Source of the DNA: Muribaculaceae bacterium
Lineage (GTDB): Bacteria; Bacteroidota; Bacteroidia; Bacteroidales; Muribaculaceae
Reading direction: 5' to 3'
DNA: 62,865 bases
Assembly: GCA_022509065.1 (NCBI GenBank)
Contig: JAFLTY010000009.1
Coordinates: forward strand, 1-62,865
Under the pieces are notes generated by a model. The model was not told where the DNA came from. It saw nothing but the letters and a program-made list of their open reading frames with translations, and did not search any database. The translations under genes were made by a program, and so were the position numbers. This document shows, one piece after another, positions 1 to 62,865 of this stretch. The stretch's first letter is position 1; each line of letters opens with the position of its first letter.

Positions 1-90
1 AAAAATATCAACCAAACAAATAACCAATATTTAACACATTTTAATATTTGCGTTATCAACAAAGGTTGCAAAAGAGGTAAGGAGAGAGAT

Positions 91-139
91 GTCGGTCGCA
101 AGCGACCGACCGCTATGACAAAGAGGGAGCTTCGCTCCC
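91..139. repeat. Two adjacent short palindromes (hairpins)
   Basis: Two hairpin-forming palindromes lie close together. The first, 91-109, is GTCGGTCGC-AA-GCGACCGAC, a 9-bp perfect stem with a 2-base loop. The second, 125-139, is GGGAGC-TTC-GCTCCC. They lie downstream of the 3' end of the TonB receptor gene (read on the minus strand). They could act as bidirectional transcript ends or mRNA stabilisers, but neither is followed by a clear T-run, so this is inference. Confidence 0.6.
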
Positions 140-150
140 GTTGGGGCGAG

Positions 151-316
151 GGTGTTAAAGAAGGTAGCGGTGAAGGTAACGACGATGACAACGGCACCTG
201 TGAAAGTAAAGGTGAAGACAGTGGTGAAGGTAAAGATGAAGGTAACGGCGCAGGCAATTGTGAGGGAGGCGAGCGTACGAGCCTGGATGGTGAAATTGAC
301 CTACTAGCCTGGATGG
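151..316. repeat. Degenerate purine-rich repeat tract
   Basis: A low-complexity stretch on the plus strand is built from variants of GGTGAAGGTAA; exact copies lie at 169-179 and 223-233. It ends in two copies of AGCCTGGATGG, at 280-290 and 306-316, 26 bp apart. Open frames exist on both strands here (101 and 73 codons), but their products are only repeat translations with no recognisable domain, so I do not call a gene. The remainder of 1-492 shows nothing else I can name. Confidence 0.5.
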
Positions 317-326
317 AGAGATGGAC

Positions 327-412
327 GCACGAGGTGTGTCAATGCAGATTAAAAGAGGCCGCACGAGGTGTGTCAATGCAGATTAAAAGAGGACGCACGA
401 GGTGTGCGTCCC
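327..412. repeat. 34-bp tandem repeat, about 2.5 copies, with terminal palindrome
   Basis: Units at 327-360 and 361-394 differ only at their second-last base. A partial third unit (395-412) keeps GCACGAGGTGTG and then diverges. The junction 391-411 forms GGACGCAC-GAGGT-GTGCGTCC, an 8-bp stem hairpin. There are no unique spacers between units and too few copies for a CRISPR array. It resembles intergenic palindromic units spread through a genome, which would need a genome-wide count to confirm. Confidence 0.7.
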
Positions 413-492
413 AACAGTAGAAAGTCGTGCATCGACCACCGGTGATAACCTTATACAAGGTCTATGCCCCAGGGTGGAAAAATGAGGAATGG

Positions 493-2730
493 TTATTGCA
501 GGTTGATGCGAAGAGTAGCACCGCAATTGAATCCGATGGCTTGTTGGACGAAGGCATGGCCGATGGATTCGAAATAAAATACATTATATTTTGTGCCGGT
601 GAGGTTTTCGCCCCATAAAGAGAGTGAGCCCAAGCGATGACTCAGAATGATAGAAGCTCCGAGTGTGGCATAGAAATTCTGACTGACTGTGTTCTCATCA
701 TCCCAATATATCTTACCGGCGCCGCGAGTGTTGATGTTAAGGGAAGGAGTTACTGAACCGATGTGAGGGAAGATGTACTCGGCGGACACAAACATCGTAT
801 TGGCAGGGGCAAAAGGCAGGTGTTTGCCTTTTAAGTCCACATTTCCATTGTCGTATTTAGTGAAGACAGCGTGAGTGAGACCATAACTGGCAGATAAAGA
901 GAGTGCGTCGATAGGACGGAATCGTACAGCGGCCTCGAGACCGAGACTGCGTGTGCGTCCGGCATTTGTCATAGCGCGACCCGTGGTGTTCTCGTCAGGG
1001 AATACTGTGAGTTGCTGGTTGCGCACTTTCATTAGGAAGAGCGTGAGTTCGGCCTGGAATCTGCGCGACGGATGCTCATACTGACCGGTGAGTTCGTAAG
1101 TCCAGGACGTCTCGGGTTTGTAAGTTAGCATTTTACTGATGTCGTAATGAGCTTCGACACCTGCCTGTTCCATTAGTTGCTGTTGCAGGATGTCACTAAA
1201 CATCTGAGTGTTATATCCACCCGCTTTGTAACCTTTGGCGACACGCGCCGAAATGTTCCAGGCGCCGTCGCTGTAACCAATGGCCGCTTGAGGTAGAATT
1301 TCGTTAAAAGTGGTGTGGAGACTGCCATTATCGTGAACTGCCAATTGTTGGGTGGCAAGAGGTATCATAGCGCCTGTAGGCATCTGACGATACATTGTCA
1401 TTGCGGCATCGGCATCACTTCGGTACTTGAGAGAAACGCGCTCGATGTCCCAACGCAAGCCAAGTTGAGCGATAAACTTACCGAAAGACACCGAGCTCTG
1501 ATGGTAGATGGCAAAGCCGCGGTTATTAAGGTCGAAATTGCTGTCCAACAATAGGTTGCGTTCATCAAAACTGAGATGCATACCGGCGGGTATCAAACGG
1601 TTGACATTATCCTCGATGAGACGCTGCAGACCGGTATCCTTGAAATTGACCGGTGCATGCATATCGGAGTTCTTGACGAAACCGAATACCCCCAATAACC
1701 AGTTGTAACGACCGCGGACACCCTTTGTGTATAGGTCTTCAGTAAACGCTGTCATGCGGTTTTTCTGGGTAAGGGTGAAATAGTCTTCGGGGAGGAAGTC
1801 TTGGTCGAGAGTCATATTGTCATTGGCGTACTGAAACGAAGTCACCGAGGTGGCAATGATTCGGTTGCCGGTGTAAGACACTGTCAGGCCGTCGGAAAAA
1901 GTGGTTCGTTTATAGAAAGACGGGTCGTTATAGTCTATTTTGCCTGATTCGAGAGACTGATAAGGATAACCATTGTTTTTGCCGATGTTGAAAGCCGCCA
2001 CATTCATAAGACTCCAGCGACTGCCGGGATGCCAAGAGAGTTTCCAACGCGCACCCCCCGCATTTTCACCACCGACGTGACTGTTGTTGTAAGTATTGCG
2101 ATAGAAACCTTGAGAGTAGCGATAGTTGACAGTTACAGCCGAAGCCACTTTATTGCTTAGACGGCCATATAAGCCATATCCGGCGCGTACAGAGTTAGCT
2201 TTGCCATATTCGACGAGAAAACGGTTGCCGCTAATTTTCCATGGCGACAGGGTATATAGGTTAATCTGGCCTCCTATACTGTTGCGGCCGTTAAGAACTC
2301 CGGCGGAACCTCGCACCATTTCAATACGGTCTATATCGAGCAAGTCGAAGTCATAATAGTCCTTATTGAGGAAAGGCGCGTTGTCAACGTTAAGACCGAC
2401 GACCGGTTGGTCGATGCGCGCGCCGAGACCGCGCACGTAGATAGATGATGTCATGCGCGAACCGTAATCGGGCATGTAAACATTTGGAGCGATGACTCCG
2501 ATATCCTTAATTTCAGTTATTTGGAGACGTTCGATTTCCGCCTGATTAATTTCTGTTGCAGGTTCGAGAGGATTTGTGAACGATTTCTTGGCACTAACCA
2601 CCTCCACATCACGAAGGACGACACCTACCGAATCGGCTGGAAGTTGAGCGAAACCACTTGTGTAGGTGAAAAAGAGAGCTAAGACGCAGAGCGTAAAGGA
2701 TGAGTATTTCATCTTGTTAGATAAAGACAT
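493..2730 (-). CDS. TonB-dependent outer-membrane receptor
   Basis: 745 residues. A signal peptide (through about residue 29, ending GFAQ) is followed by an N-terminal plug domain containing IYVRGLGARID and DRIEMVRGSAGVLNGRNSIGG, then a long C-terminal beta-barrel with alternating aromatic strands ending NCGATLRINLQ. This is the layout of siderophore/cobalamin-type TonB receptors. There is no carboxypeptidase-like N-terminal extension and no SusD partner beside it, so a SusC-type glycan receptor is unlikely. The substrate cannot be told from sequence. The ATG at 2730 has an AAGG 11 bases upstream; an ATG six codons later is the alternative start. It has its own promoter. Confidence 0.9.
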   Translation of the reverse strand: MSLSNKMKYSSFTLCVLALFFTYTSGFAQLPADSVGVVLRDVEVVSAKKSFTNPLEPATEINQAEIERLQITEIKDIGVIAPNVYMPDYGSRMTSSIYVRGLGARIDQPVVGLNVDNAPFLNKDYYDFDLLDIDRIEMVRGSAGVLNGRNSIGGQINLYTLSPWKISGNRFLVEYGKANSVRAGYGLYGRLSNKVASAVTVNYRYSQGFYRNTYNNSHVGGENAGGARWKLSWHPGSRWSLMNVAAFNIGKNNGYPYQSLESGKIDYNDPSFYKRTTFSDGLTVSYTGNRIIATSVTSFQYANDNMTLDQDFLPEDYFTLTQKNRMTAFTEDLYTKGVRGRYNWLLGVFGFVKNSDMHAPVNFKDTGLQRLIEDNVNRLIPAGMHLSFDERNLLLDSNFDLNNRGFAIYHQSSVSFGKFIAQLGLRWDIERVSLKYRSDADAAMTMYRQMPTGAMIPLATQQLAVHDNGSLHTTFNEILPQAAIGYSDGAWNISARVAKGYKAGGYNTQMFSDILQQQLMEQAGVEAHYDISKMLTYKPETSWTYELTGQYEHPSRRFQAELTLFLMKVRNQQLTVFPDENTTGRAMTNAGRTRSLGLEAAVRFRPIDALSLSASYGLTHAVFTKYDNGNVDLKGKHLPFAPANTMFVSAEYIFPHIGSVTPSLNINTRGAGKIYWDDENTVSQNFYATLGASIILSHRLGSLSLWGENLTGTKYNVFYFESIGHAFVQQAIGFNCGATLRINLQ

Positions 2731-2775
2731 ATTTTATGTTACCTTAAATGTAAAGATTTGTAATGAAAACCGGTG

Positions 2776-2806
2776 CAAAAGTACAAAAAAATTAATAGTC
2801 GAAAAA
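2776..2806 (-). promoter_or_regulatory. Bacteroidota-type promoter of the TonB receptor gene
   Basis: On the minus strand the -7 box TACTTTTG (2783 down to 2776) matches TAnnTTTG. A TTTT at 2806-2803 lies 19 bases upstream in place of the -33 TTTG. The start of transcription would fall near 2769, about 40 bases before the ATG. Confidence 0.6.
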
Positions 2807-2855
2807 GAAATGAACAAGATTTTAAAGATTTGAAATCTTGGTTTGGATGACAGAG

Positions 2856-3635
2856 TCAAAGACGCGCAGGATGATATCCGCGTGCGACCAGAGAGTCTAT
2901 CATTTCAGGTAGACGATAATAGAACTTATCGGTTCGGCTATCCTGTGTTCCAAGATGCAAAATGATGAATTCGCCATTGATATCTCGATTCCGAATGTTT
3001 TCGAGAAAGTTACTCCAGATGGAGTCTGAACTGAAATAGTCCTCCATGTCGGGAGTAGTATAGTCGCGATAAGACAGAAAACCCGGAGAGGGGTTAACAG
3101 GAATGAAACCAGCATCGCGATATGCCTTGATGTGAACAGCATTGTACCATTCGTAAGGAGGCACTATATAAGAGACATCAGTAGGCATCACGCCGTACGA
3201 TGACAACTCATCGATATTAGCCATGATGTCTGTTACGGCACTATCCGGTGACACTAACGTCGACCGGCATGAGTCCCAGTCAGCCAACAAGATATGACGG
3301 TCGCTATGCGGTCCTACATAGTGGCCTTCCCTGATGACGCGTTTAATAACAGGACTGTTGCGAACCGAGTCCCGTAAAAAATTTCCGGTAAAGAAAAAAG
3401 AGGCTTTAACATTATGTTCTTTAAGACAGGTGAGGGCAAAATCGGCACCTTCGAACATAGAGTCGGCAGTAAAGATGAGATAGACGGATTTATTGTCAGG
3501 AGAAGGCATCGCAACGGTAGCACCACAACGGTCGTATGTGATAGAGTGATCGGCTGAAGCTCCACAAACGACGAAAGGCGCGACTGCTGTTCCGACGAGG
3601 AGCAAGACAATCGCACCAATAATAAAACCGCGCAT
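2856..3635 (-). CDS. Polysaccharide deacetylase-like (NodB-fold) secreted or anchored protein
   Basis: 259 residues with an N-terminal hydrophobic segment (about 4-24), so exported or membrane-anchored. NodB-homology motifs are visible: FTAD (residues 55-58) at the motif 1 position, HSDRH (110-114) as the metal-binding H-x3-H, VPPYEW near 158, and LHLG near the C-terminus. In classical deacetylases motif 1 is TFDD. Here the first Asp, the usual catalytic base, is Ala, while the metal-binding Asp is kept. Activity on peptidoglycan or another acetylated glycan is therefore uncertain. It starts 11 bases after the trpS stop codon and is probably cotranscribed with trpS. Confidence 0.75.
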   Translation of the reverse strand: MRGFIIGAIVLLLVGTAVAPFVVCGASADHSITYDRCGATVAMPSPDNKSVYLIFTADSMFEGADFALTCLKEHNVKASFFFTGNFLRDSVRNSPVIKRVIREGHYVGPHSDRHILLADWDSCRSTLVSPDSAVTDIMANIDELSSYGVMPTDVSYIVPPYEWYNAVHIKAYRDAGFIPVNPSPGFLSYRDYTTPDMEDYFSSDSIWSNFLENIRNRDINGEFIILHLGTQDSRTDKFYYRLPEMIDSLVARGYHPARL

Positions 3636-3646
3636 CGCGAAAGAGA

Positions 3647-4723
3647 TTAAAACTTGCGTATGCCCATGATTTGACGCACTTCGGCAAGAGTCTTAGCCGC
3701 TCTCTCACGTGCTTTTTCGGCACCGGAAGCGAGTACTTTGCGAAGATACTCGTCATCAGCGAGAATGTCGTTGACACGTTCGCGTATAGGCGTGGTCACT
3801 TTGAGAATATCTTCGGCGAGCTGTTTTTTCAGGTCGCCGTAGCGGATAGAGCAGTCGGCGTAAGCGTCGCGGAACTGTTGAACTACCTCGGGGGTGCTTG
3901 TCAGTTCGAGCAGTGCGAAAAGATTAGCGATAGGCTCGCTGACAGGGCTGTTTGGTTCTGTTGGACCTTGGTCTGTAACAGCGCGCATTACTTTTTTTCG
4001 CAACACTTTTTCATCGTCGATGAGATAAATGCAGTTGCCTTCGGATTTACCCATTTTGCCTGAGCCGTCGAGCCCCGGAACCTTGACGGGTTTGCCCCCA
4101 AAGTCGAAACTTTCCGGTTCGGGGAAAAGGTCGACTCCGTAAAATGAGTTGAAACGGCGCGCGAAACGGCGCGTGAGTTCGAGATGTTGGAGTTGATCCT
4201 TACCCACAGGCACTTTGTTGGCCTTTTGGATAAGAATGTCGACAGCCATAAGAGTGGGATAGGTAAGTAACCCTGCGTTGACTCGTTTGTTTGTTTCGGC
4301 ACCGATAATCTGATGTTCGAATGCAGCATCATTATCGTCGGTCGATCCGGAAAGGCCGAGGGCTTTACGAGCTTTATCTTTGAAAGAAGCGGTTCGCATG
4401 AGTTCGCCTATGCCCACATGCATGTTCAGTAGAAGATACATCTCGGAAATTTCGGGAATGTCGCTTTGGACAAATATAGTGGCCTTATCGGGGTCGAGAC
4501 CGGCTGCGAGATATTCAGCGAGAATGCTCTTTACATTGGCGTGAAGAGCTTCGGGATCGGGATTTGTGGTTAGCGCGTGCAAATCCGCTATAAAGAAAAG
4601 GCAGTCGTAATCGTCCTGCATCTTGACGAATTTGCTAAGAGCGCCGTAATAATTGCCAAGATGAAGATTGCCGGTTGAACGGATTCCGCTTAAAACTATT
4701 TCTTTTTTATTTTCGGTTGACAT
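3647..4723 (-). CDS. trpS: Tryptophanyl-tRNA synthetase
   Basis: 358 residues. A cytoplasmic class I aminoacyl-tRNA synthetase that charges tRNA-Trp. The HIGH-like signature is HLGN at residues 21-24, inside GNLHLGNYYGAL, and the KMSKS-like loop is KMGKS at 223-227. Length fits bacterial TrpRS (about 330-360). An intrinsic terminator of the preceding sigma operon lies between it and that operon, so it should have its own promoter, but no clear TAnnTTTG box is visible in the short gap. Confidence 0.95.
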   Translation of the reverse strand: MSTENKKEIVLSGIRSTGNLHLGNYYGALSKFVKMQDDYDCLFFIADLHALTTNPDPEALHANVKSILAEYLAAGLDPDKATIFVQSDIPEISEMYLLLNMHVGIGELMRTASFKDKARKALGLSGSTDDNDAAFEHQIIGAETNKRVNAGLLTYPTLMAVDILIQKANKVPVGKDQLQHLELTRRFARRFNSFYGVDLFPEPESFDFGGKPVKVPGLDGSGKMGKSEGNCIYLIDDEKVLRKKVMRAVTDQGPTEPNSPVSEPIANLFALLELTSTPEVVQQFRDAYADCSIRYGDLKKQLAEDILKVTTPIRERVNDILADDEYLRKVLASGAEKARERAAKTLAEVRQIMGIRKF

Positions 4724-4770
4724 GAGTTAAAAAGGGAATATGCGGTGGATTGGGAGGGTTCTAGATTTGT

Positions 4771-4799
4771 AAAAACCTTTCATTAGGAAAATGAAAGGT
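4771..4799 (-). terminator. Intrinsic terminator after the ECF sigma operon
   Basis: Read on the minus strand: a perfect 9-bp stem ACCTTTCAT / ATGAAAGGT around a 7-base loop, followed by TTTT. It closes the sigma/membrane-protein/Spy-like operon just before trpS. Confidence 0.8.
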
Positions 4800-4823
4800 G
4801 CAAGCTAAAGTATAAATCGAGAG

Positions 4824-5306
4824 TTATTTGCGTTTGTTCTGCGAATATTTGAGAAGAGCCCTGTTGAAACGGCGTTCTGTCTCTTTCATTTTGAGCAGTT
4901 GACGTTTGGTAAGTGTGGTTTTGAACTCATCGAAGTATTTCAGTTCAATGTCGGCTTCTTTTTTCTTCTGTTCGAAAAGAGCGCGAGCCGCACTTTCCAT
5001 CTCGGTGTCCGAAGCATCGGAGTCCTGATATATTTTACGTTCGAGCTGACGAGTTTCTTCGCCGACGCGGAAAAGTTCATCGTCCATTTGATCCAGGGCT
5101 TTGAAGAAAGGAACCTCCTGTTCGCGAGTCAAGTCGAGCTCTTTTTTGTAGAATTCGTGTTTGTAGTCGCGCATCTCGGCCATCCATTCCTTACGTTGGT
5201 CATCGTCGCCGGGTTTAGGACGTTGAGCAAAAGCGTCGTTATCAGACAAAGCGAGCACTACCAGGCATATTATGCAGGCGAAACTGCGTTTAAGGGTGCG
5301 ATACAT
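4824..5306 (-). CDS. Spy/CpxP-like small periplasmic protein
   Basis: 160 residues. A signal peptide (about 1-27, ending DAFAQ) is followed by a highly charged, helical mature part with two LTxxQ-like segments, LTREQE and LTKRQ, which are hallmarks of the Spy/CpxP/heavy-metal sensor helical fold. Such proteins act as periplasmic chaperones or stress sensors. It is the third gene of an ECF sigma operon, 7 bases after the one-pass membrane protein, so a role in envelope stress is plausible. The family call rests on motif pattern only. Confidence 0.6.
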   Translation of the reverse strand: MYRTLKRSFACIICLVVLALSDNDAFAQRPKPGDDDQRKEWMAEMRDYKHEFYKKELDLTREQEVPFFKALDQMDDELFRVGEETRQLERKIYQDSDASDTEMESAARALFEQKKKEADIELKYFDEFKTTLTKRQLLKMKETERRFNRALLKYSQNKRK

Positions 5307-5313
5307 AATATAA

Positions 5314-5835
5314 TTATTCGATTGTAGGTGGAGTCAAGTAGTCTCCGTCAGTAGGAAGACGATATGCCGGAGTTTCAGATGACGTATTGTCTTCGGTTAA
5401 AGGGAATTCGTAATCGAGAGCAAAATCCTCGTCGGTCGAGTCGAGATTGTTTTTGTAGGACTCTTCCAACATGTCGTAGGTTGATACGCAGTCCATAATG
5501 TATTCGTCAATGAACTGTTCGTTTTCGAGAGCTCTGGAGAGAGCCGGATAATTGTCTATACTTGCGTCACCCGCAGCAGGCGACATAAGCGAAAACATTT
5601 TTAGCAGACACCACGCACCGGCAAACATGGCTGCCATATAAACATAAGGCCGCATACGCAGCCAAGCGTTGTTTTTTGGCTGTTTTTGTTGGACGACCGG
5701 AGTGTCGAGTTCCTCACGGAAAGGTAACTGACCCGACATCTTTACGGCGAAATCTTCGAAATAACCCTCGGGCACAGTCATCCCGTCGCCGTTTCGGGTT
5801 ATCTCATCAATTATATTTGATTGCGAGTCCTTCAT
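5314..5835 (-). CDS. One-pass membrane protein, candidate anti-sigma factor
   Basis: 173 residues. The N-terminal cytoplasmic part (about 1-63) includes VPEGYFEDFAVKM, a phrase recurrent in Bacteroidota proteins encoded after ECF sigma genes. One membrane segment (about 66-86) and an acidic periplasmic tail follow. There is no zinc-binding anti-sigma motif (H-x3-C-x2-C), so function is inferred from position between the sigma factor and the Spy-like protein. The gap to the sigma gene is 122 bases and holds a perfect 12-bp palindrome (AGGTTTAAACCT, 5913-5924). Confidence 0.55.
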   Translation of the reverse strand: MKDSQSNIIDEITRNGDGMTVPEGYFEDFAVKMSGQLPFREELDTPVVQQKQPKNNAWLRMRPYVYMAAMFAGAWCLLKMFSLMSPAAGDASIDNYPALSRALENEQFIDEYIMDCVSTYDMLEESYKNNLDSTDEDFALDYEFPLTEDNTSSETPAYRLPTDGDYLTPPTIE

Positions 5836-5957
5836 TTTTCCGTATATAAAATAACAATGTGTAAATAATACTTAGATAGTTGGTTTGTATGTATGACTAT
5901 TAATGTTGGCAAAGGTTTAAACCTCAAAAGGAATAAAATTGCACGTCAGTCAATGAG

Positions 5958-6521
5958 TCATGTTTTGTGGTCGTTGATGTATTGTTCTATTTTTTTTGTG
6001 GCGAGGTGATAGGAGGCTTTAAGAGCGCCTACACTTGTGCCAAGAATAGCCGACATATCCTCGTATTTCATTTCGTCGAAATACTTCATGTTGAAGACCA
6101 GGCGTTGTTTTTCGGGCAGAGTGGCGATGGCCATTCGAAGAAGAGCCTGCGCGTTGTCGCCATCGAAGTATTCGTCGGCCTGAATGGTGTTAGCGAGTAC
6201 GTTTTCCTGGTCGTCAAGCGAAAGGTGGTTTCGTTTACGTTCGCGAGCTAAGAAAGTAAGACTCTCGTTTATAGCTATCTTGTAGAGCCAAGTAGACAGT
6301 TTTGCGTCGCCGCGGAAATTTTCGAGAGAGGACCAGGCCTTGATAAAAGTGTTTTGGAGCAAATCGTTGGTGTCTTCGTGATCCTGCACCATACGACGGA
6401 TTTGCCAATAGAGGGGCTCGGAGTAAATGCGGATGACTTCGTTAAAAGCCTCGCGCGATTTACCCGGAGTACGAAGCCGTTCAATAAGCCGGCTGTCATC
6501 TGTTGGAAAATCCTTACTCAT
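5958..6521 (-). CDS. ECF-type RNA polymerase sigma factor
   Basis: 187 residues with region 2 (about 25-90: DHEDTNDLLQNTFIKAW, STWLYKIAINESL) and region 4 (about 120-180: LPEKQRLVFNMKYFDEM, then a helix-turn-helix ending ASYHLATKKIEQY). The frame is open further to 6572, but the -7 promoter box covers that codon, so a transcript starting near 6563 can only use the ATG at 6521. It leads an operon with a membrane protein and a Spy-like protein. The likely theme is envelope-stress response; the regulon is unknown. Confidence 0.9.
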   Translation of the reverse strand: MSKDFPTDDSRLIERLRTPGKSREAFNEVIRIYSEPLYWQIRRMVQDHEDTNDLLQNTFIKAWSSLENFRGDAKLSTWLYKIAINESLTFLARERKRNHLSLDDQENVLANTIQADEYFDGDNAQALLRMAIATLPEKQRLVFNMKYFDEMKYEDMSAILGTSVGALKASYHLATKKIEQYINDHKT

Positions 6522-6569
6522 AGATAAAGACGTTTGGATAAACCATCCTAAACGAGAAATTTGTGATTG

Positions 6570-6600
6570 CAAAGATACACATTATTTATAAATATTCAAA
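6570..6600 (-). promoter_or_regulatory. Full consensus promoter of the ECF sigma operon
   Basis: Minus strand: TTTG (6600-6597), 19-base spacer, TATCTTTG (6577-6570). It is an exact match to the housekeeping Bacteroidota promoter TTTG-N19/21-TAnnTTTG. It fixes the sigma gene start at 6521. Confidence 0.85.
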
Positions 6601-6727
6601 GACAGGGCTAAGTAAGGATGAAGCTAACGCCAAGACATATTGCCAGTTGAACCTGCCAAATTATAGAGAGAAATAATGAGGGTCGAAAAATTTATTAAAA
6701 AAAGAGTGATGTTAGGTGAAAATTTCT

Positions 6728-6735
6728 TAACTTTG
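6728..6735 (+). promoter_or_regulatory. -7 element of the nuo-atp operon
   Basis: TAACTTTG matches TAnnTTTG. No TTTG is found 19-21 bases upstream, so the -33 box is weak or absent. Transcription would start near 6742, leaving a leader of about 90 bases before nuoA. It is the only consensus-like box found ahead of or inside the gaps of the 18-kb gene set. Confidence 0.6.
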
Positions 6736-6833
6736 TAGCGAAAAAGTGTTTTGCTGAAAGAAGCACAAACGAAAAATAATACTGACCCTAACCTATAAAG
6801 CTAACCTAAAAAAGTAAGAACCAATCATTTAGT

Positions 6834-7214
6834 ATGATAGCTTTAGATATTTTTGGAATTTCTAATAACGCCTTGCTTGCAGTTACGGCGGCTATAACCG
6901 GCGCCGGACTTGTAGGTTTGGCGATGTGGATTGCAGGACTTATTTCGCCAAAATCTTTTAATCCGCAAAAAGGAGAACCGTACGAATGTGGGATACCGAC
7001 ACGAGGTGAATCAATGTCACAGTTTCGTGTCGGCTATTATTTGTATGCGATACTCTTTTTGATGTTTGATGTAGAGACAGTTTTTCTGTTTCCCTGGGCT
7101 GTACAGATGCGCGAATTAGGCGTAGGCGGCATCATCAGCATAGCGGTATTTTTCTGCATATTAGTATTAGGCCTCGTATATGCGTGGCGCAAAGGAGCAC
7201 TTGAATGGAAGTAA
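6834..7214 (+). CDS. nuoA: NADH-quinone oxidoreductase subunit A
   Basis: 126 residues, small membrane subunit of complex I in the cytoplasmic membrane. Three hydrophobic segments (about 13-35, 68-88, 97-117) flank the conserved loop with PYECGIP (54-60) and FDVETVFLFPW. It leads the complex I operon, and its last 10 bases overlap nuoB, indicating translational coupling. Confidence 0.95.
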   Translation: MIALDIFGISNNALLAVTAAITGAGLVGLAMWIAGLISPKSFNPQKGEPYECGIPTRGESMSQFRVGYYLYAILFLMFDVETVFLFPWAVQMRELGVGGIISIAVFFCILVLGLVYAWRKGALEWK

Positions 7215-7810
7215 CTACAAAATCGATGCCCTACGAGGCATTTAAAGACAACGAATACATAGAGAAGCTTGTAGAAGAGCTTCGCGCCAACGGTACGAAC
7301 ATCATAGTAGGCTCGTTGGACAAACTAATCAACTGGGGGCGGTCTAACTCACTCTGGCCACTTACTTTCGCCACCAGTTGTTGCGGTATCGAATTCGTGT
7401 CGCTTGGAGCGGCTCGTTTCGATATGGCTCGTTTTGGCTGGGAAGTAGCTCGCGCTTCGCCTCGCCAAGCCGACTTTATGATGGTCGCCGGCACAATAGT
7501 GAACCGTATGGTTCCGGTATTCCGTCGTCTGTACGACCAGTTGGCTGAACCCAAATATGTGATAGCCTGTGGCAGTTGCGCCATTTCGGGCGGACCGTTC
7601 CGTAAAAGCTATCATGTGGCGAAGGGTATAGAGGATATAGTGCCGGTAGATGTTTTCGTACCCGGTTGTCCGCCTCGCCCCGAAGCCATGATATACGGCA
7701 TCATGCAGTTGTCGCGTAAAATCAAGGTTGAAAAATTTTTCGGAGGCGTAAACCGTCAGGAAAAACAGGAAGAGTTTCTCAAGCAGCATCCAATAAGCGA
7801 TGTCGACTAA
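7205..7810 (+). CDS. nuoB: NADH-quinone oxidoreductase subunit B (N2 cluster)
   Basis: 201 residues. Peripheral-arm subunit that holds iron-sulfur cluster N2, the last electron carrier before quinone. The four ligand cysteines are visible: adjacent C59-C60 (SCCG), C125 (CGSC) and C155 (PGCPPRPE). It lies between nuoA, which it overlaps by 10 bases, and the fused nuoCD gene 12 bases downstream. Confidence 0.96.
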   Translation: MEVTTKSMPYEAFKDNEYIEKLVEELRANGTNIIVGSLDKLINWGRSNSLWPLTFATSCCGIEFVSLGAARFDMARFGWEVARASPRQADFMMVAGTIVNRMVPVFRRLYDQLAEPKYVIACGSCAISGGPFRKSYHVAKGIEDIVPVDVFVPGCPPRPEAMIYGIMQLSRKIKVEKFFGGVNRQEKQEEFLKQHPISDVD

Positions 7811-7822
7811 TAACAACACATT

Positions 7823-9451
7823 ATGGCTTCATTAAAAGAAATAATATCAGAATTGCAGCCGTCTGCAACCTTCGAAGAAGTTGACGGTATACTAACGGTG
7901 ACTGTTGACGACGCTTATTGGCACGATTTGGCTTATGCCCTTCGGCATGACGAGCGCTTGTCGATGGATTTTCTTGTAACCATAATAGGCGTTGACCATG
8001 TTACTTCGCTCGGGTGTGTTTATGAATTGATGTCGACGGAACATAATAGCAAAGTCTCTGTTCAGGTATCGACAACTGACCGTACCAATCCGATGTTACA
8101 TTCGGTAGCAGATCTTTGGGCGGTAGCCACGTTGTTCGAGCGCGAGGTATATGACTTCTTTGGTATCATATTCATCAATAACCCTGACATGCGTCGACTT
8201 TTCCTTAGTGTTGACTGGAAAGGTTATCCTTTACGCAAGGATTATGACGAGTCACCAGAATTGAATCCTGTATCGACAGACAACGAACGCATCTGTGACA
8301 CCACCGACCGTTGGGTTGAAAAAGACGGACAGATAGTAAAAGAAACCGTCGAGGTTTTCAAACCCGGCGACTTTGTCGTAAACATCGGCCCGCAGCACCC
8401 TGCCACACATGGTGTGTTGCGTTTCCGCACCGCTCTTGACGGTGAGGAGATAAAGAAGATAGATGTCTATATGGGTTACATACATCGTGGAGTTGAAAAG
8501 CTTTGTGAGACGCAGATGTATCCACAGACCCTACATTATATGGATCGTCTGGACTATTTTTCGGGACAGAACTATCATCATGGTTTGTGCATACTGTACG
8601 AGCGAGCAGCCGGCATTGAAATTAGCCGTCGCGCGCAGGTTATACGTGTCATGATGGACGAACTGTCACGTATAGCCAGTCACTGTCTGTTTATAGGCAC
8701 CTATTGCATGGACTTGGGAGCAACGACTATGCTTTTTTACACACTGCGCGTCCGCGAGCAGATACTCGACATAATGGAGAAGACATGCGGAGCACGCATG
8801 ACATTCAATTATTCGTGTATCGGCGGTGTGATGCAGGATCTGGCGCCTGACTTCGTACAGGATGTTAAAGCCTTGTTGGCCGTTCTTCCCGCCAATATAA
8901 AAGAGTATAACAAGATTTTTACCGGCAACATCATCGCCAAGAATCGAATGGAAGGTGTGGGCAAACTGACACGCGAAGACGCCATCAGTTATTCCATCAC
9001 GGGACCGTCGGGACGAGCCAGTGGCTGGGCATGCGATATACGTAAATGGCAGCCCTACAGCATTTATAACGAGCTTGAATTTGATGAGATTATCGCTCAT
9101 GAAGGAGATTCGATGGCTCGTTTTAAAGTTCGCATGGCCGAAATGGAACAGTCAGCTCGTATTCTCGAACAGCTTGTGGATAATATCCCGGAAGGCGAAT
9201 ATTGCGTGAAAGTTCCAAAGATGCTCAAACTGCCTAAAGGCAGTTGGTGGCAGCTTGTCGAAGGCTGTCGCGGAGCTTGCGGTTTTTACCTTGAGAGTGA
9301 CGGTGGCGCCAAGCCTTACCGCCTGAAGATAGCACCTCCGTGTCTGCCTCTGGCCGGAGTCGTTGATCATATAACCTCGGGACTAAAGATAGCCGACCTG
9401 ATTACCGTTGGCGGATCGTTGGACTACATAGTTCCGGATATGGATCGTTAA
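7823..9451 (+). CDS. nuoCD: Fused NADH-quinone oxidoreductase subunits C/D
   Basis: 542 residues. The N-terminal ~150 residues are the NuoC (30-kDa) part, with VADLWAVATLFEREVYDFFGI and GYPLRKDY. After a linker, the NuoD (49-kDa) part begins near 180 with NIGPQHPATHG, whose His belongs to the quinone pocket, and ends with DYIVPDMDR. The fusion is common in Bacteroidota and enterobacteria. There is no insertion or break. The next gap is 99 bases and contains no terminator. Confidence 0.96.
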   Translation: MASLKEIISELQPSATFEEVDGILTVTVDDAYWHDLAYALRHDERLSMDFLVTIIGVDHVTSLGCVYELMSTEHNSKVSVQVSTTDRTNPMLHSVADLWAVATLFEREVYDFFGIIFINNPDMRRLFLSVDWKGYPLRKDYDESPELNPVSTDNERICDTTDRWVEKDGQIVKETVEVFKPGDFVVNIGPQHPATHGVLRFRTALDGEEIKKIDVYMGYIHRGVEKLCETQMYPQTLHYMDRLDYFSGQNYHHGLCILYERAAGIEISRRAQVIRVMMDELSRIASHCLFIGTYCMDLGATTMLFYTLRVREQILDIMEKTCGARMTFNYSCIGGVMQDLAPDFVQDVKALLAVLPANIKEYNKIFTGNIIAKNRMEGVGKLTREDAISYSITGPSGRASGWACDIRKWQPYSIYNELEFDEIIAHEGDSMARFKVRMAEMEQSARILEQLVDNIPEGEYCVKVPKMLKLPKGSWWQLVEGCRGACGFYLESDGGAKPYRLKIAPPCLPLAGVVDHITSGLKIADLITVGGSLDYIVPDMDR

Positions 9452-9550
9452 CAAAGACTCTTTCCGAACAAACGACTAATCGCGATTTAAGACATTCATA
9501 CTCTTTTCTCTTTGAAATACAACCAATCAACAATCGACTAACCAATCGTT

Positions 9551-10633
9551 ATGCAAGATTTCGCAGTCATTACAAACTGGATTCATGATTTTCTGATTAG
9601 CACACTCGGTTTGCCCACGTGGCTAACTGTGACGATAGAGTGTGTCGCTATCGGAATTGGATTGCTATTGCTGTATGCATTGCTGGCCTTATTCTATATT
9701 TACTTTGAACGTAAACTTTGTGCCGCCTTTCAATGCCGCCTCGGGCCCAACCGAGTAGGACCCTGGGGTTTGTTGCAGAGTTTCGCCGATATGTTTAAAA
9801 TTCTCATTAAGGAGCTTATTGAGCTAAAAAACATTGATAAGTTTCTGTTTGCGCTGGCTCCTTATCTGGTTATTATCGCCTCGATGCTTGCCTTTGCGGT
9901 GCTTCCATGGGGTAACGGATTGCAGATAATAGATTTCAACATCGGTATATTTTTCCTTATCGCAGTTTCCTCGATAGGCGTGTTGGGAATACTGCTTGCC
10001 GGTTGGTCGTCGAACAACAAATTTACTCTTATCGGAGCCCTTCGTTCAGGATCTCAGATGGTTAGCTATGAACTGTCTATAGGGTTATCGGTACTTACCA
10101 TGGTATGTCTTGCCGGTTCGATGTCAGTCGGTGATATAGTTGCAGAACAAAACCGCATGTGGTTTATATTCAGCGGACATTTACCTGCCATCATAGCCTT
10201 CATCATTTATATGATTGCCGGAACCGCTGAAACCAATCGTGGCCCGTTTGACTTGCCTGAAGCCGAGAGTGAGCTGACAGCAGGTTATCACACTGAGTAT
10301 TCGGGAATACACTTCGGCTTTTTCTATCTCGCCGAGTATCTGAATCTGTTTATTGTGAGCGGTGTTGCTGCGCTACTGTTCTTCGGCGGTTGGATGCCAT
10401 TGCATTTCCCGGGTTGGGATACATTCAACCACATCATGGACTATATACCCGGTGTGATATGGTTCCTCGGAAAAGCGTTTGTGCTGTCGGCCATCATAAT
10501 ATGGTTTAAGTGGACCTTCCCCCGTCTGCGTATTGACCAGATGCTCAACCTTGAATGGAAATATCTGTTACCCATCAATTTGGTCAATCTCGTGCTGATG
10601 GCATGCATCATAATTTTTGATTGGAAAATTTGA
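9551..10633 (+). CDS. nuoH: NADH-quinone oxidoreductase subunit H
   Basis: 360 residues, about eight membrane segments. It is the membrane subunit joining the quinone site to the proton-pumping arm. Conserved loops are present: [20 protein letters not shown] and [17 protein letters not shown]. In most Bacteroidota nuoI follows directly. Here the next gene is atpD, 50 bases on, and nuoI is found only after the whole ATP synthase gene set. Confidence 0.96.
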
Positions 10634-10647
10634 TACTGAAAAAATAA

Positions 10648-12186
<1,539 letters not shown>

Positions 12187-12298
12187 TAATGACGAAAAAG
12201 AGCCTGTAAATCACGCTTGTTTGCAATTTATCGAATGTTGTGCAATGCAACTCCACATTTAATCAATACCGATAGTAAAATTACCAATCCTTGAAATC

Positions 12299-12556
12299 AT
12301 GACACTCAAAATAATTTCGACAACCGAAGTATTATTTGAAGGAGAAGTAAGCCTGGTCAGCCTTCCCGGCACGCTGGGGCGGTTTACGGTATTGAATAAT
12401 CACGCCTCGTTGATATCCACATTGACAAGTGGTAAGATAGGATATAAAACAGGAGACAATGTGTTGCATGACAATGGCGGATATGAAGGAGAGTTTGAAA
12501 TTAAGGGCGGCATAGCCGATATTGATAACAATATAATATCTGTCTGCGTATATTGA
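12299..12556 (+). CDS. atpC: ATP synthase F1 subunit epsilon (short form)
   Basis: 85 residues: only the N-terminal beta-sandwich (SLPGTLGRFTVLNNHASLIS, then EIKGGIADI). The C-terminal two-helix domain that inhibits ATP hydrolysis in longer epsilon subunits (about 130-140 residues) is absent. Short epsilons are known in Bacteroidota, so this looks native and not truncated. It follows a 112-base gap after atpD with no recognisable signal, and lies 35 bases before atpB. Confidence 0.9.
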   Translation: MTLKIISTTEVLFEGEVSLVSLPGTLGRFTVLNNHASLISTLTSGKIGYKTGDNVLHDNGGYEGEFEIKGGIADIDNNIISVCVY

Positions 12557-12591
12557 TAGCTTCAATAAAAAATGATATTCTTTTCAGAGAC

Positions 12592-13740
12592 ATGACCCGA
12601 ATACTCAAAATATTTTTAATTACCGTTATCAGCGTTTTTGTCGGAACGCCCGCGACATTAGCGTCGGATCATAACGGAGACGAAGCTATCAACCCCAAGG
12701 AATTGATATTTGAGCACCTCGGTGACGGATATGGTTGGGAGGCTCCTTTCCAGCATCATATTCGTATTCCGTTGCCTGTTATTGTAAAAGCATCCGATGG
12801 TTTCCATATCTTTATGTCCTCGAAAGTAGCCGATGGCAAAATCTACAAAGACGGGGACGTAGAATTTAAGATAGCCGGCAAAGACAGCCCCTACAAAGGC
12901 AAGGTTGTTGAAATACGAAACGGAGAGGAGATAAAGCCATCAATCGATATTTCGATTACCAAAAACGTAGCAGCTATTTTTGTGTCTATTATCATTGTAG
13001 TAGGTTTGCTGCTGTGGTTGGCTTCATATCATCGTCGTCATCCATACAAAACGCCGCGTAAAGGACTTGGAGCTATCGAAGCCTTAATGACTTTCATATA
13101 TGACAGTGTCGTTAAATCGACTCTAAAAGACCAGGCGCGTCGTTTCGCACCATATTTATTGTCGGTTTTCTTCTTCATTTTCGTAATGAATCTGTTGGGT
13201 CTTATCGTAGTGTTCCCCGGAGGTGCTAACCTGACGGGCAATATAGCGGTTACCCTTGTTCTGGCAATACTTACTTTCCTGGTAACGAATATTTTCGGTA
13301 CCAAGCATTATTGGAAAGAGATATTCTGGCCGGATGTTCCCCTTTGGCTCAAATTCCCGCTCCCCATCATGCCTCTTATAGAGATATTCGGTATGTTTAC
13401 CAAACCGGCGGCACTGACAGTACGTCTTTTCGCCAATATGATGGGTGGACATATGATTGTACTGGTACTTACCTTACTCATATTTATCTTTGCAGCGGTT
13501 AACCCGGTAGCAGGTGGTGCCACCACCGTTGTCTCGGTACTGTTTTCAATATTCATGTTGCTGATTGATGTACTTGTTAGCTTTATACAGGCGTATGTGT
13601 TCACTATGTTGTCGACAATCTTCATCTCGTTGGCTCAAGAGCGCGAACACAAAGCCGAGGAGAAACATCAAAAAGAAACAGAGCAACAGTCAGCATCGTC
13701 CAAATCCGCAGTAACCGCGGTAACCGTCGCCAATAATTAA
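12592..13740 (+). CDS. atpB: ATP synthase Fo subunit a
   Basis: 382 residues from the ATG at 12592; an upstream in-frame TTG overlapping the atpC stop is judged spurious. The N-terminus is a signal peptide (MTRILKIFLITVISVFVGTP) followed by a periplasmic region of about 110 residues before the first core membrane helix, then the usual helices. The essential proton-path Arg is in AALTVRLFANMMGGHM. The C-terminal ~30 residues are hydrophilic and rich in K/E/Q/S. The N-terminal extension is typical of this phylum. Confidence 0.93.
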   Translation: MTRILKIFLITVISVFVGTPATLASDHNGDEAINPKELIFEHLGDGYGWEAPFQHHIRIPLPVIVKASDGFHIFMSSKVADGKIYKDGDVEFKIAGKDSPYKGKVVEIRNGEEIKPSIDISITKNVAAIFVSIIIVVGLLLWLASYHRRHPYKTPRKGLGAIEALMTFIYDSVVKSTLKDQARRFAPYLLSVFFFIFVMNLLGLIVVFPGGANLTGNIAVTLVLAILTFLVTNIFGTKHYWKEIFWPDVPLWLKFPLPIMPLIEIFGMFTKPAALTVRLFANMMGGHMIVLVLTLLIFIFAAVNPVAGGATTVVSVLFSIFMLLIDVLVSFIQAYVFTMLSTIFISLAQEREHKAEEKHQKETEQQSASSKSAVTAVTVANN

Positions 13741-13794
13741 TAGTGAGAGAAATTTTAACTTAAATAATCAATCAAACCAAATAATAATAATTAA

Positions 13795-14046
<252 letters not shown>

Positions 14047-14079
14047 AACAAACGTTTTTACACCGCAACCTACGTCCGC

Positions 14080-14099
14080 GCGGGCAGTTTTTAGCCCGC
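14080..14099 (+). promoter_or_regulatory. GC-rich hairpin between atpE and atpF
   Basis: GCGGGC - 8-base T-rich loop - GCCCGC. No T-run follows, so it is not a standard terminator. In a polycistronic message it could protect the atpE 3' end or slow read-through, helping make excess c subunit, but this is inference from position. Confidence 0.5.
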
Positions 14100-14167
14100 C
14101 GGGCATAGGTACAAGAAATGTGACGCACTGCGAATAAAAAATCCGTAACATTACAACACAACCCTGT

Positions 14168-14665
14168 ATGGAACTATTTACGCCTGATTTTGGCCTTATT
14201 TTCTGGATGTTTGTCGGTTTTGCCGTACTTTTCATCATTTTGTGGAAGTTCGCTTGGCCGGTAATATTGAAGACAGTAGATAACAGAGCCGAACTGATAG
14301 ATAAAGGTGTCGAATACGCTCAAAATGCAAAAGAGCAATTGGACAACGCCCGTAATGAGGCTCAGAAATACATTGACGATGCACGTCGTCAGCAGGCTGA
14401 CATGTTGCGCGAAGCTGACAAGATGAAAAATCAAATCATCGAAGAGGCCAGGGGCGCCGCTCAAAAAGAAGCGCAGAAAGTCATGGCTCAAGCCAAGTTG
14501 TCTATTGAGCAGCAGCAAAAAGAGGCGGAAGCCCAGTTCAAAAATCAAGTAAGCGATTTCGCTCTACAGATTGCGGGCAAAATAGTCAAAGACAGAGTAT
14601 CAAATGACGAAGCTCAATCGCAGCTTGTAAATACATATCTTGATCAGCTCGAAAACAAAAACTAA
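14168..14665 (+). CDS. atpF: ATP synthase Fo subunit b
   Basis: 165 residues. One N-terminal membrane helix (about 8-30, LIFWMFVGFAVLFIILWKF) is followed by a long charged coiled coil forming the peripheral stalk that holds F1 to Fo. Length is normal. It is separated from atpE by 121 bases and from atpH by 31. Confidence 0.94.
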   Translation: MELFTPDFGLIFWMFVGFAVLFIILWKFAWPVILKTVDNRAELIDKGVEYAQNAKEQLDNARNEAQKYIDDARRQQADMLREADKMKNQIIEEARGAAQKEAQKVMAQAKLSIEQQQKEAEAQFKNQVSDFALQIAGKIVKDRVSNDEAQSQLVNTYLDQLENKN

Positions 14666-14696
14666 CATATCGTTTTAAGAATTATTTCATATCACG

Positions 14697-15236
14697 ATGG
14701 ACAAAGGATTACTGCCGCGCCGTTACGCAAAAGCCCTATATAAATTCGCAACCGAAAAAAAACAGTCCGAGACTGTTTATAAGGCTATGCGCAATATTTT
14801 GGCGGCTTTCGAAACGAATCGAGAGCTGAGGGTAACTATTTCTAATCCTTTTGTTTCCGAACATGATAAAGCAAGTTTGATTGACAGCGCTGCCGGCATG
14901 CAAAACTCGGTTTTAGAGGATTTTGTTAAATTGCTTGCACAAAACAACCGGCTTGACATAATGCGCGAGGCAGCTCTTGCCTATACTACTCTTTACCGAC
15001 AGGAAAACAACATACATCTTGTTCATATCACTTCGGCTGCTCCATTGTCTGACGCAGATAAAAAACGCCTTACTGATATGATAGAGAAACATATTGACGG
15101 TGCGACTGCTGAATTCTCTTTCGAAGTCAATCCAGATTTGATAGGCGGTTTTGTTGTCAAACTGGACAACGAAAGTCTGGATGCCAGCGTTCGTAATCAA
15201 CTTGATCAATTGAGACAAAGCCTGATAACAAAATAA
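14697..15236 (+). CDS. atpH: ATP synthase F1 subunit delta
   Basis: 179 residues. Stalk subunit linking the b dimer to the top of the alpha/beta hexamer. It starts LLPRRYAKALYKFATEKKQ and contains the C-terminal signature NPDLIGGFVVKLDNESLDAS. Normal length. 69 bases precede atpA. Confidence 0.93.
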   Translation: MDKGLLPRRYAKALYKFATEKKQSETVYKAMRNILAAFETNRELRVTISNPFVSEHDKASLIDSAAGMQNSVLEDFVKLLAQNNRLDIMREAALAYTTLYRQENNIHLVHITSAAPLSDADKKRLTDMIEKHIDGATAEFSFEVNPDLIGGFVVKLDNESLDASVRNQLDQLRQSLITK

Positions 15237-15305
15237 GCCGCAATAAAAGAGCATAACAAACCTCTCTCAACAATATAACAGAAAATTCGTAAACCTGACA
15301 TAAAA

Positions 15306-16877
15306 ATGATTAAACCAAGCGAGATTTCGGAAGTTCTCAAACAGCAACTCGAAAACATTAACACCACAGTGACATTCGAAGAAACCGGCAAGGTACTTGA
15401 GGTAGGAGACGGTGTCGCACATGTATATGGACTGGATAATGTTCGAGCTAACGAACTTGTTGAATTTGAAAACGGAGTCAAAGGTGTCGCCCTCAATCTT
15501 GAAGAGAGTAATGTCGGTGTCATTCTGATGGATCGTGTCAACACAATATCCGAGGGAATGACCGTAAAACGAACCGGACAGATAGCCTCCATACCTGTTG
15601 GAGATGGGGTTTTCGGTCGCGTCATCAATGTGCTTGGCGAGCCGATAGACGGACAAGGCGCCATAGAAGGCAATCTCATTCGCCTTCCTCTTGAACGCAA
15701 AGCACCCGGCGTTATTTATCGACAGCCGGTAAATCAGCCGTTGCAGACGGGTATCAAGGCCGTCGATGCAATGGTGCCCATAGGTCGTGGGCAGCGCGAA
15801 CTTATAATAGGCGACAGACAAATAGGTAAAACTGCAATCGCGATAGACACTATCATTAATCAACGAGCCAACTTTGAGGCCGGCAAACCTGTCTATTGCA
15901 TATATGTGGCCATAGGGCAGAAAGCCTCGTCTGTGGCAGCCACTGTCGATACATTGCGTAAGCATGGAGCGCTTGATTACACAGTGGTTGTAGCTGCTAC
16001 AGCATCCGACTCGGCCTCGATGCGCTATTATGCACCTTTTGCAGGAGTCGCTATTGGTGAATATATTCGCGATACCGGTCGCGATGCGTTGATTGTTTAC
16101 GATGATTTGTCCAAACAGGCTGTCGCATACCGTGAAATTTCGCTTATTTTGAAACGTCCCTCTGGTCGCGAAGCTTATCCCGGTGATATCTTCTATCTGC
16201 ATAGCCGCCTCTTGGAGCGTGCTGCAAAAATTATTGATAATCAGGAAGTGGCATCGAAAATGAACGACCTCCCAGCAGCGCTTAAACCTTTGGTTAAAGG
16301 TGGAGGTTCGCTTACCGCCTTACCAATTATCGAGACACAGGCAGGTGACGTTTCGGCATATATACCGACCAACGTTATTTCGATTACCGACGGTCAGATA
16401 TTTCTTGAGACAGCGCTGTTCAACCGCGGTATCCGTCCTGCTATCAATGTCGGTATATCTGTATCACGTGTAGGTGGTAATGCGCAGATTAAATCGATGA
16501 AGAAAGTTGCCGGTACATTGAAAATTGACCAGGCACAGTTCCGCGAATTGGAATCATTTACCAAATTCGGTGGTGACATGGATCCCGTCACGGCTCGAGT
16601 TATCGATAAAGGACGTAAAAACGAACGACTGCTCATCCAACCACAATATCACCCATGGGCTGTCGAAGATCAAGTTGCAGTTATTTATTGTGGAGTTAAT
16701 GGTTTGCTCGAAAACGTGCCTATGGATAAGGTTTCTGAATTTGAGAAACAATTCATACAGTTGCTTCACGCCCGTCACGCCGATGATGTACTAGCTGTCA
16801 TCAAGAGTGGCAAACTGACAGACGACGTTACTGACAAATTGACTAAAGCCGCTGCAGAAATAGCCGGACAGTTCTGA
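15306..16877 (+). CDS. atpA: ATP synthase F1 subunit alpha
   Basis: 523 residues, non-catalytic nucleotide-binding subunit. P-loop GDRQIGKT at 169-176; the alpha signature PAINVGISVSRVGG lies in the C-terminal half. Full length, with no insertion. Long open frames on the opposite strand (up to 311 codons) are shadows of its codon pattern. Confidence 0.96.
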   Translation: MIKPSEISEVLKQQLENINTTVTFEETGKVLEVGDGVAHVYGLDNVRANELVEFENGVKGVALNLEESNVGVILMDRVNTISEGMTVKRTGQIASIPVGDGVFGRVINVLGEPIDGQGAIEGNLIRLPLERKAPGVIYRQPVNQPLQTGIKAVDAMVPIGRGQRELIIGDRQIGKTAIAIDTIINQRANFEAGKPVYCIYVAIGQKASSVAATVDTLRKHGALDYTVVVAATASDSASMRYYAPFAGVAIGEYIRDTGRDALIVYDDLSKQAVAYREISLILKRPSGREAYPGDIFYLHSRLLERAAKIIDNQEVASKMNDLPAALKPLVKGGGSLTALPIIETQAGDVSAYIPTNVISITDGQIFLETALFNRGIRPAINVGISVSRVGGNAQIKSMKKVAGTLKIDQAQFRELESFTKFGGDMDPVTARVIDKGRKNERLLIQPQYHPWAVEDQVAVIYCGVNGLLENVPMDKVSEFEKQFIQLLHARHADDVLAVIKSGKLTDDVTDKLTKAAAEIAGQF

Positions 16878-16930
16878 TTTTACGTAGGAATAGTAAAAGA
16901 AATAATTTCCAATCCCTGATTTAGAAAACA

Positions 16931-17815
16931 ATGGCTACACTACGCGAACTTAAAGGACGAATCGGCTCGGTGGCATCTTCCGAAAAGATTACGGGAGCCA
17001 TGAAGATGATTTCGTCAGCCAAGATGCATAAGGCTGAAGGCTCATTGCGTCGTCTCGTGCCCTTTAAGACACAGATAGAGAGCATAATGGCCAATCTCCT
17101 CTCGTCCGATGCTACTTTCTCCTCGCCATTGACAGAGTCCCATAGCGAAATACAACGAATCATTGTTGTGGTGTGGGGTTCCGATGACGGTCTTTGTGGT
17201 GCATATAATGTCAATGTTTGCAAGGGGTTGACCGAAAAGATAAAAACTTACCGATCAAGCTATCCGGAGGCCGAGATAGAAATCATGACCATAGGCAAGA
17301 AGATGTACAAAGCCGCATCGGCTTTGGGTTCTGGGTATGGAGTTAAAGTTACGGCTGCTTCTCTCGATTCAAAATCCGAGGGTAAAACAGTTGACAACTT
17401 TATGCTTGATTTACAAAACATGTTTTCTACCCGCAGAGCCGACCTTATAGAAGCCGTGTATATGCATTTCAAAACAGCTGGACGACAAGTGTTGACTAAC
17501 GTACAGTTGTTACCCATAGTACCAGAACTTTTTAATAACGGGCAGAAAACTGAAAGCAGTCGCCCTTATCTTTTCGAACCGGATGCCAATGCAATATTTA
17601 ATGCTGTGTTGCCAATGTTTTTGTTGTCGACTATGCAGGAAATATTCATTGAGAACCGAGCTTCGGAACAAGCCGCACGAGTTATGGCAATGCAAAGTGC
17701 CAACGACAATGCGAAAACCCTTCTTGAGGATCTCAACCTCGAATATAATAAATTGAGGCAACAATCCATCACAAGCGAATTGCTGGATATAGTCGGAGGA
17801 CAATCCAGAGAATAA
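16931..17815 (+). CDS. atpG: ATP synthase F1 subunit gamma
   Basis: 294 residues, the rotating central shaft. Conserved N-terminal coiled coil (LKGRIGSVASSEKITGAMKM) and C-terminal helix with MQSANDNAKTLLEDLNLEYN. It is the last atp gene; 71 bases later nuoI resumes complex I on the same strand, with no terminator and no TAnnTTTG box in the gap. Confidence 0.95.
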   Translation: MATLRELKGRIGSVASSEKITGAMKMISSAKMHKAEGSLRRLVPFKTQIESIMANLLSSDATFSSPLTESHSEIQRIIVVVWGSDDGLCGAYNVNVCKGLTEKIKTYRSSYPEAEIEIMTIGKKMYKAASALGSGYGVKVTAASLDSKSEGKTVDNFMLDLQNMFSTRRADLIEAVYMHFKTAGRQVLTNVQLLPIVPELFNNGQKTESSRPYLFEPDANAIFNAVLPMFLLSTMQEIFIENRASEQAARVMAMQSANDNAKTLLEDLNLEYNKLRQQSITSELLDIVGGQSRE

Positions 17816-17886
17816 AAAGACAATATAAAGTCGCGAAAGCGCACTAAACAAGAAATATAAACGAACAAAACCTAAATAACCAATCA

Positions 17887-18522
17887 ATGGGTAGTGTAAA
17901 AGATTATTTTAAAACACTTGGGACCGGGGTTGCAAGTTTGCTTAAAGGCATGCAGGTTACCGGAAAAGAATTTATTACTCCCAAGATTACTGAACGTTAC
18001 CCCGAAGACCGCGAAACCAGGCATGTACCTGCAAGATTCCGCGCGTTACTTCAGTTGAAGTACGACGAGCAGGGATTCTGTAAATGTACGGCTTGCGGAA
18101 CATGCGAGCGTAACTGTCCTAACGGTACCATCACGATTGAAACAAAAATGGTGGATACATGGAAAGGAAAAAAGAAAAAACTGGATAAATATATTTATGA
18201 CCTGGGCAGTTGTACTTTCTGCGATCTGTGTGTGACTACATGTCCTTTCGATGCACTGGAATTCACGAACGATTTCGAACAATCGGTATTCACACGTAGT
18301 AAGCTTATCAAGACGCTAAACGACCGTCCCGAACCCCCGGAACCGGAACCTACTCCTGAGGAACTGGCCGCATACAAAGCTCAGCAGGAAAAAATTGCAG
18401 CGGCAAAAGCGGCCGCAGCCGCTAAGGCGCCCGCAGCCAAAACAGCAGACACGACGACTGTCGAAACACCTAAAAAAGCAGACCAGACATCCGATTCAGC
18501 TACACAATCAAATGTTGAATAA
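17887..18522 (+). CDS. nuoI: NADH-quinone oxidoreductase subunit I (two 4Fe-4S clusters) with Ala/Lys/Pro tail
   Basis: 211 residues. Ferredoxin-like subunit passing electrons through clusters N6a and N6b. The ligands are two CxxCxxCxxxCP sets: C67/C70/C73/C77 and C109/C112/C115/C119. From about residue 147 the protein continues as a Pro/Glu- then Ala/Lys-rich low-complexity tail of about 65 residues, unlike the compact enterobacterial NuoI (about 180 residues). It is separated from nuoH by the eight atp genes. Confidence 0.94.
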   Translation: MGSVKDYFKTLGTGVASLLKGMQVTGKEFITPKITERYPEDRETRHVPARFRALLQLKYDEQGFCKCTACGTCERNCPNGTITIETKMVDTWKGKKKKLDKYIYDLGSCTFCDLCVTTCPFDALEFTNDFEQSVFTRSKLIKTLNDRPEPPEPEPTPEELAAYKAQQEKIAAAKAAAAAKAPAAKTADTTTVETPKKADQTSDSATQSNVE

Positions 18523-18569
18523 TCGATTAGTCTGACTATAATTCGAAAAATTACACAAAAAAGATAAAA

Positions 18570-19088
18570 ATGGAATCAGTAGGAAGTATCATCATGTACT
18601 TTATCATTGCGTTGGCAATGATAGTATTCTCGATACTGGCCGTAACATCACGCAAAATACTTCGTTCGGCCACATACTTGCTTTTCACACTGTTTGCCGG
18701 TGCCGGCGTGTATTTTATGCTGGATTATGAATTTCTTGGCGCCGTACAGATAGCAGTATATGCGGGTGGTATCGTTGTTTTATTCGTTTTTGCCATTTTG
18801 TTGACATCTAAACCCGGTGACAACACAGATAAACTTACTTCAAAATCGAAATGTATGGGTCTGGTTGCCGCTATAGCCACACTCATAGTTTCGGGCTATG
18901 CTTTGTTGACACGGGCAAATCTTTTCGGACAGCTACCCGAGATGTCTAATCCGGATATGCATACAATCGGTAGTCATCTTATCGGTACGACAGAGGCTTC
19001 CGGCGACTATCTCTTGCCCTTCGAGGCTGTCAGCGTACTGTTGCTCGCTTGTATTATCGGAGGTATTGTCGTAGCGCGTAAACGTTAA
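18570..19088 (+). CDS. nuoJ: NADH-quinone oxidoreductase subunit J
   Basis: 172 residues with five predicted membrane helices. The conserved stretch GAVQIAVYAGGIVVLFVFAILL forms the helix that couples quinone reduction to pumping. It is followed 19 bases later by nuoK. Confidence 0.95.
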   Translation: MESVGSIIMYFIIALAMIVFSILAVTSRKILRSATYLLFTLFAGAGVYFMLDYEFLGAVQIAVYAGGIVVLFVFAILLTSKPGDNTDKLTSKSKCMGLVAAIATLIVSGYALLTRANLFGQLPEMSNPDMHTIGSHLIGTTEASGDYLLPFEAVSVLLLACIIGGIVVARKR

Positions 19089-19107
19089 TCTTTAAATTGT
19101 ACAGACA

Positions 19108-19419
19108 ATGGAAATTACCGCAATTTATTACCTCATACCCAGTCTGATTATGTTTTGTGCCGGAGTTTATGGTTTCATAACTCGCAAAAACATGATTGCA
19201 ATGCTGATTTCGTTAGAGCTGATGCTCAATGCCGTAGATATCAACTTTGTCGTGTTCAATCGCTATCTGTTCCCCGGAGCGCTTGAAGGAATGTTCTTCA
19301 CGTTATTCGCTATCGCCATCGCCGCTGCCGAGACTGCAGTAGCTATTGCGATTATAGTCAATATTTTCCGATCCGCCAAAAACGTTGACGTGCATTCGCT
19401 TGATAAAATGAAATTTTGA
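19108..19419 (+). CDS. nuoK: NADH-quinone oxidoreductase subunit K
   Basis: 103 residues, three membrane helices, an MrpC-like antiporter-derived subunit. Conserved ISLELMLNAVDINFV has the first membrane Glu, and AAAETAVAIAIIV the second. Both are used in proton translocation. Normal length. Confidence 0.95.
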   Translation: MEITAIYYLIPSLIMFCAGVYGFITRKNMIAMLISLELMLNAVDINFVVFNRYLFPGALEGMFFTLFAIAIAAAETAVAIAIIVNIFRSAKNVDVHSLDKMKF

Positions 19420-19456
19420 AGGTTATTGAAAGACACTATTGAAAAAACTATAAAAA

Positions 19457-21406
19457 ATGAATATAACACTTCCAATACTTATCCTTGCCATACCGTTAGG
19501 CATGTTCCTGTTATTAGGTATTGCCGGATGCAAGATGAGTCACAAGACAGCCGGATGGTTGGGCACATTGGGCATGGGTACCACAGCAGTACTCGCTTAT
19601 ATAGTGGCCTTTACCTATTACTTCAGTGGCAATCCCGATTTTATCAATGCCGAGACCGGCCAACGATTGCCGTATGAAATACTGTTTACCCCGGACGGAT
19701 GGCTTTCGTTTACTGATAATCTTCAGATAAACCTTGGTTTCTATCTTGATTCCATATCAGCGTTGATGCTAATAGTAATTACCACTATATCATTTTGTGT
19801 CCATCTTTACAGTCACGGTTATATGGAAGGAGAGAAAGGTTTTCAGCGCTATTTCGCTTTTCTTTCGCTGTTCTCTTTCTCGATGCTTGGTCTGGTAGTT
19901 GCCACCAATATATTCCAGATGTATATCTTCTGGGAACTTGTGGGAGCTTCATCCTACCTTTTGATAGGTTTTTACTATACGAAACACAGTGCAGTCTCTG
20001 CTTCGAAAAAAGCATTCATTGTTACGCGTTTTGCTGACTTAGGCTTTTTGCTCGGCATCCTGTTGCTGTCGTATTATACCGACACGTTTAATTTCTTTAA
20101 ACTCACATCGGATCCTGCGTCCGTATTGGCTTCGACCGGAGGTGCGACATTTATGGGCGCTTCGGTACTGACATGGGCACTCGTACTTATCTTTATGGGA
20201 GGTATGGGTAAATCTGCCATGATGCCGCTACATATATGGTTGCCGGATGCTATGGAAGGTCCGACACCGGTATCTGCGCTTATCCATGCCGCAACAATGG
20301 TTGTAGCCGGAGTGTTCCTTGTCGCCCGTATGTTCCCTGTCTATATGATGGAGATATCGGCCACTATGATAATAGCTGTTGTGGGTGCCGTTACCGCTTT
20401 CTACGCTGCAATGGTGGCATGCACACAAATTGACATCAAACGTGTGTTAGCGTTCTCAACTATCTCTCAGATAGCCTTTATGATGGTAGGATTGGGTGTT
20501 GCATCGGCCGGTTATGGCGAAGTGAGTCATCATGGACTCGGTTACATGGCCTCGATGTTCCACTTGTTTACACACGCCATGTTCAAAGCTCTGCTCTTCT
20601 TAGGAGCCGGTGCTCTGATACATGCGGTACACAGCAACGACTACACCGCAATGGGTGGTCTGCGTAAGTATATGCCAATCACTCATATAACTTTCCTCAT
20701 TGGCTGTCTTGCGATAGCCGGTATACCACCTTTCAGTGGATTCTTCTCCAAAGATGAGATTCTCAGCGCCGCTTATGCTTGGAGTCCCTTCATGGGGGTT
20801 TGGATGACTATAGTTGCCGGTTTGACGGCTTTCTATATGTTCCGTCTTTATTATCTAATTTTCTGGTGGAACAATCCGGATTACGGTCACCATAAACCGC
20901 ACGAAGCACCGTGGCCAATGGCAACTCCGCTGATTTTCCTTGCCGCAGTATCGTGTGTGGCCGGCTTTATTCCTTTCGGACATTTTGTCACATGGAACGG
21001 CATGCCTTACGATATTCATCTCGAAGCATCGGTCGCTATAACCAGTGTTTGCGTGGCAGTTCTTGCCATAGTTATCGCGACAGTGATGTACATGAAAGAG
21101 AACAATCTGCCGCGGACATTCAAGAATGCCGTACCCGCACTTTGGAGATGGTGTTATCATCGTTTCTATTGGGACGAACTCTATATGTTCATAACCCATA
21201 AGATTATATTTAACGGTATTTGTCGTCCAATAGCATGGTTTGATCGCCATATTATAGATGGAACCATGGACGGCTTCGCAACAATCACTAACAAAGCCTC
21301 GTGGTCAATACGTGGGTTGCAGTCCGGTCAGGTGCAAATGTATGTATGGATTTATCTTATCGGCGCGCTTTTGCTCGGAATTATCACGACCTTGTGCCTG
21401 ATATGA
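19457..21406 (+). CDS. nuoL: NADH-quinone oxidoreductase subunit L (proton-pumping)
   Basis: 649 residues, about 16 membrane helices with the long lateral helix at the C-terminus. The antiporter signature is intact: WELVGASSYLLIGFYY, GMGKSAMMPLHIWLPDAMEGPTPVSALIHAATMV (in two overlapping parts), and AGIPPFSGFFSKDEIL. The key Lys and Glu residues of the pump channel are kept. Confidence 0.96.
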   Translation: MNITLPILILAIPLGMFLLLGIAGCKMSHKTAGWLGTLGMGTTAVLAYIVAFTYYFSGNPDFINAETGQRLPYEILFTPDGWLSFTDNLQINLGFYLDSISALMLIVITTISFCVHLYSHGYMEGEKGFQRYFAFLSLFSFSMLGLVVATNIFQMYIFWELVGASSYLLIGFYYTKHSAVSASKKAFIVTRFADLGFLLGILLLSYYTDTFNFFKLTSDPASVLASTGGATFMGASVLTWALVLIFMGGMGKSAMMPLHIWLPDAMEGPTPVSALIHAATMVVAGVFLVARMFPVYMMEISATMIIAVVGAVTAFYAAMVACTQIDIKRVLAFSTISQIAFMMVGLGVASAGYGEVSHHGLGYMASMFHLFTHAMFKALLFLGAGALIHAVHSNDYTAMGGLRKYMPITHITFLIGCLAIAGIPPFSGFFSKDEILSAAYAWSPFMGVWMTIVAGLTAFYMFRLYYLIFWWNNPDYGHHKPHEAPWPMATPLIFLAAVSCVAGFIPFGHFVTWNGMPYDIHLEASVAITSVCVAVLAIVIATVMYMKENNLPRTFKNAVPALWRWCYHRFYWDELYMFITHKIIFNGICRPIAWFDRHIIDGTMDGFATITNKASWSIRGLQSGQVQMYVWIYLIGALLLGIITTLCLI

Positions 21407-21479
21407 TGAGATTAGGCTATAAACCGACCAATGAACATTTATCGTCTTAACCAAGAACAGAAAAAACAATCATTAACCA

Positions 21480-23012
21480 ATGTTTAGTAATATACTGATA
21501 TATTTCGTGATCATCCCCCTCGTCATGTTGGCGGGGCTGGCACTTTGTCGCAACGTGAAACAGATACGTTCCGTGGCTGTTGTCGGGTCTTTATGCCTGA
21601 TAGGGCTTTCGGTATGGTTGCTTTGTGATTATTTGTCTCTTAGAGCTGCCGGAATAGATGCTCCCATGCTTTATACGGGTTCGTGGATGTGGTTTGAACC
21701 ACTTAACATTCATCTTGCTGTTGGAGTCGACGGTATCTCGATTGCGATGCTCCTTTTATCTTCGATCATTGTTTTCGCAGGTTCTTTCGCATCCTGGAAA
21801 ATAGAAGAGCCCAAGGCATTCTTCCTTTGGCTTATATTATTGTCGACCGGTGTCTTCGGATTCTTTATCTCGATTGACTTGTTCACCATGTTCATGTTCT
21901 ACGAGGTTGCTCTCATACCGATGTACCTTCTTATCGGTGTGTGGGGATCTGGCAACAAGAACTATTCGGCAATGAAACTGACCCTGATGCTCATGGGAGG
22001 GTCGGCATTCCTTATGTTGGGTCTTATTGGTATATATTATCACTCGGCTCCAGAAGGAGGTCAATTGACATGGAATATCCTTGAGATAGCGCAAAACGCG
22101 AGCATCAGCGAGGGTTGGCAATACTTCCTTTTCCCGATGACGTTTGTAGGTTTTGGTGTACTTGGGGCTATGTTCCCGTTCCACACATGGTCACCTGACG
22201 GTCACGCTTCAGCGCCCACAGCAGTATCCATGTTACACGCCGGCGTACTAATGAAACTTGGCGGATATGGATGTTTCCGTGTCGCCATCTATCTCATGCC
22301 ATTCGCCGCCAACGAACTTGCATGGATATTTCTTACGCTTACCGGCATATCGGTGGTTTACGGAGCGTTCAGTGCTTGCGTACAGACCGATTTGAAATAT
22401 ATAAACGCTTATTCGTCGGTGAGTCACTGTGGTATGGTGTTATTTGCCATTCTCATGTTTAACACCACAGCCATGTCAGGTGCTATTATGCAGATGTTGT
22501 CGCACGGTTTGATGACGGCACTCTTCTTCGCCTTGATAGGTATGATATATGGTCGTACACACACTCGCGATATACGACAGATGGGTGGATTACTCAAGAT
22601 AATGCCTTATCTGGGAGTCTGCTATGTAATAGCCGGTATGGCGTCGCTCGGTTTGCCCGGTCTGTCAGGATTTGTTGCAGAGATGACTATTTTTGTCGGT
22701 TCGTTTAAAGCCGGTATGCATGACTTGCTCAATGGCGCCGGCGCGCTACGTATAGCATTTACCGTGGCAGCATGCTGTGCTATTGTAATCACGGCAGTTT
22801 ACATACTCCGCGTTGTTGGCAAACTGCTCCAAGGCCCTGTTTACGATGAACATCACCTGACTTTGACAGACGCAACTTGGTGGGAACGCCTCTCGACTGT
22901 TACACTCATTGTTTGTGTCGCTGCTATCGGTTGTTTCCCGAACTTCTTTATTAAATTGATTGAAACCACGTTCAGTCCCGAAATCTTTAAGGTTATCGGT
23001 CTAAACCTTTAA
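21480..23012 (+). CDS. nuoM: NADH-quinone oxidoreductase subunit M (proton-pumping)
   Basis: 510 residues, about 14 membrane helices. Channel motifs seen: FYEVALIPMYLLIGVWG and MFPFHTWSPDGHASAPTAVS followed by HAGVLMKLGGYG. Normal length for NuoM. Gap of 73 bases from nuoL and 21 to nuoN, without regulatory signals. Confidence 0.96.
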   Translation: MFSNILIYFVIIPLVMLAGLALCRNVKQIRSVAVVGSLCLIGLSVWLLCDYLSLRAAGIDAPMLYTGSWMWFEPLNIHLAVGVDGISIAMLLLSSIIVFAGSFASWKIEEPKAFFLWLILLSTGVFGFFISIDLFTMFMFYEVALIPMYLLIGVWGSGNKNYSAMKLTLMLMGGSAFLMLGLIGIYYHSAPEGGQLTWNILEIAQNASISEGWQYFLFPMTFVGFGVLGAMFPFHTWSPDGHASAPTAVSMLHAGVLMKLGGYGCFRVAIYLMPFAANELAWIFLTLTGISVVYGAFSACVQTDLKYINAYSSVSHCGMVLFAILMFNTTAMSGAIMQMLSHGLMTALFFALIGMIYGRTHTRDIRQMGGLLKIMPYLGVCYVIAGMASLGLPGLSGFVAEMTIFVGSFKAGMHDLLNGAGALRIAFTVAACCAIVITAVYILRVVGKLLQGPVYDEHHLTLTDATWWERLSTVTLIVCVAAIGCFPNFFIKLIETTFSPEIFKVIGLNL

Positions 23013-23033
23013 TAAGCCAATACATTCAAAGCA

Positions 23034-24530
23034 ATGGATTATTCACAGTTTTTAGTAATGAAACAGGAAATAGGGCTTCTTGTCGTTTTCCTGCTGGTGT
23101 TTTTCTATGACTTGTTTATGCCTCAGGGCAGTCGTAAGTCATTACCCGGTTTCACGGCTTGCTGTATGACGGTACTTACCGTACTGGGTTTCTTTGCGTG
23201 CGCATGTTGTCCGTTCTTCTTGGGCAGCTCGCAGGAAGTATCGGCTTTTGGTGGAATGTATGAAACTTCGCCGGTGATATCTGCAATCAAAAATATACTC
23301 AATATCGGCGCTGTAATAGTACTCATCCAATCAGTCAAATGGGCCAACAACCAAAATATGCATATGAGACGCGGCGAATTTTACATGTTGCTTCTCGTTA
23401 CTTTGTTTGGTATGTATTTAATGATATCAGCTCGCCATTTCCTCCTCTTCGTTATTGGTCTGGAATGCGCCTCATTGCCACTCGCAGCTATGGTAGCACT
23501 CGACAAACAGCGTTACGAAAGTCAGGAAGCCGCTGTCAAATACATACTCACGGCTGTTTTCTCATCGGCTGTTTTCATGATGGGATTATCGTTTGTATAT
23601 GGCCTGACCGGAAGTTTGTATTTCCATAAAATATATATGGCAATAGCCGGTCCCAACTCGACATTGCTGATTGTCGCACTCGCTTTTGTTATGGCGGGAG
23701 TAGGATTCAAACTTTCGCTCGTTCCGTTCCACTTATGGACTGCTGACGTATATCAAGGAGCGCCGACATCTGTAACATCCTATCTTTCGGTTATTTCGAA
23801 AGGAGCCACAGCTTTCGCTTTCTTGGTGATTTTCTTCCAAGCTTTCGGATGTGTTTATCATCAGGTGTGGGAATGGATGCTCTACGCACTGATTATTCTT
23901 ACTATTACGCTGGGTAACCTTTTTGCTCTCCGTCAACGCGACATGAAACGCTTCCTGGCATTTTCGTCTGTAAGCCAAGCCGGTTATATCATGCTTGGTA
24001 TCATAGGTAACAATACAATGGGAGTCGCCGCCTTGATGTATTATATACTTGTGTATATTTTCAGCAATCTCGCAGCGTTCGGTGTCATCGGTGCTATTGA
24101 GAACGCTACAGGCAAAGTGTCTATGGACGATTACCGCGGACTTTCTAAAACTAATCCCCGTCTTGCGTTCGCAATGATGCTGGCGATGTTCTCTCTTGCA
24201 GGCATACCTCCATTCGCCGGCTTCTTCAGTAAGTTCTTCATTTTCACATCGGCTATCAACGCAGGAACTACTGCTATTTATGTTCTTGTACTCATTGCTC
24301 TTATCAACACAATAATATCGCTTTACTATTATCTCCTTGTGGTTAAAGCTATGTATATCAGTCCTGATGAGTGTCCCGTCCAACATTTCAAATCGAGCTG
24401 TAGCGAGCGCCTTGCGCTTGGACTCACTGTTGCCGGTATCATGTTTATAGGCCTGGTAAGCCCGATTTATAACTGGTTGCTTAACCTGACTTCCGATGCA
24501 CCGGGATTGCTGACTTGGTTTGTTCAATAA
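23034..24530 (+). CDS. nuoN: NADH-quinone oxidoreductase subunit N (proton-pumping)
   Basis: 498 residues, about 14 membrane helices. Conserved GLECASLPLAAMVALD, KLSLVPFHLWTADVYQGAPT and AGIPPFAGFFSKFFIF are present. It is the last gene of the nuo-atp set. No nuoE, nuoF or nuoG is found anywhere in the window, so the enzyme has the 11-subunit form without the NADH module, and its electron donor is not encoded here with certainty. Confidence 0.96.
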   Translation: MDYSQFLVMKQEIGLLVVFLLVFFYDLFMPQGSRKSLPGFTACCMTVLTVLGFFACACCPFFLGSSQEVSAFGGMYETSPVISAIKNILNIGAVIVLIQSVKWANNQNMHMRRGEFYMLLLVTLFGMYLMISARHFLLFVIGLECASLPLAAMVALDKQRYESQEAAVKYILTAVFSSAVFMMGLSFVYGLTGSLYFHKIYMAIAGPNSTLLIVALAFVMAGVGFKLSLVPFHLWTADVYQGAPTSVTSYLSVISKGATAFAFLVIFFQAFGCVYHQVWEWMLYALIILTITLGNLFALRQRDMKRFLAFSSVSQAGYIMLGIIGNNTMGVAALMYYILVYIFSNLAAFGVIGAIENATGKVSMDDYRGLSKTNPRLAFAMMLAMFSLAGIPPFAGFFSKFFIFTSAINAGTTAIYVLVLIALINTIISLYYYLLVVKAMYISPDECPVQHFKSSCSERLALGLTVAGIMFIGLVSPIYNWLLNLTSDAPGLLTWFVQ

Positions 24531-24543
24531 TATTCAGCATATT

Positions 24544-24575
24544 TTTGTACAATATAGGATAGTTTTATAATTTTG
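24544..24575 (+). promoter_or_regulatory. Consensus promoter 1 of panC-panD
   Basis: TTTG (24544-24547), 20-base spacer, TAATTTTG (24568-24575). The start of transcription would be near 24582, directly before an inverted repeat AACCGG (24585-24590) / CCGGTT (24607-24612) in the leader. Confidence 0.8.
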
Positions 24576-24630
24576 CACTTCTGAAACCGGTTGCATGATG
24601 TTGCGGCCGGTTAAAGTGTGAAAAAAGAAG

Positions 24631-24638
24631 TATCTTTG
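24631..24638 (+). promoter_or_regulatory. Possible second -7 box before panC
   Basis: TATCTTTG fits TAnnTTTG but has no TTTG 19-21 bases upstream. It would give a transcript with fewer than 10 leader bases before the panC ATG. It is weaker than promoter 1. Confidence 0.4.
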
Positions 24639-24652
24639 AATCGCATCAAACA

Positions 24653-25501
24653 ATGAAGATAGTAAGAACAGTCAGCGAACTGCAGAAATATATTTCAGAG
24701 GCAGTAGCCAAGAACCAAACGATTGGCTTGGTACCTACGATGGGAGCCTTACACGCAGGTCATCTTTCGCTCGTTGATAGAGCCCGACGCGAAAATCAGG
24801 TTGTCGTGGTCAGTGTCTTCGTTAACCCTACACAGTTTAATAACCCTGCCGATTTGGAGACTTATCCTCGTACCGAAGAGGCTGATATGAAACTTTTGCA
24901 AGCAGCCGGGGTAGACATAGCTTTTGTTCCTACTGCGGAGGAGGTTTATGGCGACACTCCAGATACCAAGCAGTTCGATCTCGGAACTGTTGCCGAAGTG
25001 ATGGAGGGAGCTATGCGTCCTGGTCATTTCAATGGTGTGGCACAAATAGTCAGTCGCCTGTTCCTTTGGACACGTCCTACAAAAGCATACTTTGGCAAAA
25101 AAGATTTTCAACAGATAGCGGTTATCCGTCGAATGGCTTCTACGGAAGGTTTTACCGATATTGATATTGTTGCGTGTCCGATTGTGCGCGAGAATGATGG
25201 TCTGGCATTGTCAAGCCGCAACGTAAGACTTACGCCCGAAATGCGAAAATATGCTCCAACTATTTACGCCACTTTGACTGAAAGTCTTGAGGATCGTCGC
25301 CAGGGAAAGACCGTCACCGAAGTAATTGAGTCGGTTACAAAAAAACTAAACTCCATACCAGGTGTGAAAGTGGAATATTATTCCATAGTCGACCCCGATA
25401 CTATGTTGCCCGTTGACAATTGGAACCAAGTCGAGCATCCTGTAGGATGTATAACCGTATATTTCGGAGACGTCCGACTGATAGATAACATTACATATTG
25501 A
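24653..25501 (+). CDS. panC: Pantothenate synthetase
   Basis: 282 residues. Joins pantoate and beta-alanine using ATP, in coenzyme A synthesis. The signature [10 protein letters not shown] lies at residues 28-37 (HxGH type), followed by SVFVNPTQF and, later, [14 protein letters not shown] and [10 protein letters not shown]. Full length. panD, which makes the beta-alanine, follows 33 bases later, so the pair supplies and uses the same intermediate. Confidence 0.96.
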
Positions 25502-25534
25502 CATTATTCATGTTAGACATACGATACTTGCGAT

Positions 25535-25882
25535 ATGACTATAGAAATGCTTAAAAGCAAGATTCACCGGGTTACTGTCACCGAAGCATGCCTTGATTAC
25601 ATTGGATCCATAACCGTGGACAGCCTATTGCTCGAAGCGGCCAACATACTCCCCGGTGAAAGAGTATTCATAGTGAACAACAATAACGGCGAACGTTTTG
25701 ACACATACACTATAGCGGGAGAGCCCGGCTCGGGTGTGATATGTTTGAATGGAGCAGCAGCACGTAAGGTTCATAAAGGCGATATAATAATCATAATGAG
25801 TTACGCTCGCATGACTCCCGAAGAAGCTCGTTCCTTCAAGCCAACTGTTATATTTCCCGATACAGCTACAAATCGACTTTAG
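25535..25882 (+). CDS. panD: Aspartate 1-decarboxylase proenzyme
   Basis: 115 residues. Makes beta-alanine from aspartate with a pyruvoyl cofactor formed by self-cleavage between G24 and S25 (YIGSIT). The G24-S25 numbering matches the Escherichia coli enzyme and supports the ATG at 25535 over the ATG four codons later. It shares the panC transcript. Confidence 0.95.
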
Positions 25883-25956
25883 AAAACGAAAAATCATAAC
25901 CCCATAATTTTTTTAATCTCCTCATTTATTCTTTTAACGGCAAAAACATCAAAGAT

Positions 25957-27312
25957 ATGGCAATGTTTGAAAAACTAAGTGACCGACTGGCACGCAGTTT
26001 TAAGATACTTAAAGGCGAAGGCAAGATTACAGAAATCAACATATCCGAGACGCTCAAGGATGTGCGAAAAGCTCTTGTCGAAGCCGATGTTAACTATAAA
26101 GTTGCCAAATCATTTGTTGACAGCGTCAAGCAAAAAGCGCTTGGACAGAACGTACTTACAGCCATCAAACCAGGCGAACTGATGGTCAAAATCGTCAAAG
26201 ACGAAATGACCGCCCTTATGGGAGGTGAGGCCGCGCCCCTTAAACTCAACGGTAAACCCACCATTATTCTTATGTCCGGTCTTCAAGGTTCAGGTAAGAC
26301 GACTTTTTCAGGCAAATTGGCTCGTAAATTAAAGAGCGAAAAGGGTATGCGTCCGCTTTTGGTAGCAGCCGACGTTTATCGCCCCGCAGCTATCGACCAG
26401 TTGAAAGTGCTTGCCGAAAAGATAGACGTTCCGGTATATACAGAAGAAGGCTCGAAAGATCCGGTCGGCATAGCAAAACGTGCCATCGAGTTCGCAAAAA
26501 CTAATCATAACGACTTGGTTATTGTGGATACAGCCGGCCGTTTGGCTGTTGACGAAGCGATGATGGACGAAATAGAAGCCATCAAGAAAGCTATCAATCC
26601 TACCGAAATACTCTTTGTCGTAGACTCTATGACGGGTCAGGATGCAGTCAATACGGCAAAAGCATTCAACGACCGTTTGGATTTTGACGGCGTAGTGCTT
26701 ACCAAACTGGATGGTGACACACGTGGTGGAGCAGCCCTGTCTATACGTACCGTTGTTACTAAGCCTATCAAGTTTGTAGGTACTTCCGAGACACTCGAGG
26801 GCATAGACGTCTTTCATCCAGAACGAATGGCCGGACGTATCCTCGGAATGGGCGATATCGTATCGTTGGTTGAAAGGGCTCAGCAGGAATTTGATGAGAA
26901 AGAAGCCCAGCGTATTGAAGAAAAATTGCGTAAAAACCAGTTTACCTTCGATGATTTTCGCGATCAGATAAAGAAAATCAAAAAGATGGGCAATATCAAG
27001 GATCTCGCAGCAATGATTCCCGGAGTTGGCAAAGCTATTAAGGATGTTGAGATTGATAACGATGCCTTTAAAGGTATTGAAGCCATCATCGGGTCGATGA
27101 CACCTTACGAACGTCAAAATCCGGATATCATTAATGCCAGCCGTCGCAAACGTATCGCCGCCGGTTCCGGTACCACTATACAGGAAGTCAATCAGTTGAT
27201 GAAGCGTTTTGAGGAAATGCGCAAAATGATGCGTATGGCAATGACGAAGAATCCTGCCAAAATGATGGCGCAGGCACAACAAATGCGCCGGCAGATGAAA
27301 ATGCGTCGTTAA
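25957..27312 (+). CDS. ffh: Signal recognition particle protein Ffh
   Basis: 451 residues: N-terminal helical domain, GTPase domain with GSGKTTF (111-117) and DTAGR (191-195), and the methionine-rich M domain at the C-terminus (MMRMAMTKNPAKMMAQAQQM) that binds 4.5S RNA and signal peptides. Targets membrane and exported proteins. It is preceded by a 74-base gap with no clear promoter box, so it may be read from the pan promoter. Confidence 0.97.
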   Translation: MAMFEKLSDRLARSFKILKGEGKITEINISETLKDVRKALVEADVNYKVAKSFVDSVKQKALGQNVLTAIKPGELMVKIVKDEMTALMGGEAAPLKLNGKPTIILMSGLQGSGKTTFSGKLARKLKSEKGMRPLLVAADVYRPAAIDQLKVLAEKIDVPVYTEEGSKDPVGIAKRAIEFAKTNHNDLVIVDTAGRLAVDEAMMDEIEAIKKAINPTEILFVVDSMTGQDAVNTAKAFNDRLDFDGVVLTKLDGDTRGGAALSIRTVVTKPIKFVGTSETLEGIDVFHPERMAGRILGMGDIVSLVERAQQEFDEKEAQRIEEKLRKNQFTFDDFRDQIKKIKKMGNIKDLAAMIPGVGKAIKDVEIDNDAFKGIEAIIGSMTPYERQNPDIINASRRKRIAAGSGTTIQEVNQLMKRFEEMRKMMRMAMTKNPAKMMAQAQQMRRQMKMRR

Positions 27313-27366
27313 AACGTAAAATATCAGCAATGTGGATTCAATACATATTGCGCGATAATATACCTT

Positions 27367-28437
27367 ATGCTTTTCGAAACCATTCTTTCGCTGTTCCTGT
27401 CGGCAACAACACCGCAGACGGCAACGCTTGTCTTTGCCGGTGATGCCATGCAACATCAAAAGCAAATTGATGTAGCTAAAGTTGAAAAAGGCGTATATGA
27501 CTACTCCGGATGTTTCGAAAATATAACTCCATGGATAAGTGATGCCGACTACGCCGTGGTTAACTTGGAGACACCTCTGGGAGACAGCAATTTTACCGGT
27601 TATCCCTGCTTCAATGCTCCTGTCTCGTACGCCGAAGCATTAAAAAGTGCAGGATTCGATTTGTTTTTGACAGCCAACAATCATACTCTTGATAGGCGTG
27701 ATGCCGGATTGCGTCGTACAATTGCACTTCTCGATTCGTTAGAGGTTGATCATATCGGCACCTATTGTAACGCAACGAGCCGTGATTCGCTATTGCCGTT
27801 AATCAAAGATATTAATGGATTTAAGGTGGGATTCTTAAACTATACTTACGGTACCAATGGAATACAACCGCGTAATGACGTCGTGGTGGATATGATTGAT
27901 AAGGAATTAATCAAGAGCGATGTGACAAACGCTCGCGAGCTTGGCGCGGAAATTCTTGTTGTTGCCATTCATTGGGGAGTGGAATATGTGCTCTTGCCTC
28001 CTGCTCAGGTAAAAGAACTTGCGAACTTTCTTTGTCAACAGGACGTGGATCTGATTATTGGCGGTCATCCTCATGTCATTCAACCAATGGAGATGCGTTC
28101 GCATCCTGAGTCTGGAAGAAAACAACTTTTAGTGTATTCTTTGGGTAACTTGATTTCAAATATGAGAACACGTGACACCCGAGGCGGTGCGATGGTAAAA
28201 GTCACACTTGACCGCGACAGTCTTGGAGTAGCCACTGTAAAGGAAGCGGAATACATGCCTCATTTCACTGTTCCTCCTGTCACATCGAAAGATAATTTTA
28301 GCGTGGTTTTATTACCGGAAAGCAGTCCCGTTGATAGCGTCATCCCTGCTCAATGGCGCCCGGCAGCCAGAGCTTGGCTAAACTCTGTAATACCGGTTTT
28401 CAATAAACACAATATTGATGTCCGGAGGGCAAAGTGA
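27367..28437 (+). CDS. CapA-like metallophosphatase-fold protein
   Basis: 356 residues, with a short hydrophobic N-terminus (1-14) that may be a weak signal peptide. CapA/PgsA-family motifs: FAGDAMQH (about 23-30), VNLETPLG, ANNHTLDR, AIHWGVEY and GGHPHVIQPME, which together form a two-metal phosphoesterase-type site. Family members include the poly-gamma-glutamate capsule protein CapA, but no other capsule gene is nearby, so the substrate is unknown. It lies 54 bases after ffh and ends facing a minus-strand gene. Confidence 0.85.
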   Translation: MLFETILSLFLSATTPQTATLVFAGDAMQHQKQIDVAKVEKGVYDYSGCFENITPWISDADYAVVNLETPLGDSNFTGYPCFNAPVSYAEALKSAGFDLFLTANNHTLDRRDAGLRRTIALLDSLEVDHIGTYCNATSRDSLLPLIKDINGFKVGFLNYTYGTNGIQPRNDVVVDMIDKELIKSDVTNARELGAEILVVAIHWGVEYVLLPPAQVKELANFLCQQDVDLIIGGHPHVIQPMEMRSHPESGRKQLLVYSLGNLISNMRTRDTRGGAMVKVTLDRDSLGVATVKEAEYMPHFTVPPVTSKDNFSVVLLPESSPVDSVIPAQWRPAARAWLNSVIPVFNKHNIDVRRAK

Positions 28438-28479
28438 AATAACTGTCGAATCGCCTCGGATTTAGTAACTATCGTAACA

Positions 28480-29082
28480 TTATTGTTCGAAGCGGCTTTT
28501 GTTGTCTGACTGCTCTTCAAGTAAGGTTTCAGCAGCAAGACACAATTCATCGTACCATTCTTGTCCAAAACGTGCAATAAGCGGTTCCTTGAGAAATTGA
28601 TATGCCCTCAGCCCCAATTTGCGTCCTAATGTTTCGGCAGGTTTGCATATCTTCCATCGATGTAAATTTACCGCTGTGAAAGAGTCATATTCGGTTATTC
28701 TCACAGGATAGAGATAACAAGAAGCCGGTTTTTTAAAACTGCATTTACCTTGTCTGAAAAGACGTTCAAAAGCGCATAAACACGTACCCTCTCTATCATA
28801 GCAGGTAAAAACACAATCCCGGCCGTTGACAATAGTTGTAACTAAATCTCCTTCTTCATCAATATAACTAACGCCGTGTTCGTCTATTTCGCGTCTGGCC
28901 GCGGGCGTTAATTCATCGTAGACTGCAGGCAGTTCCTTTTCTATGAGTCGTCGCTCGCTTTCTGTGATAGGAGCCCCGGCGTCTCCCTCTATGCAACATG
29001 CACCTTTACAGGCGCTTAAATCGCAGCAGAAAAATCGCTCTACGAGATCTAATGAAATGAGTGTGTTTTGAATTTCGAGCAT
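28480..29082 (-). CDS. DUF3109 family cysteine-rich protein
   Basis: 200 residues from the ATG at 29082; ATGs at 29121 and 29148 would add 13 or 22 residues. Cysteine clusters FFCCDLSACKGACCIEGD near the N-terminus, then CVFTCYDREGTCLCAFE and PASCYLYPVR, suggest metal or iron-sulfur binding. The family is widespread in Bacteroidota with no proven function. It is the last gene of the ung / plug / DUF3109 operon. Start choice follows the usual family N-terminus, (M)xEIxxTLxSLDL. Confidence 0.8.
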   Translation of the reverse strand: MLEIQNTLISLDLVERFFCCDLSACKGACCIEGDAGAPITESERRLIEKELPAVYDELTPAARREIDEHGVSYIDEEGDLVTTIVNGRDCVFTCYDREGTCLCAFERLFRQGKCSFKKPASCYLYPVRITEYDSFTAVNLHRWKICKPAETLGRKLGLRAYQFLKEPLIARFGQEWYDELCLAAETLLEEQSDNKSRFEQ

Positions 29083-29122
29083 GATGATTTCTTCGGTCTT
29101 ATCCTTATCCGAGTTGTCCATA

Positions 29123-30394
29123 TCACTGGTTAACAAAAAAGATTGCATGTCCTATCATCCTGTCATATCGTTCACCCGGAACCCGAGTGTAAACATCGAC
29201 AGTATATTGATTGACAGTTTGATATTTATCACCTTCGACAGTCTGTGTTAAACCGTTCAGTTTCCCTGATGGCACGGCGAGATATTGATAGGAATATGAA
29301 CCTTGCTTCAATAATGCCGCTTTTTCATAACGACCTGTCCCACGGTTATATACCATTCTTGATTCAGGGCCAAGAACTCTGTCGAAAGCATCGCTATCGA
29401 TAAAGATATCGGTATTAAAAAGTTCGGGCATCTCCAGTGAAAAATGAACGACCACATAATCAGCATCTATATCGCCATTGTCCGAGTTGTATTCGCGTAC
29501 GACATATCCTCCGCGAAGCGTCTGATCATAGCTATACGATATTGCCGAACGTGGCTTATCAACGGCAAGATAATGATGATAGTATGGAGCGTGCCATTCT
29601 ATGAAATCCGTATTCATCCCCGGCAAAGTGTTTAATACAGTCTCAAAACGACGGTATTCATTTCCTGCATCAAATATGAGTTCCGGAGAATGCTCATATA
29701 TTACTTTTCGTCCTGTAACACGCATTGGATGATTAGTCACGTGAATGGCATCAGGACGACCATTCTGAGTAATTACAACCTTTAAATCATTAAAGAGGTC
29801 ACGAACCGGTGCTCGATCGCAGTCAATGGCTATTTCAAGTTGTTGGTACTTTGAGTTATATCCTGAGTCAGTGCGCGAAGTAATGAATGCACTTACAGGT
29901 GCCGTTTGCTCAGATACTGTGAATCGTGCAAGTACAAGAGTATTGTCTGGTTCCGATTCGTCATATATTCTTACGATATAATTCCCCGATAATTTAAAAC
30001 TAAAGTCCTCGTTGGGCAAAACTAACGAATAATGGACATAGTCGACAGTCGTTGCCATCGAAAAGTCGAACAATTCAATTTGACCTTCGTTGAAACCGTC
30101 CAGATATTCGAGATAGCTGAGTGTTGACGGTTTCCAGTCAGCGTTACAATGTATAACCTCGTAGCGCAGATAATCACGGTCTTCAGACAATATGTCAAAA
30201 TCAATCTTTATTGCGTCACCGGTATCCATTATGATACATGGAGTTCCAACCGTAAGATTGTCGTTTATGCTTTTAACCTGGAGTGACCGTATACGTTCGT
30301 CAAAGGAACGTTGCGAAGTGTCGTCAATTGTCGCTGACAGCCTAACAGCAACGAAGATGCTCAATAATAATAGCGTAAAGGGAGATTTTACCAT
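29123..30394 (-). CDS. Type IX secretion system plug-like protein (DUF5103)
   Basis: 423 residues with a signal peptide (about 1-21, ending RLSA). The mature protein is all-beta in pattern and matches the DUF5103 family, later named for the plug that closes the SprA translocon: LRYEVIHCNADWKPSTLSYLEYLDG is split across the first domain, with YDQTLRGGYVVREYNS later. It probably sits at the periplasmic or outer-membrane side of the type IX secretion channel. Its 3' end leads into DUF3109 and its 5' end overlaps ung by 7 bases. Confidence 0.8.
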   Translation of the reverse strand: MVKSPFTLLLLSIFVAVRLSATIDDTSQRSFDERIRSLQVKSINDNLTVGTPCIIMDTGDAIKIDFDILSEDRDYLRYEVIHCNADWKPSTLSYLEYLDGFNEGQIELFDFSMATTVDYVHYSLVLPNEDFSFKLSGNYIVRIYDESEPDNTLVLARFTVSEQTAPVSAFITSRTDSGYNSKYQQLEIAIDCDRAPVRDLFNDLKVVITQNGRPDAIHVTNHPMRVTGRKVIYEHSPELIFDAGNEYRRFETVLNTLPGMNTDFIEWHAPYYHHYLAVDKPRSAISYSYDQTLRGGYVVREYNSDNGDIDADYVVVHFSLEMPELFNTDIFIDSDAFDRVLGPESRMVYNRGTGRYEKAALLKQGSYSYQYLAVPSGKLNGLTQTVEGDKYQTVNQYTVDVYTRVPGERYDRMIGHAIFFVNQ

Positions 30395-31050
30395 ACAATC
30401 GGCGCCTCCCCGCGTTGAGTAAGATAGGAATTAGCCTGACTGAAATGTCGACAGCCGAAAAAACCGCGATATGCTGACAATGGAGAAGGGTGGGGAGCGG
30501 TAAGCACCAAGTGTTTGGTACGGTCAATCAATTCTCCTTTGCGTATGGCATAACTTCCCCATAATAAAAATACCAAACCGCTGCGTTGGGAAGACAAAGT
30601 GCGAATCACAGCGTCTGTAAACGTCTCCCAGCCGTGGCCTGAATGCGAAGCGGCGTTACCTGCGTCAACAGTAAGGGTGGAATTTAATAGCAGAACACCT
30701 TGTTTAGCCCAGCGTATCAGATTTCCTGACAGTGGTAACGGAGTTCCTATGTCAGATTCCACTTCTTTGAGTATGTTCACCAAAGAAGGTGGCATTGGCA
30801 CTCCGTCATTGACCGAAAAACACAAGCCGTTGGCTTGTCCGGGGCCATGGTATGGGTCTTGTCCCAAAATGACGACACGAACTTTGTCAAAAGGACAGTT
30901 GTCAAAAGCAGCGAATATGTCTTTAGGTGCAGGATAGACCACATTAGTGGAATAACGTGAGCGCACCCACGAGGTAAGTTGTGCGAAATACGGCATTTGC
31001 CATTCAGTGGCAAGCGCTTTTTTCCAGCTGTCTTCTATTCTGACGTCCAT
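30388..31050 (-). CDS. ung: Uracil-DNA glycosylase
   Basis: 220 residues, family 1. Removes uracil from DNA in base-excision repair. Catalytic water-activating motif GQDPYH at 63-68, LLNSTLTV near 121, and the DNA-intercalation/His motif HPSPLS at 187-192. It is the first gene of a three-gene minus-strand operon and overlaps the plug gene by 7 bases. Confidence 0.97.
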   Translation of the reverse strand: MDVRIEDSWKKALATEWQMPYFAQLTSWVRSRYSTNVVYPAPKDIFAAFDNCPFDKVRVVILGQDPYHGPGQANGLCFSVNDGVPMPPSLVNILKEVESDIGTPLPLSGNLIRWAKQGVLLLNSTLTVDAGNAASHSGHGWETFTDAVIRTLSSQRSGLVFLLWGSYAIRKGELIDRTKHLVLTAPHPSPLSAYRGFFGCRHFSQANSYLTQRGEAPIVW

Positions 31051-31078
31051 GCGTAATGATTTGTGTTCTTTGATTCTT

Positions 31079-31110
31079 TTTGCAAATCTACAAATTTTTG
31101 ATTACTTTTG
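31079..31110 (+). promoter_or_regulatory. Consensus promoter of tRNA-Arg and the secreted-protein gene
   Basis: TTTG (31079-31082), 20-base spacer, TACTTTTG (31103-31110). The start of transcription would be near 31117, about 18 bases before the tRNA. It overlaps the divergent ung promoter. Confidence 0.8.
31083..31090 (-). promoter_or_regulatory. -7 box of the ung operon
   Basis: TAGATTTG on the minus strand fits TAnnTTTG and lies between the -33 and -7 boxes of the divergent tRNA promoter. The -33 position is not a good match. The leader to the ung ATG would be about 25 bases. Confidence 0.55.
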
Positions 31111-31134
31111 CATCGCTTTATCCAAAAAACTGAA

Positions 31135-31206
31135 GCGCCCGTAGTTCAATGGATAGAATTACGGATTCCGGTTCCGTCGATTGGGGTTCGACTCCCCACG
31201 GGCGTA
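31135..31206 (+). tRNA. tRNA-Arg (anticodon CCG)
   Basis: 72-base cloverleaf. Acceptor stem GCGCCCG/CGGGCGT (one G-T pair), D arm GTTC...GAAT, anticodon stem ACGGA/TCCGT around the loop TTCCGGT (anticodon CCG), and T arm GGGG-TTCGACT-CCCC. The 3' CCA is not encoded (A then CAAG). It reads the CGG codon. A secreted-protein gene begins 21 bases downstream with no promoter of its own. Confidence 0.95.
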
Positions 31207-31227
31207 CAAGTATACTTTTTTGACAGA

Positions 31228-31893
31228 ATGAAACGACTATTCACCCTGTTATGTGTGTCCTTTGTGACATTGTTGTTTAGTGCCGAGCTATTAGCCCGCA
31301 CTTATTTTTTTGATTGGTCTGACCCTACGTCGTTGACTCCGTCTTTCCCAGCTCCTGATGCAAATAACAGATATGGCGAATATATTTCAAACGTAGCATT
31401 CCAGGCCGGTCCTGTAACTTTTACAGTAAATGATGACGGTGTTGCGCAAGGTAGTCAGAAGGCACGTTTCCTATGGGCTTATATGACACGAATAGTCGAG
31501 ATGCGAGCTTATGATCTGTCAGTTGTGCATATCGAAGTGCCCGACAGTCTTCATATATCTTGTGTCAGGTTCGAAGGCGCGAAAGTGTCGGATGTGGAAA
31601 TGGATTATATGGGAACCGATGGCACCTTTACGGGTAACGTATGGAATGCATCGACACAAGCCGTACACTCAGTCGATTTTTTTGTGTACGCTACTATAAA
31701 CTGTACTTTGACATCTGTAGAGGTTGATGAAATAGCAAGTGTAGAAGACCTCGATAACAATGAGGCAATGTGCACCGTCGAAAATGAAACAAGATATTAC
31801 AATAGTCAAGGAATCGAAATAAAACAACCACAAAAAGGCACCTTCGTAATAAAAAGAGTGGGGAACAAAGTTTATAAGCAAATTATGCAGTGA
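31228..31893 (+). CDS. Secreted protein with type IX-like C-terminal sorting segment
   Basis: 221 residues from the ATG at 31228; the frame stays open upstream through the tRNA, which cannot be coding. Signal peptide about 1-22 (MKRLFTLLCVSFVTLLFS). The middle is a beta-rich domain I do not recognise. The end, RYYNSQGIEIKQPQKGTFVI then KRVGNKVYKQIM, follows the pattern YN.QG..I..P.KG.Y/F.I...NK..K seen at the C-termini of many Bacteroidales secreted proteins. Export by the type IX system is inferred. Confidence 0.6.
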   Translation: MKRLFTLLCVSFVTLLFSAELLARTYFFDWSDPTSLTPSFPAPDANNRYGEYISNVAFQAGPVTFTVNDDGVAQGSQKARFLWAYMTRIVEMRAYDLSVVHIEVPDSLHISCVRFEGAKVSDVEMDYMGTDGTFTGNVWNASTQAVHSVDFFVYATINCTLTSVEVDEIASVEDLDNNEAMCTVENETRYYNSQGIEIKQPQKGTFVIKRVGNKVYKQIMQ

Positions 31894-31899
31894 TTACGG

Positions 31900-31936
31900 T
31901 TTCATCGTTTAATTTGATGATGTTTTCATCGTTTAA
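31900..31936. repeat. 13-bp direct repeat
   Basis: TTTCATCGTTTAA occurs at 31900-31912 and again at 31924-31936. It lies directly after the stop codon of the secreted-protein gene, in a 361-base gap. The rest of this gap is AT-rich and holds only the moxR -7 box. Confidence 0.6.
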
Positions 31937-32122
31937 GATGTGACTTACAGCTCTGGAAGAATTCTAATGAAAGGATGCCAATCAAGGGGAAATAGCGGTA
32001 TAAGAAAAAGTAAAATTCGCTGGTGTCGTTAAAGGGTCTTAAAAATATTCAAAATTTCTTATTGCTAAAGGTTTGATAGTTAAAATTAACATTTAAATAC
32101 GGCTTGAAGCCTTATTACTTTG

Positions 32123-32130
32123 TAATTTTG
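32123..32130 (+). promoter_or_regulatory. -7 box of the moxR-bat operon
   Basis: TAATTTTG fits TAnnTTTG. No TTTG lies at the correct spacing upstream. Transcription would start near 32137, with a leader of about 117 bases. Confidence 0.5.
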
Positions 32131-32254
32131 TGTACTTTTTTGACAGTAAGTCTGAAACCTTTTCAATCAGGCTTTTACATATAGTCATTAAGAGCGCAAG
32201 AATTATATCAATTTGACAATAAAATAATAGAAAAAGAATATTCAAGACACTACT

Positions 32255-33250
32255 ATGAGTGAAACTGTAAATTTGCGAGAGTTAAACGAACTTATCGCTT
32301 CAAAAAGTAATTTCATCCACACGATAACCACTGGTATGAATCGTACCATAGTCGGACAAAAACACTTGGTCGAATCATTGGTTATCGCGCTTTTGTCAAA
32401 TGGTCATGTGTTGCTCGAAGGCGTTCCGGGCTTGGCAAAAACATTAGCAATAAGAACACTTGCTGAATTGATAGACGCTAAATATAGTCGTATTCAGTTT
32501 ACGCCCGACCTTCTCCCGGCCGATGTTGTTGGAACTATGGTATACAGTGTTAAGAACGAAACCTTCCAGGTAAAGAAAGGTCCGGTTTTTGCCAATTTCG
32601 TGCTTGCTGATGAAATAAACCGAGCTCCGGCAAAAGTACAGTCTGCTTTACTCGAAGCAATGCAGGAGCGTCAGGTTACTATCGGTGACAACACGTTCCG
32701 TTTACCTTCGCCTTTCCTTGTGCTGGCCACACAAAATCCTATCGAACAAGAAGGCACTTACCCCCTCCCCGAAGCGCAGGTCGACCGTTTCCTGATGAAA
32801 GTAGTGATAGGTTATCCTTCGCGCGAGGAAGAACGTGAGATTATTCGTCGCAATATAGCGGAAGCAGTCAGCGACGTGCAAGCTTTGCTTAAACCCGAAG
32901 ATATAATCGATGCGCAGCGTGTTGTCGAAAAGATATATGTAGACGAAAAGATAGAACGCTACATTGTCGATATCGTTTTTGCCACTCGTTTCCCCGCAGA
33001 TTTTGAGCTGAACGATTTGTCAGGCATTATAGCCTTCGGAGCATCACCACGTGCATCGATAGCAATGGCTCGCGCCGCTCGTGCTTATGCCTTTATTCAT
33101 GGTCGCGGATACGTAGTACCCGAAGATGTTATTGCCGTTGCCCACGATGTGCTGCGGCATCGTATCGGTGTTACATACGAGGCCGAAGCCAATAATATCA
33201 GTACAGACGAAATTATCACCGAGATTCTCGATAAGGTGCAAGTTCCCTAA
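32255..33250 (+). CDS. moxR: MoxR-family AAA+ ATPase
   Basis: 331 residues. P-loop GVPGLAKT at 56-63, Walker B VLADEINRA, and the MoxR stretch ATQNPIEQEGTYPLPEAQVD. These ATPases act as chaperones that mature or activate von Willebrand factor A (VWA) proteins encoded beside them. Here it leads the bat operon, 28 bases before the DUF58 gene. Confidence 0.93.
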   Translation: MSETVNLRELNELIASKSNFIHTITTGMNRTIVGQKHLVESLVIALLSNGHVLLEGVPGLAKTLAIRTLAELIDAKYSRIQFTPDLLPADVVGTMVYSVKNETFQVKKGPVFANFVLADEINRAPAKVQSALLEAMQERQVTIGDNTFRLPSPFLVLATQNPIEQEGTYPLPEAQVDRFLMKVVIGYPSREEEREIIRRNIAEAVSDVQALLKPEDIIDAQRVVEKIYVDEKIERYIVDIVFATRFPADFELNDLSGIIAFGASPRASIAMARAARAYAFIHGRGYVVPEDVIAVAHDVLRHRIGVTYEAEANNISTDEIITEILDKVQVP

Positions 33251-33278
33251 AGTTTAAAGATTATTGGAACTTCGATTT

Positions 33279-34154
33279 ATGGATTCGAAAGAACTTCTTA
33301 AAAAAATCCGAAAAATCGAGATTAAAACTCGCGGATTGTCGCAAAACATCTTTGCTGGAGAATATCATTCGGCGTTTAAGGGACGCGGCATGATGTTCAG
33401 TGAGGTGCGCGAGTATCAGTACGGCGACGATATTCGAGACATCGACTGGAACGTCACAGCGCGTCATAACAAACCTTTTGTTAAAGTTTATGAGGAAGAA
33501 CGCGAACTGACAGTGATGTTAATAATCGATTTGTCAGCCAGCGGACTTTTTGGTGCAGTCGGTGACGAGAAAAGAGAACTGATAGCCGAAATAGCTGCCA
33601 CTCTGGCTTTCTCTGCTTCGACAAACAATGACAAGATAGGTGCTATTTTCTTTACTGACAGGGTAGAGAAATACATCCCGCCAAATAAAGGAAAAAAGCA
33701 AATCCTGCTTATTATTCGCGAACTGCTCGATTTTAAGCCCCAAGGCACGCGTACTGATATTGCGATGGCGCTCAAGTATTTTACCAACGCCTCAAAAAAA
33801 CGTACCACGGCATTTCTTATTTCGGATTTCATTGATAACGGAGATTATCGTCAACCGCTTCAAATAGCCCGTAACAAGCATGATGTCATGGCAATTCAGG
33901 TTTTTGATCGTCGTGACACCCAAATGCCGGACATTGGCCTTTTCCGATTCCGTGACTTGGAAACCGGCCAGGAAACATGGATTGACACATGGTCAAAGAA
34001 AAATCGTCAGGCTTATGACCGTTGGTGGTATGACCGCCAGCAGCAAATGACCGAAACGATGCATGCGGCTCGTGTTGATATAGTGAGTGTGGCAACTAAC
34101 GAAGACTATGTAAAGGCATTGATGAGTCTGTTCAAAAACAGAGGTACGCGTTAA
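33279..34154 (+). CDS. DUF58 / VWA-like protein
   Basis: 291 residues from the ATG at 33279; a TTG five codons earlier is a less likely start. The DUF58 core reads GRGMMFSEVREYQYGDDIRD then IDWNVTARHNKPFVKVY. A VWA-like segment VMLIIDLSASG has D-x-S-x-S partly kept (DLSAS). Proteins of this type work with MoxR ATPases in stress and envelope functions. No membrane segment is evident, so it is probably cytoplasmic. Confidence 0.88.
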   Translation: MDSKELLKKIRKIEIKTRGLSQNIFAGEYHSAFKGRGMMFSEVREYQYGDDIRDIDWNVTARHNKPFVKVYEEERELTVMLIIDLSASGLFGAVGDEKRELIAEIAATLAFSASTNNDKIGAIFFTDRVEKYIPPNKGKKQILLIIRELLDFKPQGTRTDIAMALKYFTNASKKRTTAFLISDFIDNGDYRQPLQIARNKHDVMAIQVFDRRDTQMPDIGLFRFRDLETGQETWIDTWSKKNRQAYDRWWYDRQQQMTETMHAARVDIVSVATNEDYVKALMSLFKNRGTR

Positions 34155-34167
34155 AAAATTCCACTTA

Positions 34168-35226
34168 ATGATTTTGAAATCTGTACATACGAAAGTGAAA
34201 CGGTTTTATTCATTACTGACATCCTTGATGACATTTTTGGTTGTATCGTTTTATGGTTCAGCCCAGAATGATTCGAACCCTAATAGTGCTCCGGTTGCTC
34301 CTGTCATAATGAAAGCGTCAATAGATACCGCTACCATAACTATGGGCGAACGGACAGTGATGCGCGTCGAAGTAGTTAAAAATGGACATGTGGGGACAAT
34401 CCTCTTGCCGGTAGATAAGAAAGATGAGGATAAAGGAGGTTATACCACAATGGGAGGTATAGAAGTTCGTCAAGTCACTGTCGATTCGGCCGATTTGGGT
34501 AACAATCGTATTCAAGTCAACTACAATATACTTCTTCAGCCCTTTGAACCCGCCGATTTCACCATACCGCCTTTTAAATACGCTCTTGACGGAGACACAT
34601 TAACTTCTAATGTTGTGGCGTTAAAAGTGATTGAGCCAGAGATACCGCAAGAAATGCGCGATTCGCTGTATATCAATCCTTTCCGACCGCCCATGTCGGT
34701 CAAAGCTGAATGGTATGACTGGGTGCCTGACTGGTTTACCGATTATTGGTATTGGTGGTTGGCCGCATTCATACTGATTGCCGCAGCCGTCACTGTCTTC
34801 ATATTGTATCGTAAATATGGTAAGACACTGTTGCCAAGTAAGAAAGTTATTCCTCCATACGAACTCGCCACGAGACGTCTTGAGGAACTTAAGAAAAAAC
34901 GACTGCATGAAAAGGGCCATAACAAAGCCTACTTCACCGAATTGACTGATATCTTGCGACAGTACCTTGGAGGACGGTTCAAGATTTATGCTCTTGAGAT
35001 GACTTCCACTCAGATTCTCGAGGCAATGCGTGAAAATCCCGAAACATCTAAGTATGTCAATGAACTAAAACCAATGTTTACCATTGCTGACTTTGTGAAA
35101 TTCGCCAAACAAGACTCAACCGTCGACGAAAACATACGTTCGTTCAATGCAGTTGAAAATTTCGTGCATGACACACGTCCTATCGAAACGAACGAGAATG
35201 AAAAACTGAAAGGTAAAGAAAAATAA
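34168..35226 (+). CDS. Membrane protein of the bat operon (DUF4381/BatD-like)
   Basis: 352 residues. A signal peptide (about 10-32, ending YGSAQ) is followed by a periplasmic beta-rich domain of about 150 residues, one membrane helix near 194-215 (WWLAAFILIAAAVTVFILYR), and a cytoplasmic helical part with ELTDILRQYLGGRF and ALEMTSTQILEAM. It resembles the C-terminal half of BatD. It lies between DUF58 and batA, the standard place for this gene in Bacteroidales bat operons. Confidence 0.7.
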   Translation: MILKSVHTKVKRFYSLLTSLMTFLVVSFYGSAQNDSNPNSAPVAPVIMKASIDTATITMGERTVMRVEVVKNGHVGTILLPVDKKDEDKGGYTTMGGIEVRQVTVDSADLGNNRIQVNYNILLQPFEPADFTIPPFKYALDGDTLTSNVVALKVIEPEIPQEMRDSLYINPFRPPMSVKAEWYDWVPDWFTDYWYWWLAAFILIAAAVTVFILYRKYGKTLLPSKKVIPPYELATRRLEELKKKRLHEKGHNKAYFTELTDILRQYLGGRFKIYALEMTSTQILEAMRENPETSKYVNELKPMFTIADFVKFAKQDSTVDENIRSFNAVENFVHDTRPIETNENEKLKGKEK

Positions 35227-35287
35227 GTAAAGTTCGCTACTGATTTCCACTTTCGGTATATAGTTTAGAAAAATTTTATACATTAAA

Positions 35288-36289
35288 ATGCAATTCGCAA
35301 ACCCGTCATATCTTTGGCTGTTACTTGTCTTTATACCACTCATTGTATGGTATATATATAAACAGCGCGATGACAATCCCACGTTGGGTCTGTCGACCCT
35401 GACACCTTTTAAAGATGTCAAATCCTCCATGCGTACACGCATGCGTCACTTGCTCTTTGCTTTGCGATTGGCGACTATAGGATGTATAATTGTAATGCTT
35501 GCACGTCCTTTATTGCCCGAAGATGAACGGAACGCCCGTTCGGTGTCCACTACCGAGGGCACCGATATCGTACTGGCTCTCGATGTATCAACGTCCATGT
35601 TGGCGCGTGACTTTACGCCGGACCGATTGGAGGCCGCCAAACGTGTGGCTACAAAATTTGTGAATGGTCGCCCCGATGACAACATCGGTCTGGTGGTTTT
35701 TGCCGGAGAAAGCATGACTGCATTGCCTTTGACAACGGATCACGAAGCTGTTACAAATTATATTGAGTCGGTGGCTACAGGGATGCTCGAGGATGGTACT
35801 GCAATCGGCGACGGTATTGGAACTGCCATCAATGCTATGTCCAACGGTGTCGCCAAGAGTAAAAGCATAATAATGCTTACCGACGGAGTCAACAATACCG
35901 GACTGCTTACCCCTCGTGATGCGGGACTCCTTGCTAAAGAAAAAAACATCAAGGTCTACACCATTGGCATAGGTAAACGTGGCAAAGCTGATTTCCCGGC
36001 TTACGATCAATTCGGTCATAAAGTTTACCAGCAGATGGAAGTAGTCATAGACGAGGATATACTGAAAGACATAGCAAAAGAAACACATGCCAAATATTTC
36101 CGAGCAACCGACGACCGAGTACTCGCAGACATTTTTGCAGAGATTGACCAGCTCGAAAAGACAGAGATGAATGTTGAATATTTCTCGCATGCCGAAGATG
36201 CCCCCGGCATCTGGCCGTGGCTTGCTCTTGGTTTCTTTTTGTTGGAGCTGATTCTGAGATATACCGTCTTCCGTTCAGGCCCACGTTGA
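35288..36289 (+). CDS. batA: Aerotolerance VWA protein BatA
   Basis: 333 residues: two N-terminal membrane helices (about 8-23 and 56-73), a VWA domain with an intact metal-ion site D99-x-S101-x-S103, and a C-terminal membrane helix (about 310-328). Bat proteins were named from Bacteroides fragilis mutants with reduced oxygen tolerance. It is anchored in the inner membrane with the VWA domain outside and is paired with batB next door. Confidence 0.92.
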   Translation: MQFANPSYLWLLLVFIPLIVWYIYKQRDDNPTLGLSTLTPFKDVKSSMRTRMRHLLFALRLATIGCIIVMLARPLLPEDERNARSVSTTEGTDIVLALDVSTSMLARDFTPDRLEAAKRVATKFVNGRPDDNIGLVVFAGESMTALPLTTDHEAVTNYIESVATGMLEDGTAIGDGIGTAINAMSNGVAKSKSIIMLTDGVNNTGLLTPRDAGLLAKEKNIKVYTIGIGKRGKADFPAYDQFGHKVYQQMEVVIDEDILKDIAKETHAKYFRATDDRVLADIFAEIDQLEKTEMNVEYFSHAEDAPGIWPWLALGFFLLELILRYTVFRSGPR

Positions 36290-36355
36290 AATGGAAGTTT
36301 CGGTAGAATTGGTTCTTCTTTATAAACACTAAAATAAAGAACGAAAATAACAAAG

Positions 36356-37459
36356 ATGTTAGACTTTGCACATCCATATTATTTGTTTTTTCTGTTTACC
36401 TTGCTCGTCGTTTATGTATTGTTCCTTTTGAGCCGTACTTCGATGAAACGTAAACTCAAAAAATTCGGGCGCCCCTCCGTAATATCTGCCTTAATGCCGG
36501 ATGTCTCAAAATATAAACCGGCTCTGAAACTGACACTTCGTCTCATAGCTTTGGCAGCCATCATAGTTGCTGTGGCAAGACCTCGGTACGGAGAAAAAGA
36601 AGAAGTTGTGTCATCAGAATCGTCCGAGATAGTGATAGCATTCGACGTTTCGCGTTCAATGCTTGCCGCATCGACCGACGACCCGGGTAGTATGTCACGT
36701 CTTCAACGTTCGCGTATGCTCCTCGAAAAACTTGTAGGAGAATTGGGTAACGATAAAATAGGGCTTGTGGTGTTTGCGGAAAATGCACGTCTGCAAATGC
36801 CGTTGACATCCGATCATCGTATTATTCAGTTGGTTCTTCAAAATGAGCTTACGCCGGCCATTATGTCCAATCAGGGAACATCGATAAGTCAAGCCATCGA
36901 GATGTCTATGCTGACTTTTCCCGGGTTGCGCGATCGTCTGGAAAATCCGAAATCGCAAGCAAACGAAGATAACGTGGGAGTGCATCGCGCCATAGTCCTG
37001 CTTACTGATGCCGAAGATCACGAAGGCGATGCCGTTCAATATGCAAAACAGGCAGCAGACCAGGGCATACAGATTGATGTCATCGGGGTAGGAACTGAAC
37101 TGGGAGGTAAAATACCAATCGGCACAGGTCGTTACCTCAAAGATATAGAAGGTAATGAAGTGATTACCAGCCTAAATGCCGAAGCAGCTTCTGAAATTGC
37201 TCAGGCCGGTAACGGGGTATATGTAAATGCCGCAGACCCGAATGCCTTGCAGACACTTACTGAATCGCTTGATAAGCTTAAGAAATCGGAGTTCGAGCAG
37301 GTTACATATAAAATGAGTGCCGAACAGTTCCCTTTGTTTGCATGGATAGCGCTTATTTTCCTTTTGCTTGATGTCATCGTTGTCGAGCGCAAGACCGCAT
37401 GGCTCAAAGGTGTCAATTTCTTTACCAGAACATCCCGAACCACGAAAGTTAAGAAGTAA
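36356..37459 (+). CDS. batB: Aerotolerance VWA protein BatB
   Basis: 367 residues with the same layout as BatA: membrane helices near 8-25 and 58-75, a VWA domain with D97-x-S99-x-S101, and a C-terminal helix near 327-345 followed by a basic tail. It likely forms a complex with BatA and BatC. It lies 29 bases before batC. Confidence 0.92.
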   Translation: MLDFAHPYYLFFLFTLLVVYVLFLLSRTSMKRKLKKFGRPSVISALMPDVSKYKPALKLTLRLIALAAIIVAVARPRYGEKEEVVSSESSEIVIAFDVSRSMLAASTDDPGSMSRLQRSRMLLEKLVGELGNDKIGLVVFAENARLQMPLTSDHRIIQLVLQNELTPAIMSNQGTSISQAIEMSMLTFPGLRDRLENPKSQANEDNVGVHRAIVLLTDAEDHEGDAVQYAKQAADQGIQIDVIGVGTELGGKIPIGTGRYLKDIEGNEVITSLNAEAASEIAQAGNGVYVNAADPNALQTLTESLDKLKKSEFEQVTYKMSAEQFPLFAWIALIFLLLDVIVVERKTAWLKGVNFFTRTSRTTKVKK

Positions 37460-37488
37460 TAACATATCTGACTGTTAAAAAAGATATA

Positions 37489-38277
37489 ATGAAGTTTCCG
37501 ATGAAATTCATGAAATTGCGTTTAGCTCTTCAAGCCTTTTTGATGTTGTTTGTCGCTTTGTTGGCATTCACATCTTGTTCCGAGCAGAGGCAATCTAACA
37601 AACCTGAGCGCAATGCTATCAAGCGCGGTAATCAGGCTTACCATAAGCGTAACTTTGATAAGGCGATTGAAGAATATAACAAAGCTTTAGAAGCGAATCC
37701 GGCAAGTGAAAGAGCCAAATTCAATACCGCTCTTGCAACATTGTCTTCGCCTAATGTGGATAGCACCGCATTCCAGACCGCGCAACAATATCTTGTCGAA
37801 CTGGCTGACCATGCAACAGATCCCGATGTAGCCGAGAACGCCATTTATACAATGTCCAACGCTTATGTTTATACCGGTGACGAACTGAAAAGCCAGTCTG
37901 AAACTGAACAAGATCAAGGCATGGCGCAACAATTGAGCCAACAGTCCACAAAAATGTACAAACAGGCCATTGTGGGTTATCAAGAATTGCTCAGACGCAA
38001 GCCGGGAGATTTGCGTGTTACCCAGAATTTGCGTATAACGCAGTTAAAACTGCCGCCAGAAGAAGACGGAGGTGGAGGCGGCCAAGACCAAGACCAAAAT
38101 CAGGATCAGAATCAAGACCAGCAAGACCAGCAGCAACAGCAACAACAGCAACAACAACAACAACAGCAGCAAGCTCAAGCGGATGCCTTGAATGCATTGG
38201 AAAAACGAGAGGCGCAGACCCGAAAACGTCAGGTTCAACCTGTACAGACGCGTTCCCAGACTGACAAACCCTGGTAA
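37489..38277 (+). CDS. batC: TPR protein BatC with glutamine-rich tract
   Basis: 262 residues. Lipoprotein-like N-terminus with C30 (AFTSC), two or more tetratricopeptide repeats (AYHKRNFDKAIEEYNKALE near 50-68), then an Asp/Gln run at 199-230 encoded by imperfect CAA/CAG repeats, and the end SQTDKPW. A short acidic or Gln-rich linker before a conserved DKPW/KDW end is typical of BatC, but this run is long and could vary by replication slippage. Predicted to face the periplasm. Confidence 0.88.
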   Translation: MKFPMKFMKLRLALQAFLMLFVALLAFTSCSEQRQSNKPERNAIKRGNQAYHKRNFDKAIEEYNKALEANPASERAKFNTALATLSSPNVDSTAFQTAQQYLVELADHATDPDVAENAIYTMSNAYVYTGDELKSQSETEQDQGMAQQLSQQSTKMYKQAIVGYQELLRRKPGDLRVTQNLRITQLKLPPEEDGGGGGQDQDQNQDQNQDQQDQQQQQQQQQQQQQQQAQADALNALEKREAQTRKRQVQPVQTRSQTDKPW

Positions 38278-38318
38278 TACCTATTTTAACTCATCACTTT
38301 ATATTACTACACAGGTTT

Positions 38319-40274
38319 ATGACTCGACAACTGAAAATATTAGTTATCACTTTGTTTGTGTTGACAATAACGGCACTGTCATCTATAGCGCAGAGCGTCA
38401 GTTTGCAGGTAAACTCACAAGTTGTACAAGGACAACGGTTTACGGTAACGGTAGTAATTAATGACGGTGATACGCGTCTAACTAAAAGCGATGCGCCGAA
38501 CTTGCCCGGCTGTACTTTGCTTGGTGAGCCGGGTCGTACCACCATGCAGAGTATCCATATAGTGAATGGCCAGCAATCCGCATCAACAGGCGTAAATTAT
38601 GCCTTTACATATCAAGCTGAAAAAGCAGGTACTGTCACTATACCACCTATTAAGGTAAATGTGGATGGAAAGACTCTTCAGACTCAACAGCGCACCATCA
38701 CTATCTTGCCCCCCGATCAGGCTCCTCAACGAAGGGGATATCAAGGCTATGGCTATGGTTCGGCCATCGATGAGATGGAAGAGTTGATGAACGAGTTGAT
38801 GGGTGGAGGCTCTCCATCACGTCCGTCACAACGTCCAAGTCAACCGCAACAGTCTTCTCAATCTTCTTCAAAACTAAATCCTAATGATTTTCTTGTTGTT
38901 GTTAGCCTTTCCAAATCAAGCATTTATGAGAAAGAGGCTGTTATAGCAACCATCAAGCTGTATAGTAAGCACGACATTACCAAGTTCCAACCGGTTGTGA
39001 TGCCTCAATTTGAGGGTTTTCTTTCTGAAGAGATAGATGTTTCCGGTCAGCAACCGCAACAGGAACACTACAACGGACAAAACTACTATTCCATTGTGCT
39101 AAAAAAATGTCTGCTTTATCCCCAAAGAGCAGGTAGACTTACGATAAATTCCGGAACTTACGATGTTGGTCTTCGCACTGTGGATTATATTTCCTATGGT
39201 TTTTATTCGACTCCAATCTACAACGAGCATAATATTACAACCAAATCCAATTCTCTGACTGTCAATGTTAAGCCTTTGCCTATACCCATACCACCTTCAT
39301 TCAACGGCGCAGTGGGAGATTTCGAAGTCTCATCGTCTTTGACGCCGGAGCAATTACGCACGAACGAAGCTGCGAAATATGTGCTGACTATTAAAGGTAT
39401 CGGTAATCTGACGCATCTCGGCGAACCGTATATCAATTTCCCGTCTACAGTCGAGGAATATACTCCCACCGGCGAAACTGATGCCCGCTTTAACGGTTCC
39501 AATATGCAAGGAACTTATACGGCTACCTATACCATTGTTCCTCAAGAAGTCGGTGTACTACAAATCAATGCTTGGGATTTTACTTATTTCAATCCCTCGA
39601 CAGGCAAATATGTGACAGTCACTCTTCCGGAATACGACCGTAATGTTGGGCGCGGGATTGCAACAGGTACCTCTACATCAAGTAACGTGTCTGTCGATGT
39701 TAATAAAATAAGGGACATCAGACACATTCAACCTGTCGATAAAAACGAATTGTCCATGTCTCCCTCACGGATGTTTTATAAAGGATGGTATATCCCGGCT
39801 TACATAGTCGCTTTAGCGATTTTCATTCTCGCTCTGATTATATATCGACGTCAAATTAAAGCTTCGGCCGATGTCCAAGGGCGTAAAATAAAGAAAGCAC
39901 GTAGTGTAGCGACCAAGAGATTGCAAAATGCTCGCAAAGCAATGAATGAACGTAACAGCGAAGCATTCTATTCGGCAATAGCCTCTGCCTTATGGGGATT
40001 CATCAGCGATAAACTGAAAATGCCTGCTTCCACTCTTACGCGTGACAATGTCAGTGATGCCCTCGCAAATGCAGGCGCAGACCATGATCTGGTTATAAAG
40101 ACAATAACCTTGCTTGATGATTGTGAAATGGCGCGTTTTACACCTTTCCATTCTGACACGGAGATGTCCTCGCTGTATTCACAGGCTTCCGAAATAATCG
40201 ATACACTAAACAAGATAAAGAAAACGTCTGTGGATAGTGATACTACTTCTCATAAATCACGTTATTCAAGCTGA
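38319..40274 (+). CDS. batD: Aerotolerance protein BatD
   Basis: 651 residues. Signal peptide about 1-24 (ITALSSIAQ), a long periplasmic part of repeated beta domains (VSLQVNSQVVQGQRFTVTVV at the start), a Ser/Pro/Gln-rich linker near 163-190, one membrane helix near 492-511 and a cytoplasmic helical tail. Typical BatD layout and length. Its stop codon overlaps the first possible ATG of batE (TGATG). Confidence 0.9.
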   Translation: MTRQLKILVITLFVLTITALSSIAQSVSLQVNSQVVQGQRFTVTVVINDGDTRLTKSDAPNLPGCTLLGEPGRTTMQSIHIVNGQQSASTGVNYAFTYQAEKAGTVTIPPIKVNVDGKTLQTQQRTITILPPDQAPQRRGYQGYGYGSAIDEMEELMNELMGGGSPSRPSQRPSQPQQSSQSSSKLNPNDFLVVVSLSKSSIYEKEAVIATIKLYSKHDITKFQPVVMPQFEGFLSEEIDVSGQQPQQEHYNGQNYYSIVLKKCLLYPQRAGRLTINSGTYDVGLRTVDYISYGFYSTPIYNEHNITTKSNSLTVNVKPLPIPIPPSFNGAVGDFEVSSSLTPEQLRTNEAAKYVLTIKGIGNLTHLGEPYINFPSTVEEYTPTGETDARFNGSNMQGTYTATYTIVPQEVGVLQINAWDFTYFNPSTGKYVTVTLPEYDRNVGRGIATGTSTSSNVSVDVNKIRDIRHIQPVDKNELSMSPSRMFYKGWYIPAYIVALAIFILALIIYRRQIKASADVQGRKIKKARSVATKRLQNARKAMNERNSEAFYSAIASALWGFISDKLKMPASTLTRDNVSDALANAGADHDLVIKTITLLDDCEMARFTPFHSDTEMSSLYSQASEIIDTLNKIKKTSVDSDTTSHKSRYSS

Positions 40275-40321
40275 TGCCAGCTCTTGTATCATATTTTCAA
40301 TTTAATAACCGACAGCCTGAT

Positions 40322-41116
40322 ATGAAAAAAGCTTTGAAATACATATTAGTGGCCTTAATCTATTTTTTGATAGGTTGGACAGCCTCGGCTCAAAACAACG
40401 AAATTCTCCACATGGCGGATTCTGCCTATAATGCAAGGAATTACAGAACTGCTCTGTCGCTTTACAATAAGATCCTTGACACCGATGGAGCTTCGTCCTC
40501 TCTTTATTACAATATAGGCAATACTCATTATCGCATCGGGAATGTCGGTCAAGCAATTGTCGCCTATGAACGTGCTCTACGTCTTGACCCTTCGCATGAA
40601 GACGCGCGCGCTAACCTCGAATTTGTTAACAGTCGTTTGAAAGGACTCCCCCAAGATAACAGTTCGTTTCTGACCAATATCCATAATGATGTAGTGGCAC
40701 AGGCCTCGGCAAACACGTGGTCGTGCATAGCCTTAGTTTTGTTTCTGCTGGTTTTAGGATTCGTGTCGTTGTATTTCTTCGGCTCGGGAGCTGTTTGGCG
40801 CAAAACCGGTTTTTTTGGAGGTATCGTCATGATGGTTCTTTTTGTTTATGCGTTTGTAATAGCTTGGCAGACTGCCGCAGCTGTAAACCGTCATGATGTG
40901 GCAGTCGTCATTACCCAGAACGCGCATTTGACATCCAATCCCGGAACATCAAAAAACAAGGATGAAAAGACTGTTTCGATTCCCGAAGGCTCTAAAGTCG
41001 AGATTATAGATTCGTTGGCTACGCCTACAGATCCGGTTGCTCCCATGTGGTATAATGTGGCTCTTAACAGCAATACACACGCCTGGATAGCTTCGACAGA
41101 CGTGGAACAAATTTAG
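40322..41116 (+). CDS. batE: Aerotolerance TPR/SH3 protein BatE
   Basis: 264 residues from the ATG at 40322, chosen because a clear signal peptide (MKKALKYILVALIYFLIGW) starts there. The ATG at 40274, overlapping the batD stop, would add 16 residues and allow coupled translation. A TPR pair (YYNIGNTHYRIGNVGQAIVA, ALRLDPSHEDARANL) is followed by two membrane helices (about 128-148 and 157-178) and a small SH3-like domain at the end (WYNVALNSNTHAWI). It closes the bat operon. Confidence 0.88.
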   Translation: MKKALKYILVALIYFLIGWTASAQNNEILHMADSAYNARNYRTALSLYNKILDTDGASSSLYYNIGNTHYRIGNVGQAIVAYERALRLDPSHEDARANLEFVNSRLKGLPQDNSSFLTNIHNDVVAQASANTWSCIALVLFLLVLGFVSLYFFGSGAVWRKTGFFGGIVMMVLFVYAFVIAWQTAAAVNRHDVAVVITQNAHLTSNPGTSKNKDEKTVSIPEGSKVEIIDSLATPTDPVAPMWYNVALNSNTHAWIASTDVEQI

Positions 41117-41228
41117 AGTCGAACCTGTCATTAAATTGAATATCTGCGTTCTCATTTCTATTATAAGCCGATGAAATTTTTAGAGCAAGCGCTGACGCTT
41201 ATCACGCCTTTTAATTTTCTGAAAAAAG

Positions 41229-41256
41229 CGGCAATTGCTGCCGAATAATCTTTTTT
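41229..41256 (+). terminator. Probable terminator of the bat operon
   Basis: CGGCA-ATTGC-TGCCG hairpin followed after seven bases by TTTTTT. A second small hairpin, AAGCG-CTGA-CGCTT (41187-41200), lies just before. The stems are short, so efficiency is uncertain. The 355-base gap also holds the kor promoter and leader. Confidence 0.55.
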
Positions 41257-41312
41257 GTATCTTAGGTAAGGTCAAAAAATTATTGTGTGGGCTTAAAAAA
41301 GCGCGCAAAGGG

Positions 41313-41343
41313 TTTTAAAGTAGAAAAAATTACATTAATTTTG
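41313..41343 (+). promoter_or_regulatory. Promoter of the korAB operon
   Basis: TAATTTTG (41336-41343) matches the -7 box. TTTT (41313-41316) sits 19 bases upstream in place of TTTG. The start of transcription would be near 41350, giving a leader of about 120 bases. Confidence 0.6.
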
Positions 41344-41370
41344 CAATGTTTTTCAGTTAACCTGTTTCTG

Positions 41371-41426
41371 ATAAACATGACAGTTGACTCTCCCCGGATG
41401 TTTTTCGGGCGTTTTGGCATGTTTAT
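41371..41426 (+). promoter_or_regulatory. Inverted repeat in the kor leader
   Basis: ATAAACATG (41371-41379) and CATGTTTAT (41418-41426) are perfect 9-base complements. Between them, CCCG (41393-41396) and CGGG (41406-41409) can form an inner hairpin. It could be a structured leader RNA or an operator for a dimeric regulator. I match it to no known riboswitch. Confidence 0.5.
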
Positions 41427-41471
41427 GATTATTGAATCAAAAATCTAATCTTATACCTAATTCAAACGACA

Positions 41472-43319
41472 ATGTTAGAAAAAACCGATGTAAAAGTTCT
41501 TGACAAAGTTGTGATACGTTTTTCGGGCGACTCCGGCGACGGTATGCAACTTGTTGGAAATATTTTTACAAATGTATCGGCAGGTGTAGGCAACATGGTG
41601 TCTACATTTCCTGATTATCCGGCTGAAATCCGCGCCCCTCAAGGTTCGCTTAGTGGTGTCTCAGGTTTTCAGGTCAGTGTGGGTAAAGGGGTTCACACAC
41701 CCGGTGACCAATGCGATGTACTCGTGGCGATGAATCCTGCCGCTTTGAAACAGAACATTAAGTTTCTTAAAGCTGGTGGTGTAGTTATTATAGATATAGA
41801 TTCGTTCAAGGAAGCCGATTTAAAAAAGGCTTTGTTTGAAACCGATGATGCCATAAAAGAACTTGGAATCACATCACAAGTTCTCGATGTCCCGGTGACT
41901 TCGATGACAAAAGCGGCTCTTGCCGAAAGTGGCATGGATAACAAGTCCATATTGAAATGTCGCAATATATTTGCACTGGGTCTTGTCTGCTGGCTTTTTG
42001 ACCGCCCGTTGGAAGCGGCTGTCAAGCACATTGAAAAGAAATTTGCAAAGAAACCTGCCGTGGCCGAAGCCAACATCAAGGTGTTAAATGCCGGATTCGA
42101 CTACGGACACAACATACATGCGTCGGTTTCCACTTATCGAATAGAGACATCAGATCCCAGAAAAGGAGTATATACCGATATCAACGGTAATACCGCGACA
42201 GCATGGGGTCTTATCATGGCGTCGGAAAAGTCCGGGCGTCCACTTTTCCTCGGCTCTTATCCTATCACTCCGGCCACCGACATTTTACATGAGTTAGCAA
42301 AAAGAAAAGATCTTGGGGTGAAAGCCATACAGATGGAAGATGAGATTGCCGGTATATGCTCGGCAATCGGGGCTTCCTATGCCGGCAATCTTGCCGTAAC
42401 ATCGACTTCAGGACCGGGTCTTGCTCTTAAGAGCGAGGGACTGGGACTTGCCGTCATCGCAGAATTGCCGTTAGTTGTTATAGACGTTCAACGTGGAGGC
42501 CCTTCGACCGGACTGCCCACTAAGACCGAACAAACAGACCTTATGCAAGCTTTGTATGGTCGAAATGGTGAATCGCCCTTGGCTGTAGTTGCTGCCTCTT
42601 CTCCAACCGATTGTTTTACGATGGCTTTCGAGGCTTGTCGAATAGCCATCGAACACATGACTCCGGTGATTTTGCTTAGCGATGCCTTTATTGGAAACGG
42701 ATCGAGCGCATGGCGTGTTCCCGAAGCCGATGAATTCCCCGAAATTAAGCCCAAGTTTGTTCCCGATAATATAAAAGATGGTTGGAAACCCTATGTGCGC
42801 GATGAAGCGGACTTGGTTCGCTACTGGGCTATTCCCGGCACCGAGGGTTTGCAACATCGTTTGGGAGGGCTTGAAAAGGATGCTGTAACAAGCGCCATCT
42901 CCACCGACCCTGTCAACCATGAAAAAATGGTAAATATACGCCGTGAAAAGATTGCGCGTATAGCTAACGATATACCATCCCTCGAAGTTGAATGCAATGT
43001 CGGAGCGGACACATTGCTTCTGGGGTGGGGAGGTACTTTCGGTCATCTCTTCACCGCCGCTCAGGAGCTTTGTCAGTCGGGCACCGAAGTTGCTTTCGCA
43101 CACTTCCGTTATATCAATCCTCTCCCCGCAAATACAGGCGAAGTGCTCCGTCGATACAAACGTGTGATTGTAGCCGAACTCAACACAGGCATGTTTGCCG
43201 ATTATCTGCAAAGCAAATATCCCGAAGTTCATATCGACCGCATAAATAAGATACAAGGACAGCCTTTCAGCGTAGCCGAAGTTGTTTCCAAAGTAAAACA
43301 CATTATAACTAACGCATAA
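41472..43319 (+). CDS. korA: 2-oxoacid:ferredoxin oxidoreductase, fused gamma-alpha subunit (2-oxoglutarate type)
   Basis: 615 residues. The N-terminal gamma-type domain (about 10-190: VIRFSGDSGDGMQLVGNIFT, DYPAEIRAPQGS) is fused to an alpha-type domain (GSYPITPATDILHELAK, QMEDEIAGICSAIGASYAG, TSTSGPGLALKSEG). This is the layout of 2-oxoglutarate synthase alpha subunits. With KorB it links 2-oxoglutarate and succinyl-CoA to ferredoxin. There is no separate 4Fe-4S delta subunit. A second 2-oxoacid as substrate cannot be excluded. Confidence 0.92.
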   Translation: MLEKTDVKVLDKVVIRFSGDSGDGMQLVGNIFTNVSAGVGNMVSTFPDYPAEIRAPQGSLSGVSGFQVSVGKGVHTPGDQCDVLVAMNPAALKQNIKFLKAGGVVIIDIDSFKEADLKKALFETDDAIKELGITSQVLDVPVTSMTKAALAESGMDNKSILKCRNIFALGLVCWLFDRPLEAAVKHIEKKFAKKPAVAEANIKVLNAGFDYGHNIHASVSTYRIETSDPRKGVYTDINGNTATAWGLIMASEKSGRPLFLGSYPITPATDILHELAKRKDLGVKAIQMEDEIAGICSAIGASYAGNLAVTSTSGPGLALKSEGLGLAVIAELPLVVIDVQRGGPSTGLPTKTEQTDLMQALYGRNGESPLAVVAASSPTDCFTMAFEACRIAIEHMTPVILLSDAFIGNGSSAWRVPEADEFPEIKPKFVPDNIKDGWKPYVRDEADLVRYWAIPGTEGLQHRLGGLEKDAVTSAISTDPVNHEKMVNIRREKIARIANDIPSLEVECNVGADTLLLGWGGTFGHLFTAAQELCQSGTEVAFAHFRYINPLPANTGEVLRRYKRVIVAELNTGMFADYLQSKYPEVHIDRINKIQGQPFSVAEVVSKVKHIITNA

Positions 43320-43331
43320 AGACGATTAATA

Positions 43332-44345
43332 ATGGAAGAAATTAAATATAATCCTACTGATTTCAAAAGTGACCAGTCGGTGCGTTGGTGTCCCGGCTGT
43401 GGCGACCATGCCATTCTGAACACCCTGCATAAAGCAATGGCCGATGTAGGAGTGGCACCACACATGACCGCTGTTATCTCCGGTATCGGTTGTAGCTCGC
43501 GTCTACCTTACTATATGAACACATACGGTTTTCATACCATACATGGACGCGCTGCAGCTATTGCCACAGGTCTTAAAGTCGCAAACCCCTCTCTTACTGT
43601 ATGGCAGATATCAGGTGATGGCGACGGGCTCGCTATCGGTGGTAACCATTTTATACATGCAGTTCGCCGTAACGTTGATATCAATATGTTGCTTTTCAAC
43701 AATCGCATATATGGTTTGACAAAAGGCCAGTATTCACCTACCAGCGCCCGTGGCTTCGTTTCGAAATCATCGCCATACGGAACAGTCGAAGACCCATTCA
43801 TCCCCGCAGAACTGGTATTTGGAGCTCGAGGCAATTTCTTTGCGCGTAGCATCGATGTCGAACTCAATATAAGCCGCGAGGTGATGGCTCAGGCTGCTCT
43901 TCACAAAGGAGCATCGGTAGTCGAAATCCTCCAGAATTGCGTTATTTTCAACCATGGAATTCATAATCCCATAACCGACAAAGAAGTACGCGCAGACAAA
44001 ACCATCCACTTGCGTCATGGTGAGAAAATGCTCTTTGGCAAGGAGATGAACCGAGGCATTGTGCAGGACGGCTTTGGTCTAAAGGCTGTCACCATAGGCG
44101 AGAACGGTTATACACTTGAGGATGTGCTTGTGCATGACGCTCACACAAAGTCTAATTTCCTTCACCAGCAACTTGCCATGATGGACGGCGAGAAACTCCC
44201 CGTGGCTCTCGGTGTCATTCGCGACGTGGATGCGCCTACTTACGAAACGGGAGTAAGCGAGCAGGTTGATCAGGTCAGAGCCAAGAAAGGATTCGACACG
44301 CTGCGTGATATGATATTGGCCGGTGATACCTGGGAAGTAAAATAA
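43332..44345 (+). CDS. korB: 2-oxoacid:ferredoxin oxidoreductase, beta subunit
   Basis: 337 residues. Thiamine-diphosphate subunit of the same enzyme. Fe-S ligands start with C20 and C23 (RWCPGCGDHA), and the cofactor motif is SGDGDGLAIGGNHFIHAVRR followed by LLFNNRIYGLTKGQ. It follows korA after 12 bases and precedes the FHA gene by 3 bases. Confidence 0.93.
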   Translation: MEEIKYNPTDFKSDQSVRWCPGCGDHAILNTLHKAMADVGVAPHMTAVISGIGCSSRLPYYMNTYGFHTIHGRAAAIATGLKVANPSLTVWQISGDGDGLAIGGNHFIHAVRRNVDINMLLFNNRIYGLTKGQYSPTSARGFVSKSSPYGTVEDPFIPAELVFGARGNFFARSIDVELNISREVMAQAALHKGASVVEILQNCVIFNHGIHNPITDKEVRADKTIHLRHGEKMLFGKEMNRGIVQDGFGLKAVTIGENGYTLEDVLVHDAHTKSNFLHQQLAMMDGEKLPVALGVIRDVDAPTYETGVSEQVDQVRAKKGFDTLRDMILAGDTWEVK

Positions 44346-44348
44346 ACA

Positions 44349-44975
44349 ATGGAGAACGTCAACGGGAATATAGTCGTAAAGTGCCCGCAGTGCGGAGTGA
44401 AGCTGTCGTTTAAGCCGGTTGCAAATTATGGCGAAAAAACGATAACATGCCCAAAGTGTGCGTTTACAGAAAAAGTCAAAAATTACATACCTGTGTCGGA
44501 GAACGTCGATACAAGTAAACCTGCCACTTCCGCCGAAGCCGCTCCCACGGCTGAGGGTACAGAAACACAAAAGCCCAACGTTACTCCTACTCACACTGAA
44601 GTTCCTGACAATCCCCACGCCGATAACGTGACAACATCAGCACATTCGTTACCTCAAATCGTGCTTATCTGCACTGACAACGGTGAAAAAGTAACATTAC
44701 ATGACGGTGAGAACAGTATTGGACGAACGGCTGAAGACCCGAAGGCCGAATGGACGTTTACCGATGAGAAATGTCATTTGAGTCGCTTACATGCTACAAT
44801 TAATGTGCAACAAGTAGATGGTAAATTAAAACTGACAATCCACGACGAGAATTCAGCAAATGGAACAATTCTTAACGGTGCTTCACTCAACCCGGAATAT
44901 GATTATGTCTTTCTTCCCGGAGACAAAATAAAAATGGGAAGAATGACATTTATCTGCGAATTACTCACCGAATAA
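44349..44975 (+). CDS. Zinc-ribbon and FHA-domain protein coupled to korAB
   Basis: 208 residues. An N-terminal zinc ribbon (C12, C15, C34, C37: KCPQC and CPKC) is followed by a Thr/Pro/Ala-rich linker (about 48-100) and a C-terminal FHA domain that binds phosphothreonine: GR at 125-126, S145, H148 and NGT at 171-173. No membrane segment. The 3-base gap after korB means tight coupling, so it may link enzyme level or activity to Ser/Thr phosphorylation. The phosphorylated partner is unknown. Its last 15 bases overlap the convergent HD gene. Confidence 0.8.
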   Translation: MENVNGNIVVKCPQCGVKLSFKPVANYGEKTITCPKCAFTEKVKNYIPVSENVDTSKPATSAEAAPTAEGTETQKPNVTPTHTEVPDNPHADNVTTSAHSLPQIVLICTDNGEKVTLHDGENSIGRTAEDPKAEWTFTDEKCHLSRLHATINVQQVDGKLKLTIHDENSANGTILNGASLNPEYDYVFLPGDKIKMGRMTFICELLTE

Positions 44976-45512
44976 ACGTTGCAACTCCATAAAACGTGTC
45001 ACATTGTCATTGCCGAAACGTCTGATTTCGGCAATAACTTTATCTAAGGATTTTTGTTTTTCGAGCTCACCCGGACGTTTTGAGAAGAACTTGTCGGCAT
45101 AGCAAATGAGTTTTTCCAAAAGGGACTGAGGGACAAGAATCCTGTCAGTCGGGAGATCGAGATGCTGATTTTTAATATCTTCGATAGTGAGTCCTACCCC
45201 CGTATGCCGTTCGGCTACATTACAAATTTCCTGCGGAGCTCCCGCTTGTCGCAATATATCAGCCCCCAATACGCCGTGCCTTATATAAGGGAACAATCCA
45301 TTGCACCCAATGCCAGGAGCGTTTGTGAGTATAATGCCTATGTCGTGAAGCATGGCTGCCTCTTCCACATCGGCATCAGCCAGACCCAAATGTCTGGCCT
45401 GGTTTATATATAAAGCAAAATCGGCAACAGCACGCGAGTGACCAATTAAAATGTCACGCGCAAACCTGTTGCCGTTTTCGCTGTAATATCTGTCGATTAT
45501 TTGTTGAAACAA
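44961..45512 (-). CDS. HD-domain (HDIG-type) phosphohydrolase
   Basis: 183 residues. HD metal-binding residues: H25 (GHSRAVA), H56-D57 (LHDIG), H85 region (YIRHGVLGA) and the later D in CYADKFFSK. Such short HD proteins hydrolyse nucleotides or phosphate esters; the substrate is not readable. It starts 11 bases after the ilvE stop codon and is probably cotranscribed with it. Its 3' end overlaps the FHA gene by 15 bases. Confidence 0.85.
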   Translation of the reverse strand: MFQQIIDRYYSENGNRFARDILIGHSRAVADFALYINQARHLGLADADVEEAAMLHDIGIILTNAPGIGCNGLFPYIRHGVLGADILRQAGAPQEICNVAERHTGVGLTIEDIKNQHLDLPTDRILVPQSLLEKLICYADKFFSKRPGELEKQKSLDKVIAEIRRFGNDNVTRFMELQRLFGE

Positions 45513-45523
45513 CGTCTCTGGTC

Positions 45524-46546
45524 TTATTCAACAATAGTTGTCCAGCCATGTATGTCCGGACGGCGTCCCATTTGTATGTCCTGGAGTGTGTTATACAATA
45601 GCGTTGTATATTTGCCCGGTTTGCCGTCTTTGGCTATGACATATGTGGTGTTGTTGTCCAAATCGTCAATCTCGGCTATCGGAGTCGCCACAGCTGCGGT
45701 ACCGCAAGCGGCAGCTTCGTCAACAGTGGTTAGTTCCTCTACAGCGATGCGACGTTTCTCTACAACCAGTCCTAAGTCTTCTGCAAGTTGTTGAAGTGAT
45801 TTGTTGGTTATCGAAGGCAAAATAGAGTCGCTGGCCGGAGTGATGTATTTACCATCCTTGATAGCGAAAAAGTTTGCGGGTCCACACTCGTCAAGATATT
45901 TTTTGTCCTTCGGGTCAAGATAGAGCACCGCGTTGTATCCTTTAGATAAAGCGAGTTCGCCAGCATACAGAGAAGTGGCGTAGTTTGCACCTATCTTGAA
46001 ACGGCCTGTGCCCTTGGGGGCAACACGGTCATATTCGCGCATTATGCACATGCGACCCGGACGGAAACCTGATTTGAAATACGGGCCGACAGGACAGCAG
46101 AACATCACAACCATGTATTCACGTGCCGGACGTACGCCAACCTGAGGCGAAATGCCTATCTCGAGGGGTCGAATGTATAAAGCCGCTCCGCTTCCATAAG
46201 GTGGTACGAAACGTTCGTTGGCTTTTATGAGTTTTACCACCATTTCCTTAAAGAGTTCTTCGGGAAGGGGTTGCATTTTTATCCCTTCGGCCGAACTAAT
46301 AAAACGTTTTGCGTTTTCGTCCATTCGGAAAATACGTATCTTGCCGTCTTCGCCACGAAAGGCCTTAAGACCTTCGAAGGCTTCCTGACCATAATGGAGA
46401 CATGTCGCCGCCATGTGTATGTTGATTGTAACATCATCGGTGACTGTAACCGGCCCCCATTTGCCGTCTTTGAATTCGCAACGTACATTATAATCTGTTG
46501 GGTAATAGCCAAACCCAAGATTCGACCAATCAATTTCCATCTCCAT
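45524..46546 (-). CDS. ilvE: Branched-chain amino acid aminotransferase
   Basis: 340 residues, fold-type IV PLP enzyme making and breaking down Leu, Ile and Val. The pyridoxal Lys lies in GTGRFKIGANYATS, and the phosphate/cofactor region in DECGPANFFAIKDG; HYGQEAFEGLKAFR is the N-terminal signature. Length fits the ~340-residue type. The start codon at 46546 is followed by a second in-frame ATG two codons later. Confidence 0.94.
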   Translation of the reverse strand: MEMEIDWSNLGFGYYPTDYNVRCEFKDGKWGPVTVTDDVTINIHMAATCLHYGQEAFEGLKAFRGEDGKIRIFRMDENAKRFISSAEGIKMQPLPEELFKEMVVKLIKANERFVPPYGSGAALYIRPLEIGISPQVGVRPAREYMVVMFCCPVGPYFKSGFRPGRMCIMREYDRVAPKGTGRFKIGANYATSLYAGELALSKGYNAVLYLDPKDKKYLDECGPANFFAIKDGKYITPASDSILPSITNKSLQQLAEDLGLVVEKRRIAVEELTTVDEAAACGTAAVATPIAEIDDLDNNTTYVIAKDGKPGKYTTLLYNTLQDIQMGRRPDIHGWTTIVE

Positions 46547-46629
46547 TGTCTCAGTTTTTTGAGTTATATAAATCAGGGATAAGTTTGTTATAATAAAGAC
46601 TAGTCAGTAGCTTCCTGTCTTACTTGTGG

Positions 46630-46660
46630 CAAAAATAATATTATTTTTTTAGATGGCAAA
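46630..46660 (-). promoter_or_regulatory. Full consensus promoter of ilvE
   Basis: Minus strand: TTTG (46660-46657), 19-base spacer, TATTTTTG (46637-46630). The leader to the ilvE ATG would be about 75 bases. Confidence 0.85.
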
Positions 46661-46850
46661 AAAAGAAAGCCGCATTTAAAGTGCTAATTTAACACTCGCT
46701 TCCTTGTACTTGATAAGATAAAGAAACAGCACCTCATTTCGGCTCCTGATTTCAAAATCATGCAGTTTGTATATTGAGATTTATTGTTGCATTTTGATTA
46801 CGTTTTGATAAATTTTTAATCACTTTGTGTGATTTGGTGGTTTTATTCCT

Positions 46851-46858
46851 TATATTTG
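46851..46858 (+). promoter_or_regulatory. -7 box of the secreted-protein pair
   Basis: TATATTTG fits TAnnTTTG. A TTTG at 46824-46827 lies 23 bases upstream, slightly far for the -33 box. The 393-base gap 46547-46939 holds this and the divergent ilvE promoter, and otherwise nothing I recognise. Confidence 0.5.
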
Positions 46859-46939
46859 TAGAAAATAAAAATTCATGTCCTTTTAACTTGAAAAAGACCG
46901 GATATAATTTTTCTCAATCATTATTAACCAGTTTCAATT

Positions 46940-47473
46940 ATGAGATTAAAAATTCCATTAATTATTAAGAGGTTTTTACCACTGTCGATACTCCTCTGCG
47001 CTATGAACGCACAAGGCGCAGACGAAGTACCGTGTCTGGTGTTTACCGGTGAGTCGATGTCTCCATCGTTGTTTGATATGGAGATTTTTAAACGCGTCTA
47101 TGTTGGTGAAGACAGTTTTATTGTTCATGCCCCCGATAATACAGAGTATGAAGATACCGAATTGCCTTATTCATTGTTCAATCGTCTTGAATTTAAATCA
47201 AGCAGTCTGACTGACGGTGTCCAGAAAATTACGGCGCAAAACGAAAGTTCCACGGTATTAAGGTATGTCGCTGATTCACATGCTTTATGTCTGACTTCTG
47301 AATCGTCATCAGTTTACAAGACGGGCATATTTACAACGAGCGGAACACTTGTAGCCACAACTTCATTAAAGGGTGGTCAATCAGTCAGTGTGCAACAATT
47401 AACCCCCGGTATGTATGTGGCCGTCGCAACAAATGGGGCAAAAAGCTATGTAACTAAATTCATAATCAAATAG
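46940..47473 (+). CDS. Small secreted protein with type IX-like C-terminal domain
   Basis: 177 residues. Signal peptide about 1-26 (LSILLCAMNAQGAD), a short beta-rich middle, and a C-terminal region from about 115 with the pattern of type A sorting domains: IFTTSGTLVATTSLKGGQSV, LTPGMYVAVATNG, and a final VTKFIIK. The C-terminal domain is most of the recognisable content, so it looks like a minimal cargo or an accessory to the next gene, which begins 7 bases later. Confidence 0.6.
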   Translation: MRLKIPLIIKRFLPLSILLCAMNAQGADEVPCLVFTGESMSPSLFDMEIFKRVYVGEDSFIVHAPDNTEYEDTELPYSLFNRLEFKSSSLTDGVQKITAQNESSTVLRYVADSHALCLTSESSSVYKTGIFTTSGTLVATTSLKGGQSVSVQQLTPGMYVAVATNGAKSYVTKFIIK

Positions 47474-47480
47474 AACAATC

Positions 47481-48782
47481 ATGAAAAAGAAAAACATAAT
47501 ATTATCGGTGGCACTTGCATGTGTCTCGCTATTTGCTTTTGCAGAATCAAAGAAAATGGTTCAAATTTTCAAAAACGGTGAAGTTGTTCAACAATTTGCT
47601 GTTGAAGATGTCGATTACATCGAAGTCAATGACGTAGATGTCGCCGATATCCCTTCAGGCGAAACACCCGACCCAAACGCTGTTAATCTGTCCTCCGAAG
47701 GTACAGCGAATTGCTATATAGTAACTCCTGGAACTAAGGTCGTTTTTAACGCTCAATACAAAGGTAATTCCACTACCGAAGAAATAGGCGCTCCTACCCA
47801 AGCCACGATACTCTGGCAGACGGCTCCCGACTTGGTTGCTGACGTGAAATACTATCCGTCGGTAAAACAAATTGAAGCCACCGTGGCCGCTAAAGAAGGT
47901 AACGCACTTGTTGCCGCAAAAGATGCCAACGGCAAAATCCTGTGGAGCTGGCACCTTTGGATCATTAACTACGATCCCACCAACGAATACACAACTCCGG
48001 CCAATGCTAACGGTACGACATGGACATTTATGGATCGTAACCTGGGTGCTCTTTCGACCGACCGCGAAGGCATGGACTCGCATGGACTGTTTTACCAGTG
48101 GGGGCGTAAAGATCCGTTCCCCGGCGCAGCTACAAAAACTATCATGAATGAAGATTATACCTATGAAGTCGACGGCGAACCTACACTTTATGATGGAGAA
48201 GGAAATGTATTGCCCAAATTCAACTCATTCGCTGACTCTCATGGCACATTAGCTCTGTCTATTGAGAACCCGATGGCATTTTATGTCAACCTATCTGTAA
48301 CTACTGACGAATTGGACGAATACGGTTATCCAATTGTACGTGACGATTGGCTTAACGGCGACTGGGTTAAAGAATCGAATGACGATTACTGGGGTGGAGT
48401 CAGCATGAAGAAATCTATCTATGACCCGTCTCCGGTTGGTTACAAAGTTCCCGTCAGCGACCTACAAGGTGCCACCCCTTACGATTGGCTCACTTACGCC
48501 GACATGACATGGGATTCTGTTAATGAGGGCGCTGAACAAAACGGCCAATGGTTCCCTGCTACCGGTACACGCGTTTATGCTTCGGGTTCTCTCGATTTCC
48601 CCGCAAACGGTAATCCTTACTGTGGACTTTGGTTCGGAACAAAAGGCACAGAATCATCCAACCTCGAGGAATATCCAACTATTTACGGCCAATATATGAT
48701 GATTGTCAACGGCAAACGAACTTTCAAAACAGGTAAGGATCGCCGTTCTCAAGGTTTATCAGTGCGCTGTGTCAGAGAATAA
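47481..48782 (+). CDS. Secreted FISUMP-like (major paralogous domain) protein
   Basis: 433 residues with a signal peptide (about 1-21, SLFAFAES). The N-terminal strip MVQIFKNGEVVQQFAVEDVD resembles a short beta hairpin common at the start of Bacteroidales surface proteins. The main domain has TWTFMDRNLGALS, GLFYQWGRKDPFPGA, DPSPVGYKVPVSDL and the end QGLSVRCVRE. These match the Fibrobacter-type major paralogous domain proteins, which are secreted with unknown role. It shares a transcript with the small gene before it. Confidence 0.7.
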   Translation: MKKKNIILSVALACVSLFAFAESKKMVQIFKNGEVVQQFAVEDVDYIEVNDVDVADIPSGETPDPNAVNLSSEGTANCYIVTPGTKVVFNAQYKGNSTTEEIGAPTQATILWQTAPDLVADVKYYPSVKQIEATVAAKEGNALVAAKDANGKILWSWHLWIINYDPTNEYTTPANANGTTWTFMDRNLGALSTDREGMDSHGLFYQWGRKDPFPGAATKTIMNEDYTYEVDGEPTLYDGEGNVLPKFNSFADSHGTLALSIENPMAFYVNLSVTTDELDEYGYPIVRDDWLNGDWVKESNDDYWGGVSMKKSIYDPSPVGYKVPVSDLQGATPYDWLTYADMTWDSVNEGAEQNGQWFPATGTRVYASGSLDFPANGNPYCGLWFGTKGTESSNLEEYPTIYGQYMMIVNGKRTFKTGKDRRSQGLSVRCVRE

Positions 48783-48812
48783 AGCATTATAAAGCTATCT
48801 AAATCTTTTGCG

Positions 48813-48856
48813 AGGGTACATCATTATTAAACAATAGGATGTACCCTCTTTTTTTA
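48813..48856 (+). terminator. Strong intrinsic terminator
   Basis: Perfect 11-bp stem GAGGGTACATC / GATGTACCCTC with a 15-base loop, followed by TTTTTTT. It closes the two-gene secreted-protein unit. The rest of 48783-49145 is AT-rich, with only a -7 box for the next gene. Confidence 0.92.
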
Positions 48857-49080
48857 TACATAAATTTAACTCAAGTATGGCCATATTAATCGGTTAAAAT
48901 CGATGCGTTATTTTGTCTTTTTGGTTGGTATTATCCCATCTATATCTAAACCCAGTTGATATCTCAATATTTTAGGTAATTATTCATCATATTGAGCTAT
49001 AATACAGTTACGTACAATTGTAATTTGAGAAAATTCCGGATAATCATAATTGATAATATCCTTGATTCCAATTTTTTTTG

Positions 49081-49088
49081 TAAATTTG
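49081..49088 (+). promoter_or_regulatory. -7 box before the DUF349 gene
   Basis: TAAATTTG fits TAnnTTTG; no -33 TTTG at the right distance. The leader would be about 50 bases. Confidence 0.45.
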
Positions 49089-49145
49089 GGCGTTAAAAGA
49101 TTTATGCCCTGGCTTCAGGGAAGTGCTTAACCCTAAAATTATCCT

Positions 49146-51047
49146 ATGATGGAACTGAACGATCCTGCTATGGAACCTAACGTAGCGCAATCCTCTCAAA
49201 GTGCCGACAACACTGTTTCGGCTGAAATGAAACAAAACGAACAAGCTGAAAAAGCAGAAGAAATCCTGACTGAAAATGCCGAAGCCTTCGCTGACTCTGT
49301 AGCTGAGGTAGAACAAGAGGCGGTTATAACAGACGCTTTGCAACCTGAATTCAAAAGCTATGAAGAGATTATCGAAGCTGCCCGTCAGTTGGCAGATCGA
49401 GACCCTTCAGAAATAGAAAGAGTCGAGGTGTCCCGTTTGCGCCAGCATTTCCTGGCTCTTGAGAAAAAAGATAATGATAAAGCCCTCGAACAGTTTGTCG
49501 CTGACGGCGGTAACGCGGAGGATTTCACTCCTGCAGAAAATCCATTGGAAGCACAGTTTAAAGAGATTCTAAACACCATCAAGGATAAAAAAGCAGCTTT
49601 TATTGCTGAACAAAACGCGCAAAAGGAAAAAAATCTTGCTGAAAAGAAAAAAATCATAGCGGAAATCCTCACTTTGGCAGAAGATACAGATAATGTCAAC
49701 AAGACATTTCCTACCTATCGCGAACTTCAAGACAAGTTCAACGCTATCGGCGATGTTCCTCCCACAGACGAAACTGCTATTTGGAAAGAATATCAAGATG
49801 CTCGTGAGCGTTACAGTGACAATCTGAAGATTAATAAAGAGCTGCGAGATTACGATTTTAAAAAGAATCTCGAACAGAAGGAGGAGATTGTTAAAGAAGC
49901 CGTGGAACTTGCCAAACACGAGGATGTTGTTTCGGCTTTCAAGCGTCTCCAGGATTTACACCTGTCGTGGCGTGAAATAGGCCCGGTTGCCAAGGAGCTC
50001 CGCGATGAAATTTGGAACCGCTTTAAAGAGGCTTCAACCGAAATAAACAAACGCTACCAGGTGTTCTTTGAAGAACGCAAAGCTAAGGAACTCGAAAACG
50101 AAAAAGCTAAAACAGAAATATGTGAACGTGTGGAAGCACTCGATTTCAGTTCGCTTAACACATTCGCAGCCTGGGACGAAATGACAACACAGATTATTAC
50201 CGCTCAGGAGGACTGGAGAAAGCTTGGATTCGCCTCGAGAAAAATGAACAACGCATTGTTCAATCGTTTTAGAGCCACATGCGATACTTTCTTCGCATTA
50301 AAAGCTGCTTACTACAAAGGCATCAAAGATCAACTGGCTGAGAATCTCGCAAAAAAAACCGCTTTGGTCGAAAAAGCCGAAGCGCTTATGGATTCGACAG
50401 ATTGGAAAAACACCACTGAAACTTTAGTGGCTCTCCAGAAAGAGTGGAAGACTATAGGCACTGTTGCAAAAAAACATAGCGACGCAATATGGAAAAGATT
50501 CCAAACAGCTTGTGACACATTTTTTGAAAACAAGAAAAAAGAAACTTCGTCATCACGTCTTACCGAACACGCCAATCTTCAGGCTAAACGCGATCTTATT
50601 AAAGAATTGGACAACATAACAGATGAAACTCCCAAACACGAAGCCTCCGCTCTGATTAATGATTTGCGCGAACGTTGGAAGAGTATCGGTCATGTTCCTT
50701 TCCGTGAGAAAGACAAAGTTTACGAAGCCTTTAAAAACCGTATTGACGAAGTGCGTAAAAAATTCGATCTTCGCGATATGCGTGAACGTCAAAACCGATT
50801 TGAAGACAATCTTGCCGCAATGGAAGGCGATGATAACAAGATTGCGCGCGAACGTGACAGAATGCTGCGTATACTTGAAACGCGTCGTGCCGAACTGCGT
50901 ACTTATGAGAACAACCTTGGTTTCCTGAATGCCAAATCCAAATCCGGAAATTCGTTGGTCAAGGACTTTGAGAAGAAAATAGAACGCCTCAAGGAAGATA
51001 TCTCTACGCTCGAAGGACAAATCAAACAACTTGAGTCGAAACTGTGA
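49146..51047 (+). CDS. DUF349-repeat protein
   Basis: 633 residues, no signal peptide or membrane helix. An acidic N-terminus (about 1-60) is followed by about five DUF349 helical repeats, each with a W..L/W..IG...K......W.RF pattern (for example LHLSWREIGPVAKELRDEIW and EWKTIGTVAKKHSDAIWKRF), and a C-terminal coiled coil. The family is linked in other bacteria to ribosome or division-related roles, but function is not settled. Highly charged and probably cytoplasmic. Confidence 0.85.
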   Translation: MMELNDPAMEPNVAQSSQSADNTVSAEMKQNEQAEKAEEILTENAEAFADSVAEVEQEAVITDALQPEFKSYEEIIEAARQLADRDPSEIERVEVSRLRQHFLALEKKDNDKALEQFVADGGNAEDFTPAENPLEAQFKEILNTIKDKKAAFIAEQNAQKEKNLAEKKKIIAEILTLAEDTDNVNKTFPTYRELQDKFNAIGDVPPTDETAIWKEYQDARERYSDNLKINKELRDYDFKKNLEQKEEIVKEAVELAKHEDVVSAFKRLQDLHLSWREIGPVAKELRDEIWNRFKEASTEINKRYQVFFEERKAKELENEKAKTEICERVEALDFSSLNTFAAWDEMTTQIITAQEDWRKLGFASRKMNNALFNRFRATCDTFFALKAAYYKGIKDQLAENLAKKTALVEKAEALMDSTDWKNTTETLVALQKEWKTIGTVAKKHSDAIWKRFQTACDTFFENKKKETSSSRLTEHANLQAKRDLIKELDNITDETPKHEASALINDLRERWKSIGHVPFREKDKVYEAFKNRIDEVRKKFDLRDMRERQNRFEDNLAAMEGDDNKIARERDRMLRILETRRAELRTYENNLGFLNAKSKSGNSLVKDFEKKIERLKEDISTLEGQIKQLESKL

Positions 51048-51121
51048 TTGTTTAGGAAACAGTTTGCAGTGTTATCTCCTCGTTCGAGCCAAAGTCCTTT
51101 CACAACTTAGGTAAGTGCGTC

Positions 51122-52513
51122 ATGACAGAAATATCCCGGTCAAACCGTCGTAATGATTTAAGCCCGTGGCTTTTGTGGTTGGCAGATTTGATAATAATCT
51201 GGCTTGCCATTGTTATGCTCATGACGTATTTCGGTAGGGAGATCTTTGACTATCAGGTGCGCCTCGCTTTGCTGTTGGCAACAATAGCGTATGTCCCGGC
51301 CTGTATCTTTATAAGACACCGCACGATAGTACAGCGTTCAATTTCCATAGATAAAGTACTGAGCAATTCGTTTAAGACGCTGGGTGTCCACGCACTGACA
51401 TTCATGTCGTTGGCAGCTTTCATACATACTGACTATTCCATAACGTTCTACGTATTGTTTTATAGTATTCTGTGCGTAATGTTCCCGCTGACCAACCTTG
51501 CTTGTAGGATGTGGGTCAAACAAATGCGTCGCAAAGGCAAATACCGCACACGAGTCGCTGTCGTGGGTACCAACATTTCGTCTCAACGATTGACTGAGGC
51601 ACTTTTGCGAGATGACGGTTTCGGATATAACATTGTGGGACATTTCGACGAAGAAAAACCGGCTGACTTTAAAGGCAAATACATCGGTACAATGGACGAT
51701 TTGGAGACTTATGCCAAAGAAAACCGTATCGACGAGATATTTTTTGCTAACGTAGGTAATACCGCTCAGCATATGCAGAGAGTCGTCAACATCGCGCAGG
51801 AGAATATGTTGCAGTTCTATTATGTCCCGCAGATTTCGCAGTACGTGAACAGTGCCTTCGAATTGCAACGTATAGGAGCTATCCCGGTGATGACCTTGAT
51901 ACGTAATCCTTTGTCACTCACTTTGAATCGTGGACTTAAAAGAGCTTTTGATATTGCGTTTTCGTCTTTGGTTCTGCTCGTTTCTCCACTCGTCCTTATA
52001 CCTGTAGCTATAGCTATAAAACTGTCGTCACCCGGTCCGATTTTTTTTGTGCAGGAGAGGACGGGCTATAAGGGTAAGTCGTTCAAATGCTATAAATTTC
52101 GCACCATGCGAGTCAACGCCGATGCTGATAAGGCGCAGGCTACAGCTCATGACCCGCGCAAAACCAAAGTCGGTGATTTTTTACGCCGTACAAGTATAGA
52201 CGAACTTCCACAATTTTTCAACGTATGGAAGGGAGACATGTCTGTTGTAGGCCCCAGACCACACATGCTCAAACATACTGAAGACTATACAAGGTTGATA
52301 GACAAGTATATGGTTAGACATGTAGTGAAACCTGGTATTACAGGATGGGCTCAGGTGAACGGCTATAGAGGAATCACCGACCAGTTATGGAAAATGGAAA
52401 AGCGTGTCGAGTACGATGTTTGGTATATTGAAAACTGGTCATTCCCATTGGATATCAAGATAGTGGTCAGAACTGTAATGAACGCAGTTCAAGGTGAAAA
52501 AAACGCATTTTGA
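51122..52513 (+). CDS. Polyprenyl-phosphate sugar-1-phosphate transferase (exopolysaccharide priming)
   Basis: 463 residues. Four N-terminal membrane helices (about 15-115), a nucleotide-binding-like middle (RVAVVGTNISSQRLTEALLR), a fifth helix near 275-297 and the C-terminal catalytic domain with FFVQERTGYKGKSFKCYKFR, LRRTSIDELPQFFNVWKGDM and SVVGPRPHML. It puts the first sugar phosphate on undecaprenyl phosphate in surface glycan synthesis (WcaJ/WbaP type). No glycan cluster surrounds it, so it may serve capsule or glycoprotein synthesis encoded elsewhere. Confidence 0.9.
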   Translation: MTEISRSNRRNDLSPWLLWLADLIIIWLAIVMLMTYFGREIFDYQVRLALLLATIAYVPACIFIRHRTIVQRSISIDKVLSNSFKTLGVHALTFMSLAAFIHTDYSITFYVLFYSILCVMFPLTNLACRMWVKQMRRKGKYRTRVAVVGTNISSQRLTEALLRDDGFGYNIVGHFDEEKPADFKGKYIGTMDDLETYAKENRIDEIFFANVGNTAQHMQRVVNIAQENMLQFYYVPQISQYVNSAFELQRIGAIPVMTLIRNPLSLTLNRGLKRAFDIAFSSLVLLVSPLVLIPVAIAIKLSSPGPIFFVQERTGYKGKSFKCYKFRTMRVNADADKAQATAHDPRKTKVGDFLRRTSIDELPQFFNVWKGDMSVVGPRPHMLKHTEDYTRLIDKYMVRHVVKPGITGWAQVNGYRGITDQLWKMEKRVEYDVWYIENWSFPLDIKIVVRTVMNAVQGEKNAF

Positions 52514-52524
52514 GAGACTGCGTC

Positions 52525-53025
52525 ATGGCAAAAGAAGCAATAAATAAAACTAATGCCGCACGTCTTCTTGACCGCGCAGGAATAGATTACACTCTTGTGC
52601 CTTATGTCGTTGACCCGGAAAACCTCGATGCTCGACATGTGGCCGAGTCGTTAGGCGAGGATATCAATCGTGTCTTCAAAACCCTTGTTTTGCGCTGTGA
52701 CAAAGGCTATTTTATATGTGTAGTTCCGGGCAACAGCGAAGTGGATCTTAAAAAAGCCGCTAAGGCGATGGGAGCAAAAAAAGCCGAGATGATTCACATG
52801 AAAGAGTTGCTTCCTCTTACAGGGTATATAAGGGGTGGATGTTCTCCCATTGGGATGAAAAAACCTTTTGCCACCTTTTTTCACAATACTGCCACCGGTT
52901 ATGACACTATATATGTTAGCGCCGGTGTGCGTGGGTTACAGTTGTGTGTCAACCCAATTAAGTTAATCGAGTACACATGTGCCAGTGTTGTCGATCTGAT
53001 TAAAGACACCGACGGGGATGAATAA
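52525..53025 (+). CDS. ybaK: YbaK/EbsC-type Cys-tRNA(Pro) deacylase
   Basis: 166 residues from the ATG at 52525; an earlier TTG overlapping the sugar transferase stop is a less likely start. YbaK fold with LDARHVAESLGEDINRVFKT, the conserved Lys in KTLVLRCD, VPGNSEVDLKKAAKAMGAKK and GYIRGGCSPIGMKKPF. It clears tRNA-Pro mischarged with Cys. It ends overlapping aroC by 8 bases. Confidence 0.9.
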   Translation: MAKEAINKTNAARLLDRAGIDYTLVPYVVDPENLDARHVAESLGEDINRVFKTLVLRCDKGYFICVVPGNSEVDLKKAAKAMGAKKAEMIHMKELLPLTGYIRGGCSPIGMKKPFATFFHNTATGYDTIYVSAGVRGLQLCVNPIKLIEYTCASVVDLIKDTDGDE

Positions 53026-54112
53026 TACATTTGGCACATTGTATTCACTGACTACCTTCGGCGAGAGTCACGGAAAGGTCATAGGTGGCGTCATTGACGG
53101 TTGCCCTGCAGGTATCAAGATAGATACCGAGTCTGTCAGCCGTCAGTTGGCTCGACGTCGTCCCGGACAAAGCGCAATAGTGTCGAAACGCCAGGAAGCT
53201 GACAAGGTGATTTTTCTATCAGGACTTATTGACAATGTTACGACAGGTGCACCCATTGCGTTTGTAATTGAAAATACTGATGTGCGCTCTGCGGACTATG
53301 ATAATTTGCGTGACGTTTTCAGACCGGGTCACGCCGATTACACCTATTATGTCAAATATCGTGGGTATAACGACACTAATGGTGGCGGCCGTTCCTCAGC
53401 TCGTGAAACGGCGACACGCGTAGTGGGGGGCGAGTTAGCGCGTCAGGTTCTTGCATGCCTTGAGCCTTCGTTAGTTATAAGAGCATACACTAAGTCAGTC
53501 GGTAACATTACGATGCCTCCTCTGAAAAGTTTGCCAACCGATAGTCAGATAGAACAGTCACCGGTACGATGCCCTGATGTAAGTCTTTCACGGGATATGG
53601 AAAGACTCATTGTTGAAACCTGTAAAGAAGGCGACAGTGTTGGAGGGGTAGTGGAGTGTATTGTTAGCGGATGCCCCGTGGGAATTGGTGAACCAATTTA
53701 CGACAAATTGAGTGCGCGCTTGGCGTCTGCAATGATGTCAATAAATGCCGCTAAAGCTTTCGAGATAGGGATGGGGTTTGATGGCTGCCGTCTTAGAGGT
53801 TCGGAAGTAGCGGATAATTGGATTTCCGACCCATCTGATCGGCGCGGTATTCGTACGGCGGCTAATCATTCCGGTGGCATCCAAGGAGGAATGTCCAACG
53901 GCGAAGACATAGTTTTTCGCATCGGTTTCAAACCCACGGCCACTATGATGAAGGAGATGGAAACAGTCAATCGGCAAGGTGACCCCGTTACAGTGCGAGC
54001 CTACGGCCGACATGACACGTGCATAGTGCCTCGAGCTGTCCCGGTTGTCGAAGCCATGGCAGCCATGACTTTACTTGATCTTATACTTATTGACCGTGCG
54101 CGCCACCTATAA
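53018..54112 (+). CDS. aroC: Chorismate synthase
   Basis: 364 residues. The last step of the shikimate pathway, using reduced FMN. Signatures: TTFGESHGKVIGGVIDGCPA, GHADYTYYVKY, GGGRSSARETATRV and GGIQGGMSNGEDIVFR. Full length. It overlaps ybaK at its 5' end and the radical SAM frame at its 3' end, a compact translationally coupled trio. Confidence 0.96.
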   Translation: MNNTFGTLYSLTTFGESHGKVIGGVIDGCPAGIKIDTESVSRQLARRRPGQSAIVSKRQEADKVIFLSGLIDNVTTGAPIAFVIENTDVRSADYDNLRDVFRPGHADYTYYVKYRGYNDTNGGGRSSARETATRVVGGELARQVLACLEPSLVIRAYTKSVGNITMPPLKSLPTDSQIEQSPVRCPDVSLSRDMERLIVETCKEGDSVGGVVECIVSGCPVGIGEPIYDKLSARLASAMMSINAAKAFEIGMGFDGCRLRGSEVADNWISDPSDRRGIRTAANHSGGIQGGMSNGEDIVFRIGFKPTATMMKEMETVNRQGDPVTVRAYGRHDTCIVPRAVPVVEAMAAMTLLDLILIDRARHL

Positions 54113-55043
54113 GACATACGCGCAATTTCTCGCGGAAAAATTTCCCGGTAATGGAAAGATACAAAAAATAGGAGTAAGTTTGGGCACGTCGTGTCCAAAC
54201 CGTGACGGCACATTAGGTACAGGCGGCTGCGCTTATTGTAACAATTCGTCGTTTTCGCCGGACTATATTCACGCAAAAGACGCTATCCGCAATATTGGTC
54301 GAACCCTCGAGAAAGGTAAAAATTTTTTTGGCCGCAAATACTCTGATATGAGATTTGTGGCTTATTTCCAAAGCTATACAAATACGCATGGAGACACTGT
54401 GTCCAACCTTATGCAATGTTACCGACAGGCTGCCTCTGTCCGTGATGTTGTGGGGGTGATAATTGGCACACGTCCCGACTGTCTTCCGGACGCTCTGTTG
54501 CATGAACTTGGTGAAATGAATCGCAATGAGTGTCCGGTCATTCTGGAATTTGGTGCTGAGTCCTCACACAACGCCACGCTTTCGGCGGTGAATAGATGCC
54601 ATACGTGGGAGACAACGGTAGACGCCGTCACTCGAGCGTCTAACGAAGACTTATCGGTGGGGCTTCATTTCATTATGGGTTTGCCCGGAGAATCACGGGA
54701 CATGATGCTGGAAACAGTTCGACGTGCTGTCAATCTACCGATTGATACTCTCAAATTCCATCAACTGCAGATAATACGCGGCACTCGCTTTGCAAACGAG
54801 TATGAGGAAGACCCTACAAAGTTCAATCTGTTTACGCCCGAAAGCTATATCAGTCTTTGTCGCGACATCATAGATCTGGTGGCTCCTACGGGAATAGCTA
54901 TAGAGCGTTTTGTATCTCAGGCTCCCGATAATCTGCTCGTGGCTCCACGCTGGGGATTAAAAAATTATCAGTTCGTCAATTTGCTCAATTCCAAAACCGG
55001 CTCTAAAGTCTTTTCAGCACAGGCCGGCTATCATAATGGATAG
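54096..55043 (+). CDS. Radical SAM protein, TIGR01212/YhcC-like
   Basis: About 315 residues. There is no ATG near the N-terminus, so the start must be GTG (54096, chosen) or TTG (54090 or 54075), all inside the end of aroC. Radical SAM cysteines lie in SCPNRDG and GGCAYCNNSSF (C-x11-C-x2-C). Later motifs are LEFGAESSHNATLSAVNRCH and GLHFIMGLPGESRDMM. Function unknown; the family is broad in bacteria. Its last 30 bases overlap the convergent transporter gene. Confidence 0.85.
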   Translation: MRATYKTYAQFLAEKFPGNGKIQKIGVSLGTSCPNRDGTLGTGGCAYCNNSSFSPDYIHAKDAIRNIGRTLEKGKNFFGRKYSDMRFVAYFQSYTNTHGDTVSNLMQCYRQAASVRDVVGVIIGTRPDCLPDALLHELGEMNRNECPVILEFGAESSHNATLSAVNRCHTWETTVDAVTRASNEDLSVGLHFIMGLPGESRDMMLETVRRAVNLPIDTLKFHQLQIIRGTRFANEYEEDPTKFNLFTPESYISLCRDIIDLVAPTGIAIERFVSQAPDNLLVAPRWGLKNYQFVNLLNSKTGSKVFSAQAGYHNG

Positions 55044-56405
55044 GATGGCGACAGGAGCCAGATAGCGAAGGGCGAACGTTACAAAAGGCACGAATCGGCC
55101 GTTCAGTTGCCCATGGTTGGTAATCTGGTCTTTCATTAGATTTCTGGGAGCAAACCACCCAACGTAAACACATCCTCCTATTGCTGCGATAGGTAACAAA
55201 ATGTAGTTGGTCAAAGCGTCAAGGCTTTCAAAGATATTAAGCCCCATAAACGTTATACCGCTGAGAGTGGAAAACGACAGCGAACACACAGCTCCGAAAA
55301 AAAACATGGGCAGCAAAATGATAAGTGTCGATTTACGGCGAGACATTCCGAAGCGGTCGCGTACAAATGCTATGGAGGGTTCTGCGATGGATACCGTAGA
55401 GGTGAGAGCGGCGAGCATCAACAGCGTGAAAAAGAGTATAGACCAGAACTGACCTCCCGGCAGATTGGCAAAGACCTCCGGTAGGGTGACAAATACCAGA
55501 GTTGTGCCGGCCATAGCGTGGTCGGCGATACCAAAAGCGGTTACAGCCGGAAAAATAATGAGCCCCATCATGATGGCTACACCCAAGGTAAGAGCTGAGA
55601 CAATGAATGATGTCTTGGTAAGGTTCGTGTCTGCAGGGTAATACGACGAATAAGTAATCAGTATTCCCATACCCAACGAGAGCGAGAACAGAGCCTGACC
55701 CAAAGCCGATATGAAAACTGACGGCGTGACTTTACTGAAATCGGGGGACAGGAAGTAACTGATGCCGGGAGTTGCGCCGGGAAGACTCATTGACACCACC
55801 ATAAACACCAAGAGTAAAACGAACAGCATAGGCATCGCGATATTGGCCATTCGTTCAATGCCTTTTTTTACACCACCTAAAAGTATGCCGATATTTATGG
55901 CTATCACTACAAAAGTTGATATTAATGGAGCCCACGGGGTAGCTATATAGTGTTGCATCTTAGTGGAGAAACCGTTAGTCATTTGACTTCCCTCCACAGA
56001 CACACCGTCATAAAGATTGCCAGTTATGGATTCGAAAAGATATTCGAGCGTCCATCCGGCGACTACCATATAGAACATGGTGATTATAAACGAGGTGACG
56101 ATGCCAAGTCCTCCCACAAGATACCATTTTTTGCCCGGAGAAAGTTTCTTAAAAGAGCTGACTGCATCCGAGCGCCCTCCGCGACCTATTGCAAATTCGC
56201 TTAGCATTACCGGAATGCCCAACACAAGCACACACGCAATGTATATGAGTAAGAAAGCCGACCCTCCGCCGCCTTGAGCCTCGGCCGGAAAACGCCATAT
56301 TGTTCCAAGTCCGACTGCCGATCCGACAGTGGCCATGACAAGACCTATTTTGGATGAAAAAAATTTATGGGTGTTTTTATGTGCGTGTTTGCCTGTTTTG
56401 TTCAT
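55014..56405 (-). CDS. Sodium-dependent transporter, NSS/SNF family
   Basis: 463 residues from the ATG at 56405. The frame is open to 56522 upstream, but the promoter lies inside that stretch, so the longer form is not made. About 11-12 membrane helices of LeuT type: SKIGLVMATVGSAVGLGTIW then RFPAEAQGGGGSAFLLIY is the sodium- and substrate-binding first helix. Imports an amino acid or related solute with sodium; the substrate is not readable. Confidence 0.9.
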   Translation of the reverse strand: MNKTGKHAHKNTHKFFSSKIGLVMATVGSAVGLGTIWRFPAEAQGGGGSAFLLIYIACVLVLGIPVMLSEFAIGRGGRSDAVSSFKKLSPGKKWYLVGGLGIVTSFIITMFYMVVAGWTLEYLFESITGNLYDGVSVEGSQMTNGFSTKMQHYIATPWAPLISTFVVIAINIGILLGGVKKGIERMANIAMPMLFVLLLVFMVVSMSLPGATPGISYFLSPDFSKVTPSVFISALGQALFSLSLGMGILITYSSYYPADTNLTKTSFIVSALTLGVAIMMGLIIFPAVTAFGIADHAMAGTTLVFVTLPEVFANLPGGQFWSILFFTLLMLAALTSTVSIAEPSIAFVRDRFGMSRRKSTLIILLPMFFFGAVCSLSFSTLSGITFMGLNIFESLDALTNYILLPIAAIGGCVYVGWFAPRNLMKDQITNHGQLNGRFVPFVTFALRYLAPVAILSIMIAGLC

Positions 56406-56485
56406 ATTTTCTTGTTGTTTGCGATAAATATGATTATTTTTGCAATCCGAAAAGCAATTATTCAAATCAACTGCAAATATTTTCG

Positions 56486-56516
56486 CAAAATTAACGAAAA
56501 ACTGACATTTGACAAA
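56486..56516 (-). promoter_or_regulatory. Full consensus promoter of the NSS transporter gene
   Basis: Minus strand: TTTG (56516-56513), 19-base spacer, TAATTTTG (56493-56486). The start of transcription near 56479 gives a leader of about 74 bases and fixes the gene start at 56405. Confidence 0.85.
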
Positions 56517-56627
56517 ACACATGTTGAGGCTCTCTTCGATTTGAGCAGAAGAACATTCATACTAGGTATTAACACCAAATCGGTTTTTTATACTTACCGG
56601 TAGCCGAGGCATTTAAAATATCCTAAC

Positions 56628-57014
56628 ATGACATTTATTAAAAACTGGTGGCCTTCTTTTTTGACCCTGTCGGTTGTCCTTTATGTGACGTTGTCGCCCG
56701 ATCCTGCCGGAGCGGACAAGTTCATGCTTTTTGAAGGCGCCGACAAGCTGATACACGCCATCATGATGGGAGGATTGGACTCGGCGATACTTTTTGACCG
56801 GCGCCGTATGGGCTCTCGCCTGACTAAAGCCTTTATTGTGATTGTGGCATGCGCGTGCGTTGTCTTTTCGGCACTTGACGAGATAGCTCAACAGTTTATG
56901 TCATTAGGACGCTCAATGGATGTGTTTGATTTTGTTGCAGACACAGTCGGCATTGTTATAGCTTCTCTTATAGCTCCTCCCGTTATCAATTCAATATTTC
57001 GCAACCGTTCATGA
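56628..57014 (+). CDS. VanZ-like small membrane protein
   Basis: 128 residues, four hydrophobic segments. VanZ-like features: LYVTLSPDP, ADKLIHAIMMGGLDSAILF (Lys/His in helix 2) and DEIAQQFMSLGRSMDVFDFV with ADTVG. Family members affect envelope or lipid traits such as teicoplanin resistance in Gram-positives; the role in Bacteroidota is unknown. It is a single gene that ends 21 bases before a convergent gene. Confidence 0.8.
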   Translation: MTFIKNWWPSFLTLSVVLYVTLSPDPAGADKFMLFEGADKLIHAIMMGGLDSAILFDRRRMGSRLTKAFIVIVACACVVFSALDEIAQQFMSLGRSMDVFDFVADTVGIVIASLIAPPVINSIFRNRS

Positions 57015-57035
57015 CCTTTATTGTCGAACCAGCTC

Positions 57036-58085
57036 TTAATCGAGCATCAGGCTTATAGTGGGTCTCGAAGTTGGTAAGGCGAAGATGTTTCCTATCTGTG
57101 GGGTGCTGAAAAGTATCTTTGTCAGCACATCGATACTTACATCAAGGGTCGGCTTGTGTTTTCCTGAATTGTCGACAATACACTTCCCTTTATCAATAAT
57201 ATATGTGTTGTTGTTTTCTTTTACGATTGAGTCCTTTACTTTTATTATTTGGCTGACATCCGGATTGTTAGCTGCCAATGCATCGAGAGTGGTTCCGACG
57301 TTTACTATGCGCATCATTGCGTATGTCCGCATCGCAGGCGATGTGCCGATGGCTTGTCTATAGACTGTCATAGGGAGTTCGGTGCTGAAAAAATCTTTTA
57401 AGGCTCCCAAAGCGGACTCGATAGCGTCTTTATCACTCCCGAGAAGCTCTTTGACAAGGATCTGGTTGCTATCGGTTGTCGCAAATCCCATTGCGACACA
57501 TTGATTGTCATGGTTTTTTATGGCAATTGCCGTGCCTCCGTCATGTTCTATATCATGAAGAATATTTTCAAAATCGTCCTCAGAATGTAAAATGGTGGTT
57601 TCTCTTTGCTGTTCGAGTGTTCTAAACGACTCAAAGTCAGGTGCTTCTGCCCTATAGCCTTCGGTTAAGGCGAAAAGATGGTTGGACATAAATCGTTCTA
57701 CATTCCTATAAACCACGGTGGCAAAACCAAATGTGTCATAATAGAAATATAAGTGTCGGCTTGCCGGAATAAGTCCCACGAAGGTGAATCCGCGACGATA
57801 GGCTTCGTTGATGCTTTGCGTCAAGAGAGTTCCCATGTAACCTTTATGGCGTTCGTGCGAGTCGGTCATAACCCCGGAAATGTATCCGAAATCGGTCTCC
57901 CGGTTATGAAATTTGAACTTATAACCCTGAAGAAAAAGACTACTGACTATTTTACCTTCGACTTCAAGAGTCAAAGCCTCATCTTCTTTATATACCTCAT
58001 TAAAGAACCAGTCGTTCCACACCCGATCGCTCGGAAAAGAGAAATCGAATAATCGTTTTATTTGTCTTTTTTTGTCGTTGTTCAT
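57036..58085 (-). CDS. GNAT N-acetyltransferase with SCP2-like C-terminus (Eis-like)
   Basis: 349 residues. The N-terminal GNAT domain has the acetyl-CoA loop in SHERHKGYMGTLLTQSINEA (R/Q-x2-G-x-G/A region) and FVGLIPASRHLYFYYDTFGF. The C-terminal part (about 250-349) resembles a sterol-carrier-like domain, as in Eis-type acetyltransferases, with a second degenerate GNAT region between. The acceptor substrate is unknown. Confidence 0.78.
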   Translation of the reverse strand: MNNDKKRQIKRLFDFSFPSDRVWNDWFFNEVYKEDEALTLEVEGKIVSSLFLQGYKFKFHNRETDFGYISGVMTDSHERHKGYMGTLLTQSINEAYRRGFTFVGLIPASRHLYFYYDTFGFATVVYRNVERFMSNHLFALTEGYRAEAPDFESFRTLEQQRETTILHSEDDFENILHDIEHDGGTAIAIKNHDNQCVAMGFATTDSNQILVKELLGSDKDAIESALGALKDFFSTELPMTVYRQAIGTSPAMRTYAMMRIVNVGTTLDALAANNPDVSQIIKVKDSIVKENNNTYIIDKGKCIVDNSGKHKPTLDVSIDVLTKILFSTPQIGNIFALPTSRPTISLMLD

Positions 58086-58280
58086 ACATATAAAACATCC
58101 GATGCTAACTATAGTTTAAGTTAACTGATGAAACAAACGACAACTGTTAAAAACATTGTTAAAAAACTTAATTACTCTTACGGGTGTGAACTTTATGCGC
58201 CCGGTAGCGTTCTGATAGTAAAAAAGCGATTGAATTATCCGATATTATTAACCTAACAATAAATTAAAAAAATATACACA

Positions 58281-58874
58281 ATGGAAAATCCTGCAGCATA
58301 TACTCAGCCCGAGTTGCCGTATGACGAGAACGCTCTTGAGCCCGTCATCAGCGCCGAGACAGTGCGTTATCATTATGGTAAACACGAAAAAGCATATATC
58401 GACAATCTCAATAAATTAATTAAAGGTAGCGAATTCGAAGACATGGATTTGGAAGAAGTCATTCGCCATGCTTCGGGTCCTCTGTTCAATAACGCCAGCC
58501 AGGCTTGGAACCATATTTTTTATTTCTTTACGTTCAGTCCCGATGGCGGTGGTGAGCCCCGTGACGAACTACGCAAAGCCATCGACCGTGATTTTGGCGG
58601 ATTCGACCAATTTAAAAAAGCTTTTGTCGATGCCGGCGTAGGCCTCTTCGGCTCAGGATGGGTCTGGCTCTCCAAGGACAACGAAGGAAGACTCTTCATC
58701 ACCCAGGGACCGAATGCCGGTAACCCTTTGACCGCCGGTCTGACGCCGTTATTAACTTTTGATGTGTGGGAACACGCATATTACCTCGACTATCAGAACC
58801 TGAGACAAAAAGCTCTTGAGAACCTCTGGAACATTGTCGATTGGCGAGTTGTCGAGGGTCGGTATTCAAAGTAG
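58281..58874 (+). CDS. sodB: Superoxide dismutase (iron type)
   Basis: 197 residues, cytoplasmic. Metal ligands H31, H78, D161 and H165 (DVWEHAYYLDYQN). Q74 in NNASQAWNH is placed as in iron enzymes, so iron (or cambialistic) use is inferred over manganese. No TAnnTTTG box is found in the 195 bases upstream, so it may use a non-standard promoter. Followed by a terminator. Confidence 0.94.
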   Translation: MENPAAYTQPELPYDENALEPVISAETVRYHYGKHEKAYIDNLNKLIKGSEFEDMDLEEVIRHASGPLFNNASQAWNHIFYFFTFSPDGGGEPRDELRKAIDRDFGGFDQFKKAFVDAGVGLFGSGWVWLSKDNEGRLFITQGPNAGNPLTAGLTPLLTFDVWEHAYYLDYQNLRQKALENLWNIVDWRVVEGRYSK

Positions 58875-58972
58875 AACTTATTAGGCAGATGTCGTGACTC
58901 ATCTAAATCGACATCATCAATTGCATAACATACTGATAGCACTAACTTTAAGCATAATGTGATGAATGGGAA

Positions 58973-59007
58973 GGGGGGAACTCGTGAGAGCTCCTCTCTT
59001 TCTTTTT
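58973..59007 (+). terminator. Terminator after sodB
   Basis: GGGGGGAACTC - GTGA - GAGCTCCTC pairs with one mismatch, followed by TCTTTCTTTTT. Likely intrinsic terminator. The remaining bases up to 59103 are AT-rich and show nothing else. Confidence 0.65.
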
Positions 59008-59103
59008 AAAATAATAAGGGGTGGGGGAAGTGGGGGTCAATTATGGTTCAATCTAAAAATATAAAAAAATCTGAAAATTCCAAATAAAAAATATAAATAT
59101 TTT

Positions 59104-59134
59104 TTTGTTGTTCAGAATAATTCTCGTAATTTTG
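59104..59134 (+). promoter_or_regulatory. Full consensus promoter of the fimbria-type locus
   Basis: TTTG (59104-59107), 19-base spacer, TAATTTTG (59127-59134). Transcription would start near 59141, so the TTG at 59143 is too close to be the start codon and the ATG at 59179 (GGAG at 59165-59168) is used. Confidence 0.85.
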
Positions 59135-59178
59135 GCGAAACTTTGCTAATCATTTATAACAATCCGGAGACTACCAGC

Positions 59179-60453
59179 ATGCGCCTAAGGCGATTTTGCA
59201 TATCTATATCTCTTATTTTCAGTGTACTGGCTGTATGCTCACAAGAGTCACGCAGAGAATTCAAAGTGAATTTTCGCGCAGGTAGCGCTGACGTTGAGAC
59301 TTCTTACGCCAATAATGCGCGCCATATCTATGACATTATCTCGTATATTAATGATATTAACGCCGATAGCTCAACTGAGATTGTCGGCGTTGATTTTTAT
59401 GGCTCGGCGTCGCCCGAAGGCAGTTATCAGCTCAACCGCGACTTGGCTCGTCGGCGTCTGAGCGCTGTCGAGGACATCGTGAAACGTCATGTCACGTTGC
59501 CCGAAGGTGTGATACACCGCGATGACAGCTATATTCCTTGGAATGAGTTACATGACATAGTTGTCGCCTCTGATTTCAAGGACGCTGGCGAAGTGCTGAA
59601 AATAATAAACCGCAAACCGGCGCTCGTTCCCTATGTCAACGGCACGACTATCGACGAACGAGTCGTTATGCTCCGGAAACTCAATAACGGCGACACCTGG
59701 AAGCAGATTAAACCGTTTTTTGACAATTTGCGCTCGGCCGGCCTGGTTATCGTCACCGCTCAAAAGCCGGTTACCGACAACCGACCTGTCAAGCAAGTGT
59801 CTGTCAATGAAGCTGCTGTAACCGAAAATGTCCGCGTTGTCGAGCACCGTGTCGACACCGTGTATGTTATACAACAGTATCAAGGCGCGCCCGTTGTCCA
59901 AAATAACAACGATGATAACCCCAAAGAGATTATCCCGCAGGGGCACATCAAAACCAACGCCTTGGCGTGGGGATTCCTCGTCGCCAACCTCGGTATAGAG
60001 TTCGATGTCGCACGCCATTTCTCGGTATCTATCCCCGTCTATTACTCAGGGCAGAACTTCTTCAAATATCAGATAAAGTTCCGCATCCTTCAGATACTCC
60101 CCGAAGTACGCTACTGGTTCACTCCCGACAATAACGGCTTCTTCATCGGAGCGCATGTCGGCGGAGCCTCGTATAACTTTGCTTTTGACGGTCCTTACCG
60201 CTATCAGGATCACGACCGACGCACCCCGGCCTGGGGCGGCGGCGGTACGGTAGGTTACCGTTTCAATATCAGTCATAACTGGCGACTCGAATTTGCAGTC
60301 GGCGCAGGCGCTTATCGCACACATTACGACATCATCGAAAACGTTCCCGACGGCTTGCGTGTCGGCCAGGTCAAAAAGACCTATCTTGGCTTCGACAAAC
60401 TCGCCATCTCGTTCTGTTACCGGTTTAACCTGCGGAAAGGAGGGACACGATAA
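59179..60453 (+). CDS. DUF3575 outer-membrane protein with OmpA-like N-terminal domain
   Basis: 424 residues. Signal peptide about 1-22 (SLIFSVLAVCSQ), an OmpA-like domain (about 25-110: VDFYGSASPEGSYQLNRDLA, then RRRLSAVEDIV), a linker, and a C-terminal DUF3575 beta-barrel-like domain (about 250-424: LGIEFDVARHFSVSIPVYYS ... KLAISFCYRFNL). Such proteins commonly precede FimB/FimA-type genes in Bacteroidales and probably sit in the outer membrane. The stop codon overlaps the next start (TAATG). Confidence 0.8.
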   Translation: MRLRRFCISISLIFSVLAVCSQESRREFKVNFRAGSADVETSYANNARHIYDIISYINDINADSSTEIVGVDFYGSASPEGSYQLNRDLARRRLSAVEDIVKRHVTLPEGVIHRDDSYIPWNELHDIVVASDFKDAGEVLKIINRKPALVPYVNGTTIDERVVMLRKLNNGDTWKQIKPFFDNLRSAGLVIVTAQKPVTDNRPVKQVSVNEAAVTENVRVVEHRVDTVYVIQQYQGAPVVQNNNDDNPKEIIPQGHIKTNALAWGFLVANLGIEFDVARHFSVSIPVYYSGQNFFKYQIKFRILQILPEVRYWFTPDNNGFFIGAHVGGASYNFAFDGPYRYQDHDRRTPAWGGGGTVGYRFNISHNWRLEFAVGAGAYRTHYDIIENVPDGLRVGQVKKTYLGFDKLAISFCYRFNLRKGGTR

Positions 60454-61541
60454 TGATTAAAACAGCCCTCCGCCTAACCCTCCGGCGCACCTTGCGCACC
60501 ATCGCCGCAGTCGCCGCGCTGTGCTTCGCCACCTCATGTAGCGTCCACGAGTGGTACGCTACCGAGGAAGATCCCGACCAGCCTCAACCACCTGTCGACA
60601 ACTACGAGAAAGGCCTGTACTCGCTACGCCTCCAGTTCGAACCCCATTTCCATCAGGTCGACCTCAACGACGACGGGACTCTTGGCGAAGCCTACCGCAC
60701 CTACGACAATACCCATAGCCAGGGATACATGCATTACTTTATACGCGCCTTCCGCATCGTCGACGGTACCCCTGAGCGCGACCATTTCGAGGAATTCACC
60801 TTCAGCCGCGATATTTCCACCGGCTACGAATGCAAATACGTCCTCGAGCTCTCCGAAGGCGCCTACCGTGTCATGGTGTGGACACACATGACACCCGGTC
60901 CTGACGACGACCATTACTACGACGCCAGCAATTTCAGCGAGATACGCCTTACCGGCGAACATACCGCCAACACCGACTATCGCGACGCCTTCCGCGGCAG
61001 TGTCGACATCACCGTCAAAGCCACCGACGGCCACGACGCCAAACCCACACCCTCGACAACACTGACACTCGAGCGACCCTTCGCCAAATTCGAGTTCATC
61101 ACCACCGACCTGGCAGCCTTCATCAACAAACAACGTTCAGGCGCCAATTCACTGTCGCTCAACGACTATCAAGTGGTGTTCTACTATAACGGCTTCATGC
61201 CCAACGCCTACAGCATGCACACCGACCGCAACGTCGACTCGGCTACAGGTGTCTATTTCACCTCCTCGCTTACACAGCTCAACGACAACGAAGCGTCCAT
61301 GGGCTTTGACTACGTCTTTGTCAACGACAAAGAGACCTACGTCACCCTGCAGATAGGCCTCGTGTCGCCCGCCACCGCCCGACAAGTGGCGCTGTCCGAC
61401 CCCGTGCGAGTCACCCTGCAACGCAACCACCACGTCACCGTCCGCGGCTCCTTCCTGACCGGAGACGCTTCCGGCTCAGGTATCATAGACCCCGGCTTTG
61501 ACGGCGACATCAACGTGCCTTTTGTTTACCAACCCAAGTAA
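60453..61541 (+). CDS. FimB/Mfa2-like fimbrial lipoprotein, GC-rich
   Basis: 362 residues. Lipoprotein signal with C29 (LCFATSC). Beta-rich fimbrillin-type body with LTLERPFAKFEFITTDLAAF and, at the end, DPGFDGDINVPFVYQPK. Such proteins anchor or start fimbriae at the outer membrane. An unusually good Shine-Dalgarno, AGGAGG at 60438-60443, lies 9 bases before the ATG. The gene is much richer in GC and C-ending codons than its neighbours (39 of 60 bases G/C at 61021-61080, against 25 of 60 at 61801-61860). Confidence 0.75.
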   Translation: MIKTALRLTLRRTLRTIAAVAALCFATSCSVHEWYATEEDPDQPQPPVDNYEKGLYSLRLQFEPHFHQVDLNDDGTLGEAYRTYDNTHSQGYMHYFIRAFRIVDGTPERDHFEEFTFSRDISTGYECKYVLELSEGAYRVMVWTHMTPGPDDDHYYDASNFSEIRLTGEHTANTDYRDAFRGSVDITVKATDGHDAKPTPSTTLTLERPFAKFEFITTDLAAFINKQRSGANSLSLNDYQVVFYYNGFMPNAYSMHTDRNVDSATGVYFTSSLTQLNDNEASMGFDYVFVNDKETYVTLQIGLVSPATARQVALSDPVRVTLQRNHHVTVRGSFLTGDASGSGIIDPGFDGDINVPFVYQPK

Positions 61542-61589
61542 CAACAATAATTTACTTATATATAAACCAATAACAAACCAAAAACCAAA

Positions 61590-62865
61590 ATGAAAAAGTT
61601 TTTATTAGGCACAGTCGCCTTGGCAAGCATGTTCTTTGCAACATCTTGCGGCGATGAAGTCCAGTTAAATGCAGGCAAAGAGAACAGTGCCAGTTTCACT
61701 GTCACTCTTGACAAAGTCATCTCCTCCCGTGCAGTAGGCGAAGGGAAACAAGTTAATTACCTTGTTTATAACGTCTATGAAGGAGACACAAAATTGTATG
61801 ATACTAACAAAGAGCTCACCACTTTCGATGGGTCAGCCACTGTTGAAATTGAAAATCTTGAAAGCACAAAAAACTATACCATCGTTTTTTGGGCTCAGAA
61901 TAATACTCACGAAGCTTACGATGTATCAGATCTTACAGCTGTTGAAATTGATTATGAGGAGATGACCGCAAACGACGATAAATTTGATGCTTTCTATGGC
62001 GCATTCGAATTTAAGGCAGGTCAAGAAGGTGTAGAAGCCAAACTGAAACGCCCGTTTGCTCAGATTAATGTTGGTTATAAAGAAACAGCTGAGGGTGAAT
62101 CCGCGTTCAAAGGCCAGGAATCATCCCTTATGGTTGCTGGTATAGCCAATACCATAAATCTTAAAACCGGAGTAGTTGGCGATGAAGACGAATTAGCTGA
62201 ATTTACAGCAAATGATATTCTGACAGAAACTCTTACAGCCAAAGGCGAAACATACACTTATGTTTCGATGGCTTATGTTTTGGTAAGTAAGACCGGTACC
62301 AACGTAGAGATAACCTTTGACGTTGAATCTCTTGATATAGATGCAGCTTTAGATGAAGTACCTGTAAAATGCAACTATCGTACTAACCTTTTAGGCACAT
62401 ACGAAGCTAAATCTCCCACCACAGCATCTTTCGATGTATCAGTTGATGCCGGTTGGGATGGTTATGAAGAAGATCAATACTTCGATCAAGATGGCGACCA
62501 GGATGATCCCACACAGCAAATCACAGTTAGCGACGTCAAAGCTGATGTTCAAGAAGAAAACGTAGTATTTAGTGCTACATACACAGGCATTGCGAAGGAT
62601 GATATCCAGAGTGCTAAGTTTGTGTGCACCCCCGTTGCTTCTCCCTCTGGAGTTAAAGCACGTGCAGCCGAAGGCGTCGTCGAAGTAACAGCTAATACCC
62701 AAGAGGAAGGTAAACTGACAGCAAGCGAACCCCTCACCAACTTCGAGGCAGGCAAGTCGTACACCTATACCGTAGTAATAACACCCACCGACGGTGAAGC
62801 ATTCACCTCCGAACCCCAAGGCTCAACCGACGACCCCGGCTTCACAGTACCCGAAGAAGAGGAAC
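61590..62865 (+). CDS. DUF6562 fimbrillin-like lipoprotein (cut by window end)
   Basis: The frame is open from the ATG at 61590 to the window end (425 codons, no stop seen), so the C-terminus is missing. Lipoprotein signal with C20 (FFATSCG). DUF6562-type body: VNYLVYNVYEGDTKLYD, FDAFYGAFEF and KRPFAQINVGYKE. From about residue 310 a further beta-rich, fibronectin-III-like domain follows (VVFSATYTG ... YTYTVVITPTDGEAF). It lies 48 bases after the FimB-like gene and could be the main surface subunit of the locus. Confidence 0.75.
   Translation, partial: MKKFLLGTVALASMFFATSCGDEVQLNAGKENSASFTVTLDKVISSRAVGEGKQVNYLVYNVYEGDTKLYDTNKELTTFDGSATVEIENLESTKNYTIVFWAQNNTHEAYDVSDLTAVEIDYEEMTANDDKFDAFYGAFEFKAGQEGVEAKLKRPFAQINVGYKETAEGESAFKGQESSLMVAGIANTINLKTGVVGDEDELAEFTANDILTETLTAKGETYTYVSMAYVLVSKTGTNVEITFDVESLDIDAALDEVPVKCNYRTNLLGTYEAKSPTTASFDVSVDAGWDGYEEDQYFDQDGDQDDPTQQITVSDVKADVQEENVVFSATYTGIAKDDIQSAKFVCTPVASPSGVKARAAEGVVEVTANTQEEGKLTASEPLTNFEAGKSYTYTVVITPTDGEAFTSEPQGSTDDPGFTVPEEEE

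Follow-up and report, generated by a model that had tools for sequence, protein, structure and literature searches.

In the Muribaculaceae, the genes for complex I (nuo) and for F-type ATP synthase (atp) probably form one 18-gene transcription unit today, the product of a single old insertion of atp into nuo that has been inherited vertically. We analyzed a window of 62,865 nucleotides, in which positions 6834–24530 read nuoA-B-CD-H, atpD-C-B-E-F-H-A-G, nuoI-J-K-L-M-N, on the + strand throughout (Table 1). In a single event, the complete ancestral atpDCBEFHAG set would have been inserted between nuoH and nuoI, in their orientation, into a recipient operon for an 11-subunit complex I without NADH module. 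This event would date to an ancestor shared by seven Bacteroidales families, followed by vertical descent. In the Muribaculaceae, the 18 genes would now be read as a transcription unit of about 17.7 kb from a promoter 5' of nuoA, the former atp promoter having presumably disappeared; the strong atpG-nuoI fold of other families is absent. What the sequences show is the layout, one branch on both gene trees, the pattern of promoter boxes and the absence of a strong fold.

Each of the 18 genes is an open reading frame on the + strand and matches its own NCBIfam subunit family, which bears out the predicted gene order on a single strand; the predicted junction gaps of 50 nt (nuoH-atpD) and 71 nt (atpG-nuoI) are exact. 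The atpD-atpC, atpE-atpF and atpH-atpA gaps of the window exceed the median width of the family, which is a point against a single unit. NuoH and AtpG each occur in one copy in the window's genome, and a search there for a further NuoH or F-type gamma found none. The F-type ATP synthase set is full (alpha, beta, gamma, delta, epsilon, a, b and c by NCBIfam), and all its genes lie between nuo genes on the + strand, as in the S24-7 type locus. Its c subunit, examined for the proton type by comparison with the Na+ ligand pattern, reads VEGVALFA, and no Ser/Thr follows the presumed ion-binding Glu. A V-type ATPase was found in none of the 22 genomes that carry the merged locus. For complex I, nuoA, B, CD and H–N were found by NCBIfam. 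It seems to be of the 11-subunit type, apparently without the NADH module, as judged by the NuoF domain PF10589 only, which was found in 0/1 in the window's genome (95% complete) and in 7/14 control genomes.

Table 1. Features of the merged nuo/atp locus, with positions counted from the first nucleotide of the window.
Feature	Positions	Strand	Remarks
TAACTTTG, -7 type promoter box	6728..6735	+	106 nt 5' of nuoA
nuoA	6834..7214	+	ORF, NCBIfam match
nuoB	7205..7810	+	ORF, NCBIfam match
nuoCD, C and D fused	7823..9451	+	ORF, NCBIfam match
nuoH	9551..10633	+	ORF, NCBIfam match
Proximal joint nuoH-atpD, 50 nt	10634..10683	+	no box; no fold, MFE -0.3 kcal/mol
atpD (beta, 500 aa)	10684..12186	+	ORF, NCBIfam match
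atpC (epsilon, 85 aa)	12299..12556	+	match limited to roughly the first 80 of the 130 profile positions
atpB (a subunit)	12592..13740	+	ORF open from TTG 12553; likely start ATG 12592
atpE (c subunit)	13807..14046	+	ORF, NCBIfam match
atpE-atpF gap, strong hairpin	14047..14167	+	MFE -34.1 kcal/mol, z -3.0
atpF (b subunit)	14168..14665	+	ORF, NCBIfam match
atpH (delta)	14697..15236	+	ORF, NCBIfam match
atpA (alpha)	15306..16877	+	ORF, NCBIfam match
atpG (gamma)	16931..17815	+	ORF, NCBIfam match
Distal joint atpG-nuoI, 71 nt	17816..17886	+	small hairpin only, MFE -5.9, z -2.6
nuoI, long Ala/Lys-rich C-terminal tail	17887..18522	+	ORF, NCBIfam match
nuoJ	18570..19088	+	ORF, NCBIfam match
nuoK	19108..19419	+	ORF, NCBIfam match
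nuoL	19457..21406	+	ORF, NCBIfam match
nuoM	21480..23012	+	ORF, NCBIfam match
nuoN, last gene of the unit	23034..24530	+	ORF, NCBIfam match
Unit end, folded gap and three TAnnTTTG boxes before panC	24531..24652	+	MFE -33.4, z -3.3

The bare layout is already known for the Muribaculaceae. In 2016, Ormerod et al. described, for 'Ca. Homeothermaceae' (S24-7, now Muribaculaceae), a complex I locus that includes the F-type ATP synthase, so that the original prediction of a new arrangement is wrong for this lineage (PMC4936053). According to the passages of that work considered here, S24-7 has an 11-subunit complex I without NuoEFG and, in most genomes, Nqr, while genome H5 is without either complex (PMC4936053). 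The window agrees with the published locus in family and integration and seemingly in its 11-subunit complex I; gene order, joints, promoter, hairpin and spread to other families come from the present analysis, the same passages being silent on them. In the open-licence literature we found no other account of the layout, and earlier or wider reports may exist. Since the bare layout has long been in print, the interest lies in the merger's age, its spread across families and the features of its joints. In Bacteroides fragilis, the nuo genes carry the ten consecutive locus numbers BF638R_0850-0841 and encode an 11-subunit set without NuoEFG, seemingly the same as in the window; unlike in the window, the passages considered mention no atp genes within them (PMC7002350), consistent with the prediction that nuo and atp are separate in Bacteroides.

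The original prediction had also named an assembly artefact as a way in which it might fail, and the window's genome does come in 91 contigs. However, all of the 80 named related loci share the layout to the limit of their DNA, and the merged layout is also present in G292, a single-contig genome. On these collinear relatives we reject an artefact, the probability of which is practically negligible. The named loci are the best 80 NuoH matches, at 79–89% identity, with titles that include Muribaculaceae, Paramuribaculum, Duncaniella and Amulumruptor; some titles of metagenome-assembled genomes read Bacteroides, Barnesiella, Porphyromonadaceae, Clostridium or Paenibacillus, and we took these as mislabelled or old names. 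It is by this likeness that the window's genome was placed in the Muribaculaceae. Seventy-nine of them (78 with a stricter cut-off) extend to atpD, and all 56 that extend to atpG run on into nuoI. Two apparent exceptions go back to runs of N: in L044/L111 (G235), nuoJ–N lie elsewhere on the scaffold, and a gap of 100 N adjoins the break at each of the two sites, while in L080 the beta gene is interrupted by a run of N. The layout is common to the Muribaculaceae and beyond, and not peculiar to the window's genome.

We surveyed the spread of the merged layout within the order Bacteroidales, comparing nuoH-nuoI neighbourhoods as the original prediction had proposed. Of 295 genomes from across the order, 21 have NuoH and AtpG on the same strand at a distance of about 7 kb; with G190, counted as a carrier too though its locus is cut by contig ends, they come from seven families. 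The merged layout is present in 22/22 genomes seen from the seven families, with no counter-example among the genomes listed for them, and in 0/20 checked genomes of twelve other families. In the latter (20/20), nuoI follows directly 3' of nuoH and atp is a separate operon. In the families f109 (9), f68 (7) and f22 (9), atpG is followed by nuoI in every genome examined. In G200 (f100) and in G106 (f106), the atp and nuo sets lie close to one another but unmerged, and these genomes were set aside. In the nuo tree as in the atp tree, a single branch separates the 24 carrier rows from the rest (support 100 and 98, respectively). The main splits inside the carriers agree between the trees, except that f60 is not one clade in the nuo tree, and we hence saw no sign of a horizontal gain of the merged unit. 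The adjacent nuoH and nuoI of unfused relatives, their separate atp operon and the single change on each tree support the prediction that one operon was cleanly inserted into the other, and the merger looks like an old, single joining of two operons that is common to several related families.

As a single origin leaves only one event to be explained, the merger might also be selectively neutral, kept by chance and linkage and of no regulatory meaning, all the more as translation and decay can still set amounts. We consider this less likely than not, since no break of the layout was seen in seven families despite varying gap lengths. Loss of the atp promoter would, however, make a later separation harmful, which would itself explain the persistence of the layout.

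For a single message, promoter boxes are informative. We counted TAnnTTTG, the Bacteroidota -7 box and the one promoter type scanned, within 300 nt before a gene and took expectations from letter shuffles. The shared message likely begins at the box TAACTTTG upstream of nuoA. As predicted, the intergenic gaps between this box and the 3' end of nuoN contain no further TAnnTTTG on the + strand; matches on this strand fall within coding sequence (6848, 6913, 10737, 12975, 13001, 13485, 22688) or, at 13806, overlap the atpE start codon. In fused loci, a box precedes nuoA in 77/86 (14.8 expected) and atpD in 6/99, below the 11.8 expected, whereas 12/13 unfused loci have one before atpD (2.8 expected). 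The Muribaculaceae loci have it before nuoA in 70/70 and before atpD in 1/83, and such counts are not independent because the loci are related and one genome was entered twice (L044, L111). A box kept before nuoA, mostly gone before atpD and kept at the unfused atpD is comparative evidence for one message. The prediction of a single message stands to this extent, its support being that of comparison, and we infer that one RNA spans nuoA-nuoN and that transcription thereby couples the production of the cell's sole F-type ATP synthase with that of complex I.

Alternatively, the operons could be fused on the map only, with atp still read from its own promoter within the nuoH 3' end and nuoI-N from another one, so that amounts are set apart. 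In f88, three of three close relatives have a box before atpD and none (0/3) before nuoA, so that the atp genes may start alone there; a box before nuoA is also missing in f60 (0/3) and in two of three f68 genomes. Moreover, nuoI has a box within 300 nt in 7/56 named loci, and fused loci exceed expectation before nuoL (20/75 against 8.1), nuoI (9/76 against 3.5) and, slightly, atpE (11/78 against 7.0), making internal starts possible; as stated, our scan covered one promoter type. Sigma-70 type matches in a simple scan (52 against 36.4 expected) were given no functional weight. The scarcity of atpD boxes in the Muribaculaceae and in fused loci generally, set against the unfused operons, and nuoH-atpD gaps as short as 17 nt nevertheless render a fusion on the map only rather improbable.

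A simple scan listed no + strand terminator in either joint, as predicted, although its matches overall (20 against 18.0 expected) were given no functional weight. With a strong fold defined as MFE <= -10 kcal/mol, 10/80 Muribaculaceae nuoH-atpD gaps fold strongly, a point against a single message, and the strong atpG-nuoI hairpin is nearly always lost in this family. Downstream of nuoN, panC probably starts anew because a folded gap and three boxes precede it. In four sister families, by contrast, 12/15 atpG-nuoI gaps fold strongly, compared with 0/75 other gaps of at least 25 nt in the same loci (z <= -2 in 9/15 and 4/75, respectively).

This hairpin, found in f109 (9/9), f68 (7/7), f22 (9/9) and f60 (2/3), is perhaps the old atp terminator and could end many transcripts there. 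It might hence work as a decoupler in these four families, as a partial terminator or decay barrier that yields more atp than nuoI-N message. We give this somewhat less than an even chance. In f22 the hairpin covaries, with 13/24 pairs changed on both sides and 0/500 shuffles as high. However, it lacks a T-rich tail in f22, a strict terminator scan was positive in 7/77 fused atpG gaps, and f88 (1/3) and f28 (0/3, gaps 6–17 nt) are mostly without it. In addition, z is above -2 in f109 (3/9) and f68 (1/7), three f68 gaps are identical, and 8/19 unfused atp operons also end in a strong fold, so that the hairpin may be a mere leftover.

ATP synthase subunits are required in unequal amounts. Together with the hairpin that sister families of the same layout keep at the distal joint, this means that the predicted locking of both complexes' amounts does not follow. 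The nuo genes of B. fragilis are poorly expressed in rich medium (PMC7002350), which would make it costly to hang ATP synthase on nuo. In the Rhodobacter puf operon, an intercistronic hairpin sets subunit ratios between antenna and reaction centre (PMC6238624, PMC5927463). The sister families resemble it in that a strong predicted hairpin separates, within one operon, the genes of two complexes, although the genes are unrelated; unlike puf, the window has only the small atpG-nuoI fold, too weak to count as strong.

The families may thus preserve stages of a stepwise merger, a reading that, with all its steps taken jointly, we put forward tentatively and with some doubt. The first step would be the arrival in nuo of an atp operon equipped with both promoter and terminator, and f88 would represent a stage still with the promoter box before atpD. 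In f109, f22, f68 and f60, the promoter would have been mostly lost and the old terminator would have become a maintained hairpin, by which the amounts of ATP synthase and of the distal half of complex I are kept unequal. At the end would stand the Muribaculaceae and f28, without hairpin, with one unbroken message and with the V-type ATPase gone.

As a rule, the genes of ATP synthase and complex I stand apart and are controlled separately. An abundant gut lineage that may use one promoter for both, and whose complex I seems to be without the NADH module, offers a natural test of whether they work as a matched pair, and the retention or loss of promoter and hairpin from family to family allows the steps of an operon merger to be tested.

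The layout first read from the sequence, with the ATP synthase genes inside the complex I operon, was confirmed in the window by 18 open reading frames, each matching the NCBIfam family of its nuo or atp subunit, and by gaps of 50 nt between nuoH and atpD (the proximal joint) and 71 nt between atpG and nuoI (the distal joint). NuoH and AtpG each occur in a single copy in this genome. The gap between nuoN and panC folds with a z of −3.3 and holds three TAnnTTTG boxes ahead of panC. The claim that the arrangement is new had to be given up: a passage in Ormerod et al. 2016 (PMC4936053) already puts the same layout in print for the same family, and prior description for the lineage, here by little text, was what the original prediction itself had named as speaking against novelty. 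A second published account was not found in the literature searched; as far as our searches reach, the age, spread, promoter loss and distal hairpin of the merger are undescribed.

Features of the window around the merged nuo/atp unit
Feature	Position	Strand	Remark
ECF-type sigma factor gene	5958-6572	divergent	upstream of the nuoA unit
nuoA-B-CD-H, atpD-C-B-E-F-H-A-G, nuoI-J-K-L-M-N	6834-24530	+	18 ORFs
Epsilon subunit gene	12299-12556		short product
atpE-atpF gap	14047-14167		strong hairpin
nuoI	17887-18522		long C-terminal tail
nuoN-panC gap	24531-24652		fold and boxes
panC	starts 24653		downstream of nuoN

Of 368 confirmed matches, the 80 best (NuoH identity 79–89%) carry names such as Muribaculaceae, Paramuribaculum intestinale, Duncaniella muris and Candidatus Amulumruptor; several MAGs bear other names, taken to be wrong or out of date. 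All 80 loci retain the window's order as far as each extends. They reach atpD in 79 cases (78 at a stricter cut-off; locus L098 stops earlier) and atpG in 56, with nuoI next in 56 of 56, and 54 of the 80 hold all 16 genes from nuoA to nuoL. Runs of N split the merged unit in loci L111 and L173 (scaffold C11 of genome G235) and the beta gene in L080; these breaks are likely scaffolding errors.

An evenly drawn, order-wide sample of 295 Bacteroidales genomes gave NuoH-type matches in 171 and AtpG matches in 255. Pairing these by eye among the matches listed, we found at least 21 genomes with both genes about 7 kb apart on the same strand, and a 22nd carrier, G190, with the same layout interrupted by contig ends. 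Carriers span seven family codes, i.e., f1 (the Muribaculaceae, four genomes) and f109, f22, f60, f28, f68 and f88 (three each), and none of the matches listed came from a genome of these families without the merger. In every genome examined of f109 (9), f68 (7) and f22 (9), nuoI follows atpG. Twelve other families (f106, f24, f59, f30, f9, f91, f20, f47, f5, f113, f41 and f100) gave 20 genomes in which nuoH directly adjoins nuoI. The atp genes that matched in these unfused loci keep the window's order; unmatched were atpD and atpC (L145), atpD to atpB (L149) and atpH (L150), and L131, L134 and L154 are cut off. In G200 (L174, f100) the unmerged atpA–atpG genes run towards nuoA on its own strand and stop about 6 kb before it. 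In G106 (f106, L154) atp and nuo are convergent neighbours with 11 kb between them; this interval holds genes judged by eye to be map and gph, which in G290 (L156, also of f106) come after atpG.

Quick trees of nuo (43 rows, simpler model) and atp (41 rows) each have a single branch, with support of 100 and 98, that sets the 24 carrier rows apart from the rest, and each requires one label change. Within the carriers, both separate f88 first and then f60/f68/f28 from f1/f109/f22. In neither tree do the chosen outgroup rows come together on the same side of any branch, and nuo does not recover f60 as a clade. The two trees place f106 differently: nuo groups it with f24, a family absent from the atp tree, and atp sets it beside the carriers, on a long stem. 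The insertion of one operon into the other, as predicted, is well supported.

Promoters were compared by the TAnnTTTG box, the −7 consensus in an excerpt of PMC7366714, within 300 nt upstream of each gene, against letter shuffles; the loci are related and the test covers one promoter kind. In fused loci the box precedes nuoA in 77 of 86 (14.8 expected) and atpD in 6 of 99 (11.8); in unfused loci it precedes atpD in 12 of 13 (2.8) and nuoA in 9 of 16 (2.1). Muribaculaceae account for 70/70 at nuoA and 1/83 at atpD (one genome counted twice), the six other carrier families for 9/18 and 5/18. Three of those five atpD boxes belong to f88, which has no nuoA box. Since the box is kept before nuoA, rare before fused atpD and common before unfused atpD, a separate atp promoter seems to have been lost after the merger, f88 perhaps excepted.

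The distal joint features a hairpin in most sister families. With gaps of at least 25 nt, an MFE ≤ −10 kcal/mol and z ≤ −2 as thresholds, 12 of 15 atpG–nuoI gaps of the six non-Muribaculaceae carrier families passed on energy and nine on z; in the same loci, 0/16 nuoH–atpD and 0/59 remaining gaps passed on energy and 4/75 on z. With further genomes, energy was passed in f109 9/9, f68 7/7 (three of seven gaps identical), f22 9/9, f60 2/3, f88 1/3 and f28 0/3 (gaps of 6–17 nt), and z in 6, 6, 9, 2 and 0 for f109, f68, f22, f60 and f88. In f22, 13 of 24 pairs were altered on both sides, a level reached in 0/500 shuffles and lost when partners were slid, in an alignment of 8 of 9 rows (L117 omitted) from which the structure itself was derived; f109 gave 5 of 16 pairs in a weakly folding alignment. 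Muribaculaceae gaps passed on energy in 2 of 58, the window's own being a small hairpin (MFE −5.9, z −2.6). The 100 nt past atpG had z ≤ −2 in 8 of 19 unfused loci, and a strict scan for stem plus T-run in 60 nt past atpG found 7/77 fused and 4/19 unfused. We read the hairpin as perhaps the old atp terminator, kept in sister families and erased in Muribaculaceae and f28. Where kept, it may have come to serve as a partial terminator or a barrier to decay, much as in the puf operon (excerpts of PMC6238624 and PMC5927463). In f109 (L114:12287-12380 and eight relatives), some 20–40 nt around GTTAAC downstream of the variable hairpin are near-invariant in 9/9 genomes, all of one genus, possibly a regulator site or translation element.

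The c subunit carries no Ser or Thr after its presumed ion-binding Glu; taking Ser or Thr in that place as the Na+ ligand pattern, its sequence fits protons as coupling ion. Ahead of atpF, the atpE–atpF hairpin (MFE −34.1, z −3.0) could favour the many-copy c subunit; Muribaculaceae gaps there of at least 25 nt reach MFE ≤ −10 kcal/mol in 11/22 and z ≤ −2 in 8. C-terminal helices of epsilon are known from other bacteria; they seem missing in all 37 genomes read, because epsilon measures only 77–90 aa. NuoI lies near the docking place of the NADH module. In Muribaculaceae it has a long C-terminal tail rich in Ala/Lys/Glu; the whole NuoI measures 190–295 aa there (median 211, 57 loci; G025 180 aa) and 146–169 aa in most genomes read elsewhere, the exceptions (327, 239, 211, 333 and 106 aa) possibly being misread ends. 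The NuoF domain PF10589 was found in 0/1 for the window's genome and in 7 of 14 control genomes, so that the NADH-binding module, judged from this one domain, seems absent from the window's complex I. In B. fragilis, whose nuo operon is BF638R_0850-0841, a similar complex I is believed to draw its electrons from a donor as yet unidentified, and the operon is poorly expressed in rich medium (excerpts of PMC7002350). PF03116 (Nqr/Rnf) occurred in 32/32 genomes tested, with two or more matches in 24; the window's genome has one, and the other may be absent or have escaped assembly. V-type subunit D (PF01813) was found in 0/22 carriers; of the 10 unfused genomes tested, 6 have it, as does the control Bacteroides ihuae. 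The embedded F-type enzyme hence looks like the carriers' only rotary ATPase. Because carriers form one clade, this absence is one event and no repeated link.

The predicted common transcription is backed by the box comparison, while boxes above shuffles before nuoL (20/75, 8.1 expected), nuoI (9/76, 3.5) and atpE (11/78, 7.0) speak against a single start. A strict lock on the amounts of pump and turbine does not follow. The likeliest working would be a proton circuit shared by two enzymes that also share transcription, with subunit ratios set through translation and RNA decay.
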